From NCBI GenBank assembly GCA_026388545.1, contig JAPLJS010000012.1:1-46008 (forward strand): a stretch of DNA of 46,008 bases. The letters are read 5' to 3'. How positions within the stretch are numbered: position 1 is the stretch's first letter; every line of letters begins with the position of its first letter. The DNA is from Deltaproteobacteria bacterium. Its GTDB lineage: Bacteria > Desulfobacterota > Syntrophia > Syntrophales > UBA2185. The notes under the pieces are model-generated. The model had not been told where the DNA came from. It did not search any database and worked only from the letters and a program-made list of their open reading frames with translations. Positions 1 to 46,008 of this stretch are shown here, piece by piece. Position numbers and translations under genes: made by a program.

Positions 1-2
1 GC

Positions 3-542
3 CTGTCCGCCACCTGGCATTTGGATAACCGCTGGCTTTTCTCAGTGAATTCAAATGTCATTGAAACATCCCGGAGCATCGACTCCTTTGCGGTATTGGC
101 AGGAATCGGATATCAGCTTGAAGCCCCCCGCTCGCCGGATCAGACTTCCGCATCATCCCCCGGAACCGAAAGCAATGTCAAGAATGAGGTCACGGTTTTT
201 GGAGGCGTGACGATTGTCAACAGCTGTGATTCGGAAAATACAACATCCTGGATGCTGGAGTACCGGCGCAGTCTCGGACGCTATTTCGACTGGACCATCG
301 GATGGCTCAGTGAGGGTCATCCAGGGCCCTTAGACCGGGATGGGTTGATCACCCAACTGTGGCTCGTCCGGTCTTTTTTCGAGGATCGGCTGACCCTCGG
401 GGTCGGTGCCGGACCCTACGTCGCCCTTGACAAACTCCGGAAACAAGAATCTGGAGGCGATGACGAACTGACCGTTGCCGGTCTCGTCACCATGTCGGTG
501 GCCTATCAATTTCGGCCTATCAATTTCGGTCGCCGTGGATAA
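3..542 (+). CDS. Outer-membrane beta-barrel protein, 5'-partial, C-terminus frameshifted
   Basis: The reading frame is open to the left window edge, so the start is missing; a TTG at 21 is only an internal codon. The residues alternate in the way of outer-membrane strands, with aromatic-rich stretches (WMLEYRRSLG, YFDWTIGWL, LTLGVGAGPYVAL) separated by polar loops. The frame stops at 542 without the usual terminal aromatic residue. A perfect 14-bp tandem duplication at 502-529 causes this: with one copy removed, the frame runs on to a stop at 623-625 and ends in GGIGFRF, a classical barrel C-terminal signal with terminal Phe. The ancestral gene therefore very likely ended at 625, and the present product loses its last strands. 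The exact family is not recognised; a PagL-like or generic surface barrel is possible. Confidence 0.6.
   Translation: MSATWHLDNRWLFSVNSNVIETSRSIDSFAVLAGIGYQLEAPRSPDQTSASSPGTESNVKNEVTVFGGVTIVNSCDSENTTSWMLEYRRSLGRYFDWTIGWLSEGHPGPLDRDGLITQLWLVRSFFEDRLTLGVGAGPYVALDKLRKQESGGDDELTVAGLVTMSVAYQFRPINFGRRG
502..529 (+). repeat. Perfect 14-bp tandem duplication causing a frameshift
   Basis: The unit CCTATCAATTTCGG occurs twice in immediate succession (502-515 and 516-529). Fourteen is not a multiple of three, so the second copy shifts the frame of the barrel gene. Reading through with a single copy restores about 28 codons that end in a canonical outer-membrane C-terminus. Confidence 0.9.
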
Positions 543-860
543 TCCGGATTTCCTGGAACAGGATCGTCACGAACTATGATCGAGACACCGATGTGTTGCT
601 GGGCGGCATCGGGTTTCGCTTCTAAGCGCAGGTGGATCACAAGTTGAATCATCACATGCATGTGACCAACGAGCATCCTCGCGCGTCAAGAAGATTTCGT
701 CTGACGGATCGACAGATTCACAGAAGCATCGGCACTTCATGTTCAGCATCCCGAAGATTCCAAAATAGGTTTTGAAAAGACACATTTCTATTGGCAACAT
801 GTCAGTTATGTAGCACAAAAACATAGCCTATTTGATGACCCCAACAATAATAACATTTCC

Positions 861-889
861 TTGACATACAAGACCCCTCTAGTTATTCT
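861..889 (+). promoter_or_regulatory. Candidate sigma-70 promoter for the ArnT-like gene
   Basis: TTGACA at 861-866, a 17-bp spacer and TATTCT at 884-889. It lies about 100 bp before the glycosyltransferase start, in a 367-bp stretch (626-992) where I see no other feature. Confidence 0.5.
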
Positions 890-992
890 CAGCCTCCACA
901 AAAGCAAGTTCTCAATCTGAATCAATATTGATTCGTTGCAATGATTCTGTTAAGGAATTACTGTTTGATAGGAACCCATATTTCTCGAATCC

Positions 993-2723
993 ATGCATGA
1001 GATTAAAATGGAAAAGGCTTTATTGAAATTGGCAAACAGCCGGGTTTTGTTTCTTATAATAATGCCTATAGTTCTGTACGTTGTGTTTTCTCCTCTAATG
1101 CCCCTGATAGAACCCGATGAAAGCCGTTATTTCGAGATATCAGATAATATGGTGGATTCAGGAGATTATGTAATACCGCGACTCGCCAATGTCATCTATC
1201 TGGAGAAGCCTCCCCTGACCTATTGGGCGTCTGCTATCATCTTCAAGTTTTTTGGTGAAACTGACTTCACTGCGAGGATCTATGTCGGCTTGTGTGCGTG
1301 GGCTTGTCTACTGCTGACTTACGGAATAGGCTCCTTTCTTCGGGATCGGACAACGGGGCTTTATGCCGCCGGTGTGCTTTGTACTTCTCTGTTTTTTTTC
1401 ATCTTCGGAAACTTTAACATCCTCGACATTCCCCTAGCTTTATATACATGCTTGGCCACCTGGGCGGGATATCGCCATTTGGTCGGCACTTCCAAAAAAA
1501 AATGGCTTTATCTGCTTTATCTGTCCTCTGCTTTGGCTTTTTTGACCAAAGGATTAATTGGGGTGATCTTCCCCCTCGCCATTCTCGGGGTATGGCTGGT
1601 TTTTAGTGGACAGTGGAAACGTACCATGGGTCTCATCTCGCCGATCGGAATCGTTCTGTTTCTGGCAATCACTGCCCCTTGGTTCATCCTTGTGCAGCGA
1701 GCGCACCAGAATTTTCTGTGGTTTTTTTTCATTCAAGAACATCTTCTGAGATATACGACCACGATGCATGGGCGTGATAATACGTTTTTGTTATATGTGC
1801 CGGTTGTAATCCTCGGCATTCTTCCATGGGCTGCTTTTCTCGGCAAAGCCGCTTGGGAGATGCACAAAGGAAAAATTGTATCCTCGACTCTTCAGGGGAG
1901 CAAATTTCTTTGGACGTGGGTCATTCTTATTTTTGTTTTTTTTTCGTTGTCCCATTCTAAGCTTATTCCTTACATTGCCCCGATATTCATACCGTTGTCA
2001 GTCCTGATCGGCCATAAACTGAGAAATTACGATGATCTGACCCTGCATCCACGAAAACAATTCCAGTCTTTTCTTTTGCAGATTCCCATTCTACTGCAAT
2101 CTCTCTTGCTCATGACTGTGTTTTTGCTCCCGATTTTCCTTCAGGTCGGCTCCAAGTTCGGTGGTGATTTGTCAATCGTTTATTCGCGGGAATTATCGTG
2201 GCTGATTATCTTGCCCATATTCAGCCAGCTGTTGCTTGCATTCCTTCCGGAATTGGTCAAAACGAGATATCAATGCGGATGGTTTGTCACTATTTATTTT
2301 CTGTCTGGACTGTTTCTGCTCTCGATGACCCCTTCCGTTTCTTCATTCCTGATCCCTTACAAATCCGCATATCCCGCTTCGCAGGCTATCAAGAGGATAC
2401 TTCCTGCCGGCCACGAATTATATCAATACAAAATTATCCTTTATGGTATCGCCACATATAATGAGATACGAACGCCTCTAGTAGGCGACTTCGGTGAATT
2501 GAGCTACGGCATGAAGTTTCTTCCAAAGGAAGAGCGGGACCATTATTTCCTGACGGAGGAACAATTCAAGGCGCGGTGTGATCAGGAAGGCACGATTTAT
2601 TGCTTAACAGAATATAGAGAGCATTTTGACGAGTTGACAAGAATGTTTCCAAACCATGAAGTGCTATGGTCAAATGGTGTGTATTACCTGATGAAACTTA
2701 AGTGTCAGATTAATGATTGCTGA
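993..2723 (+). CDS. ArnT/PMT-like family 39 glycosyltransferase, integral membrane
   Basis: Length (576 aa) and layout fit the GT-C fold family that includes ArnT, the enzyme moving aminoarabinose from undecaprenyl phosphate to lipid A. The conserved N-terminal block is present: an acidic DES motif around D42-E43 after the first membrane segment, then GDYVIPRLANV and EKPPLTYW (71-78). About ten to twelve hydrophobic segments follow, then a soluble tail from about residue 455. It probably transfers a sugar from a polyprenyl phosphate donor to a lipid or protein on the periplasmic face; the substrate is unknown. It is monocistronic, with a candidate promoter at 861-889. An ATG at 1008 is an equally possible start, since neither site has a strong ribosome binding site. 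No arn biosynthetic genes are nearby. Confidence 0.85.
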   Translation: MHEIKMEKALLKLANSRVLFLIIMPIVLYVVFSPLMPLIEPDESRYFEISDNMVDSGDYVIPRLANVIYLEKPPLTYWASAIIFKFFGETDFTARIYVGLCAWACLLLTYGIGSFLRDRTTGLYAAGVLCTSLFFFIFGNFNILDIPLALYTCLATWAGYRHLVGTSKKKWLYLLYLSSALAFLTKGLIGVIFPLAILGVWLVFSGQWKRTMGLISPIGIVLFLAITAPWFILVQRAHQNFLWFFFIQEHLLRYTTTMHGRDNTFLLYVPVVILGILPWAAFLGKAAWEMHKGKIVSSTLQGSKFLWTWVILIFVFFSLSHSKLIPYIAPIFIPLSVLIGHKLRNYDDLTLHPRKQFQSFLLQIPILLQSLLLMTVFLLPIFLQVGSKFGGDLSIVYSRELSWLIILPIFSQLLLAFLPELVKTRYQCGWFVTIYFLSGLFLLSMTPSVSSFLIPYKSAYPASQAIKRILPAGHELYQYKIILYGIATYNEIRTPLVGDFGELSYGMKFLPKEERDHYFLTEEQFKARCDQEGTIYCLTEYREHFDELTRMFPNHEVLWSNGVYYLMKLKCQINDC

Positions 2724-3084
2724 TAACAGTGCCTTTTCCGGCTATGCCTCTATGGTGATCCTGATTACTCATGGAAACTCTGCATGGCCTTATAAAGTCA
2801 GATAAAATCATTACACCCGATGAACCTCATATGAATCTCCTGCAAAAACTTTAAGAAGTACCGTGCACCATTTCCATCAGTAATACTCAATTTTTAAACT
2901 CTTTGACTCTATTTGTTTGTAGGTGAACGAGAGAGTTATCCTGTAGGTATAATACCTTTGCAAATCAGAAAGTACGCAGGAACCGGATGAACCACAAAAT
3001 CCCCTTCGACCTTCGCAGGGTCAAATCGGCCAAGTCCTCTTTCCCGCCGCTGTTTCTTAAAAAAAGGGCACGCCTTGTGTGGAA
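2724..3084. other. Intergenic region, no recognised feature
   Basis: A 361-bp AT-rich gap between the convergent glycosyltransferase and cyclodeaminase genes. I see no convincing ORF, no clear terminator hairpin and no member of the dispersed repeat families found elsewhere in the window. Confidence 0.5.
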
Positions 3085-4068
3085 TTAAAACAATTCGATC
3101 TTCTTAATCCCCGGTCTATCTTTGAGCGCTTTATATACGGTGTATGCACAGGATATATCCTGAATTGCAAGGCCCGTGGAGTCGAAGAGGGTAATTTCCT
3201 CGTCCGATACCCTTCCTTTTTCCTTTCCTGCGACAATGTCTCCGAGCCCCGCATAGATATCTTTTTTCGTAAGTTGTTTATTGCGGACGGGCACATTGAT
3301 CTCTCCACTATGTGACGCCTGCGCCCAATCGTCAATGACCACTTTAGCCTGCTTTACTATCTTCGGGTTGATTTCCTGTTTTCCTTCGGCATCGGCGCCG
3401 ACGGCATTGATGTGAGTTCCGGGTGAAACCCTATTTACTAACGGCCTGCGGGACGGCGTCGTAGTGATGAGGATATCGACGTTGGTTGTTACTTCATCAA
3501 TAGCGGGAGAGATGATCGTCTCCAGTTTGTATGTTTTCTCTACCCACTCTTTAAATCTCGGCGCCGTCTCATCTTCCGGGGTGAATTGCCATATTTTGAC
3601 AGTTTTTAATTTCCTCACTTCCAGAATACATGCCAATTGTGTGCGCGCCTGAACGCCGCAACCGACAAATCCGGCAATTTTAGCGGTTTTCCTGCTCAAG
3701 AACTTAGCAGCCAATGCCCCCGCGGCGCCGGTACGGATGCTGGTCAAGTATGTGCCATCCAGTATCGCCAGCGGAAATCCGTTCTTTGGATCGGCAAGGA
3801 TGATTACCGCCATGACCGTGGGAAGGTTGTACATGGCGTTTTCGGGGTGCACATTTACACTTTTTATACCGGCAATATCAAAACCCTGGCCGTGAATGTA
3901 CGCCGGCATAGACCGTAAATCTCCCTTTTTGAAAGTGAGATAACTCTTTGCCGGCATATCGGCCTGGCCCAGGCCATACGCCTTGAATGCCTTCTCGATG
4001 GTTTTATTGGCTACTGATGGCGTTAATACTTTTTGTACGTCCTTCCTCGTGAATATCAGTGTTTTCAT
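3085..4068 (-). CDS. Ornithine cyclodeaminase / mu-crystallin family NAD(P)-dependent enzyme
   Basis: A full-length family member (327 aa; usual length 310-350). It shows the substrate-binding lysines in MPAKSYL (K41) and IKSVN (K69), the conserved arginine in SIRTGAAGA (R112), a Rossmann loop GFVGCGVQA (about 133-141) and the C-terminal DSTGLAIQD block. The family includes ornithine cyclodeaminase, archaeal alanine dehydrogenase and ketimine reductases. The sequence does not decide among these; the style is closest to the archaeal alanine dehydrogenase type. It is probably a cytosolic amino-acid or imino-acid enzyme. It lies downstream of the response regulator on the same strand, but a 154-bp gap with an inverted repeat separates them, so co-transcription is uncertain. 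Confidence 0.85.
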   Translation of the reverse strand: MKTLIFTRKDVQKVLTPSVANKTIEKAFKAYGLGQADMPAKSYLTFKKGDLRSMPAYIHGQGFDIAGIKSVNVHPENAMYNLPTVMAVIILADPKNGFPLAILDGTYLTSIRTGAAGALAAKFLSRKTAKIAGFVGCGVQARTQLACILEVRKLKTVKIWQFTPEDETAPRFKEWVEKTYKLETIISPAIDEVTTNVDILITTTPSRRPLVNRVSPGTHINAVGADAEGKQEINPKIVKQAKVVIDDWAQASHSGEINVPVRNKQLTKKDIYAGLGDIVAGKEKGRVSDEEITLFDSTGLAIQDISCAYTVYKALKDRPGIKKIELF

Positions 4069-4122
4069 CTACACACCCCCGGCAAATATTCATTAATATT
4101 GCACTTTTCCTATTTCCAAAAA

Positions 4123-4214
4123 CAGTATTCAGAATACAGAAGGCAGAAGAAAGAATAAAAAAGCAAGCCCCCTGTTCTGTCTCCTGTATTCTGTATTCTG
4201 AATTCTGAATTCTG
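4123..4214. repeat. Imperfect inverted repeat built from ATTCTG/CAGAAT units
   Basis: The left arm (about 4123-4147) reads CAGTATTCAGAATACAGAAG; the right arm (about 4172-4214) carries repeated TATTCTG and AATTCTG units complementary to it. The pair can fold into a long imperfect hairpin between the response regulator and cyclodeaminase genes. It looks like a dispersed intergenic element rather than a classical terminator. Confidence 0.6.
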
Positions 4215-4221
4215 TTTCCTG

Positions 4222-5595
4222 CTATTGTTTACGGAGACTATATTTTATCATCTTCAATTGCAGACCTTTCCTGCTGAGACCGAGCCGCTGAGCAGCTTTG
4301 GTGACATTACCGCCGCACTCCTCCAAACACTGCGTTATCGTTTGTTTTTCCACCTCTTCCATATAGCTCTTCACGAAACTTTTAAGGGGTTTTTTCTGTC
4401 CCGCAGGCTGGGAAAGGGAAAGCGCCTCGGCGGCTGATTTCCATTCCGGTGGAATATCTTCAAAGGTAATCGTATCCCCACCGGCCATGAGAACAATACG
4501 TTCCATAAAATTTTCCAACTCCCGGATATTGCCCGGCCAGTCATATTGAATAAGGAGCTCTTTCACCCGGGAATCGATATTTCGAACCGACCTTTCTAGC
4601 TTCCTGTTAAACTTCTCGATAAAGTAGTCGGTAAGGGGAAGTACATCTTCTCTTCTTTCCCGGAGGGGAGGCAGGTGTGTGGGAAAAACATTGAGCCGGT
4701 AATAAAGATCTTCTCTAAACCTGCCTTCTTTCACATCCTGAAGAAGATTCCTGTTTGTCGCCGCAATTAATCTTACATCCACTTTAATCGTGCGCAGGCC
4801 GCCGACCCGCTCGAATTCGTGATCTTGGATTGCCCTGAGGAGCTTCACCTGCATATCCCTTGGAATATCCCCCACCTCGTCTAAAAAGAGGGTCCCCTTA
4901 TCCGCCAGTTCAAACCTCCCCGGTTTTGTAGACACAGCGCCGGTGAAAGCCCCCCTTTCATAACCGAACAGTTCGCTTTCTATGAGATTCTCCGCAATGG
5001 CGGCACAGTTGATCTTAACGAATGGATTATTCCTGCGAGGGCTGTTTCTATGAATGGCACAGGCTATGAGATCTTTGCCGGTACCCGTCTCACCCGTAAT
5101 CAGTACGCTTGTCGACGTCGGGGCAACTTTTTTGATGGTTTCATATATCTTTAACATGGGTTCACTGGATCCCACAATCCCTTGCCGATCCACATCATCG
5201 GGACTGATGAAGAGCTCTTCTTCATTCAACCGCCTTGTTTTTATGGCCTTATGGATTATGTGTTGCAATTCATCTCGTTCAAACGGTTTGGTGATATAAT
5301 CGAAGGCCCCCTTCTTCAAGGCATCCACGGCGGCAGCAATCGTACCATGAGCGGTTATAATAATAACCGGTGTAGAAGGATAATCACGAATCACTCTCTC
5401 CAGAAGACCCATTCCATCGAGTTTCGGCATCTTCATATCAGTCACAATGACTTCTACATCACCGCTCTTGAGGATTTTCAATGCTTCCAGGCCATCCGAT
5501 GCCGTTGCTACGTCATACCCCTCCTTACTCAGCAAGGCCTTCAAGACCAGCCGCATATTGAGTTCATCATCAACGACAAGTATCTTCTCCATCAT
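4222..5595 (-). CDS. NtrC-family sigma-54-dependent response regulator
   Basis: Three domains in order. The receiver (1-120) has phosphoacceptor D53, T81 and K103. The AAA+ sigma-54 interaction domain (about 140-375) has Walker A GETGTGKD (168-175), the sigma-54 contact loop GAFTGA (215-220) and Walker B LFLDEVGD (236-243). A Fis-type helix-turn-helix lies at about 415-455 (NVTKAAQRLGLSRKGLQ). All residues needed for phosphorylation, ATP hydrolysis and sigma-54 contact are present. It is encoded 25 bp after the sensor kinase, so the two form one two-component system. The only good sigma-54 promoter I see in the window lies before the fatty-acyl operon at 8110, which makes that operon the obvious candidate target (inference). 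The start could be 5595 or the next codon, since the gene begins ATGATG. Confidence 0.95.
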   Translation of the reverse strand: MMEKILVVDDELNMRLVLKALLSKEGYDVATASDGLEALKILKSGDVEVIVTDMKMPKLDGMGLLERVIRDYPSTPVIIITAHGTIAAAVDALKKGAFDYITKPFERDELQHIIHKAIKTRRLNEEELFISPDDVDRQGIVGSSEPMLKIYETIKKVAPTSTSVLITGETGTGKDLIACAIHRNSPRRNNPFVKINCAAIAENLIESELFGYERGAFTGAVSTKPGRFELADKGTLFLDEVGDIPRDMQVKLLRAIQDHEFERVGGLRTIKVDVRLIAATNRNLLQDVKEGRFREDLYYRLNVFPTHLPPLRERREDVLPLTDYFIEKFNRKLERSVRNIDSRVKELLIQYDWPGNIRELENFMERIVLMAGGDTITFEDIPPEWKSAAEALSLSQPAGQKKPLKSFVKSYMEEVEKQTITQCLEECGGNVTKAAQRLGLSRKGLQLKMIKYSLRKQ

Positions 5596-5620
5596 AGTTC
5601 ACCCAAATAATAAGTTTTTC

Positions 5621-7144
5621 TCACTGCGTACCACCCAGCCTTATATAAAATATGCTCCCCTGCATCGGGATTGACTTAACCCTTACATGACCGCCATGAT
5701 TTTTAATAATTTTCTGACAAATGGCAAGGCCGAGACCAACACCTCTTTCTTTGGTTGTGAAAAATGGTTTGAAAATATTTTTCATTTCTTCTTTTTTAAT
5801 TCCTGTTCCCGTATCCCTGATGGAAATGCCCACCGCTTCGCCATCACCACTGCTAATCTTTGACGTTCTGAAAATCAAAGTTCCTCCTGCCGGCATTGCC
5901 TCTACAGCGTTAAATGCAATATTCAGCATAACCTGAATCAGTTGTTCTGCATCCACATTTATGAAGGGCAAATCAGGACGCAACTCTTTCTCAATGACAA
6001 TATTATCTAACCGGGGACTCGCTTGGATGACTGACAGAGCCTTCTCAATAATTTGATTAACGTCCTGCATCTTCAAGTTGAGGGTGTACGGTTTGGCATA
6101 ATTGAGAAATTGAGATACGACGCTGTTCAACCGGTCTGCTTCTTCTATTATGACGTCTAACAACCTTTGATTCTCACCATTACCTAACTCTGATCTAAGA
6201 TACTGGGCAGCGCCTTTGATAGAGCCGAGGGGATTCCGTATTTCATGAGCTAAAACGGGCGCCATTTCCTCCAGCAGGAGTGATTTTTCTCTCTCGAGCT
6301 TTTCATCAAAGGCATACAGGGAGGTAAATACATCCTTGCCTTCCGGGTATATATAACTGAATATCATCTTCAAGACGAGCTTGAAAGGTTCTATAGCGAT
6401 AACGATTATAATAGACGCCAATAATATATGGGTAAAGGGGGGACTTACCCCTTTACCGAATAATCCAATAATGAGGACAATAGTGATCGTCGCAAAGAGG
6501 GTGATGATCGAAACGACGAGCGCCCTCGCCATGAGTTCGTGCAATTCGGGAAGATGAGGGTGTGTAATAAGAATCAGAATAAAGTACAGGAGAACGGCAA
6601 TAAAGAGATTGGAAAGAGGAGGGAATGCATATCCATAATAATACAAAATGTCACAGGAACTCAGGAGCGCCGTTGCCGCGCACGCGACAGATAAATAAAC
6701 CATTCGCGTTCTTTCAACGCCCTGGGGTCTTGTTCTAACGTAGTGAATAAGAGCTATATAACAGACAATAAGTAGTGAGCATGTATATAATAGAAGGAAA
6801 TTTTCAAGGTATGCCCACCTGTACAGGGGTGAGAAAAAGGTCATGAAAAGTAAAATGCTGAAAACCGTAGTGGTTATAATATCCCTCTTTGTTAGAAAAG
6901 TTTGCTGGTGAAGGAGTGAACGGGTAAACTTTATGGAAGAGGGAGGAATGGCAATCAACCCCAGGTATTCAATAATTTTCCAGAAATCATGAGTAAGGGC
7001 TCCGTAGAAAAAGGCGCCCCCTTTATAGAGAAAGAGTGACAGACACAAAGAAGCAAAGGATACATGGACGGGAACCTTTTTTTTATTGATAATCAAAACA
7101 CTTGAAATTATAAGGCTAACTGTTGCTAATGCAAAAGTTTCCAT
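5621..7144 (-). CDS. Membrane-bound sensor histidine kinase, partner of the NtrC-type regulator
   Basis: The N-terminal half (residues 1-265) is almost entirely hydrophobic, with about eight membrane segments and no periplasmic domain. This suggests sensing within the membrane or of a membrane-derived signal. A short linker leads to HisKA with the phosphorylated H300 (LAHEIRNPLGS). The ATPase domain has an N box at N412 (FNAVEAMPAGG), G1 DTGTGIKKEE (444-453) and G2 GVGLGLA (468-474). A complete, active-looking class I kinase. It is transcribed ahead of the sigma-54 regulator with a 25-bp gap. The membrane-embedded sensor fits a role in monitoring lipid or membrane state and controlling the neighbouring acyl synthase operon, but this is inference. 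No good ribosome binding site marks the start. Confidence 0.93.
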   Translation of the reverse strand: METFALATVSLIISSVLIINKKKVPVHVSFASLCLSLFLYKGGAFFYGALTHDFWKIIEYLGLIAIPPSSIKFTRSLLHQQTFLTKRDIITTTVFSILLFMTFFSPLYRWAYLENFLLLYTCSLLIVCYIALIHYVRTRPQGVERTRMVYLSVACAATALLSSCDILYYYGYAFPPLSNLFIAVLLYFILILITHPHLPELHELMARALVVSIITLFATITIVLIIGLFGKGVSPPFTHILLASIIIVIAIEPFKLVLKMIFSYIYPEGKDVFTSLYAFDEKLEREKSLLLEEMAPVLAHEIRNPLGSIKGAAQYLRSELGNGENQRLLDVIIEEADRLNSVVSQFLNYAKPYTLNLKMQDVNQIIEKALSVIQASPRLDNIVIEKELRPDLPFINVDAEQLIQVMLNIAFNAVEAMPAGGTLIFRTSKISSGDGEAVGISIRDTGTGIKKEEMKNIFKPFFTTKERGVGLGLAICQKIIKNHGGHVRVKSIPMQGSIFYIRLGGTQ

Positions 7145-7437
7145 AAAGCCAAAGCCCTATCGTCCAGGAAACACGTCCAATAGCTGTTTATGTTCTAAGG
7201 TGTCGCTCCTGCGAAACTTCTCCTTCCGACAGCGGGGATCGAAAAACAGGATTCGCAAATTACCACGGCCCCCCACTTTCTTAGGAGGTATCTGGATTCC
7301 TGATTGCGCAAGATTCATAGCTCATCCCTATTATTCTTCTATAATTAGCTGTGTCTATTTTAAAAGGATGATATAAATTTTGATCATGGAAGTCAAGAAA
7401 GCAGAAGAACTGCTTCATGATACGATATAAAAAACAA

Positions 7438-7473
7438 GCCGAGCATGCTTATAACATGCTCGGCCACTTTTTT
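7438..7473. terminator. Bidirectional rho-independent terminator
   Basis: Perfect 10-bp stem GCCGAGCATG (7438-7447) / CATGCTCGGC (7455-7464) with a 7-nt loop. A T-run follows on both strands. It sits just downstream of the minus-strand lipoprotein gene and isolates it from the two-component genes. Confidence 0.85.
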
Positions 7474-7495
7474 ATCTTTCAAAATTTTACTAATA

Positions 7496-7720
7496 CTACT
7501 TATGCGCAGGAGCCGGTGCTGCCGGTGCTGCCGGTGCCGGGGGCGCGCCTGGAGCCGGTGCCGGGGCTGGTGCTGGTGCAGGAGCTGGTGCCGGTGCTGC
7601 TGCCTCTTTCTTGGCAGGCTCAGCCGGTTTCTTTTCTGGCGCCGATGGGCAGCCGACCAACGTAAACGTTAGTGTTACAAAGAAAAGAATTGAAAAAATG
7701 ATTGCGAACAGTTTTCTCAT
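7496..7720 (-). CDS. Small Pro-Ala-rich lipoprotein
   Basis: 74 residues. The N-terminus is a lipoprotein signal: MRK, a hydrophobic core and a lipobox LVGC with the acylated cysteine at about residue 24. The mature part starts with charged KKPAEPAKK and then becomes an alternating Ala-Pro chain (PAPAPAPA) to the end, an extended spacer-like conformation. It has no recognisable domain. The GC-rich coding DNA is built of short repeats, so several plus-strand frames stay open by chance; those are shadows. It is followed by a strong terminator and is probably monocistronic. A possible role is a cell-wall spacer or an abundant envelope protein, but function is unknown. Confidence 0.75.
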   Translation of the reverse strand: MRKLFAIIFSILFFVTLTFTLVGCPSAPEKKPAEPAKKEAAAPAPAPAPAPAPAPAPGAPPAPAAPAAPAPAHK

Positions 7721-7897
7721 CGATTTCTACCTCCTTTTTAAATTTTTTCTGATGTTGGAAAATCACATCCATCCCTTGATGTGGGCAAGATACTCTATAT
7801 TTTTTTACCTTGTCAAGATAAATCTTCACTACATGAAGACCTTTTTTTTCACAACTTGATCGATAAACATGTTTTTTACCTTTACAACACGTTATTC

Positions 7898-7915
7898 TGC
7901 GTAGACAAATACGCA
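7898..7915 (+). promoter_or_regulatory. Palindromic candidate enhancer site (UAS)
   Basis: TGCGTA-GACAAA-TACGCA, a perfect 6-bp inverted repeat with a 6-bp spacer, about 150 bp upstream of the -24/-12 promoter. This is the distance expected of a binding site for an NtrC-family activator. Assignment to the adjacent regulator is inference. Confidence 0.4.
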
Positions 7916-8047
7916 CCGCAAAGAAAATTACACGGCGCAAGCACTGTAAATCCCTTTCCAAATGACACTAAAAAAAGCCGCACAAATCGTAAATTAATAA
8001 ATAATAATAAAATGTTATGGTGCAATAGAGTGTATCAATCATCCAAC

Positions 8048-8063
8048 TGGCACAGATACTGCT
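8048..8063 (+). promoter_or_regulatory. Sigma-54 (-24/-12) promoter of the fatty-acyl operon
   Basis: CTGGCACAGATACTGCT: TGGCAC at 8048-8053, five bases, then CTGC at 8059-8062. The invariant GG and GC are exactly ten bases apart. The only departure in the core is CTGC for TTGC. It lies 47 bp before the first gene of the nine-gene lipid operon and about 900 bp from a sigma-54 activator gene. Confidence 0.75.
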
Positions 8064-8109
8064 AATGACACATACGCTTATCGCAAAATAATATAAAAGG
8101 ATTCTTGAA

Positions 8110-9309
8110 ATGGATTTTACTCTTACAGATAGTCAGCAGATGTACGTGGATACAGTCAGCAGGTTTGTCAAGAATCAGATAATACCGCATGTTATGGAAT
8201 TAGAAAGGAAACACACCTTTCCCTGGGACATTGTTCAGAAGGCTTGGGAACTTGGCATTTTGAATTTGAGCGTCCCGGAATCCATCAAAGGATACGAAAT
8301 AGATCCTGTATCGACGGCCCTGATTATCAAGGAACTGTCCTACGGTGATACGGGAATTTCAACATCGGCAATGTGCAATGACCTTGCGAATACGGTTATA
8401 GCACAGCATGGCACGGACGAACAGAAGGCTGCTTTTTTAGGCCCCTTTGTTGAGAAGCCTATACTGGCCTCCTTCTGTCTGACGGAACCGGGCGCCGGAT
8501 CTGATAACTCTGCAATGACGACATTTATCAAAAAGGGAGCTGATGGAACGTACCTTCTCAATGGCAGTAAGTGTTTTATTACCAATGCCTCATATGCCTC
8601 GCAGTTTACCGTTTTTTGTAAAGTTGGGAAACCGACGGGAAATTTCATGGCCTGTGTGATAGTTCCCGCGTTACCGGTGTTGCCTTCAAACTCAGATCAT
8701 CATTTAAATGAAGGCAGAGAGATACCTCTGCCAACCGGCGGGAAGATCATTATCGGTAAGCCGGAAGACAAACTTGGACAGCGCTTATCAAACACAGCTG
8801 CCGTCACCTTCGAAGATGTTGTTATTAGTGACAATCAGATCATTGGCGATCGGCGATTGGGATTTAAGTACGTCATAGACGTTCTCGATTATGCGCGGCC
8901 GATGGTGGCAGCAATTGGTGTCGGTCTTGCCAAGAGGGCGCTGGACATCACCCTCGAATATACAAAAGCGCGTAAGCAATTCGGACAAAGGATTTGTGAT
9001 CTGCCGGTTGCAAGAGAAACCTTGGTGAAAATGTGGAAAAAAGTGGAATTATCAGAGATGGCGCTGATGAAGGCGGCTTTCATGGTTCAAGAAAGGGCGG
9101 AAGAGAGAGGCATTTATGCTTCTCTTGCAAAGAATGTCGCCGCAGAGGCGGCAATTTTCTGTGCTAACGAAGGCCTTCACCTTCATGGCGGATATGGTTT
9201 CATGTCGGAATATGAAATTTCGAAGCTGGCAAGGGATGCTCACATCATTGATATTTATGAGGGTGTCCGGGAGGTTCAGAACATGATCATCGGAAGGGAA
9301 ATTGTGTGA
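8110..9309 (+). CDS. Acyl-CoA (or acyl-ACP) dehydrogenase, first gene of the lipid operon
   Basis: A 399-residue flavoprotein of the usual family length. It shows LTEPGAGSDNSAM, the ARKQFGQ block and the catalytic base E384 in IYEGVREVQN near the C-terminus. Family members oxidise acyl thioesters at C2-C3 and pass electrons to ETF. As the first gene of an operon encoding a complete ACP-based elongation set, it may act on an ACP-bound chain, either introducing a double bond or, run in reverse, standing in for the enoyl reductase that the operon lacks (inference). Ribosome binding site AAAGGA lies 8 bp before the ATG. Its stop overlaps the next start by 4 bp (GTGA). Confidence 0.9.
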   Translation: MDFTLTDSQQMYVDTVSRFVKNQIIPHVMELERKHTFPWDIVQKAWELGILNLSVPESIKGYEIDPVSTALIIKELSYGDTGISTSAMCNDLANTVIAQHGTDEQKAAFLGPFVEKPILASFCLTEPGAGSDNSAMTTFIKKGADGTYLLNGSKCFITNASYASQFTVFCKVGKPTGNFMACVIVPALPVLPSNSDHHLNEGREIPLPTGGKIIIGKPEDKLGQRLSNTAAVTFEDVVISDNQIIGDRRLGFKYVIDVLDYARPMVAAIGVGLAKRALDITLEYTKARKQFGQRICDLPVARETLVKMWKKVELSEMALMKAAFMVQERAEERGIYASLAKNVAAEAAIFCANEGLHLHGGYGFMSEYEISKLARDAHIIDIYEGVREVQNMIIGREIV

Positions 9310-10304
9310 TTATGCTTTATCTTCACGGTCTTGGCCATTTTTACCCCGATAATATCATCACCAATCCATTTCTAGAAGAACTGGATATCGGAACATCTGA
9401 AGAATGGATTCTGGAGAGAGTCGGTATTCGTACCCGTCGTACCGTTCTTCCTTTAGACTACATAAGGACTACAAAAAACAGAGACCCGCGCGAAGCTCTA
9501 GACGCCGGCCTCTATAACAATACTTCGACCGGTACCGCAGCTGCGCGGATGGCGCTCGACCGGGCCGGACTCAAACCGGAAGATATCGGTCTTGTCATCT
9601 CCGGCAGTTCCGCCCCCGATAGTCTTTCTCCCGCAGAGGCAACAACCATCGCTGCGGCACTGGGAATAGAGGCTCCCTGTTTTGATCTCAACTCTGCCTG
9701 CACCAGTTTTGGTATGCAGATCCATTTCCTCAGTCAGATGAAGCCGGAAGCTTTGCCGCCCTTTACTCTCGTGGTCAATCCGGAAAATCTTACCCGTAGT
9801 ATAGACTATTCCGACAGAAATACCGCCGTACTATTCGGTGATGGGAGTTCCGCTGCCGTCGTTTCAGCAACCGTCCCATCAAGAGCGGCCTTTATGGCAT
9901 GTTCGTGTGAATCAAAACCTTCGTCCTGTGATAAGGTCAGTATTCCTCGCATGGGCTACTTTCAACAGGACGGAAACGCTGTACAGGGATTTGCCATCCG
10001 AAAAACGACAGAGGCCATTCGTATACTCCAGGATAATTTTTCTGTAAACGGCAACCGCTTTATTTTTGTAGGTCATCAGGCCAACCTGGGGATGCTGAAA
10101 ACCGTCTGTGAGCGTACCGGCATCCTTGAGCAGAATCACTGGCATACAGTGGCGGATTTCGGCAACACCGGTTGTTCGGGAGCGCCTGCCGTTTTAAGCC
10201 AGAACTGGGACGAACTGAATCCCGGCGATCATGTGGCCATCGCCATTGTCGGGGCGGGATTTACATGGGTGCGTATGATGTTGAAGGTGGAAGAAGCATC
10301 ATGA
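9306..10304 (+). CDS. 3-oxoacyl-ACP synthase III (FabH-like)
   Basis: A thiolase-fold condensing enzyme of 332 aa. The Cys-His-Asn triad of KAS III is visible: C132 in LNSACTSFG, His in VGHQANLGML (about 254) and Asn in FGNTGCSGAP (about 285). Such enzymes start chains by joining an acyl-CoA primer to malonyl-ACP; here the primer is unknown. The start is GTG at 9306, overlapping the dehydrogenase stop, or ATG at 9312. GGAAGGGA just upstream can serve either. The stop overlaps the fabA-like start by 4 bp (ATGA). It is the likely priming enzyme of the operon's own synthase. Confidence 0.9.
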   Translation: MIMLYLHGLGHFYPDNIITNPFLEELDIGTSEEWILERVGIRTRRTVLPLDYIRTTKNRDPREALDAGLYNNTSTGTAAARMALDRAGLKPEDIGLVISGSSAPDSLSPAEATTIAAALGIEAPCFDLNSACTSFGMQIHFLSQMKPEALPPFTLVVNPENLTRSIDYSDRNTAVLFGDGSSAAVVSATVPSRAAFMACSCESKPSSCDKVSIPRMGYFQQDGNAVQGFAIRKTTEAIRILQDNFSVNGNRFIFVGHQANLGMLKTVCERTGILEQNHWHTVADFGNTGCSGAPAVLSQNWDELNPGDHVAIAIVGAGFTWVRMMLKVEEAS

Positions 10305-10897
10305 AGTATACGGAATTCATGGAATGCCAGCATTTCGGTCTGGAAGACCTCCTTGCTTTTTCTTATGGAAGCCTGGTGGACGATCCGCCTGCACATTTTG
10401 AAGCCCGGTTACCGGCGCCGCCTTTTCTCATGGCGGACCGTATCCTGTCATGCAAAAGCAACGGAAGACAGGGTTCCATTCTAGCGGAACAGGACATCAA
10501 GCTGGACGCATGGTATTTTCAATGCCATATGCCGGGAGATCCGGTCCAACCGGGGTGTCTCTGCGTAGATGCTGTATGGCAATTATTGGGTTTTTACTGT
10601 GTCTGGCGGGGTGCATTAGGTGCAGGCAGGGCTCTGGGTTGCGGTGAGGTTACTTTTAACGGTCAAATCCGTCCCTATAATAAATGTGTCCGTTATGAGA
10701 TTCACATTAAGCGATATGCCCAGTTGAAGGAATCGGGGGCAAGTTTGGCAATCGCAGATGCCAATATTTATGTGGACAATGAAATGATAGCCCAGATTAA
10801 AGATGCGCGCACCGGTGTTTTTCAGGGAATTATCTATCCCGACTACCCGAAACGATCAGCCAATTCTGTCGGTGGAATCATGAGAGGTGGTTCATGA
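10301..10897 (+). CDS. fabA: FabA-type 3-hydroxyacyl-ACP dehydratase/isomerase
   Basis: 198 aa when started at the ATG overlapping the preceding stop (ATGA); the longer open frame runs back into the KAS III gene. It follows E. coli FabA closely: PAPPFLMADRI, CHMPGDPVQPGCLCVDAVWQ and GRALGCGEVTFNGQI. Catalytic H76 and D90 match E. coli H70 and D84 with the same spacing. FabA dehydrates 3-hydroxyacyl-ACP and isomerises trans-2 to cis-3 decenoyl-ACP, which is how anaerobes can introduce a double bond without oxygen. A FabA together with a separate FabZ-like enzyme and a KAS II in one operon suggests an unsaturated acyl product (inference). The stop overlaps fabG by 4 bp. Confidence 0.92.
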   Translation: MKYTEFMECQHFGLEDLLAFSYGSLVDDPPAHFEARLPAPPFLMADRILSCKSNGRQGSILAEQDIKLDAWYFQCHMPGDPVQPGCLCVDAVWQLLGFYCVWRGALGAGRALGCGEVTFNGQIRPYNKCVRYEIHIKRYAQLKESGASLAIADANIYVDNEMIAQIKDARTGVFQGIIYPDYPKRSANSVGGIMRGGS

Positions 10898-11622
10898 ACA
10901 GGAAACCCGTTGCAATTGTAACCGGCGGTGGAAAGGGTATTGGTGCGGCATGCTGTCGAGCATTGTCCGTGGAAGGATTCCAGGTAGGCGTTCATTACCG
11001 TAGCAGTGAGGAACAAGCAAAGGCTGTTCTTGCTGAAATCGGCGATGGCTTTCTCCTCCAGGCGGATCTTGCCGACACCGACCAGGTAGAAGCCCTGGTC
11101 AATACGGTGAAGCAAACAGCGGGACACGTGGATGTTCTTGTCAATAATGCCGGAGTATCGGTAAATGCCGATATCAACAGTATGAAAATTGAGCAATTCG
11201 ATGCTCAGCGTGCAGTTACACGCGGAACCTGGTACCTGACCAAACGAATCATCCGCCTCTTTATGCTGCGTCAGGGAGGGGGTCGTATCATTAATATATC
11301 CAGTGTCGTAGGGCATACCGGCAACGGCGGCCAGATTCCTTACACCATGGAAAAGGCGGCCATTGATGCCTTCACAAAATCCCTGTCGAAAGAATTAGCG
11401 GGGCGTAATATCCTCGTCAATTCAGTAGCTCCGGGATTCATTGAGACAGAGATGACGCAGCAGCTTCCCGAAGAGGTACAAAAGAGAATTCTCGATAATA
11501 TTTCATTGAACCGTATAGGACGTCCCGAGGAAGTAGCCGAAGTGGTGGCTTTTCTCGCAACGCGCGGTTCATATATATCCGGAAGCGTCGTCCATGTGAA
11601 CGGGGGACTTTATGGCGGCTGA
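10894..11622 (+). CDS. fabG: 3-oxoacyl-ACP reductase (FabG-like SDR)
   Basis: A 242-aa short-chain dehydrogenase. The cofactor loop TGGGKGIG is at 10-17, NNAG at about 84-87, and the catalytic set is Ser136/137 (NISSVVG), Y150 and K154 (YTMEK). SRAVTRGTW-type regions differ from housekeeping FabG, as expected for a pathway-specific paralogue. It reduces 3-oxoacyl-ACP with NAD(P)H in the elongation cycle. It starts within ATGA shared with the fabA stop and overlaps the next gene by 11 bp. Confidence 0.92.
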   Translation: MNRKPVAIVTGGGKGIGAACCRALSVEGFQVGVHYRSSEEQAKAVLAEIGDGFLLQADLADTDQVEALVNTVKQTAGHVDVLVNNAGVSVNADINSMKIEQFDAQRAVTRGTWYLTKRIIRLFMLRQGGGRIINISSVVGHTGNGGQIPYTMEKAAIDAFTKSLSKELAGRNILVNSVAPGFIETEMTQQLPEEVQKRILDNISLNRIGRPEEVAEVVAFLATRGSYISGSVVHVNGGLYGG

Positions 11623-12088
11623 TCGGGAAACGATGGTCCGGATTCTCAATAGCGTTCCCCAGCAACATCCCTTTCGCTTTATCGACGAGATACTGGAACT
11701 GGATGATGAACATATTGTGGGCTCTTACCGCTTTCGTGAGGACGAGTATTTTTATCGGGGTCATTTCCCTGACCAACCGATCACTCCGGGAGTCATTCTT
11801 ATTGAAACTATGGCACAAATGGGCGTTGTTGCTTTTGGTCTTTATCTTTACACAAAGCAGATAAATACGTCCATCGATGCATCAAAAGAGTTGACTACAC
11901 TTTTTACTCTTGCAGAAGGGGTGGAGTTTACCGGGCTTGTGAGGCCTGGTGAGCGGGTGATTACCCGTGGTCAAAAAATATATTTTCGCATGGGAAATTT
12001 AAAATCGAAGGTCACCATGGAAAGGGAAAATGGTGAAATGGTGAGTTCTGGTGTATTGGCCGGAAGGGGAGTATCTTTTCGGATTTAA
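11612..12088 (+). CDS. FabZ-like hotdog 3-hydroxyacyl-ACP dehydratase
   Basis: 158 aa with the FabZ signature: HPFRFIDEI near the N-terminus, then FYRGHFPDQPITPGVILIE with catalytic H51 and E65. Family members dehydrate 3-hydroxyacyl-ACP without isomerising. Its presence next to a FabA gives the operon two dehydratases, which may divide work by chain length or stage. It starts 11 bp inside the fabG gene, so translation is probably coupled. The last ~30 residues are less conserved than in housekeeping FabZ. Confidence 0.88.
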   Translation: MAADRETMVRILNSVPQQHPFRFIDEILELDDEHIVGSYRFREDEYFYRGHFPDQPITPGVILIETMAQMGVVAFGLYLYTKQINTSIDASKELTTLFTLAEGVEFTGLVRPGERVITRGQKIYFRMGNLKSKVTMERENGEMVSSGVLAGRGVSFRI

Positions 12089-12120
12089 CACTTAATGTTT
12101 TTTTGGAGGGTTACTGTAAG

Positions 12121-13413
12121 TTGAAAAAGAGAGTCGTTATAACGGGAATGGGGGTAGTGGCCCCCAACGCTCACGGTTTAGATAATTTTGAAGAGGCCCT
12201 GCGTGAAGGCAGATCAGGCATCCGCTTTATTCCTGAACTGCAGGAATTGAATTTTGCATGCCAGATCGGCGGTGTTCCACAGGATTTTGAGAGTATTCGC
12301 AAGCGTTACTTTGATCACGAAAAGCTTCTGTCCCTCAACGATAACATCGGATATGCGTCCGTCTCCGCTGTAGATGCATGGAATGACGCCGGTTTTACCG
12401 TGCCTGACGCAGATGATAATCGAGTGGACTGGGACACAGGTGTGATTGTCGGTTCCGGTATCGGCGGCATGGATACCATTGCCAAGACCGTGGTTCCTAT
12501 GGTCAATGAAGGCAAGGTCCGCCGTATGGGAAGCCGAATCGTCGAGCAGGTTATGAACAGCGGCACCAGCGCCCGTATCGCCGGTCTGATGGCACTGGGA
12601 AACCAGGTGACTTCAAATTCGTCCGCCTGCAGCACAGGGAACGAAGCCGTTATTGAAGCATTGTGGAGAATACGCAATGGACTGGCCAAGCGCGTGCTGG
12701 CCGGTGGATCTGAAGGGGCATCACCCTACATCTGGGCCGGATTCGATGCCATGCGTGTCATCTGCCGGAAATACAACGATCGCCCGGAAGCGGCGTCACG
12801 GCCTTTAAGCGCTTCGGCGAGCGGTTTTGTGCCCGGTTCCGGAGCCGCAGTTCTGGTCATTGAAGATCTGGAATCCGCCCTGGAGCGCGGTGCAAGGATT
12901 TACGCGGAAGTTCTCGGAGGCGCCGTGAATTGCGGAGGGCACCGCATGGGTGGCTCTATAACCGCACCGAATCCTGAAGGGGTCAAGCGTTGTATTGAAT
13001 CTGCCGTATCTGACGCCGGTATCACACCAGGGGAGGTCGATGCAATCAACGGCCACTTAACGGCAACCTTTGCCGATCCCGGTGAAGTGAAAAACTGGTC
13101 GGCAGCCCTCAAACGCGGACCCGATACGTTTCCCTACATCAATTCAACAAAATCATTGATCGGCCATTGTTTAGGGGCGGCAGGAGCCATCGAAAGTGTT
13201 GCCGTCGTATTGCAATTATATAAGGGGTTCCTCCATCCGTCCGCAAACTGCGAGGATATCCACCCCGATATCGCCGAATTTGAAGATAAAGTGCCCCACA
13301 AGTGCATTGACTATCCTGAGTTACGAATCATCGCCAAGGCCGGTTTCGGTTTCGGTGATGTAAACAGCTGTTTGATATTTAAAAAATGGGAAAATAATAA
13401 AAGGAGTTATTAG
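12121..13413 (+). CDS. 3-oxoacyl-ACP synthase II (FabF-like)
   Basis: A 430-aa condensing enzyme with the KAS I/II Cys-His-His triad: C170 in NSSACSTGNEA, H312 in INGHLTATF and H349 in STKSLIGHCLGAAG (K344 conserved). The open frame extends to a TTG at 12103, but that stretch contains the ribosome binding site GGAGGG (12105-12110). The TTG at 12121, ten bases after it, is the better start and gives the usual MKKRVVITGMG opening. It extends acyl-ACP with malonyl-ACP. The first histidine motif (GHLTATFADPGE) departs from the common AHGTSTP form, so substrate preference may be special. Confidence 0.9.
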   Translation: MKKRVVITGMGVVAPNAHGLDNFEEALREGRSGIRFIPELQELNFACQIGGVPQDFESIRKRYFDHEKLLSLNDNIGYASVSAVDAWNDAGFTVPDADDNRVDWDTGVIVGSGIGGMDTIAKTVVPMVNEGKVRRMGSRIVEQVMNSGTSARIAGLMALGNQVTSNSSACSTGNEAVIEALWRIRNGLAKRVLAGGSEGASPYIWAGFDAMRVICRKYNDRPEAASRPLSASASGFVPGSGAAVLVIEDLESALERGARIYAEVLGGAVNCGGHRMGGSITAPNPEGVKRCIESAVSDAGITPGEVDAINGHLTATFADPGEVKNWSAALKRGPDTFPYINSTKSLIGHCLGAAGAIESVAVVLQLYKGFLHPSANCEDIHPDIAEFEDKVPHKCIDYPELRIIAKAGFGFGDVNSCLIFKKWENNKRSY

Positions 13414-13416
13414 AAG

Positions 13417-13665
13417 ATGGATGAACAAACGATTTTTAGCAAAATGATTGACATTTTAAGACTTTATACAAAGGACGCGAGCTTGTTAGACAAGGCGACA
13501 CTGGATACCCACATCCTGAATGACCTCAAGGTCAACTCCGCGCGGTTGGTGGATGTTATTATAAAGTGTGAAGACACCTTCGGCGTTACCGTTGAAGACG
13601 ATGAGGCCGACAAGATCGGGACAATCGGAGATGCCGTTGGCATCATAAAAACTAAATTAGGATAA
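13417..13665 (+). CDS. Acyl carrier protein, atypical NSA phosphopantetheine site
   Basis: 82 residues, acidic and mainly helical, in the position expected between the condensing enzyme and acyltransferase. The attachment serine is S41 in DLKVNSARLVD. Most ACPs have DSL here; this one reads NSA, losing both the Asp and the Leu used by partner enzymes for recognition. The operon encodes its own phosphopantetheinyl transferase, which may have adapted to this sequence. Ribosome binding site AAGGAG precedes the ATG by about 10 bp. It is the carrier on which the operon's enzymes presumably act. Confidence 0.88.
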   Translation: MDEQTIFSKMIDILRLYTKDASLLDKATLDTHILNDLKVNSARLVDVIIKCEDTFGVTVEDDEADKIGTIGDAVGIIKTKLG

Positions 13666-13673
13666 GATGAGGT

Positions 13674-14477
13674 ATGAAGAAAATGCTTCAGGGCCCTCTG
13701 CTCATTCAATATATTCTGGGACGGGTTGCTGTTTTTGTACTCGCCCCGCTCTATTTTGCAGCTATCCGGTTGATGGGATACCGGGTGAGGAATTTACGGA
13801 AGATCAGACAGGAATGCTCTCGTCATTTCAGAAATCACGATGGGCCATGGATCATATGCTCGAATCATCTTACCATGGTTGACTCCCCGATTATTATATA
13901 TGCGACGGTCTCTTTATCCCGTCAGCTGCTTCATTATCGGGAGATTCCCTGGAATTTGCCGGAAAGAAATAATTTTCAGCGGAATATCATCCTGGCAATT
14001 CTCTGTTATCTGTCCAAGTGCATCGCCATCAATCGCGGCGGCAATCGTGAAGAGATGAAAAAAACCCTCGACACATGCAACTCTCTTTTAGAAGGGAAGC
14101 AGCATTTAATGGTTTTCCCGGAGGGAGGGCGCTCCCGGACCGGTAGAGTGAATACCGAGAGTTTTTCTTATGGTGTTGGCCGCTTTGTTAAAGATTTCGA
14201 AAACTGCAAGATTATGTGTATCTATCTCCGCGGGGATGGCCAACATACGTATGGGTTTGTTCCCAGGTTCGGTGAACGTTTTACTGTAAATATTGAAGTA
14301 TTCCAGCCCCAATTAACAAAAGAAAACGGCCTCAGGGCTCAACGCGATTATGCGGAGCAGATCATCAAACACATGGCACACATGGAGGAAGACTATTTTA
14401 CTACGAGTCGGCAACGATATAGTGGATTTGAGAGATCCACACAACGTGGGGAAAAGCCGGAATGCGCGATTCATTAA
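13674..14477 (+). CDS. PlsC-like 1-acyl-glycerol-phosphate acyltransferase (LPLAT)
   Basis: 267 aa with an N-terminal hydrophobic segment (about 10-35) and the acyltransferase box NHLTMVD (N64, H65, D70). Motif III FPEGGRSRTG (148-157) follows. Enzymes of this family move acyl groups from ACP or CoA to a hydroxyl on a glycerolipid or other acceptor at the membrane. Placed directly after the ACP gene, it is the likely unloading enzyme that puts the special acyl chain into a lipid (inference). Its 3' end overlaps the phosphopantetheinyl transferase gene by 80-130 bp, depending on that gene's start. Confidence 0.88.
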   Translation: MKKMLQGPLLIQYILGRVAVFVLAPLYFAAIRLMGYRVRNLRKIRQECSRHFRNHDGPWIICSNHLTMVDSPIIIYATVSLSRQLLHYREIPWNLPERNNFQRNIILAILCYLSKCIAINRGGNREEMKKTLDTCNSLLEGKQHLMVFPEGGRSRTGRVNTESFSYGVGRFVKDFENCKIMCIYLRGDGQHTYGFVPRFGERFTVNIEVFQPQLTKENGLRAQRDYAEQIIKHMAHMEEDYFTTSRQRYSGFERSTQRGEKPECAIH

Positions 14478-15117
14478 CCGCGTTTTCACCCCCGATGAAC
14501 AAAAGCTAATATTTGATGCCGCCAGTCAGGACGCCATACTATGGGCGCTGTGGGCCGGAAAGGAAACGGCATATAAGGTTATCAGCAAATGTTATCCTTC
14601 TGTGACTTCAGTGCCCCGGTTATATAAAGTAAGCCTGCATTCTGTGGAGACACTCACCACATCAGGTGATATTCCTTCTGGAAACAACACCATAACCGGC
14701 TTTGTCGACACACCTTGCGGCAATGTTTACATAAAGATTTTCATAACCTCCGACTATGTCCATTGCATCGGAACCACGTCACCATTGGAAGAAATGGATT
14801 CACTCGTTTGGCATGTAAACCGTATCAGTCCCGATTCAGAAGCCATGCCGGATTATGAATCAACTTTTGGACGTAACGCTCTTAAACGAGGTCTCTTGGC
14901 ATACTGTGAACGAGATCAGGAAGACATTGACATCAAGCGTGAGAAAGGTTGTAATGGTCTGGGGCCTCCCTTTGTGTGTTTAAACGGCAAGCCGGTGGAG
15001 ATTGATATCAGTCTCAGCCATGACGGCTTATTTGCTGCTTACGCTTTTGTTGATAGCGATGCCCGCAAAATGCACGTCAACCCTGAGAATTGCGTTTTAA
15101 AAACCGACCTTCAATAA
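14350..15117 (+). CDS. 4'-phosphopantetheinyl transferase (AcpS/Sfp superfamily)
   Basis: The metal-binding motif VGNDIVDL (D23), then WAGKETAYK (K71, E72, K76) and a C-terminal ISLSHDG follow the AcpS order rather than the Sfp order, although 255 aa is long for AcpS. It would activate the operon's ACP by attaching phosphopantetheine from CoA. The annotated ATG at 14350 adds an unlikely 19-residue basic leader. A perfect GGAGGA (14384-14389) is followed five bases later by ATT (14395-14397), which would give the family-typical opening just before LLRVGNDIVDL. A rare ATT start is therefore plausible. The 3' end overlaps the convergent mobB gene by 41 bp. Confidence 0.82.
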   Translation: MRSRSSNTWHTWRKTILLRVGNDIVDLRDPHNVGKSRNARFINRVFTPDEQKLIFDAASQDAILWALWAGKETAYKVISKCYPSVTSVPRLYKVSLHSVETLTTSGDIPSGNNTITGFVDTPCGNVYIKIFITSDYVHCIGTTSPLEEMDSLVWHVNRISPDSEAMPDYESTFGRNALKRGLLAYCERDQEDIDIKREKGCNGLGPPFVCLNGKPVEIDISLSHDGLFAAYAFVDSDARKMHVNPENCVLKTDLQ

Positions 15118-15592
15118 GATTAACGATACTTCCTGCATCATTGATGTCCAGGCAGGGAACGCCTCTTTCAAGCGGCCTGTCGCTCGCAACGGCAATGAGA
15201 TTATCTTCCCTGGTACATAAAGGTTCGTGCTTCAGTCCTGATCGAACGACCTCAATTTTTGGATGCGGATTTTTTTTAAAACCTTCAGAAAGGATAATAT
15301 CAACATCCCGAATATAGTGATCCGTCAATTCCGATAATTCATAGTCTCTGTTTACATCTTCAATAACAGCGACCCGGTGGGGTGAGGCTATGACGGTAAC
15401 CTGTGCACCCGCTTTTTTATGGCGCCAGCTATCTTTCCCCTCATGATCGATGTCAAAACCGTGATTGTTATGTTTGATCGTACCTACTCGATAGCCCCTT
15501 CGCCGTAACTCTATTATCAATTTTTCAATCAGGGTCGTTTTCCCCGTATTCGAGCGCCCCACAATAGACACAATCGGTATCACACTTTTCAC
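15077..15592 (-). CDS. mobB: Molybdopterin-guanine dinucleotide biosynthesis protein MobB
   Basis: 171 aa, normal for MobB. It has a P-loop GRSNTGKTTL (12-21), the characteristic TIKHNNHGFDID and DSWRHKKAGA blocks, and ILSEGFKK. MobB binds GTP and assists MobA in making the bis-MGD cofactor for molybdenum or tungsten enzymes such as formate dehydrogenase. It starts with GTG overlapping the GNAT stop (GTGA), so the two are co-translated. Its 3' end runs 41 bp into the opposing phosphopantetheinyl transferase gene. Confidence 0.93.
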   Translation of the reverse strand: MKSVIPIVSIVGRSNTGKTTLIEKLIIELRRRGYRVGTIKHNNHGFDIDHEGKDSWRHKKAGAQVTVIASPHRVAVIEDVNRDYELSELTDHYIRDVDIILSEGFKKNPHPKIEVVRSGLKHEPLCTREDNLIAVASDRPLERGVPCLDINDAGSIVNLIEGRFLKRNSQG

Positions 15593-16101
15593 CTTTTCCT
15601 ATCGAACCACCGCCGGTCTGCAAGAACCACCGATGTTTCAATCTGACGTTCAGGAATTGACCAGTATTGTTGAAGTAAACGATCCTTTTCTTCCGGAGAA
15701 ACCAGCCGGAAGCCATGTTTTTCATAGAAATGAACGGCCCATACCGCTGCCGCCCAGGTGCCGATTAAGACCGGGCGTTTCGTCCTCTCCCTGAGTGCAG
15801 ACAGTAATTTCCCCCCGATGCCCTGGTTTCGTATCACCGTGCGAACATAGGCGTGCCGTATCAATGTTATATCCTGAACATCCTGCATGCCCGTTACACC
15901 AAGAAGCTCCCCATTTTCTTCATAGCCCCAGAATACGACTCCCTCATCGATCTCATGCCGGAGTTCCTCCCCGGACATATAGGGTTCTTGCCATCGGTCC
16001 GCCGGAATGATCCCCCGGTATGCCTGTGCGGCATCGTTAATGATATCATAAATCGTTTCAATTTCACCTTCGTTGCAGGGACGGATCAAGGGGTCGATCA
16101 T
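15589..16101 (-). CDS. GNAT-family N-acetyltransferase
   Basis: 170 aa with the acetyl-CoA binding signature VIRNQGIGGKLLSAL (about 91-105) and the C-terminal AVHFYEKHGFRL strand-helix typical of GNAT enzymes. The substrate cannot be told from the sequence. It overlaps mobB by 4 bp and is likely co-transcribed with it. It is probably a cytosolic small-molecule or protein acetyltransferase. Confidence 0.9.
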   Translation of the reverse strand: MIDPLIRPCNEGEIETIYDIINDAAQAYRGIIPADRWQEPYMSGEELRHEIDEGVVFWGYEENGELLGVTGMQDVQDITLIRHAYVRTVIRNQGIGGKLLSALRERTKRPVLIGTWAAAVWAVHFYEKHGFRLVSPEEKDRLLQQYWSIPERQIETSVVLADRRWFDRKR

Positions 16102-16410
16102 TATTCAGCATCCTTTTCATTTCCTCCATTGGAGGAATAGGACATTCTATTTAACTCTCCTGTCTCTTTATTTCAAATAAAAATTTCATGAATTGCGGTT
16201 TGCGCTGTATGTCGTGGCGTCACTCTTTTGGCATTAAGCCCTGATGCCACATGCTGACCAGGAAACAGGATAATTATTTCCTTTCGTACAACTCCCCCTT
16301 AAAAAAATTTAACTGATTATTTCAAAACAACCTTAAAAAATAAATCTGTATTACGTCACCAGATTTTTCCCTGTCATTTCGACTGGAAGGGAGAAATCTT
16401 ACCCCACCTT
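16102..16410. other. Intergenic region with a half copy of a dispersed repeat
   Basis: No ORF is convincing. An imperfect inverted repeat GTGGCGTCA (16214-16222) / TGATGCCAC (16242-16250) could form a hairpin. At 16372-16400, TGTCATTTCGACTGGAAGGG matches one arm of the element at 31912-31994. Confidence 0.4.
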
Positions 16411-16720
16411 CCTAAAGAAACTTCCCTCCCCTGGTGGGAGTGATTGAGGGAGGGCGGTAATTAATCCGCTCATTCTGCAAATAGCGGAGCCACAGCCATC
16501 CCCTGTCATCCCGGACTTGATCCGGGATCCATTCCTTTGATCCTCGAAAAATGACTTGACTGATTTCATGTTTAGTTATATTTTCTCTTAAATTTCAAAT
16601 GGATATTGAGGACAACATTTTAACACCCCTTTAACTCATCAACCAAGAGGTATACATGGACTGATTTCCCGCAACCCCTTTTCTCAAAAGAGAGTGGGGT
16701 TTTTTGTTTATAGGGAAAGA
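16411..16720 (+). repeat. ~310-bp direct repeat, copy 1 (left of toxin-antitoxin pair)
   Basis: It runs from CCTAAAGAAACTTCCCTCCC to TATAGGGAAAGA and is repeated with scattered differences at 17639-17952. It contains a CCCTCC-rich dispersed element, TCCCGGACTTGATCCGGGAT (an inverted repeat) and a terminator-like hairpin. It has no coding potential; the short frame 16704-16892 starting in it looks spurious. Confidence 0.9.
16673..16706 (+). terminator. Terminator-like hairpin inside direct repeat copy 1
   Basis: AACCCC (16673-16678) pairs with GGGGTT (16696-16701), with an inner CTTTT/AAAAG stem, followed by a run of T. It would stop plus-strand transcription before the toxin-antitoxin promoter. 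Confidence 0.6.
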
Positions 16721-16830
16721 ACAGGGGGCTCGGCTGCTTTTCCTTGTGGAAACAACTTATAGGAAAAGTTTGGTAAGTGGATTAAAAGATACTACTATCG
16801 GCACATGCTTGATAATGCAGTCAATTTATA

Positions 16831-16859
16831 TTGACGTAATAGACTGTTTCCCCTATACT
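16831..16859 (+). promoter_or_regulatory. Sigma-70 promoter of the toxin-antitoxin operon
   Basis: TTGACG (16831-16836), 17-bp spacer, TATACT (16854-16859). The leader to the antitoxin start is about 130 bp. Confidence 0.65.
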
Positions 16860-16996
16860 TTTCTTATTAACGAAGTAACTTTGAGTAAATAAATATTATG
16901 ACCGTGGGAAACTGATCTATAAAGCACGACAGGAAATGCTATTTTTGATGCAGTTAAAAAATCATCTTTCTCAGGGGAAAACAGGAGATAAACATT

Positions 16997-17227
16997 ATGA
17001 AATGCATGGATAGAATCGAGCTTAATCCAAGGGTCTGCAACGGTCGACCTGTTATAAGAGGAACAAGAATCCCGATTTCCGTTATTATTGAGCAGATCGC
17101 GGAGGGCGCTTCATGGGACGAGTTGCTTGTTAACTACCCTGAATTGAAACGTGAAGATATACAGGCAGCCTTATTTTATGCAAGGGAAACCATCGAGCAT
17201 ACCGATATCAGAATAGCCTATGCCTGA
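16997..17227 (+). CDS. DUF433-family antitoxin
   Basis: 76 aa. The motif RVCNGRPVIRGTRIPISVII followed by ELLVNYPELKREDIQAAL is diagnostic of DUF433, a small winged-helix-like domain. Family members sit before DUF5615 PIN-like proteins and act as VapB45-type antitoxins and autoregulators. AGGAGA lies 7 bp before the ATG. The stop lies 8 bp inside the toxin gene, so translation is coupled. It is most likely the DNA-binding antidote of the pair. Confidence 0.9.
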   Translation: MKCMDRIELNPRVCNGRPVIRGTRIPISVIIEQIAEGASWDELLVNYPELKREDIQAALFYARETIEHTDIRIAYA

Positions 17228-17591
17228 AAATATCAAGCTTTATCTGGACCAGATGCTGCAAGCGCACATTGCCCGTGTCTTGCGTGATGAAGGCTTTGAT
17301 GTTCTACGAGTCTCGGAAACCGGTCAATCTCGTGCTGACGACGAACAAGTACTGAAGAAAGCAATCGACGATAATAGAATACTCATTACGCTGGATGAAC
17401 ACTTCGGTGATTGGGCAATCCTCCCGCTGAGCAGGCATCCTGGTGTAATTCGTCTGAAGGTTAATCCGACTACCTCCGATAACATATTACGTATTCTCCT
17501 GCCCTTTTTGCGTCGCCTTTTCCCCGATAAGATTGAGAACCATCTTGTCATACTTTCATCAAGCCGGGAAAAGTGGATTTCCACAGAATGA
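17220..17591 (+). CDS. DUF5615 PIN-like (Mut7-C/VapC45-type) toxin
   Basis: 123 aa. The acidic residues of the PIN-like fold are in place: D10 (LYLDQML), D40/D41 (SRADDEQ), D59 (ITLDEHFGDW) and D64. Members are presumed RNases partnered by DUF433 antitoxins. The start overlaps the antitoxin by 8 bp. The DUF5615 half of such pairs is usually the toxin. The module is bracketed by ~310-bp direct repeats, so it may be gained or lost as a unit. Confidence 0.88.
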   Translation: MPENIKLYLDQMLQAHIARVLRDEGFDVLRVSETGQSRADDEQVLKKAIDDNRILITLDEHFGDWAILPLSRHPGVIRLKVNPTTSDNILRILLPFLRRLFPDKIENHLVILSSSREKWISTE

Positions 17592-17638
17592 CGACTAAAG
17601 GTCAAATCATACTACTATCTACAACTCTTCCTAAATTA

Positions 17639-17952
17639 CCTGAAGAAACTACCCTCCCTGGGTGGGTGGGAGGGGGTTGAGGGAGGGGGTAATTAATCCG
17701 CTCATTCTGCAAATAGCGGAGCCACAGCCATCCCCTGTCATCCCGGACTTGATCCGGGATCCATTCCTTTGATCCTCGAAAAATGACTTGACGGATTTCA
17801 TGTTTAGTTATATTTTCGCTTAAATTTCAAATGGATATTGAGGACAATATTGTAAACCCCCTTTAACTTATCAACCAAGAGGGATACATGGACTGATTTC
17901 CCGCAACCCCGTTTCTCAAAGGAGATCGGGTTTTTGTGTTTATAGGGAAAGA
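17639..17952 (+). repeat. ~310-bp direct repeat, copy 2 (right of toxin-antitoxin pair)
   Basis: It matches 16411-16720 over its whole length in the same orientation, with small indels and substitutions. The unique sequence between the copies (16721-17638) is just the toxin-antitoxin operon and its promoter. The copies are long enough for homologous excision. Confidence 0.9.
17905..17936 (+). terminator. Terminator-like hairpin inside direct repeat copy 2
   Basis: AACCC (from 17905) pairs with GGGTT (17928-17932) followed by T residues. It is the likely terminator of the toxin-antitoxin transcript. The stem is weaker than in copy 1. Confidence 0.5.
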
Positions 17953-18255
17953 AATGGTGGAAGAAAAGTAGCCTGTCCCCTTTCCCTCCTTTCACCTCCC
18001 TTTTCAGCTTTTCAGCCCCCGCTCTTTCGAATACAAGTCGATGGTTATGTCCACCCGACTAGCTCATTAATTACAGATTCAAACATATGAAGCTGAACTG
18101 TTTATTTTTCCGTTTAAGAAAAAAGCGAATGTCTTCCTGTACTACACAAATCGGCAACCGAGACGAAAATGCAGGACTTCAATCCGTAATAAACACAATT
18201 CACGCCTGACGACAAACATCGACACCACACCTAACATTTTGTGGCCAAAATCCTC
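17953..18255. other. Intergenic region, no recognised feature
   Basis: About 300 bp of AT-rich sequence between repeat copy 2 and the promoter at 18256. No ORF, hairpin or repeat stands out. Confidence 0.5.
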
Positions 18256-18284
18256 TTGACACACAAGATCCTTCTTCATATACT
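18256..18284 (+). promoter_or_regulatory. Strong sigma-70 promoter of the rubrerythrin-like gene
   Basis: Perfect TTGACA (18256-18261), 17-bp spacer, TATACT (18279-18284). It predicts a leader of about 70 nt. Confidence 0.8.
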
Positions 18285-18362
18285 CCCACTGTGAAAAAGC
18301 AATGCCTTATTAAAAAATAAAAAAGAGAATTCTTATCAAACAAAGATTGAGGAGGTCAAGCC

Positions 18363-18887
18363 ATGGCTAAAAAACAAGATTTAGACGTGTTTGATTTCGC
18401 CATCAAGGCGGAAAAGGATGGCATGGACTTTTACATGAAGGCAGCCAAGAAATTCTCCAGCAGCAACGAGCAACTCAAGAAGCTGTTTGTCGCTCTGGCC
18501 AAAGAGGAAGCTGCCCACATGAAGATCTTCATGGATTTCAAGATCAAGGCGGAAAGCAAGGGCATCGATCAATTCCTGAAAAGCCCGGAAATCGACGCCT
18601 ATCTTGAAGTGATCGTCCAGGAAGGGCTGTTCCCCAAGGGTGAAACGGTCGACAAGCGCCTGGAAAAGGTGGAAACGGTGGGGCAGGCGGCGGCAATCGC
18701 CATGGCGGCGGAAAAGAACGCCATCCTGCTGTATACGGAATTAGCCAAATCATCCAGGGACAAGGAGCAGAAGAAGTTCTTCGAAAAGATCGTCAAGGAA
18801 GAGAAATTGCACTTGGTCATGGTAAGCGGCCTGCGGGCTGATCATGATCCCCTGTACGCCGCCCTGAGATTTGGACGGTTCATCTGA
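18363..18887 (+). CDS. Rubrerythrin-like ferritin-fold diiron protein
   Basis: 174 aa, all helical. Two ExxH half-sites and two more glutamates form the diiron set: E17 (KAEKDGMDFY), E49xxH52 (KEEAAH), E117 (AAEKNAI) and E147xxH150 (KEEKLH). It lacks the C-terminal rubredoxin domain of true rubrerythrin, so it belongs to the single-domain group. In anaerobes such proteins remove peroxide or handle iron, receiving electrons from separate rubredoxins. Ribosome binding site GAGGAGG lies 6 bp before the ATG. The strong promoter suggests high expression. Monocistronic. Confidence 0.9.
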   Translation: MAKKQDLDVFDFAIKAEKDGMDFYMKAAKKFSSSNEQLKKLFVALAKEEAAHMKIFMDFKIKAESKGIDQFLKSPEIDAYLEVIVQEGLFPKGETVDKRLEKVETVGQAAAIAMAAEKNAILLYTELAKSSRDKEQKKFFEKIVKEEKLHLVMVSGLRADHDPLYAALRFGRFI

Positions 18888-19271
18888 ATCAGACAAATTC
18901 GATGGGCAACTCGCGAAATTCTTTCTGAAACTCCTCCGTCAGATCCCGGATGATCATGGAAACGATCAACCGGGTAATGTCGGTGAAGGTGAATCAATTG
19001 AAATTAGGGGATACTTCCCTATTTATTATTATTCCAGCGTCAATAAAACAAATATTTCTGTTGATAATCATCAATACTTTCAACTATTTCAGAGCGTTTG
19101 TTTGTAGGTGTTACCAAGTTTCAGCACAATTCTAATTTTGCTTGATAATGTTTACGCATTACCGGGTGAAAGGTACTACACGAATGAATTGGGCGTGAAT
19201 CTCGCTTTCAAATCAATAGTACACCCGTCCCCAATTACGCCCAATTACCCTCCTGACATCCTCGATGAACT
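18888..19271. other. Intergenic region with a possible gene fragment and an inverted repeat
   Basis: On the minus strand, about 18889-18991 reads as 33 codons ending in EFRELPIEFV and a stop. An upstream in-frame stop leaves no room for a full gene, so it may be a decayed C-terminus. Further right, AATTGGGCGT (19187-19196) and ACGCCCAATT (19237-19246) form a perfect 10-bp inverted repeat with a 40-nt loop. Neither is recognised. Confidence 0.35.
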
Positions 19272-20027
19272 TTAAAGAAGTAGGTTTACGAACCGCAGGT
19301 AGGGGCGCATGGCGCGGGTGCCGCCGCCTTCGGAGATGATCTGCATGACCTTATTCTCATCCCGGACGATGGCCCCTCCTAAGTGATTGACCGGTGTATC
19401 CTGAAAGATTTCCGGGCACAGGGGCGTTGAGGGGCCGAGAACGGCGACATGCCGGGGATTTCCCAGGCCGTTCAGGACTTTCTCAAGCGTGTCATTGAGG
19501 AGAGTGGTTGCCGTAATGATTGCTATGGTACACTCCTTTAGTATCCTGTCACTCTCTTTCTTATCAAGAACTGCCATGCGGGTGGGGTCCCGTTCAATAA
19601 CGGAAAGTTGTGCTCCCGTCGCTTCGATCTTCGGAACCATCGGAGTGAAGAGACCGACCATGGCCACCCGGTCATCGGGCGTCAGTTTCATGATCGAGAG
19701 TGAATCTCTTTCATCCTCAATACATGCTGTATGAAGAATGGCATTCGCGGTGGCAAGCCCCAGGGCTTTTTCCAGGGGATTCCGATCTTCTATAAGGTTA
19801 TTCAGAAGTGAGGGCTCCTTTGCACCGGCTAACTTCCCTGCCTCAGGAAACACTGAACAGTCTGGCGGTAACTCATGCAGTAACAGGGCCGCAAGCCCCA
19901 TGCGCTGAACATCCAACCGCACCGCCACATAGCTCAGGCCGAACCGAACGTCTTCGACGATAAGGTTTTCACCCTTATGGGAAACAATGCCATGAAGACG
20001 TTGTGCTATTTCACCTGGTGGGAGCAT
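19272..20027 (-). CDS. DUF364/DUF4213-type protein (putative heavy-metal chelation, Rossmann-like)
   Basis: 251 aa from the ATG at 20027. An N-terminal DUF4213-like part (VEDVRFGLSYVAVRL) is followed by a Rossmann-like half with VAMVGLFTPMVPKIEATG, ITATTLLNDTLEKVL and VAVLGPSTPLCPEIF. These features are typical of DUF364 proteins, which are thought to bind metals or small ligands. The open frame continues to 20081, but those 18 codons are translated from a dispersed CCCTCC repeat. The same repeat supplies GGAGGGGGA right before the ATG at 20027, so I prefer that start. It follows the giant AAA+/VWA gene on the same strand after a repeat-filled gap of about 150 bp. Function unknown. Confidence 0.8.
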   Translation of the reverse strand: MLPPGEIAQRLHGIVSHKGENLIVEDVRFGLSYVAVRLDVQRMGLAALLLHELPPDCSVFPEAGKLAGAKEPSLLNNLIEDRNPLEKALGLATANAILHTACIEDERDSLSIMKLTPDDRVAMVGLFTPMVPKIEATGAQLSVIERDPTRMAVLDKKESDRILKECTIAIITATTLLNDTLEKVLNGLGNPRHVAVLGPSTPLCPEIFQDTPVNHLGGAIVRDENKVMQIISEGGGTRAMRPYLRFVNLLL

Positions 20028-20028
20028 T

Positions 20029-20064
20029 CCCCCTCCCTCAATCCCTCCCACCAGGGGAGGGAAG
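20029..20064 (-). repeat. CCCTCC-rich dispersed repeat, inverted copy
   Basis: CCCTCCCTCAATCCCTCCCA and flanking bases match, in reverse orientation, the elements at 16421-16456, 17651-17689 and 40491-40529. The consensus can fold through CCCTCCC..GGTGGGAGGG. It forms the ribosome binding site of the DUF364 gene. Confidence 0.75.
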
Positions 20065-20081
20065 TCCAAAGAGTTTCTCAA

Positions 20082-20170
20082 ACAGGCAGGACGCCGGTCC
20101 TGCCGTTAAGTAGATTGGGAGGACTATTACAGACAGACGGGACGCCTGTCCTACCATTGAGCAGATTGGT
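20082..20170 (+). repeat. Two tandem copies of a ~38-bp GGACGCC(T/G)GTCCT element
   Basis: ACAGGCAGGACGCCGGTCCT (from 20082) and ACAGACGGGACGCCTGTCCT (from 20133) are followed by related tails ending AGATTGG. Related single copies lie at 31846-31874 and 41425-41460. This is an intergenic dispersed family. Confidence 0.7.
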
Positions 20171-20176
20171 TTCCCG

Positions 20177-23100
20177 TCACGTCGAAAAGTGGGTATATCG
20201 CTTGAAGGATGCAAACTCCTTTTGTTCGACTTTTTTTACTTCCTTTTTATCCTCAGGAATTTTTTCATCACGGCCCTTACGTTTTTTACCCTTTGTCTGT
20301 TTGCGTGCTCCGGGGGCTGTCGCAGGAGCGTTACTCCAGGTATCTATCAGACCGGCCAGCTCTCCCAGATTGGTTAACTCTTCAACCCAGACCTCGGTAA
20401 ATCGTGACCTCAGGGCGGGGGAAAGCAGATTTCTTGATTGATGCACAGAAGGCGGATTTATCGCCAGGAATATCCTGAAATTAGGATGGGCATAGCAGAT
20501 ATTTTCCTCTCCATCAATTACATAGCCAAAGTCGAGGAGGCTGTTTACGTATTCGGATAAGGGAGACAGATTCGCTTCATCGATCAATAGCCAGCTCCCC
20601 TCCTCCATTGCCGAAAACAGAAGCCCCTTCCTGTAACGCCATTTCCCCTTCTTATCTTGCGTATAACCGCCCAGGAGTTCTTCCATGCCTGTATCGGAGG
20701 AGAGGTTGACATAATAGAGGTTGGTCTCCTTTTGCCTGGCTAAATATCTGATAAGGGTAGTCTTTCCGGAGGCGGGATTTCCTACCACAAGAACCGGCTC
20801 ACTGTGTATGAGGGCTTTCAGGATCAGATAGAGGGTCGTCCTCTGTGTTGGGGTGGGTATAATGTCCGCGTCATGTCGGGGAATAAATTCATCCCCTTTT
20901 GAGGATATTACGGTCCCAAGCAGGGATTTCAGGTCTTCAGAAGAAGACATGAGCACCGCTTCCAGATCCAGGCCCTTCGCTCTGAAACCAAAATGAGTAT
21001 CCAATAAGCTTACCACCGCTTCTCTTTCGGATTCATCCCTCAGCCTGCCTATATAGATGCTGAAGAACTCCAGGAAGAACTTTTTCAGGAACTCATCATC
21101 TGCCGGCCCTGTTGCGAGGATCGGTTCTAATCTCTTGCCCAGCCTGATGATATCTCTGAGGGTAAAGGTAAACGGGTCTTTTTCCGCCCTGCCGATAATG
21201 CGGCTATCCGCCTGATTCTGTAAGGTGGTGTGGAATCTCGCGATCGGAAGGGCCAAAGAAGAAGAAATTTCGAATAAGGAACTTAATATCTGGGACAGTT
21301 CTTCCTCGGAGAGCTCTTTTTGATAGAGGATTTTAAACCGTGATAAAAAAACCTCCGAGAGTTTCTGTCTCTGGCTGTAACTTTCAGGGTTTCCGGTGGC
21401 AAAGAGCCTGAAGTCCGGATGGGGATACAATTCCTTTTGCTCCCCGTTTGCCGAATATGATATCTTTCCCGTAATCAGATAGTCATTCAATATCTCAACA
21501 ACTTCGGAAGACGCCAGGTTTATTTCTTCGAGAGCCAGCCACAAACCCTCTCGCGCCGCATTCAAAAGAATCCCATCCTGCCAGACGAATCTTCCTTCGC
21601 TATCCGGTTTAATACCACCGATTATCTCAAACTTGGAGGTATACGGATTGATGGAATACGAGAGGTGCTCGTAGCCCAATACCTTGGCCAGCCATTTAAT
21701 TAAGAAACTCTTCCCTGTTGAGGTAGGGCCCAGGAGCAGGATAGCGTGTTTCAATAAATAGCCGATACTTAACGTCTCTATAATATGATAGCCGGAGGCC
21801 GTCATCACGCAGGCAGGGATCTCAGTGCTCTGTGATGTCCTGTCCAAAAGAAGATTCCCCACGGTTAACAACTTTTCATCAACCTGAACCTGGCTGGAAT
21901 GTGTACCGGAGAGGGTATTTGCCATCGGTTCGCCCAGCATCGCATTGAAAGAGGATAAAACCTTGCTGAATTCTTTTTCATTGCTCGATATTAAATCCGA
22001 AAAGATTTTTATTGAAGCCCGTGCGGCGACCTGACGGACTGACCAGATCTTATCCTTTAATCTCCTTTCCAGTTTGCTTAAATCAGCATCATTCCCCTGT
22101 TGGAAAAGCGTATGATGGATCTGCACTAAAGCCAGGGCTGCTGCCTGGTGGACAAACCAGTTTTCATCCTTTAACCGTTCTTCCAATGCCTTAAAGGTTA
22201 TCTTCCTCCGGTTGTAACTGTGGGGCCATATCCGGCCCAGGGCCTGGGCTGCGGCCTGGCATACGGACCTGTCCACATCCGCGTCCCATAACCTCTCTTC
22301 CAGTTTTTTTAAGTTTACACTTTTTCCCCTTTTGATAAGGACAGGGTATATCTGGCCCAACGTCTGGCATGCGGCCTGGCGGACGGACCAGCTTATGTCT
22401 TCAAGTTTTTCTTCTATATCTTTTAAGTCCATCTTCCCCTGGTAATAGCGGTGAAACCAGATCCGGCCCAGTGCCTGAGATGCGGCCTGGCGGACAGACC
22501 AGTCATCATCGTCCAACCGTTCTTCCAGTACACTTAAGCTTACCTCTTTCCCCCGTTTGATAAGGGGGGGATAGGTTTGACCCAGGGCAAGGGCTGCGGT
22601 CTGACGGACGAGTATGTTTTTATCCTTCAATTTATCTTCCAATCTGCTTACATCCACTTCAATCCCCTGCTTGATGAGTGCAGGATAGATCTGGCCCAGG
22701 GATTCGGCTTCGGCCTGACGGACAAACCAGTTTTTATTCCACAATCCCTCTTCCAGTTTGCTCAGGTTTACATCTATTCCCTGTTTGACCAGCGCCGGAT
22801 AGATCTTACCTAAGGCCCGCGCTGCGGCCTGGCGGAGGGCCCAGTTTGTGTCATCCAGTCTATGCTCTAATTCCGCTAGCGATACTTTCCCCTTGCGATA
22901 ATTTTGATACCATATCCGGCTTAAGGCCTGAGCCGCGGCCCGGCATACCGTGGGATCTTCATCATTCAATCCTTTCTCCAAAGCACCCAGGTCTGCGTCT
23001 TTTCCCTGTTTGATAAGTGCGCGGTAGACCCGTCCCAGGGCTAAGGCTGCGGGCTGCCTGACAGCCCAGCTTTTATCCTCTAATTTTTTCTCCAATTCCT

Positions 23101-25585
23101 CTAAGGTTATTTCTTTTATGAGTTCATCGTGGATGACCCGGAAACACGCCTCCAATCCGGGAATACACACAAACGCAATATCAGAGGAACTGACAAGCTC
23201 CTTCAATAATGAGAGGGCTTTCTCAAGCTCCGGATGTGAGTTGTGCTTCATCACAATATCCAGTAAAGGAGCCAGATCATGAGGGATTGATGCCACGGGG
23301 ACCGCTGCATGGGAAGACGCGGGGAGGAAGTCTTGAGGCACATCCTGAGGGGTAAAGTCAGGGAATATCCTCTGGATATCCGTAAGTTTTTCCAGGATAA
23401 GCTCCCTTACCCTGTACGGTTGCTCCTGGGGGTCGATAAAGGCATATTTCAGGCTCCTCCCGAACCCCTCTTTTTCAGGATAACCCCTGCTTAATAAAAA
23501 CCCCAACAACTCCGAAGCCCTCTTCAAGTGTCTCACATTGAAGGTAGGGATATTCTGCTTTTGATGAAGGTAGATACCCGCCAGGAGTTCAGACAAATCC
23601 TGAGGAAGAGCAAGTGTCGGCAATTCCCCGCCGCTTCTGCCTTCATGGTGCGGCGTCAAAAAACTTTGCCAAAATACGTCCTGATGAACCAGTCTTTCCT
23701 CCAATATGCCGGAAAGTACGGAGGGCAGTTCTTCTACTTTGTCTATTTGTATACCGCTCTTATAACGTTTTATAACCTCGGTTACTTCTTCGCCTAATCC
23801 CACTCCCAGTACCTCAATCTTTTGATCTAAAGCTTCTTTCTGAAGCTGAAAAAAAGTCTTTCCTGTTGTATTCACGTTTCCCTCTCCATCAGTCACCATA
23901 ATGATCCATCGTGATGAATCCTCCGGCTGATCTTTTAATATATTCGTAGCTAACTGAAGGGTATCCGCATCAGCGGTTGAACCTCCCGGTATGTACATGG
24001 ACACCTCTTCGAATAACAATCTCCGGTCAGGGGGAGTCAGCTTCCTGCCAAACTCTTTGTGCATGACCGGGCTATCGGAAAATCCGATTACCGCATAATC
24101 GATGCCGATATGATCCAACGCCTCCATAAAGACTAAAAGGCCCGCCAGGGCCGATGTTCTCTTGGGTTCTTCCATAGAGGCGGATTCATCCAGAGCCAGG
24201 ACTATCTTGTGATCTCTCTGGGAGGGAAGCCTTCTCTTCAAGAATACCCGTAAATCCTTCTCCTGGACGGGAATACCCTCGCTCAATTTTCGGGAAAGCT
24301 CCATTGCCCTTCGTAAATCCGGCTTCTGGCCTGAGGGGAAATAGCCCTTAAACGTCGGTCTTTTATTTTTTGAGAAGTGATTTTCCAGGACCCCGCTTAA
24401 TGCCTGGACTAAATTCGAGATGAGCTTATAGACCCTCTCATATTCGCTTATCTTCGCGTCCTGCTCCCGGTTAATGATGCGCTGCTTTTTGATGAGGTCC
24501 CGGAGCGTCTCCGCAGGCAGAGGCTCTGATTTCCTCTCCTCGTGAGATTCCCCCCCTTCTACAAGTGTCTCTTTTTCTTCAGAAACGCCCTTTCTGTATC
24601 CATCACTTTTTCTCGTAATCTGTTTTTCCGTCTTTGGGGAAAATCTATTCGCCAGCTCCTTTGCGTTCAGTTCCAGGAGCTTCCTGGCCTCTTCCTCCAG
24701 CTCACCAGGGCTTAAATCCTCCTGGGCGCATTTTTTCTGTTTTATCTGGATCTGATTATTTTTTATCTCTTCAGCTAATTTTTCTATTGTTATCCTGACT
24801 AAATTTTCATACTCGGGGAGAATTGTATCCCTGACCATCAGGGCGGCTTCTTCAGCGAATTTCATTCTCTCTTGTTCCGAGACGCGCCCGGCAGGATAAT
24901 GATGGAAAATTGCATCAAAATCCTTATACGTCCGCTCCAATGCAACAATTACTTCAGGATTCATTATCTGGGAAGGCAAGCGGCCATATCGCCAGTAATA
25001 TCGCATGCCCAACAGATATTCTAAATTGAGATACAAGAGAAAGGGATGACACGTGGTATTCGCCTGTTCGGCTATTTCACCCCGCAGGTGCCCTACATAC
25101 GTTGATGTATTTAAATCCTGGGGGAGCAAATCGTCATAGGTTATATCCAGGTAATGTTTTATCCCCTTGAAGGCGCCGATCAGCCAGTTGTCAACCCGGC
25201 TATCCTCAAAGGCATTTAAAAGCAGCCTCGTAGATTCGCTGGAGAAGAAGCGTTTAAACACTGCTTTTCTCAAATTATGGCGGGATATCTGCCTGTGTCC
25301 TGCTTCGTGAGCGGAAAATCCTATAATCTCTTCCGGAGAAGAGGTTAAAAGCAATTCGACGGGGAATAGTATTTCGTTTGTCTCTGCATTGTATTTCCAC
25401 CGATCACCGGGCACGATGTTCAGGTTTACATCATCGCCTAAACCCGTGGAGATAATTGTTATCAGCGTAAGCAGGCGACTGTCGATTACAAGCGCCTCTA
25501 TCTCGTCTAATCCTCTCTTGCGGACCAACTCCTCTACGCACTTCGCCCGCAAAGCCCCCTGTTTTGTTTCCCTCTTATCCTGCAT
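20177..25585 (-). CDS. Giant midasin-like fusion: HEAGH domain, VWA, ten HEAT-like repeats, two AAA+ modules
   Basis: A single 1802-aa chain. Residues 1-250 carry a zincin-type HEAGH (93-97) with a candidate third ligand E127 in NAFEDSRVD. Residues 260-380 are charged and probably coiled. A VWA domain (about 460-640) has a complete MIDAS: D466, S468, S470, T537 and D566. Residues 828-1205 are ten repeats of 37-40 aa around WxVRQAAAxALGxIY. AAA+ module 1 has Walker A GPTSTGKS (K1292) and an EE (1353-1354) in place of DE in Walker B. Module 2 has GNPASGKTT (K1608), LIDEANL (D1669, E1670) and an arginine finger in ALRSRF (about 1728). A Lys/Glu-rich tail ends the protein. Both AAA+ modules are of the MoxR/midasin type. 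Such ATPase-VWA pairs usually remodel or metallate a partner; here all parts are fused. The target is unknown. Confidence 0.88.
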   Translation of the reverse strand: MQDKRETKQGALRAKCVEELVRKRGLDEIEALVIDSRLLTLITIISTGLGDDVNLNIVPGDRWKYNAETNEILFPVELLLTSSPEEIIGFSAHEAGHRQISRHNLRKAVFKRFFSSESTRLLLNAFEDSRVDNWLIGAFKGIKHYLDITYDDLLPQDLNTSTYVGHLRGEIAEQANTTCHPFLLYLNLEYLLGMRYYWRYGRLPSQIMNPEVIVALERTYKDFDAIFHHYPAGRVSEQERMKFAEEAALMVRDTILPEYENLVRITIEKLAEEIKNNQIQIKQKKCAQEDLSPGELEEEARKLLELNAKELANRFSPKTEKQITRKSDGYRKGVSEEKETLVEGGESHEERKSEPLPAETLRDLIKKQRIINREQDAKISEYERVYKLISNLVQALSGVLENHFSKNKRPTFKGYFPSGQKPDLRRAMELSRKLSEGIPVQEKDLRVFLKRRLPSQRDHKIVLALDESASMEEPKRTSALAGLLVFMEALDHIGIDYAVIGFSDSPVMHKEFGRKLTPPDRRLLFEEVSMYIPGGSTADADTLQLATNILKDQPEDSSRWIIMVTDGEGNVNTTGKTFFQLQKEALDQKIEVLGVGLGEEVTEVIKRYKSGIQIDKVEELPSVLSGILEERLVHQDVFWQSFLTPHHEGRSGGELPTLALPQDLSELLAGIYLHQKQNIPTFNVRHLKRASELLGFLLSRGYPEKEGFGRSLKYAFIDPQEQPYRVRELILEKLTDIQRIFPDFTPQDVPQDFLPASSHAAVPVASIPHDLAPLLDIVMKHNSHPELEKALSLLKELVSSSDIAFVCIPGLEACFRVIHDELIKEITLEELEKKLEDKSWAVRQPAALALGRVYRALIKQGKDADLGALEKGLNDEDPTVCRAAAQALSRIWYQNYRKGKVSLAELEHRLDDTNWALRQAAARALGKIYPALVKQGIDVNLSKLEEGLWNKNWFVRQAEAESLGQIYPALIKQGIEVDVSRLEDKLKDKNILVRQTAALALGQTYPPLIKRGKEVSLSVLEERLDDDDWSVRQAASQALGRIWFHRYYQGKMDLKDIEEKLEDISWSVRQAACQTLGQIYPVLIKRGKSVNLKKLEERLWDADVDRSVCQAAAQALGRIWPHSYNRRKITFKALEERLKDENWFVHQAAALALVQIHHTLFQQGNDADLSKLERRLKDKIWSVRQVAARASIKIFSDLISSNEKEFSKVLSSFNAMLGEPMANTLSGTHSSQVQVDEKLLTVGNLLLDRTSQSTEIPACVMTASGYHIIETLSIGYLLKHAILLLGPTSTGKSFLIKWLAKVLGYEHLSYSINPYTSKFEIIGGIKPDSEGRFVWQDGILLNAAREGLWLALEEINLASSEVVEILNDYLITGKISYSANGEQKELYPHPDFRLFATGNPESYSQRQKLSEVFLSRFKILYQKELSEEELSQILSSLFEISSSLALPIARFHTTLQNQADSRIIGRAEKDPFTFTLRDIIRLGKRLEPILATGPADDEFLKKFFLEFFSIYIGRLRDESEREAVVSLLDTHFGFRAKGLDLEAVLMSSSEDLKSLLGTVISSKGDEFIPRHDADIIPTPTQRTTLYLILKALIHSEPVLVVGNPASGKTTLIRYLARQKETNLYYVNLSSDTGMEELLGGYTQDKKGKWRYRKGLLFSAMEEGSWLLIDEANLSPLSEYVNSLLDFGYVIDGEENICYAHPNFRIFLAINPPSVHQSRNLLSPALRSRFTEVWVEELTNLGELAGLIDTWSNAPATAPGARKQTKGKKRKGRDEKIPEDKKEVKKVEQKEFASFKRYTHFST

Positions 25586-25837
25586 ATCCTCGTTTCCCTC
25601 CCCACAACTCCCCCGTTTAAAAAGAGGGATTGAGAGGAATATATCACTTGAACCCTACAAGAATTCTCTCCATGCGGTCTAAGCATAAAAAGGGGGTGCG
25701 TGTCAATGGGGAAAACAGGTATACGATGTCGGGGATAATGAACAATACCTTATATTTGGTAGTTGCATACCCTCGATATACAAGAATATTTCTCCCTATA
25801 CTTCATAGAGCCGGAAGAAATTCCTGTCAAAAATAAC
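25586..25837. other. Divergent intergenic region between the giant gene and sdhC
   Basis: About 250 bp between the giant minus-strand gene and the sdh promoter. A CCCTCCC-rich stretch close to 25600 resembles the edge of the dispersed repeat. I see no gene. Confidence 0.4.
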
Positions 25838-25866
25838 TTGACAGACAGGATAACCCCTTCTATATA
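25838..25866 (+). promoter_or_regulatory. Sigma-70 promoter of sdhCAB
   Basis: Perfect TTGACA (25838-25843), 17-bp spacer, TATATA (25861-25866). It is about 50 bp before the sdhC start. Confidence 0.75.
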
Positions 25867-25919
25867 CATCACAAACCGAAAGGTTATTTTATCATATTAT
25901 CAAGAGAGGAGGTATAAAG

Positions 25920-26588
25920 ATGGGATTTCTAAGTAGTACAGTAGGCAAGAAGATTTTAATGGCAATCACAGGTTTTTTACTCATATTATTCCTGTGCGTT
26001 CATCTTCTTGGCAATTCTTTTATTTACTTCAATTTGATCAACGCTTACGGCCAACATCTGCATAGTGTGCCGCCGTTGGTATGGGCAGCCCGTATCGGCA
26101 TGGTAATTTTGTTTGCTGTTCATATCTTTTTCGGCATTACGCTTACCCTGGAGAACTGGGCTGCGAGGCCACAGGCATACAAGGTGAAAAAGAGCCTCCG
26201 TGCGACATTCGCAGGCAAGACAATGATCTGGACAGGGCTCGTGATAGCTGCTTTTCTCATTTATCACATCCTTCATTTTGCCATGAAGGTAACCAATCCG
26301 GATATATCACAGTTCGAAGATGACCTTGGGCGCGACGATGTATTCAGGATGATAGTGCTCAGCTTTCAAAATGTTCTTATAGCAGGCGGTTATATCGCCG
26401 CATTGATTGCTGTTTTTCTTCATTTGTACCACGGAATACAGAGCTTCGTGCAGACCTTCGGACTGAATAGCGACGCATCGATTCCTGTCGTTGAAAAGAC
26501 CGGGGGAGGAATCGCATTTATCCTGTTTCTTGGGTATGTGTCAATTCCGGTTGCGGTCGTATTAGGCATATTAAAATATATAGGATAG
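25920..26588 (+). CDS. sdhC: Succinate dehydrogenase/fumarate reductase cytochrome b subunit
   Basis: 222 aa with five membrane helices and histidines suited to two b hemes (HLLGNS about residue 28, HIFFG about 68, YHILHF about 121-125, HLYHG about 165-168). This matches the single-anchor diheme type of Bacillus, Wolinella and Desulfobacterota. It anchors SdhAB and exchanges electrons with menaquinone. GAGAGGAGG lies before the ATG. It is followed by sdhA after 12 bp. Confidence 0.92.
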   Translation: MGFLSSTVGKKILMAITGFLLILFLCVHLLGNSFIYFNLINAYGQHLHSVPPLVWAARIGMVILFAVHIFFGITLTLENWAARPQAYKVKKSLRATFAGKTMIWTGLVIAAFLIYHILHFAMKVTNPDISQFEDDLGRDDVFRMIVLSFQNVLIAGGYIAALIAVFLHLYHGIQSFVQTFGLNSDASIPVVEKTGGGIAFILFLGYVSIPVAVVLGILKYIG

Positions 26589-26600
26589 GGGGGATGAATC

Positions 26601-28514
26601 GTGATAATTGACGGAAAATGTCCATCGGGTCCACTTCCGGAAAAGTGGGATAAGCATCGCCAGGATATGAAAATGGTGAATCCAAACAATAAACGGAAAT
26701 ATAAAATTCTCGTCGTCGGCACCGGACTTGCCGGCGCCTCCGCTGCTGCTTCCCTTGGAGAGCTCGGGTATAACGTCGAGTCTTTTTGTTATCAGGACAG
26801 CCCCCGGCGCGCCCATAGTATCGCAGCCCAGGGTGGAATCAACGCAGCCAAGTGTTACCAGAACGACAATGACAGCATCTATCGCCTCTTCTTAGACACC
26901 ATCAAGGGCGGCGACTTCAGGGCCCGCGAGGCAAACGTGTATCGTCTCGCCACGGTCAGCAACAATATCATCGATCAGTGCGTAGCCCAGGGCGTTCCTT
27001 TTGCGAGGGATTATGCAGGCTACCTCGATAACCGCTCCTTCGGCGGCGCACAGGTCTCCCGTACCTTCTATGCGAGAGGGCAGACGGGCCAGCAGTTGCT
27101 CCTCGGCGCTTATTCGGCGCTTATGCGCCAGGTTAAACTCGGGACTGTAAAGATCTTCCCGCGCACCGAAATGCAGGACCTTATCGTTGTTGACGGCGAG
27201 GCAAAGGGCATCACGATACGCGATCTCATAACAGGAGAAATCCGCTGCCATGCCGGCGATGCCGTCCTTCTCTGCACCGGCGGCTATATTAGGGTATTCA
27301 ATCTGTCCACAATGGCCATGGGCGCCAGCGTCACAGCAGCATGGCGTGCACACAAGAAGGGCGCCTTCTTCGCGAACCCCTGTTATACGCAGATTCACCC
27401 GACCTGTATCCCCGTAACGGGAACGCACCAGTCGAAGCTTACCCTCATGTCCGAGGCGTTACGCAACGACGGCCGTATCTGGGTCCCCTTGAAAAAGGGC
27501 GAGAAGCGTCCGGCTAATGATATACCTGAAGGCGAGAGGGATTATTACCTTGAGCGCAAGTATCCGAGCTACGGCAACCTGGCGCCCCGCGACATTTCCT
27601 CCCGCGCCGCCAAAGAGGCGTGCGACGACGGCCGCGGAGTGGGTCCGACAGGCTACGGGGTTAACCTCGATTTTGCCGATTCCATGAAACGCCTTGGAAA
27701 ACAGGTGATCGTCGAGCGCTATGGCAACCTCTTTGATATGTACCTGAAGATAATGGGTGAAGATGGCTATAAAGTACCGATGCGCATCTATCCGGCGCCC
27801 CATTATGCCATGGGCGGTCTGTGGGTGGATTACAACCTCATGAGCAACCTCCCGGGCCTGTTCGTACTCGGCGAGGCAAACTTCTCCGACCATGGCGCAA
27901 ACCGCCTCGGCGCAAGCGCGCTCATGCAGGGACTGGCGGACGGCTATTTTGTCATACCCTTCACCATATGCGGCTATCTCAATGCGACGAAGCCCGGCAA
28001 GGTGAAAGAGGACCATCCCGAATTCAAGAAATCCATAGAGGAAACAGCAGCGACCAACAAGAAGCTTCTCTCCATTAAAGGCAAGAAGACCGTGCACGAG
28101 TTACACCGCGAGCTCGGTAATGTCATGTGGGAACAGCTTGGCATGGCCCGGAGCGAGCAAAGCTGCAAGAAGGCTATCGAATTGATACCCAAGATACGGG
28201 AAGAATTTTGGAATAACGTAATCGTCCCCGGCAGCGGGAATGAACTGAACCAGCAGCTTGAAGATGCGAACCGCGTTGCCGACTCCATCGAATTCGGAGA
28301 ACTTCTTGGTTACGACGCCCTGAACCGCGACGAGTCGTGCGGCGCACACTTCCGCGTCGAGCACCAGACTGCGGAAGGCGAAGCAATACGCAATGACAAG
28401 GATTACTGCTATGTTGCAGCATGGGAATTCAAAGGTGTTGGCCAGAAGCCCGAATTGCACAAAGAACCACTCTCATTCGAAACGCTGAAGTTGGTGGAAA
28501 GGAGTTACAAATAA
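26601..28514 (+). CDS. sdhA: Succinate dehydrogenase/fumarate reductase flavoprotein subunit
   Basis: 637 aa starting with GTG after GGGGGG. A dinucleotide fold [15 protein letters not shown] begins at about residue 39. The FAD-linking histidine is in [14 protein letters not shown], followed by [20 protein letters not shown]-type substrate residues, HPTCIP and the flavin segment [20 protein letters not shown]. The sequence follows the B. subtilis/deltaproteobacterial three-subunit type. It interconverts succinate and fumarate. In syntrophs the endergonic oxidation of succinate uses menaquinone and the membrane potential. The stop shares one base with the sdhB start. Confidence 0.95.
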
Positions 28515-29254
28515 TGAATCTAACACTTTTTGTATGGCGCCAGAAGGGCCCAAAGGATGCAGGAAAGCTTGAACAGCACCTTGCAAAGGACGTCAGCCCC
28601 GATATGTCATTCCTCGAGATGCTCGATGAAGTCAACGAACATCTGATCAAAGAGGGCAAGGAGCCGATAGCCTTTGACCATGATTGCCGCGAAGCGATTT
28701 GCGGGGTATGTTCACAGGTCATCAACGGTGTCCCTCACGGACCCCAGGAGAAGACCACGGTCTGTCAGCTCCACATGAGGCAGTTCAAGGATGGCGACAC
28801 CATCTATATAGAACCCTGGAGGGCCAAGGCATTCCCTCTTGTAAAAGACCTGATCGTTGACCGCAGCGCCCTGGATCGCATCATTCAGGCAGGCGGCTAT
28901 ACATCTGCCCATACCGGGGGAGCTGCCGAGGCAAGTGCGATACTCATACCCAAAGGCGATGCCGATGTGGCTATGGACGCAGCAGAATGTATCGGATGCG
29001 GAGCCTGCGTCGCAGCGTGTCCCAACGGGTCGGCGATGCTGTTTACCGCCGCGAAGGTCACGCAGCTTGCGATGCTTCCCCAGGGTCGGGCAGAGGCCGC
29101 GCGACGTGTATGTCTGATGACGGAACAAATGATCAAGGAAGGTTTCGGCAACTGCACGAACCATTATGAATGCCAGGCCGCATGTCCGAAAGGAATCAAG
29201 GTTGCATTCATCGCCAAGCTGAACAGGGAGTTCATCAAGGCCCAAATGCCGTAG
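28514..29254 (+). CDS. sdhB: Succinate dehydrogenase/fumarate reductase iron-sulfur subunit
   Basis: 246 aa from the ATG at TAATG; the longer open frame to 28421 lies inside sdhA. Three clusters are visible: [2Fe-2S] in [12 protein letters not shown] plus a later CQLH, [4Fe-4S] in [12 protein letters not shown], and [3Fe-4S] in [15 protein letters not shown]. It carries electrons from SdhA to the SdhC hemes. Last gene of sdhCAB, followed by a long GC hairpin. Confidence 0.95.
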
Positions 29255-29263
29255 TGATAATAA

Positions 29264-29295
29264 TTGCCCGTCCTGCGCTCGCGCGGGACGGGCAA
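29264..29295 (+). terminator. GC-rich hairpin after sdhB
   Basis: TTGCCCGTCC (29264-29273) pairs with GGACGGGCAA (29286-29295) with an inner GCGC/GCGC stem. No T-run follows, so it may act as an mRNA stabiliser or a weak terminator. Confidence 0.6.
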
Positions 29296-29425
29296 CAAAT
29301 TATGATTCGGGTAGACCGGTTTCTCCCGATACTCCCTGCATAAAAAAGATCGCTTCCGTCACTTCTTATCGTACCGCCGCAATTCGTCACAATTTTATGC
29401 TTTCAAGACGAATTTTATTTCAGAT

Positions 29426-29632
29426 TTAAATTTTTTTAGACAGCCTGTAAGTATCTGTGGTTGTGAATAAATGCACAACTTCTTCTTGCTGCGGATCCCA
29501 AATTATCTTTATATCATAGCGACTAAATACTTCATTACCGTTAGGCAAATGCATTAACAAAAACCATCCCTGCTTTTCTAACTTTTCTCTGTCTATTTTT
29601 TGTCCAACTTTTAAAAGTATATCTTTAACCAT
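29426..29632 (-). CDS. Small hypothetical protein
   Basis: 68 aa, soluble, mixed charge, with no signal peptide, cysteines or recognised motif. GGGAGAT lies immediately before the ATG, which supports a real gene. Its composition (NEVFSRYDIKIIWDPQQEEV) looks like a small beta-rich domain. Alone, downstream of and convergent with sdhCAB. Function unknown. Confidence 0.55.
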   Translation of the reverse strand: MVKDILLKVGQKIDREKLEKQGWFLLMHLPNGNEVFSRYDIKIIWDPQQEEVVHLFTTTDTYRLSKKI

Positions 29633-29890
29633 ATCTCCCTCAAAAGGTTATAAGGTTGGATTTAATATCTTTTAGAATACATAGTATTGGGAAATGATTC
29701 CATATCTTTTTTGTATTTTAGTCTGGTTAACAGATGATTTTTTGAATTCGAGGTGTATCTTACTTAATTCTGATATGTTTCAACCGACGGACGGACTCAT
29801 ACGATGAATTGAATAATCTCCCGTATAAAGACTTTGAAACAATGAAAAAACCAAAGATCATGACATTTGCCATTACAATTAAAAATGGCA
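29633..29890. other. Intergenic region, no recognised feature
   Basis: About 260 bp of AT-rich sequence between the small hypothetical gene and the end of the desulfhydrase gene. ORFs reaching in from 29797 are antisense shadows. Confidence 0.4.
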
Positions 29891-30985
29891 TTACAGTTTT
29901 TTATCGAGCGGCTGCACCGGGTCGGTGAAGTAGCGATGGAATGACACAGGCAGGAGGCAGTAGTCTGCCGCGAGCGCCTCAGGCGGGAATGGCAGGGAGT
30001 TTTTTGTATTCCAGAAAAGTATGGGTTCGTCGCTGCCGCTGCGCGCATCTGCAACAAAAGCAGCGCATGCCTTCCCCGTATAGGTGCCGTCGAGGATGAT
30101 TCCATCGCTTTCCCGGAGAAGCAACGCAGTGGCCAAGGCCTCTGCTGTATACAGGCCATATTTTTCGCCGAAGTATTCTTGGTAAATCGTAAGTTCCTCA
30201 GGCCCTAGTGTATACAAGGGGAACGATGGGTCCAGTTTCTGAAGGAGCTCGTTGGTTTGGCGAAACAGAATGCGGCACTTATCCATATCTGCCACATAGT
30301 CAGGTACAACGCGCACGGCATGTACATGCGTCCTGATCCCGGCGGCCTTTAATCCAAGCAGCAATCCGGCGGCCGTTCCCATGGTCCCCAGGGCAAGGTA
30401 TATCCGGGAAGGGAGGGGAAGTATACCTGCGTCGATCTGTTCGGCCAGTTCAAAGCCGGCATTGACGTAACCAATCGTTCCTATCGGTGAAGAACCGCCG
30501 AGCGGTATGATATAGGGCGCCCTACCGTCAGCCGCCTCGTAGCGCCGTACTGTCTCCTCAAGTGCTTGCAGATGCTCCTGGTAGGTGTCATGGTGAAAGA
30601 TCTCGGCGCCATTGTAAAGATTCATAAGCAGATTGTCCCGAATTGATTGGGCATTAGGCTGATTATAAAGCAGGAGCACGGCTTTCAACCCTACTTGCTT
30701 CCCATAGAGCGCTGTAGCAAGGGCATGATTCGACCCGGCTCCGCCCGATGTAATGACCCTCACTGCACCACGCTTCAGCGCATCCGCCAGCAGAAACTCC
30801 AACTTTCTTACCTTATTGCCGCCATAGGTGAGGCTGCTTAGGTCATCGCGCTTGATGTACAGGTTATCTCTGCCTAAACGGCGGCAGAGACCCGAAAGCT
30901 TCTCCACCGGCGTCGGGAATTTACCGAAAGTAAGCCGGAGTAATCGAAAAGCAAGGAGTGGATATCGTTTAAACAGGGAGATCAT
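29891..30985 (-). CDS. D-cysteine desulfhydrase / ACC deaminase-family PLP enzyme
   Basis: 364 aa fold type II PLP enzyme. The Schiff-base lysine is K58 in YGGNKVRKLEFLL. SGGAGSNHALATA and the C-terminal LDGTYTGKA block are typical of the D-cysteine desulfhydrase/ACC deaminase family. These enzymes deaminate D-cysteine or related amino acids to an oxo acid, ammonia and sulfide. The true substrate is not certain, and the N-terminus is about 20 residues longer than usual. The ATG overlaps the sirtuin stop by 4 bp, so the two are co-translated. Confidence 0.85.
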   Translation of the reverse strand: MISLFKRYPLLAFRLLRLTFGKFPTPVEKLSGLCRRLGRDNLYIKRDDLSSLTYGGNKVRKLEFLLADALKRGAVRVITSGGAGSNHALATALYGKQVGLKAVLLLYNQPNAQSIRDNLLMNLYNGAEIFHHDTYQEHLQALEETVRRYEAADGRAPYIIPLGGSSPIGTIGYVNAGFELAEQIDAGILPLPSRIYLALGTMGTAAGLLLGLKAAGIRTHVHAVRVVPDYVADMDKCRILFRQTNELLQKLDPSFPLYTLGPEELTIYQEYFGEKYGLYTAEALATALLLRESDGIILDGTYTGKACAAFVADARSGSDEPILFWNTKNSLPFPPEALAADYCLLPVSFHRYFTDPVQPLDKKL

Positions 30986-31833
30986 AATTTCCCTTCCATA
31001 ATCTCAGTAATAGCTTTTACTGCTTCCGCTGCGCCTAACGGTAAGGATATATGCCTTTCATGGGGAACCGCGTAATCACGGGGATTTATTCGTATCAAAG
31101 TGGCGTTATGATTTGTCGCCACCTGTTCTGATAAATTACGAACCGTTGCAACGGCGTTCCCTGCGCCGATCTCAACAATCGCAACAGGTAACCTTTGGGC
31201 AGAAACTTCCTGGAGCCATCTGCGGAGTCTGTCCCTCTGAATATCTGTTCGCTGTGCATTCCACGACCAGTCACCGAACATCAGGATATTGGGCCGGGCC
31301 GTCCCGCCGCAGTTTCTACAGAGGGGAAGAGGTTCCATGGCCTCAAAAACTTCTTCGTCAATGGTAACCGTAAATTCACTCCCCTCCCATATGTCATCGC
31401 TGCATTGCTGAACGCACTGAAAATGATGAATGGAGCCATGACACTCTTCGATCCGGCTATCGTCGTATCCGGCCTTCTGAAACTGTCCGTCCACGTTGGA
31501 TGTAAAGACAAAATATCCCCCCGGTTTCTGTCGCGCAATGTCGAGCAATTGTGCATAACCGGTGTGAGGTAAGGTACTCCGGTAAAGGTTGAGACGGTGT
31601 CCGTAAAATGCCCATGCCAGTTTGGGGTTGCGGTAAAACCATTCAGGATTTGCCATCTCCACAAAGGATTTACCTAACTTCGCTAGAGGAGGATAAGCCC
31701 TCCAGAATCCTTCATTGCCTCTGAAGTCCGGCAGTCCTGAATCAATACCAATCCCCGCTCCGGCAGAAATCAGAATCGCATAGGCATTATTCAGTATATT
31801 TGCAGCATTTTTTAAATTTTTTTTCAGCATCAT
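30982..31833 (-). CDS. Sir2-family NAD-dependent protein deacylase
   Basis: 283 aa with the full sirtuin signature: GAGIGIDSGLPDFRG (25-39), TSNVDGQFQ (111-119), catalytic H132 in ECHGSIHHF and a zinc knuckle from C140, C144, C172 and C175. It removes acyl groups from lysine side chains using NAD+, yielding nicotinamide and O-acyl-ADP-ribose. It shares ATGA with the downstream desulfhydrase gene, an unusual pairing. Upstream lies only repeat DNA. The gene begins ATGATG, so the exact start is uncertain by one codon. Confidence 0.92.
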   Translation of the reverse strand: MMLKKNLKNAANILNNAYAILISAGAGIGIDSGLPDFRGNEGFWRAYPPLAKLGKSFVEMANPEWFYRNPKLAWAFYGHRLNLYRSTLPHTGYAQLLDIARQKPGGYFVFTSNVDGQFQKAGYDDSRIEECHGSIHHFQCVQQCSDDIWEGSEFTVTIDEEVFEAMEPLPLCRNCGGTARPNILMFGDWSWNAQRTDIQRDRLRRWLQEVSAQRLPVAIVEIGAGNAVATVRNLSEQVATNHNATLIRINPRDYAVPHERHISLPLGAAEAVKAITEIMEGKL

Positions 31834-31845
31834 CTTTCTTATGAA

Positions 31846-31874
31846 GACAGGTGAGACGCCTGTCCTACTATTGG
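31846..31874 (+). repeat. GACGCCTGTCCTAC dispersed element, single copy
   Basis: AGACAGGTGAGACGCCTGTC folds through GACAGG/CCTGTC. It is related to the copies at 20082-20170 and 41425-41460. Confidence 0.6.
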
Positions 31875-31911
31875 ATTTTCATAGCGTGAGAGCTTTGAAA
31901 AACTTCCACTT

Positions 31912-31994
31912 TGTCATTTCGACTGCAAGGAGAAATCTTATAAGCAATTGATAAATAATAAGATTGCCACGTCGCGTCGCTCCTCGCAATGACA
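31912..31994. repeat. MITE-like inverted-repeat element (~83 bp)
   Basis: The left end TGTCATTTCGACTGCAAGGA and the right end, whose reverse complement begins TGTCATTGCGAGGAGCGACG, form imperfect terminal inverted repeats. Both arms end in AAATCTT/AAGATT around an AT-rich centre. A half copy lies at 16372-16400. This style of repeat is common between genes of this bacterial group. Confidence 0.65.
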
Positions 31995-32062
31995 TCAGGC
32001 GTACATTTTCAAAGGCTTTCCAATCATACAGACGGAGAGTCTGTCTATTATGGTGGGTGTTC

Positions 32063-33700
32063 TTAACGTATACAAACGCTCAGAACTTCTATAAAATCTG
32101 TCTCTCCCCTCAGCACTTTCAGGATACCGCCCTGCAGCAGGGTATGCATCCCCTCGGCCATGGCGCTTTTCCTTATGGCTGCGATAGATTTCCGGGTGAT
32201 GATCATCTGCTTGATTGAGTCCGTAGCTGTAAGCAGCTCAAAAATACCGGTCCTTCCCCGGTAGCCGGTACCGTTGCATTCCGGACAACCCATAGCCCGA
32301 TACAGCGTAAAATCATTATTATAGGTGACGTTAATGCCTGAGAAAGGTTTTTCACCATAGTGGCGCACCAACTCATCAAACTCCTCTTTTTCCGGACGGT
32401 AAGCTTCCTTGCAGTATGTGCACAGACATCGCACCAGCCGCTGTGCCAGGACACACAGGAGCGAATCGGCAAAGGCGAACGGGTCTATCCCTATATCCAG
32501 AAGCCGGACGATCGTCTCCGGAGCGTTATTGGTATGAAGCGTGCTCAACACGAGATGGCCTGTTGTGGAGGCCTCTATACCCATCTTCGCAGTTTCATAG
32601 TCCCGCATCTCTCCTACCATAATCACATCCGGGTCGGCCCGCAGGAAGGCCCGCATGGCGCTGCTGAAATCCAGGCCGATTTTATGGTGTACCTGAACCT
32701 GGCGTATACCCTGCTGTGTAATTTCTACGGGGTCTTCCGCTGTCCATATCTTCGTGTTGGGTCTGTTGATCAGGTGGAGGGCCGCATGGGCGGTGGTGGT
32801 CTTGCCGGAACCCGTTGGACCCACTATCAGGATCAAACCATAGGGCTTTTTTAAGAGGGCTTTGAATCGGTCATGGGTATCCTTTTCCATCTGGAGTTCA
32901 TCCAGGATCATGATTTTCCCGCGTGTCAGGATCCGAAGAACCACATCTTCCACATACCCATGAGTAGGAAGTGTGGCAACGCGAAGTTCCATCTCCTCCA
33001 CACCAGGCCGGCTGTACTTGATCTTCCCGTCCTGGGGAAGCCTTCGCTCGGTAATATCCAGGTTCGACATTATTTTGATCCGGGATACAATGGGTGACCG
33101 GTAGTCGTAGGGGAGCGTTTTGTAGGGTATACATTCACCATCTATACGGAACCGCACATTGACCACGCGGTCTTTAATATCCGGCTCGATATGGATGTCC
33201 GATGCTCGCCGGACATAGGCCTCTTGGATCAGATCATTGACAAGATTGACGATGTTGCTGTCCGACTCGTCGACGGCAAGTTGTTCCTCTTTCGAACCAT
33301 CGCCATCCCCGGTGGTATCAGTAGTCCTATTGGAAGAAGGGGACTCCCCGGTGTCGTCGATACCATAGAAGTGATCGATGAACCTCAGAATATCTGCCTT
33401 TGAGGCCAAACAGTAATCTATTGCCTTTGTTTTTAAAAGGTTTTCGATCATATCCCGTTTCAAAATATTCCCGGGATCATCTACGATTACGGTAATCCTT
33501 CCTTCACGATTCTCCAGCGGCATCCAGAGCTCACGACGGAGATATTGGTATTTCAGTGTGTTGAGCAGATTTTTTGGAACTGGATAACTTCCGTCGAAGG
33601 TAATTGTGCGATAGCTTTCCGGTGAAGATGGTGTTTTGATGATACCTTGCCGGCCCGAGCCGGGAGGCTTCCCTCGTTCCGTTGGTGCTCGACTGTTCAT
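32063..33700 (-). CDS. PilB/GspE-type secretion ATPase
   Basis: 545 aa. An N-terminal GspE-like domain (about 30-110) leads to a low-complexity linker and then the ATPase: Walker A GPTGSGKTTT (K300), the Asp box EDPVEITQQG, Walker B VGEMRD and the His box LSTLHTNNAPE. A C-terminal zinc-binding tetracysteine set follows (CLCTYC and CPECNGTGY). Such ATPases power type IV pilus extension or type II secretion from the cytoplasmic face. No pilin, PilC, PilT or secretin gene is in the window, so it is an orphan here. All catalytic motifs are intact. Confidence 0.93.
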   Translation of the reverse strand: MNSRAPTERGKPPGSGRQGIIKTPSSPESYRTITFDGSYPVPKNLLNTLKYQYLRRELWMPLENREGRITVIVDDPGNILKRDMIENLLKTKAIDYCLASKADILRFIDHFYGIDDTGESPSSNRTTDTTGDGDGSKEEQLAVDESDSNIVNLVNDLIQEAYVRRASDIHIEPDIKDRVVNVRFRIDGECIPYKTLPYDYRSPIVSRIKIMSNLDITERRLPQDGKIKYSRPGVEEMELRVATLPTHGYVEDVVLRILTRGKIMILDELQMEKDTHDRFKALLKKPYGLILIVGPTGSGKTTTAHAALHLINRPNTKIWTAEDPVEITQQGIRQVQVHHKIGLDFSSAMRAFLRADPDVIMVGEMRDYETAKMGIEASTTGHLVLSTLHTNNAPETIVRLLDIGIDPFAFADSLLCVLAQRLVRCLCTYCKEAYRPEKEEFDELVRHYGEKPFSGINVTYNNDFTLYRAMGCPECNGTGYRGRTGIFELLTATDSIKQMIITRKSIAAIRKSAMAEGMHTLLQGGILKVLRGETDFIEVLSVCIR

Positions 33701-33834
33701 CTGATTAACCTCACTGCAAAGTTTACTTCATGAGAACTGTTTGGTCTGTTTTCAAAAGTCAAAATGGTGTTTACATAAATGTATATAGATAATTACTAAA
33801 ATGACAAGTCAATTGTGGTTGGACAAAAACGACC

Positions 33835-33863
33835 TTGACTGAATACCACTGTCATGCTATTAG
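33835..33863 (+). promoter_or_regulatory. Candidate sigma-70 promoter of korDABC
   Basis: TTGACT (33835-33840), 17-bp spacer, TATTAG (33858-33863). It is about 110 bp before the first gene, in the divergent gap with the pilB-like gene. Confidence 0.5.
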
Positions 33864-33974
33864 CGCGAACATTATTTAAGATTACCTTGGGCTCAAGATT
33901 TCTGTTTGTCTTTATTATTGATTCCCGACCTCTATAACGCAGTTTAAATCAAGCCGTACATATCATAGCCACCA

Positions 33975-34304
33975 ATGGAAGGTGCAGTGACCGATATTCA
34001 GAAAATAACCGAACCGGAAGTAAGAGATGGAACGGTGACAGCCGAATCCGGGACTCCTGCCAAAGGAAAATCGCAAAACCGCAAAAAACATTATGATCCT
34101 GTTATCATCAGCGCTTGGTGCAAGTCGTGCGGCATCTGCAGTGAGTTCTGTCCAAAAAACGTTATCGGCTGCAACGATATGGGTACGCCTGTGGTTGAAC
34201 GCCCTGATGATTGCACCGGATGCCGCTTTTGCGAATTTCACTGCCCGGATTTTGCAATTGCGATAAAGGAGCGTAAATCCGGCGCCGGGAGTACCAAGCC
34301 ATGA
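33975..34304 (+). CDS. korD: 2-oxoglutarate:ferredoxin oxidoreductase ferredoxin-like (delta) subunit
   Basis: 109 aa with two [4Fe-4S] motifs: CKSCGICSEFCP and CTGCRFCEFHCP. The polar N-terminal 40 residues are not conserved in the family. It passes electrons from KorAB to ferredoxin. A GTG at 33987 with GGAAGG four bases upstream is an alternative start, since the ATG at 33975 has no ribosome binding site. The stop overlaps korA by 4 bp (ATGA). Confidence 0.9.
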   Translation: MEGAVTDIQKITEPEVRDGTVTAESGTPAKGKSQNRKKHYDPVIISAWCKSCGICSEFCPKNVIGCNDMGTPVVERPDDCTGCRFCEFHCPDFAIAIKERKSGAGSTKP

Positions 34305-35446
34305 GCCGAGTGGCGTCTAAAAAGAAAATACGGCTTTTACAGGGTAATGAAGCCATCGTTGAGGGAGCCCTGGCGGCGGGGTGTCGATTCTTTGCCGGTT
34401 ACCCCATTACCCCTGCTTCAGAAATCAGTGAACGAATGTCCGTCCGTTTGCCGCAGATGGATGGCACGTTTATTCAAATGGAAGACGAGATTGCCAGTAT
34501 GGGCGCCGTTGTCGGCGCATCATTGGCCGGAGTCAAGAGTATGACGGCAACGAGCGGTCCCGGTTTTTCCCTGATGCAGGAAAACATCGGATTTGCGTGT
34601 ATGACCGAAGTTCCCTGCGTTGTAGTTAATGTTATGCGCGGCGGTCCCAGTACAGGACTTCCCACGCACCCCGCTCAGGGAGATGTAATGCAGGCTCGCT
34701 GGGGAACTCACGGTGATCACCCCATCATTGTTCTGGCTGTTTCAACAGTGCGTGATTCCTTCGAAATTACTGTCCATGCATTTAATTTGTCGGAGAAATA
34801 TCGTGTTCCCGTTATCATCCTTTCAGATGAAGTAGTTGCTCATACCCGGGAAACCGTCACGTTGCCTTCTCCTGATGAAATTGAAATCATTGACCGAATC
34901 AAGCCTGCAATGCCCCCGGAATGGTATATCCCCTATGAGGATAACATAACGGGTGTGCCGCCGATGGCTGTTTTTGGAGAGGGTTATCATTACCATGTGA
35001 CAGGTCTCGCACATGACGTTCGTGGTTTCCCCACGCAGAGGTCCGATGAGATAGGTGCATTGACAAGGCGCTTATTTCGTAAGATTACCCAAGGATTTCA
35101 TGATATTCAGAAGGTCAACCTCTTTATGATGGATGATGCAGAATTGGCCATAATTGCTTATGGTTCCGTGGCTCGTTCTTCCCGCCAGGCAGTCATGGAG
35201 GCGCGCCAACTGGGCATCCGTGTGGGGCTTTTACAGCTTGTTACCCTGTTTCCATTCCCTCGACATTACGTTGAGGACGTTCTCCGACGGTGCCGAGTGG
35301 TACTGGTCCCTGAAATGAACATGGGACAGATCAGCAGGGAAGTAAAGCGGGTTAATCAAACAGATGCACGGGTGGACACATATAACCGTATCGATGGCCA
35401 ATTGATTACCCCTGAAGAAATTTATGGCCAGCTAATAAAGATGTAA
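34301..35446 (+). CDS. korA: 2-oxoglutarate:ferredoxin oxidoreductase, alpha subunit
   Basis: 381 aa. It opens with GNEAIVEGALAAGCRFFAGY, then PITPASEI, the pyrimidine-binding part of the enzyme. RGGPSTGLPTHPAQGDVMQA follows, which is typical of the KorA rather than the pyruvate type. Together with KorB it converts 2-oxoglutarate and CoA to succinyl-CoA and CO2 with reduced ferredoxin, reversibly. It overlaps korD by 4 bp; korB follows after 10 bp. Confidence 0.93.
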   Translation: MSRVASKKKIRLLQGNEAIVEGALAAGCRFFAGYPITPASEISERMSVRLPQMDGTFIQMEDEIASMGAVVGASLAGVKSMTATSGPGFSLMQENIGFACMTEVPCVVVNVMRGGPSTGLPTHPAQGDVMQARWGTHGDHPIIVLAVSTVRDSFEITVHAFNLSEKYRVPVIILSDEVVAHTRETVTLPSPDEIEIIDRIKPAMPPEWYIPYEDNITGVPPMAVFGEGYHYHVTGLAHDVRGFPTQRSDEIGALTRRLFRKITQGFHDIQKVNLFMMDDAELAIIAYGSVARSSRQAVMEARQLGIRVGLLQLVTLFPFPRHYVEDVLRRCRVVLVPEMNMGQISREVKRVNQTDARVDTYNRIDGQLITPEEIYGQLIKM

Positions 35447-35456
35447 CGAGAGACGA

Positions 35457-36296
35457 ATGCCGGAAGAAATAACCAGATTAACGCACAAATATCTTCGCCA
35501 TGACAAGAAGTTCCCCCACATATGGTGTCCCGGGTGTGGAAATGGCATCGTACTGGGTGCGCTGATTCGGGCCATCGATCGATCAGGTTTGAAGAAGGAT
35601 GAAATTGTGCTGGTATCGGGTATTGGATGTTCAGGTCGCATGACCGTATATGCGGATTTTGATACCCTTCACACTACCCACGGGCGCGCTCTGACCTTTG
35701 CTACCGGTATAAAATTGGCCAATAATGCACTGAAAGTTATTGTCATTATGGGGGATGGTGATGCGACGGCAATCGGAGGCAATCACTTTATCCATGCCGC
35801 ACGGCGAAATATGGATTTGACGGCAATTATTATAAACAACCATATCTACGGTATGACGGGGGGTCAGCAATCCCCCACAACCCCGCACGGGAGTTTTACA
35901 ACCACAACACCTTACGGACACATAGAAAATACTTTTTCGATTTCGGAATTAGCGACGACTGCCGGAGCATCGTTCGTCGGTCGCGGAACAACATTTCATG
36001 CGCAGCTTCTGGATAAACTGATCGAGAAATCCATCCTCCGAAAAGGTTTCAGTGTTATAGAGGTTCTCTCACATTGTCATGTCCAGTTTGGGAGACGAAA
36101 TATGATGGGGAGTCCTGTCAAGATGATGAAATGGCTGCGGGATCATGTCGTGCCCGTGAAAAAAGCAAAACAGATGACAGATGAGGCATTGGAAGGTCAC
36201 TTTACTATTGGTGCCCTTACCGACTCTGCGAAACCATCTTACGTGGAAAAATATCAAACGGTTCGTGAACGGGCTAAGGCATCTTTAAAAAAGTGA
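35457..36296 (+). CDS. korB: 2-oxoglutarate:ferredoxin oxidoreductase, beta subunit (TPP-binding)
   Basis: 279 aa. WCPGCGNGIVLGAL begins the family signature, and the TPP/Mg site is GDGDATAIGGNHFIHAARRN followed by INNHIYGMTGGQQSPTTP. It forms the active site with KorA. The GGQQSPTT segment is typical of 2-oxoacid:ferredoxin oxidoreductases. A 69-bp gap separates it from korC. Confidence 0.94.
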   Translation: MPEEITRLTHKYLRHDKKFPHIWCPGCGNGIVLGALIRAIDRSGLKKDEIVLVSGIGCSGRMTVYADFDTLHTTHGRALTFATGIKLANNALKVIVIMGDGDATAIGGNHFIHAARRNMDLTAIIINNHIYGMTGGQQSPTTPHGSFTTTTPYGHIENTFSISELATTAGASFVGRGTTFHAQLLDKLIEKSILRKGFSVIEVLSHCHVQFGRRNMMGSPVKMMKWLRDHVVPVKKAKQMTDEALEGHFTIGALTDSAKPSYVEKYQTVRERAKASLKK

Positions 36297-36365
36297 TTCC
36301 CGTAATGCTGGTGAGCACGAATACTATGCCTGTATAAGAATGAAAACATACGAGAGGTTTGAGAT

Positions 36366-36956
36366 ATGATGAGTGGGAGAGATTATCGTAACGAGATACG
36401 GTTTTGCGGCTCCGGTGGCCAGGGGATAATCATGGCGGCAATTGTCCTTGCTGAGGCGGCAGGGGTTTACGACGGCAGGTACGTCTGCCAGACCCAGAGT
36501 TATGGACCGGAAGCCAGAGGAGGAACCTGCAAGGCAGATGTTGTGATAAGCAGTAAAGAAATTGATTATCCGAAATCTTCGCGTCCAGCTCTTCTTCTGG
36601 CAATGAATCAGGCATCCTGCGATAAATATTTTCTGGATCTTGAACCAACCGGTTTATTGATCGTGGATACGACCTTTGTAAAAAAAGTACCTACAGGCAG
36701 GGTTGCCGCTCTTCCCTTTACACGAATTGCACGACAGAAAATAGGCAACGCGGTGGCATCTAACATGGTGGCGCTGGGAGCTTTTGGTCATTTGTGTCAG
36801 ACTGTCACTATGAAAAGTATAGAAGATGCGTTGATGGCACGGGTTCCTAGAGGAACAGAGGATTTAAATCTCCAGGCTTTGCGAGCGGGAATGGAAGCCG
36901 CGCAGCAACTCGATTTATGTACATTACCGCAGCTTGTCAGGGAATATGAGGAATAG
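36366..36956 (+). CDS. korC: 2-oxoglutarate:ferredoxin oxidoreductase, gamma subunit
   Basis: 196 aa with the gamma-subunit signature FCGSGGQGIIMAAIVLAEAA near the N-terminus, then QSYGPEARGGTCKADVV and IGNAVASNMVALGAF. It completes the four-subunit complex. The gene starts ATGATG, so the first or second ATG may be used. It is followed by a strong terminator at 36996-37030. Confidence 0.93.
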   Translation: MMSGRDYRNEIRFCGSGGQGIIMAAIVLAEAAGVYDGRYVCQTQSYGPEARGGTCKADVVISSKEIDYPKSSRPALLLAMNQASCDKYFLDLEPTGLLIVDTTFVKKVPTGRVAALPFTRIARQKIGNAVASNMVALGAFGHLCQTVTMKSIEDALMARVPRGTEDLNLQALRAGMEAAQQLDLCTLPQLVREYEE

Positions 36957-36995
36957 GGGGAAATTGTAAATCGGCATCTTATCTTTTCAGAAAAT

Positions 36996-37030
36996 CAAAA
37001 GGGGCTCTTGATTTCTCAGAGCCCCTTTTG
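36996..37030. terminator. Bidirectional rho-independent terminator after korC
   Basis: Perfect 13-bp stem CAAAAGGGGCTCT (36996-37008) / AGAGCCCCTTTTG (37018-37030) with a 9-nt loop. The A-rich and T-rich ends serve both the kor operon and the convergent small gene. Confidence 0.9.
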
Positions 37031-37065
37031 AATAATTCCTTATACAGAAATGAAGATGAAGCTGC

Positions 37066-37299
37066 TTATTTCTTCACGTCTTCCTTCTTCACATCTTCCT
37101 TCTTCACGTCTTCCTTTACTTCCTTCTTAGCCTTCTTAGCCTTCTTTACCTTCTTTACCTTTTTCTTCTCGGCCTTCTTCTCAGCCTTCTCTTCAACCTT
37201 CTTCTCTTCCTTCGGTGCTGCCGGTGCCTGCGCGAAGCAGAGACCTGTCACAGAAAGTGCAAAGAGAATAGAAATAATAATTGACATCAGTTTCTTCAT
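37066..37299 (-). CDS. Small secreted Lys/Glu-rich repeat protein
   Basis: 77 aa. A Sec signal peptide (1 to about 24, ending CFAQA) is followed by a highly charged tail of KK, KE and EK units ending in a threefold KKEDV repeat. The tail DNA contains 15-bp direct repeats and is prone to slippage. It has no domain. It resembles the Pro-Ala lipoprotein at 7496 in plan: a signal followed by a low-complexity tail. It may bind cell-wall or nucleic-acid polyanions, but function is unknown. A good AAGGAGGTGA ribosome binding site lies before the ATG. Confidence 0.7.
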   Translation of the reverse strand: MKKLMSIIISILFALSVTGLCFAQAPAAPKEEKKVEEKAEKKAEKKKVKKVKKAKKAKKEVKEDVKKEDVKKEDVKK

Positions 37300-37488
37300 T
37301 CATTTCACCTCCTTTCGTTTTGTTTTCTTTATAATTTAGCAAGATCTGTTCCACAATGAAAAAAATAAAATCGCCTGTAATAATAATAGGTTATCAAAAT
37401 GCCCCGACAGCATATTCCTTCTCCGTTGAGGAAGTATTCCCCTTCCTTTGGGGAATTATTCCCTAAAGAGGAGATCCGTCGAAGTTCA

Positions 37489-38001
37489 TCATGACCACCT
37501 ATTGTAGTGAATTCTTGAAGTGTCAAATCGATCTGCCGGAGGTTTATCTTCTGCCGGATGGCCGATGGGAATAACGGCGAGTGGCATTACATGATCAGGA
37601 AGTCTGAGGAGTTTTTGCATACCTAAAACACGTTCTGTTCTCGGGTAGATACCGAGCCAGACCGCTCCCAATTCTTTTGCCTGAACGGCAATCAGGATAT
37701 TTTCTATCGCTGCGGAACAATCCTGTATCCAGAAATCCTTATGTATTTCTAACGTTAAATCTCCACAGACGAGAATTGCTACAGAGGCCATCGTGAGAGG
37801 CTGGGAATACGGATGAAATTTTGGAATTGCATCAAGGATTTCCCGATCAGTAATAATAACAAAATGCCACGGCTGTTCGTTACCTGCCGATGGGGCGCTC
37901 ATGGCAGCTTCCAATATTTCTTTCACTACACTGTCAGGCACCGGTTCTTTTGTGTATCGACGAATGCTTCTTCTTGAAAGAATTGCTTTCATGGCATCCA
38001 T
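37489..38001 (-). CDS. Nitroreductase-family FMN protein
   Basis: 170 aa from the ATG at 38001. GAGGTGG lies five bases before it, whereas the longer frame to 38049 begins with an unsupported TTG. RRSIRRYTKEPVPD, SAPSAGNEQPWHFV and LGAVWLGIYPR are typical of the nitroreductase fold, which binds FMN and reduces nitro compounds, flavins or quinones with NAD(P)H. The substrate is unknown. It follows the DUF2845 gene after 32 bp on the same strand. Confidence 0.9.
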   Translation of the reverse strand: MDAMKAILSRRSIRRYTKEPVPDSVVKEILEAAMSAPSAGNEQPWHFVIITDREILDAIPKFHPYSQPLTMASVAILVCGDLTLEIHKDFWIQDCSAAIENILIAVQAKELGAVWLGIYPRTERVLGMQKLLRLPDHVMPLAVIPIGHPAEDKPPADRFDTSRIHYNRWS

Positions 38002-38033
38002 AGGTTCCACCTCACTTACTTCGAAAAGCTCAT

Positions 38034-38420
38034 CTATTTCCCCTTGCAATCAGACTTGCCCTTGCCGTAACCCCCGGTCTCTTCACTTTTAAGAGTGCCT
38101 CCCTCAAAAGTAAGAATGTAAATAAAATCGTTGTCGCCGCAATTATAGTACCACTTTTCAACCGGCTTTGATTTTTCCTTAAATGCAATTCGATTGGCTT
38201 CACGACTTGCATCCCTGTCCCTTTCGCCTTTTTTGTAGCGTCTGACCTTTTTAGCGCCTGCTTTTTCCTTTGAGGTTGGCTTACCACACTCCAGTTGTAC
38301 CTTTGCCTTGGAGTCTCCGACACTGGCAAACCCGTCGCCGCATCGAAAGGCATTACAGTCAATACTGCCTGATACGATGAACAATGCAATGAATACTATG
38401 GAAATAATTATTCTTATCAT
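38034..38420 (-). CDS. DUF2845-family secreted protein
   Basis: 128 aa when started at the ATG at 38420, preceded by AGAGAGG; the frame to 38477 adds a non-signal leader. A signal peptide (MIRIIISIVFIALFIVSG) is followed by the family pattern FRCGDGFASVGDSKAKVQ and LECGKP, then W(Y)YNCG and GGYG near the end. A basic insert of about 30 residues interrupts the middle. It is probably periplasmic with disulfides. Function unknown. Shares its strand with the nitroreductase gene. Confidence 0.78.
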   Translation of the reverse strand: MIRIIISIVFIALFIVSGSIDCNAFRCGDGFASVGDSKAKVQLECGKPTSKEKAGAKKVRRYKKGERDRDASREANRIAFKEKSKPVEKWYYNCGDNDFIYILTFEGGTLKSEETGGYGKGKSDCKGK

Positions 38421-38564
38421 AACGATTGCCTCTCTAAGTCTCTGATTACAGCCATCATGAAAAAAGGCGGCAGACAATTTGAAAACGGGGGATATGGTTC
38501 TCGAGACGCATTAATACCCCGCCCTTTGCTCTAAGGTATTTAAGCCATTGCCCGCAATAATGCG

Positions 38565-38729
38565 TCAGCTTTTCCTGCTGGTCTTGGCCATGAAAAGAGA
38601 AATAAGCTGTTTTACCTTCTTGCTTTTGCATTTCGGACAGGTAACGTTGCCCTTTTCATGTTCGCTGAAACTCTGTATCAATGAAAACTCCTTCTTGCAG
38701 GCTTTGCAGAGATACTCGTATGTCGGCAT
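38565..38729 (-). CDS. FmdB-like small zinc-ribbon protein
   Basis: 54 aa, below the usual ORF size limit. It begins MPTYEYLCKACKKEFSLIQS and has a second CPKC knuckle (TCPKCKSKKVKQLIS), giving the CxxC...CxxC zinc ribbon of the FmdB/CxxC_CXXC_SSSS family. GGAGGA lies six bases before the ATG. Family members are common in anaerobes; their role is regulatory or unknown. Possible first gene of a minus-strand group with DUF2845 and nitroreductase, though the gap is 145 bp. Confidence 0.85.
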   Translation of the reverse strand: MPTYEYLCKACKKEFSLIQSFSEHEKGNVTCPKCKSKKVKQLISLFMAKTSRKS

Positions 38730-38882
38730 GTTGTCTCCTCCTTTACAGGATTATCGATATTGATCTTTTTGATTTATATATTAATTAAATAGGATATATT
38801 GTCAAGTATTGTCGCTGATAAAATAAAAAAATTTTGCATGCCTTAGTGTAACAACCTTTAGAAAGGAGATCACATAAATATC

Positions 38883-39338
38883 ATGTCAAGGATATTAATC
38901 ATCTATCATTCTCAGACGGGAAACACGGAAAAGATGGCCCGGGCTGTTGCGGATGGCGCCCGGATGATTGAAAATACGGAAACAATCCTGAAAAGAGCTC
39001 AGGATGCTACTTTGGATGATCTTTTAGGATCGGACGGATTAGCAGTCGGCACACCGGAAAACTTCGGCTACATGTCAGGTATGGTCAAGGATTTTTTTGA
39101 CAGGACTTTTTATCCTACTCAGGATAAGGTCTTCAGAAAACCCTATGTCGTCTTCATCAGTGCGGGCAATGACGGCACCGGCGCCCTGAGAGCCATCGAG
39201 CGGATTGCACAGGGCTATAAGTTTAAAATGGTGTATGATCCTGTAATCTCCAAGGGCAAGTTAACTGAGGACGACCTTGCAAAGTGTCATGAACTGGGGA
39301 GTGTTCTTGCAGCCGGGTGTCAGGCGGGGATTTATTAA
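38883..39338 (+). CDS. Flavodoxin-family protein
   Basis: 151 aa. The FMN phosphate loop SQTGNTEKMA (10-19) and the central VGTPENFGYMSGMVKDFFDR are typical of the flavodoxin / NAD(P)H:quinone oxidoreductase-like group. It probably carries electrons or reduces quinones. A strong AAAGGAGAT sits about 15 bases before the ATG, longer than ideal. Divergent from the FmdB gene and convergent with the alcohol dehydrogenase, with only 9 bp between stops. Confidence 0.88.
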   Translation: MSRILIIYHSQTGNTEKMARAVADGARMIENTETILKRAQDATLDDLLGSDGLAVGTPENFGYMSGMVKDFFDRTFYPTQDKVFRKPYVVFISAGNDGTGALRAIERIAQGYKFKMVYDPVISKGKLTEDDLAKCHELGSVLAAGCQAGIY

Positions 39339-39347
39339 AAAGTGGTC

Positions 39348-40379
39348 TTACGATGATCTTTGCGGCTCAATGATCACTTTAAGGGAATCCCCTCCTTCGG
39401 AGACAAGCCGGAAACCAAGACCTGACTTATCCAGAGGCAATCTATGTGTAATCATCTTTCCTACAGGCACGCGGCCTGATCTGATGAGTTCTATTGCAAC
39501 AGTCGCATCCAGGGGGCTGTTGCCGTATGACGGCATCAACTTAATTTCATTGCGCCAGAACTCATTGATAGGGACGGATAGATCCACACCGGGCTCCGTT
39601 GTGGCAAAACAAAGGATAGTGCCGCCGCGATCTACGGATTTCAAAGCCTGGGTGAAAGCGGCCGGCGCCCCGGCACAGACAACGACAAGATCGGCAAGCC
39701 TTCCCTTATTGATATCGCGAACACGTGCGGGAATATCTTCTTTCGCGTGAATAACAGCATCCGCCCCAAATTCCCTCGCCATTTGCAGCCGGTATTCGCT
39801 GATATCCGTCGCTATAATGTTTCCCGCCCCAAGGGTGCGGGCCAGGAGTAGATGCAGAAGTCCTGAGATGCCGCTACCCAGAATGAGTACGGATTGGCCC
39901 GGCTGCAAATTTGCCAATCTCTGCCCGCGGACAACGCATGCCAGGGGTTCGATGAAAACGCCGTCTTCATAGGAAAGCTCATCCGGCAGGAGAAATACGC
40001 CGCGATCCACGTTGAGCGCAGGAACCCTGATGTATTCAGCAAAACCGCCGGGGTCATAGTTTGTCGTGTGCAATGTTTCACAGGCTGTGTGACACCCCCT
40101 GAGGCAGTAGTGACAGGTGTTGCACGGAATATGGTGGGAAACGAAAACCCTATCGGCGATTTTATAATGTTTTACCCCTTCCCCTATCTCGGCAATCTCT
40201 CCCGTGATCTCATGGCCCAAAACCAGCGGCGCCTTGCGAATACGATACCATTCCATGACATCAGAGCCACAGATGCCGCTTGCTATTACCTTTACCAGAA
40301 TCTCACCGGGGCCGATCTTAGGTGCTGGTATCTCTTCCAGCCTCACGTCCCTGTTATTGTAGTACATTGCTACGCGCAT
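39348..40379 (-). CDS. Zinc-dependent medium-chain alcohol/polyol dehydrogenase
   Basis: 343 aa MDR enzyme. Catalytic zinc ligands are C37, H56 and E57 (GICGSD, GHEITGE); the structural zinc knuckle has C86, C89, C92 and C100. A Rossmann loop LILGSGISGLLHLLLA lies at about 165-180. It resembles the sorbitol/threonine dehydrogenase branch. It oxidises a secondary alcohol with NAD(P)+; the substrate is unknown. It lies downstream of the aldolase gene on the same strand, separated by a repeat, so the pair may share a pathway (inference). Confidence 0.9.
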   Translation of the reverse strand: MRVAMYYNNRDVRLEEIPAPKIGPGEILVKVIASGICGSDVMEWYRIRKAPLVLGHEITGEIAEIGEGVKHYKIADRVFVSHHIPCNTCHYCLRGCHTACETLHTTNYDPGGFAEYIRVPALNVDRGVFLLPDELSYEDGVFIEPLACVVRGQRLANLQPGQSVLILGSGISGLLHLLLARTLGAGNIIATDISEYRLQMAREFGADAVIHAKEDIPARVRDINKGRLADLVVVCAGAPAAFTQALKSVDRGGTILCFATTEPGVDLSVPINEFWRNEIKLMPSYGNSPLDATVAIELIRSGRVPVGKMITHRLPLDKSGLGFRLVSEGGDSLKVIIEPQRSS

Positions 40380-40490
40380 CGTTTTACCACCTGATCACTT
40401 TACTAATGTTCAGCCATGGCGTCCCTCCCTTGGCAGGATGGCTTGTTTAACCGCATCTTCCCTATTTGCTGGGAGGGATTGTTTAACCAC

Positions 40491-40529
40491 ACCTTCCCTC
40501 CCCCGGTGGGAGGGATTGAGGGAGGGGGA
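40491..40529 (+). repeat. CCCTCC-rich dispersed repeat
   Basis: ACCTTCCCTCCCCCGGTGGG and onward to GAGGGAGGGGGAT match the elements at 16421, 17651 and 20029 (inverted). A degenerate copy precedes it at about 40441-40480 with a shared TTGTTTAACC segment. Confidence 0.7.
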
Positions 40530-40554
40530 TATCCATGAAACCATGGTCAATTCG

Positions 40555-41265
40555 TCACTGTTTTTCATGCCTAAGAGTTCTAAACAAATCCCAGGCTTCT
40601 TTCGCCGTATAATTTTCATGAATGACGGATCGCAAAGCCCTTATCATGGCCACCGGATGGGGATTCTGCCATACATTTCTTCCCAGATTGATACCGATCG
40701 CGCCTTTTTGCAATACGACCTTGTCGAAGTCTTTACACCAGTAGGTTTTGACCACCCGCGCCCCGAGTTCGGCGGCAATGCGACAGCTCAGCGCAAGGTA
40801 CCTTGCGTCTCGCTTTTCCAATTCTTTGCCGACAGCCGTAACCGCCATCACGGGGATGCCGAAATCCTCGCATTCGTTGACAAGCCCTGATAGGTTTGTC
40901 AGGGACTCACGTTCATAGTCGCTTCCCACAAAGATAGAAATGCCCACGGCAGAAGCATTGAGGCGGATAATCTCCTCTATGGACGTTGTAATACTCTCAT
41001 TTGCCAGGTCTTTGCCGATAACGCTGGTGCCTCCGGATACCCTGAGAATTATTGGTTTACTCTCCGCGGGATTCAATGCCGCGCGTAATACACCCCTGGT
41101 TACAAAGAGGGCATCACAATAGGGAAGAAGCGGAGCTATGGTTTCCCCCGGTTTTTCCAAACAGGACGTCGGACCTTGAAAATATCCGTGGTCTATGGGA
41201 AGAAAAAAACAATGACCATCCGCCTGAATGAGTTGTGACATACGGTTCTTCATTCCCCAATCCAT
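40555..41265 (-). CDS. LsrF-like class I aldolase/thiolase (DeoC/FbaB superfamily), apparent internal deletion
   Basis: 236 aa; relatives are about 265-290 aa. The opening MDWGMKNRMSQ, IDHGYFQGPT, LFVTRGVLR and the Schiff-base lysine K173 (VVKTYW) align with E. coli LsrF as I recall it. After residue 184 the sequence jumps straight to the final GINLGRNVWQNPHP block. About 27 residues are absent, including the strand that normally carries the phosphate-binding GGKK motif. This suggests an in-frame deletion or a divergent barrel, and activity is doubtful. AGGAGG lies nine bases before the ATG. Its neighbour is an alcohol dehydrogenase. Confidence 0.78.
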   Translation of the reverse strand: MDWGMKNRMSQLIQADGHCFFLPIDHGYFQGPTSCLEKPGETIAPLLPYCDALFVTRGVLRAALNPAESKPIILRVSGGTSVIGKDLANESITTSIEEIIRLNASAVGISIFVGSDYERESLTNLSGLVNECEDFGIPVMAVTAVGKELEKRDARYLALSCRIAAELGARVVKTYWCKDFDKVVLQKGAIGINLGRNVWQNPHPVAMIRALRSVIHENYTAKEAWDLFRTLRHEKQ

Positions 41266-41424
41266 TTTTTAATTCCTCCTGAAAGTAAAGTAGTATTCCA
41301 CTTTTCAAAGCAATTTATCTTGACAAATATATTTTAATTATCGAACATTTTCAACACAAAGCTAAAAAATAAAACTTCTTTTGCCGTTAGTGACTTATAC
41401 CAATTTGATTTCGTTCATTAATAT

Positions 41425-41460
41425 TACAGATAGGCGCGATGCCTGTCCTACCGCTCCGTA
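41425..41460 (+). repeat. GATGCCTGTCCTACC dispersed element, single copy
   Basis: TACAGATAGGCGCGATGCCT continues with GTCCTACCGCTCCGTAGG. It is related to 20082-20170 and 31846-31874. Translation through it would give a false N-terminus for the TPR protein. Confidence 0.6.
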
Positions 41461-41534
41461 GGCTGGTCGTCTCGCCCGACACTCTTTATTGTTTGAAGGC
41501 AAATTGGTATTACTTGAAAAAGAGAGGAATAGAT

Positions 41535-42584
41535 ATGAAAATAAAACTTATGTTCATTTCCATTGTTTTTATGCTTCTCACCCCGGTTGTATGTTTGTCC
41601 GCATCTACGGAGATCCTCTCCGAGGGCATTTATAACATGGGTGATGGGGAAACACCGATTATCGCGGAAGGGAAAGCACTGGAACAAGCGAAGAGGCTTG
41701 CTGTTGAACAAGCCGGCACTTATGTAAAGAGTTACTCCAAGGTAAAAAACTTCCAGATTGCGGAAGACGAGGTACAGGTGCTGGCTTCGGGAATAATGGA
41801 AGTAACGGTGCTGGATAAAAAAAGGACTGTGGCGGAAGATGCCATAAAATTCTGGGTCAAGATTAAAGCTGTGGTATACCCTGACAGGATGGAGGTCATG
41901 GCGGAGAGGATCAGGGATCAGGGTCTTGCTGAAGATTACGGGAAAATGAAGGATGCCTATGAGAAGAGTCAAAAAGAAATCGATGCGCTGAAGAAGCAGC
42001 TTGCCGCAGCAAAGGACGAAACAAACAGGCAGCAAATTGTTGCAAAAATTACAGAACAGGAAAAAACCTTTACAACAGGTCAACGATTTGATGAAGGAAT
42101 GCGTTTCGTTATGACGAACAGACCGGACGAAGCAATAAAATCTTTCTCAAAGACTATCGCTGAGGATCCAAATAATTTCAAGGCATATAGCCAGCGGGCC
42201 ATACTGTACGCCAAAAAATTGCAGATTGACAAGGCCATCGCTGATTTCAGCAAGGCTATTGAAATCAAACCGGATGATGCCAGGGGATACGCCGGCCGTG
42301 GGATAACATACAGCAGAACCGGCCAGCATAAAAAGGCCCTTGCCGATCTGACGAAGGCTCTCGAACTTCAACCGGATGCTCCTGCCTTTGCGCTTGCCAG
42401 AGTTTATATATCCCTCGGGCAGTCCTATCGAGCAACCGGGGACAGGTCGAACGCAATCACAAGCTTCAAAAAATCCTGTGAGCTCGGCAATAAAATCGCC
42501 TGTAGACAATTAAAATCAATGCAGGGAGATCGCCGCGGCGGCGACAGGCCGCCACGCAACATCGAAAAAGAGAGTACACGGTAA
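41535..42584 (+). CDS. Secreted TPR-repeat protein with LPP20-like N-terminal domain
   Basis: 349 aa from the ATG at 41535, which has GAGAGGA just upstream; the frame to 41439 only translates a repeat. A signal peptide (1 to about 22) is followed by an LPP20/FlgP-like part (GEGK-type AEGKALEQAKRLAVEQAG), a coiled coil (about 130-175) and about four TPR units (DEAIKSFSKTIAEDPNN and repeats). The tail is basic and Gly/Arg-rich. It is probably a periplasmic scaffold. The metallophosphoesterase gene follows 24 bp after the stop. Confidence 0.82.
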   Translation: MKIKLMFISIVFMLLTPVVCLSASTEILSEGIYNMGDGETPIIAEGKALEQAKRLAVEQAGTYVKSYSKVKNFQIAEDEVQVLASGIMEVTVLDKKRTVAEDAIKFWVKIKAVVYPDRMEVMAERIRDQGLAEDYGKMKDAYEKSQKEIDALKKQLAAAKDETNRQQIVAKITEQEKTFTTGQRFDEGMRFVMTNRPDEAIKSFSKTIAEDPNNFKAYSQRAILYAKKLQIDKAIADFSKAIEIKPDDARGYAGRGITYSRTGQHKKALADLTKALELQPDAPAFALARVYISLGQSYRATGDRSNAITSFKKSCELGNKIACRQLKSMQGDRRGGDRPPRNIEKESTR

Positions 42585-42608
42585 ATTGTTTTGTCACTTG
42601 AGATAGCT

Positions 42609-43763
42609 ATGACCCTTTTCCTCATTACCTTCTTCCTTGCCTATGGAGGAATGCACCTTTATCTTTTCGCCAAGATACGGGGGGCATTCCATCTCAGTGC
42701 AGGCGCCAATTTAGGCATCATCATCTTTGCGGTGATCATGATCCTTGCCCCCATAATCGTGCGGATGGCCGAGCGATACGGCTACGAATCCCTGGCCCGT
42801 TTTATGTCGTATACGGCATATATATGGATGGGGGTGTTGTTATTATTCTTTACTTCGTCCCTGCTTCTTGATCTCTACCGCCTCCTGATATACACAGGCG
42901 GACGTATCCTCCACAGAAATTTTTCTCATCTGACCCTCTCGCCTTTATACGCATTTGTACTGCCCATGCTTATTGCTCTGGGCATCAACACCTATGGCTA
43001 TTTTGAGGCAAAGAATATCAGAACTGAGCAGCTGACAATCAAATCTTCCAAAATCCCCGAGGCGGCAGGCAGGATAAGGATCGTGCAGATATCCGATATT
43101 CATATCGGACTCATTGTGCGAGATGAGCGCCTGCAGCGGATTGTTGAAGAGATAAAAAAAGCAGAACCCGACATCCTGATATCAACGGGAGACCTCGTGG
43201 ATGGACAGCTCAATAACCTTGTGGAACCCTTAACGCTTCTGCGGGAGCTGCATCCCCGATACGGCAAATTCGCAATCACCGGCAATCATGAATTCTTTGC
43301 GGGTATTGGACAGGCCGTTGCTTTTATGCAGGATGCGGGCTTTGTGGTTCTCAGGGGGGAAGGCCTGAACGTAGCGGGAGTGCTCAATATCGCCGGAGTC
43401 GACGATCCTACCGGAGCGCAGTACGGTCTTTCCGGAATGATTTCTGAAAAAACCATGCTGTCGGGACTTCCCGGACAGTATTTCACTCTTCTTCTCAAGC
43501 ACCAGCCTGTCGTGAATAGTGATGCGACCGGGTCATATGATTTGCAGCTTTCCGGACACACCCATGGGGGGCAGATTTTTCCTTTCAACCTCATTACGAG
43601 AAGCGTTTTCCCTTTCCACACCGGGTACTTCAAATTGCCGAATGATTCGCATTTATACGTAAGCAGGGGGGCCGGCACGTGGGGGCCTCCCATCCGTTTT
43701 TTATCACCGCCGGAAATTACGGTGATTGATTTAATCTACGACAAAACACGGCAGGAAAAATGA
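42609..43763 (+). CDS. Membrane-anchored metallophosphoesterase (YkuE-like)
   Basis: 384 aa from the ATG at 42609 (GAGATAG upstream). Four or so membrane helices occupy the first 150 residues. The catalytic domain has all calcineurin-type motifs: SDIHIG, STGDLVDG, TGNHEF, LKHQP and SGHTHGGQ. Relatives hydrolyse phosphoesters of lipids such as UDP-sugars or glycerophospholipids; the substrate is unknown. The stop overlaps a small membrane protein gene by 4 bp. Confidence 0.92.
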   Translation: MTLFLITFFLAYGGMHLYLFAKIRGAFHLSAGANLGIIIFAVIMILAPIIVRMAERYGYESLARFMSYTAYIWMGVLLLFFTSSLLLDLYRLLIYTGGRILHRNFSHLTLSPLYAFVLPMLIALGINTYGYFEAKNIRTEQLTIKSSKIPEAAGRIRIVQISDIHIGLIVRDERLQRIVEEIKKAEPDILISTGDLVDGQLNNLVEPLTLLRELHPRYGKFAITGNHEFFAGIGQAVAFMQDAGFVVLRGEGLNVAGVLNIAGVDDPTGAQYGLSGMISEKTMLSGLPGQYFTLLLKHQPVVNSDATGSYDLQLSGHTHGGQIFPFNLITRSVFPFHTGYFKLPNDSHLYVSRGAGTWGPPIRFLSPPEITVIDLIYDKTRQEK

Positions 43764-43939
43764 GTGACAAAAAGAAGATATTGTGGAAAGTTTTATGGTT
43801 CATGGTTGGTATGGCTGCCATTATAGCCATCCCCATACTGCTCATTGGTCAGTGCTCACAGCCTAAAAAAGCAGAGATCAGGCAATATCAGGGACTAAAA
43901 GCGGAAAGACAGGTTCCTGTGTTGCACATGAAAGCCTGA
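43760..43939 (+). CDS. Small single-pass membrane protein
   Basis: 59 aa. It starts at the ATGA shared with the metallophosphoesterase stop, so it is translationally coupled. MSDKKKILWKVLWFMVGMAA begins one hydrophobic helix (about 8-31), followed by a polar tail with one cysteine (LLIGQCSQPKK). The sequence before the cysteine is not a good lipobox. It may be an accessory subunit of the phosphoesterase (inference). No family recognised. Confidence 0.65.
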   Translation: MSDKKKILWKVLWFMVGMAAIIAIPILLIGQCSQPKKAEIRQYQGLKAERQVPVLHMKA

Positions 43940-44285
43940 AGCACGTTTACGCCGCCTCCATACCGGATGCCATTCAACCTGTAAGCAGATACTATCTGAA
44001 CTTATCCCGAGACAGTGTAACCTCTCAGTTTTGACATCGTCTCTTCGTTTTCGACATGTCATCAACGGTTCACTTGTGTTCGTCTCCTTGATTCTTGCCT
44101 GGTGGGATCTTGCCCTGGCTTTTTCTGAACGTTCACCAAAATGGCTCTATACCAATGCAGCTTAATGTGGTGTGAAACCCACCCCTGTAAACCGGCTTCG
44201 AGGGGCCTACACTCATCTCTCACGCACCTTCGTTGTGCACTTACACCAATCGGTTCGCAAAACCGATAACGACAGAAAATAACGA
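43940..44285. other. Non-coding or decayed region
   Basis: About 350 bp. Short open stretches in different frames (for example RFRHVINGSLVFVSLILAWW at about 44050-44110) break off at stops. This looks like a decayed or antisense remnant of a repeated sequence. I cannot name it and see no transposase motif or terminal repeats. Confidence 0.35.
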
Positions 44286-44314
44286 TTGCTAATAGCAGGA
44301 TTCTTACTTAAAAT
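44286..44314 (+). promoter_or_regulatory. Candidate sigma-70 promoter of the GGDEF gene
   Basis: TTGCTA (44286-44291), 17-bp spacer, TAAAAT (44309-44314), about 40 bp before the TTG start. Confidence 0.5.
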
Positions 44315-44355
44315 AGGTTATAAGTTGTCTAACCCTTGTAATAAGGAAAGCACAT

Positions 44356-46008
44356 TTGAAAAATACCACCCGGCCAAAACGACAATCCGAAGATGCCTAT
44401 CGCGCCGTGGTAGAGTCGACTTCTGATTCCCTGTATTTAGTGGACAAGAATTGCAGATATTTGTTTATCAACAGTCGACACTTGTCACGATTGGGTCTGC
44501 CGGCAGCTGATATCATCGGCAGGCCGTATGGAGAATTTCACTCGCCTGAAGAGACAAAAATATTTACCAATACAATAAAAGATGTTGTGACAACCGGCAA
44601 ATCTGTCCAGTATGAACATCAAAGCCGGAGAGATAACAGGTATTTTCTTCGTACATTTAGCCCTGTTCAGGAGCCTGGTCCTGATGGAAAAATCACAAGT
44701 GTGGCTGTAGTTTCAAAAGACATCACTGACCAAAAGCGTGCGGAGGAGGCGCTGATAGAGAGCGAAAGACGTTACCGGCGTATCACGGAGGCCATCACCG
44801 ATTACATTTATACGGTGCGCGTCGAAGGTGGAAATGCGGTTGAGACCCGGCATGGAGCAGGTTGTCTGGCTGTCACCGGCTACACAGAAGAAGAATTTGC
44901 CGCTGATCCTTACCTTTGGTTTCGCATGGTGGCGGTAGAGGATCGCAAGGCAATTGAAGATCATGCCCGGCGAGTGTTGGCTGGAAAAGAAACACCGGCC
45001 ATCGAGCACCGCATTATCCATAAGAATGGCATAGAGCGGTGGGTAAGAAACACTCTCGTTCGGCGGCGTGATGAGCAGGGCAAGCTCCAGGCATATGACG
45101 GGTTGATTCAGGACATCACTGAACGCAAGCAGACGGAGAAGGCGCTTCAAGAGAGCGAAGAACTTTACCGGGTTTTGGCTGAGAAGTCATTTGCCGGTGT
45201 TTATGTTGTACAGAACGGCAAATTTCGTTTCATCAACTCCAATGCCGCCTCCTATGCCGGGTATACTCCGGGGGAATTGATAGGAAGAGAATCGATTAAG
45301 CTTGTCCATCCTGAAGACAGGGAACAGTTCAAGAAAAATGCCATAGAAATGCTTTATGGAAAACGCACATCCCCCTATGAGTTTAGAATAATAACCAGAG
45401 AGGGTCAAATCAAATGGCTCATGGAGATGGTAAGTTCCATTATCTGGGAAGGAAGACGCGCTGTCCTGGGAAATTCCATGGATCTTACAGACCGTAAAAG
45501 GACCGAGGAAGAAATACGTTCCATCTCGGTGACGGACCAGCTTACAGGGTTGTACAACAGGAGGGGTTTCTTAACCCTTGCAGAACAGCAATTGAAATTC
45601 TCGGACAGGAACCAGAGCGATATGTTGCTCTTTTTTGCCGACCTTGATGGGATGAAGTGGATTAACGATACGCTTGGTCATGAAGAAGGTGACCGGGCGC
45701 TCATCGATGTGGCAGGTTTACTTAGGGAAACATTCAGATCCTCCGACATTATCGCGCGCATGGGAGGAGACGAATTTGCGATTCTCGCGATAGACACCAC
45801 CGGGATATATCCGGAGATTATGATGACGCGGTTACAGAATCAGATTGATACGCATAACAATGAAGGAACCCGACGCTACAAAATCTCGATAAGCATGGGC
45901 ACAGCATACTATGATCCCGAAAACCCCTGTTCTTTTGATGAACTTATGTCCCGTGCGGATCAATTGATGTATGAGCAGAAGAAAAACAAAAAATCCCGTC
46001 CCGCTCAG
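44356..46008 (+). CDS. Three-PAS diguanylate cyclase (GGDEF), 3'-partial
   Basis: Open from a TTG at 44356 (AAGGAAAG six bases before) to the right edge, 551 codons. There is no ATG in the frame before the first domain. Three PAS/PAC units are joined by short coiled linkers (DITDQKRAEEAL, DITERKQTEKAL, DLTDRKRTEEEI) at about 10-135, 135-260 and 262-390. The GGDEF domain starts at about 392 (VTDQLTGLYNRRGF). The active site GGDEF is at 470-474. An intact RSSD inhibitory site (461-464) lies five residues before it, so product inhibition is expected. It makes cyclic di-GMP in response to unknown signals. The end of the GGDEF domain is nearly complete; an EAL domain could follow outside the window. 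Confidence 0.92.
   Translation, partial: MKNTTRPKRQSEDAYRAVVESTSDSLYLVDKNCRYLFINSRHLSRLGLPAADIIGRPYGEFHSPEETKIFTNTIKDVVTTGKSVQYEHQSRRDNRYFLRTFSPVQEPGPDGKITSVAVVSKDITDQKRAEEALIESERRYRRITEAITDYIYTVRVEGGNAVETRHGAGCLAVTGYTEEEFAADPYLWFRMVAVEDRKAIEDHARRVLAGKETPAIEHRIIHKNGIERWVRNTLVRRRDEQGKLQAYDGLIQDITERKQTEKALQESEELYRVLAEKSFAGVYVVQNGKFRFINSNAASYAGYTPGELIGRESIKLVHPEDREQFKKNAIEMLYGKRTSPYEFRIITREGQIKWLMEMVSSIIWEGRRAVLGNSMDLTDRKRTEEEIRSISVTDQLTGLYNRRGFLTLAEQQLKFSDRNQSDMLLFFADLDGMKWINDTLGHEEGDRALIDVAGLLRETFRSSDIIARMGGDEFAILAIDTTGIYPEIMMTRLQNQIDTHNNEGTRRYKISISMGTAYYDPENPCSFDELMSRADQLMYEQKKNKKSRPAQ

Follow-up and report, generated by a model that had tools for sequence, protein, structure and literature searches.

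Architecture of the gene and its product

An earlier, sequence-only reading of the window, the whole 46,008-nucleotide stretch of DNA analysed here, had proposed an open reading frame of 1802 residues at 20177-25585 without naming its strand. We confirm this frame and place it on the minus strand, as the plus-strand frame over the same interval contains many stops; GAGG stands immediately 5' of the ATG. The gene is present in a single copy in the host genome (3.28 Mb, 128 contigs). Elsewhere in that genome, another frame (G000:C105:52451-54016, 871 aa) carries two AAA_5 matches of the non-midasin-lid type.

Pfam searches and a motif scan of the product recovered the proposed domain order, namely a HEAGH motif, a MIDAS-VWA domain, ten HEAT repeats and two AAA+ modules, with every named motif position correct. 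In an alignment of ten sequences with identity down to 42%, H93, E94 and H97, the E127/D128 pair and the five MIDAS residues show no variation at all. Divergence from one relative (L010) amounts to 0.11/0.07/0.34 by codon position, a clear third-position excess. The invariance of the HEAGH, ED and MIDAS residues, together with this bias of substitutions, indicates that the architecture did not arise by chance.

Table 1 Features of the 1802-aa gene and its downstream neighbour (window coordinates)
Feature	Residues	Position	Strand	Evidence or remark
Whole gene: CobT-like HEAGH domain, VWA, HEAT scaffold, tandem midasin-type AAA+	1-1802	20177..25585	-	
N-terminal domain, apparent kin to CobT N-terminal domain	~36-290	24716..25480	-	Invariant motif (n=10); hhalign to phage CobT
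HEAGH motif	93-97	25295..25309	-	
E127-D128, candidate third ligand	127-128	25202..25207	-	Aligns with ED of phage CobT proteins
Variable linker, N-terminal domain to VWA	291-404	24374..24715	-	32% identity to split form over 291-380
Strongly conserved pre-VWA segment GYFPSGQKPDLRRAMELSRKL	405-458	24212..24373	-	Alignment
VWA domain, MIDAS D466/S468/S470/T537/D566		23666..24211	-	Pfam VWA above cut-off; hhalign to CobT VWA
Helical segment	660-740	23366..23608	-	Second gene of the split family begins here
Ten HEAT repeats	828-1207	21965..23104	-	Pfam HEAT E=6e-42; repeat scan; solenoid matches
AAA+ module 1 core	1262-1425	21311..21802	-	AAA_5; top PDB match midasin (domain i-E 3e-26)
Midasin-type AAA lid of module 1, LRD sensor-2-like motif (R1477)	1429-1533	20987..21301	-	PF17867
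AAA+ module 2 core, no lid	1572-1746	20348..20872	-	AAA_5; motifs
Lysine-rich tail ending KRYTHFST		20180..20347	-	Fused family only
DUF4213+DUF364 gene, putative heavy-metal chelation, next downstream		19272..20027	-	

The N-terminal half and its likeness to CobT

The HEAGH motif (H93-H97) and the candidate ligand E127 lie where the sequence-only reading had put them, and HEAGH or HEIGH, followed later by FED, is kept in all ten aligned sequences. No Pfam model matched this domain above threshold, and no sequence link from it to any solved structure was found. Phage CobT-like proteins (L047-L055), whose genes adjoin CobS ATPase genes and some of which have PF06213 matches down to 2e-37, display HE[VA][GA]H and then ...ED..IER...F.G. 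Aligned with seven phage CobT-like proteins by hhalign, the N-terminal domain scored 41.6 with HEAGH and ED in register, against a top score of 23.0 among 200 column shuffles. Additionally, the VWA domain aligned with the CobT VWA at a probability of 98.7. The CobT_C model gave 18.9 bits for the 1802-aa protein, below the Pfam cut-off of 21; PF11775 is sub-threshold for this protein, with a best E of 1.8e-6 among its relatives, and PF06213 is not among the Pfam matches listed for it. Canonical CobT (PDB 9uka) gave a noise-level alignment with the N-terminal domain and has no HExxH in the aligned region. Several phage CobT-like proteins carry an intact HExxH...ED site, in contrast to that region of 9uka, and no publication dealing with the function of this site turned up in our literature search.

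Because both the N-terminal domain and the VWA match CobT, in the same order, the N-terminal half is, to judge from sequence, a CobT-like VWA adaptor. It has in common with CobT and phage CobT (PF06213 + PF11775) an N-terminal HExxH...ED site (in the phage forms), a linker, a C-terminal MIDAS-VWA and a MoxR-clade AAA+ partner. CobT differs in being a separate protein whose partner is the single-AAA CobS, and the genome of the 1802-aa protein has no CobN. Hence the metallopeptidase-like motif noted earlier stands, but its reading as an unrelated protease does not; the motif would belong to the N-terminal domain of a CobT-like adaptor, the usual architecture of a MoxR partner. An AlphaFold2 model of residues 1-660, built with 7 similar sequences, reached a pLDDT of only 41.6, too poor to read the fold; it places strands before the HEAGH helix and a helix before E127, which is compatible with a zincin but is not evidence for one. 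Given this poor model, the zincin claim extends no further than an invariant motif within a CobT-type domain, short of any fold or activity.

Within the N-terminal half, conservation is lowest in the linker. In front of the VWA domain, GYFPSGQKPDLRRAMELSRKL is a candidate AAA-docking element, and a sub-threshold VWA_CoxE match covers residues 416-474. The complete MIDAS that had been predicted is present (DESAS at 466-470, T537 and D566), and its DxSxS...T...D pattern is invariant in the ten sequences.

The HEAT scaffold and the tandem AAA+ modules

The repeat scan resolved exactly ten HEAT-type units of about 38 aa, the number counted before, starting at residues 828, 866, 903, 941, 979, 1017, 1054, 1092, 1131 and 1169. 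In a second structure model (pLDDT 53.7), the repeats themselves show values of mostly 80-90, and there are solenoid matches.

The two AAA+ modules that had been proposed are both borne out by AAA_5 matches above cut-off, and both are intact in Walker A, the Walker B acid pair, the sensor-1 Asn and the arginine finger. Module 1 has GPTSTGKS (1286-1293), LEEIN (E1353-E1354), N1399 and R1416, and module 2 has GNPASGKT (1602-1609), IDEAN and R1728. The EE in place of DE in the Walker B of module 1, already pointed out in the sequence-only reading, is invariant in an eight-sequence alignment and thus a fixed family trait. An AAA_5 core with a helix-2 insert, Walker A and B, sensor 1 and arginine finger places the modules in the MoxR/dynein-midasin clade, and their insert region aligned with midasin AAA3/AAA5 without large gaps.

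The midasin likeness turned out to be stronger than first suggested. Midasin AAA3 is the top PDB match of both modules (i-E 3e-26 for module 1 with its lid, 1e-23 for module 2), far ahead of CbbQ (1e-8 and 1e-4 for modules 1 and 2, respectively), NorQ (6e-6 and 2e-4) and CobS (3e-5 and 8e-4). Moreover, module 1 is followed by a midasin-type lid, PF17867, which had gone unmentioned (E=7e-15, 55.6 bits versus a cut-off of 22.7). Of 297 genomes searched within the phylum, 6 contain PF17867, each time as part of this protein, and a set of 14 controls contains none. In a maximum-likelihood tree of 158 columns, with midasin segments taken from HMMER alignments, both modules group with midasin modules as against NorQ-like, MoxR and CobS proteins with moderate support (77/94). 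AU p values of 0.39-0.47 for odd/even pairing did not discriminate between possible midasin counterparts of each module.

The protein and midasin (Rea1/Mdn1; PF07728 + PF17867) thus have in common both AAA+ cores, the module 1 lid and a MIDAS-VWA in the same chain. Midasin, however, carries six AAA modules in one chain, an acidic linker and a C-terminal VWA, whereas the 1802-aa protein is bacterial and has two modules, the second lidless, an N-terminal VWA with a CobT-like domain, and HEAT repeats before the AAA part. With only two modules and the reversed order, it is not a midasin.

Since only 25-31 residues in the split forms described below, or a lysine-rich tail in the fused forms, follow its arginine finger, module 2 has no lid in cis. 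This is unusual for a working AAA+ module; it had not been noticed before and counts against the explanation we favour. The tail motif KR[FY]TH[FY][ST][TA] is a conserved feature of fused proteins, and none of the split forms has it. Residues 682-699 (FNVRHLKRASELLGFLL) have the look of a lid sensor-2 helix, and the helical segment around them was considered as a displaced module 2 lid. With hhalign, this segment scored 13.2 against the module 1 lid (shuffles up to 20.4), 13.5 against a broader lid set (shuffles up to 17.6) and 20.3 against four NorQ-like lids, in the expected register and with 2 of 200 shuffles equally high; hhalign is weak for lids, as a true lid scored 14.6 and 22.1. The displaced lid is therefore not supported by hhalign.

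Fused and split forms

Genome contigs yielded seven relatives at 70-84% identity, of which six bear the label Syntrophaceae and one Deltaproteobacteria; five of them are complete over residues 1-1802, and the alignment keeps the whole architecture. Over the Syntrophaceae MAGs taken together, identity is 70-86%. There were none in viral contigs, and plasmids and phages yielded matches only to single AAA, HEAT or VWA stretches. The fused protein occurs in the host genome and eight more of the same family, being present in every genome listed for that family, and our genome search detected none in other families of the same order. Whether the domain order recurs, a check proposed by the sequence-only reading, is thus answered in the affirmative by 8-9 genomes.

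Across 395 genomes of the phylum, one further family has the protein, in five of its five genomes, one of which is a single 2.54-Mb contig. A tandem-AAA profile gave more than 1000 bits for this protein family in the same genomes, and everything else scored 44 bits or less and consists of single AAA modules. In the second family the parts form a two-gene operon: gene A (~580 aa, HEAGH and VWA) corresponds to residues ~36-635, and gene B (1146-1168 aa, HEAT, AAA, lid and AAA), which overlaps it by a few bases, begins at about residue 664. Fused and split forms share 46% identity in the N-terminal domain, 54% in the VWA part, 30% in HEAT, 72% in AAA1, 49% in the lid and 70% in AAA2; constraint is strongest on the two ATPases and weakest on the HEAT scaffold.

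Because the same parts are two adjacent genes in the second family, the single chain is a fused operon. The single-chain machine described in the sequence-only reading therefore holds for the fused family, but not as an inherent trait. Likewise, the VWA is indeed N-terminal, in the reverse of the midasin order, yet this is no special trait; with the adaptor gene upstream in the split family, it reflects the gene order of the pair.

Genes adjoining the fused and split loci

Of the eight fused loci with a known 3' side, seven have a DUF4213-DUF364 gene as the next one on the same strand, with a 4-base overlap in three. For DUF364, which includes a solved member, the genome context is one of carrying and chelating metals (iron, tungstate, vanadium and molybdate; PMC2954201). 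A GNAT acetyltransferase gene and MobB (molybdopterin guanine dinucleotide synthesis) follow it in the window, and similar genes lie near several relatives. One fused copy (L041) lacks DUF364 beside it, which counts against our preferred explanation, and none adjoins the split forms. Directly downstream of the split operon, two genomes encode a B12-dependent (class II) ribonucleotide reductase (L028:949-1986 and L029:14057-16246). The gene after the split operon in L026 resembles thioredoxin reductase. No conserved client gene is common to fused and split loci, and this also counts against the favoured explanation.

Proposed mechanism and alternatives

In many bacteria, metals are loaded or enzymes remodelled by MoxR-clade ATPases together with their VWA partners; the work of midasin on ribosomes is of a related sort. 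The reading that we consider fairly likely for the 1802-aa protein is a remodelling machine of MoxR/VWA type, powered by ATP, in which one polypeptide holds both adaptor and motor; its task is probably metal-centre assembly or enzyme activation. In favour of this are the invariant MIDAS, the intact ATPase motifs and AAA cores 70-72% identical to those of the split family, whose operon form argues that adaptor and motor belong together. The midasin matches and lid of the motor, the CobT likeness of the N-terminal half, the NorQD precedent described next, and the adjoining DUF364 gene with MobB close by speak for it too. The overall weakness of the two structure models (pLDDT 41.6 for residues 1-660, and 53.7) counts against it.

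The working model is NorQD, in which a VWA finger docks in the pore of the AAA+ hexamer, the VWA protein consists of an N-terminal domain, a linker and the VWA, and a twist of the VWA against the N-terminal domain, driven by ATP cycling, has been proposed to open the client for iron insertion (PMC13036017). NorQ/NorD and CbbQ/CbbO have the N-terminal domain-linker-VWA adaptor and the MoxR-clade AAA+ ring in common with our protein. In NorQ/NorD, by contrast, a homohexamer of single-AAA NorQ works with a separate NorD, and the motor is of another subclade. With its tandem AAA in one chain and its fused adaptor (separate in the split family), the 1802-aa protein is not of the NorQD/CbbQO type. 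The NorD N-terminal domain of S. meliloti has no HExxH.

From the anatomy, homology, conservation and fused and operon forms observed here, we infer how a ring might be composed, how force might be transmitted and what the client might be. The N-terminal half would act as the adaptor, its HExxH/ED domain, linker and MIDAS-VWA docking on the ATPase ring and holding the client. The C-terminal half would be the motor, with the HEAT solenoid as a scaffold or client-binding arm in front of the two midasin-type modules. AAA+ rings normally consist of six modules, so a ring of three chains (2 x 3) would be likeliest, and it would then hold three tethered adaptors, not one. Nucleotide cycling may then twist or pull the VWA and linker and so open the client, as in NorQD. 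Given the DUF364 context and the family precedent, the client would most likely be a metalloenzyme needing a cofactor inserted or released. A bolder version seems doubtful to us: the undivided unit of midasin might have a bacterial relative here, whose motor of two AAA modules forms a 3 x 2 pseudo-hexamer, with the module 2 lid supplied from elsewhere (a neighbour or segment 660-740) and a covalent CobT-type VWA adaptor driving it. If so, the protein would preserve a stage that lies between gene pairs of the single-AAA MoxR/VWA kind and midasin's chain of six AAA modules.

In both families HEAGH and the E-D pair that follows it never vary, so that the site is under selection, and canonical CobT lacks such a site in the aligned region. 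Both observations speak for an ATP-fuelled metalloprotease, whose AAA modules would unfold clients for cleavage by the HEAGH domain. We nonetheless regard it as unlikely, since alignment places this domain with the N-terminal domains of CobT, relatives of which act as adaptors, a zincin fold did not emerge from the model (pLDDT 41.6), and the adaptor-VWA-HEAT-AAA order is unlike that of FtsH or Lon, where the protease comes after the AAA domain.

That the protein is instead a midasin-like assembly factor, stripping factors from ribosomes or another large particle, is very unlikely. Both ATPases and the lid are of midasin type and a MIDAS-VWA is shared, but the distribution is narrow (two families of one phylum, among 395 genomes of that phylum), the loci examined have no ribosomal gene context, and bacteria are not known to have the midasin clients Rsa4/Ytm1.

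The sequence-only reading had also suggested a self-contained chelatase. Taken to mean one chain acting as a class I tetrapyrrole metal chelatase like CobNST or ChlIDH, this would fit the CobT-like N-terminal half, a motor of the wider MoxR/chelatase clade and the adjoining heavy-metal DUF364 gene. However, the motor is midasin-type, not CobS-type, and the CobN/ChlH large subunit (PF02514) is absent from 11 of the 13 genomes carrying the protein, that is, from the host and 10 of the 12 others, with only G074 and G188 having it. The absence of this subunit makes a class I chelatase highly improbable.

MoxR-vWA-beta-propeller and ternary systems likewise link a MoxR-type ATPase to vWA and repeats, in assemblies with effectors, and the bpMoxR model matches module 1; they consist of three separate genes with effectors and have no tandem midasin-type AAA (PMC7159879). 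We give scarcely any credence to a conflict or defence system of this kind, as the PADLOC matches of the AAA and HEAT parts are weak, partial and to generic P-loop and HEAT, the gene is in every family genome listed, unlike a mobile defence island, and no effector domain came to light.

Place among known systems

In the literature searched, chiefly open-access papers, we found no published description of a HEAGH-VWA-HEAT-AAA-AAA architecture. The protein is an apparently undescribed MoxR/VWA-type form with a midasin-type motor and, with the large subunit absent, no class I chelatase. The family thus presents one machine in two states, as an operon and as a fusion, and brings motors of midasin type to bacteria, which bears on how midasin's giant chain arose from separate adaptor and motor genes. 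The fusion fixes the adaptor-to-AAA ratio at 1:2. Being small enough to express, the protein could be used to probe VWA tethering and the ring stoichiometry proposed from NorQD, and its invariant adaptor HExxH offers a way into why CobT-like adaptors carry or lose a metallopeptidase-like site.

Other features of the window

Divergent from the 1802-aa gene, an sdhC-sdhA-sdhB-like operon (succinate dehydrogenase/fumarate reductase, named by eye) occupies 25920-29254 on the plus strand; no such neighbour was seen in the relatives examined. RavA-ViaA is a MoxR-VWA pair acting on fumarate reductase. A small DUF5615 protein, PIN-like and Mut7-C-like, is encoded at 17220-17591 (+); DUF5615 is often part of toxin-antitoxin systems. 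At 8110-15117 (+) lies a fatty-acid/polyene-type cluster with acyl-CoA dehydrogenase, ketoacyl synthases, an acyltransferase and a phosphopantetheinyl-transferase-like protein, and counterparts of this cluster are found 3' of the homologue of the 1802-aa gene in L011, L013 and L015.
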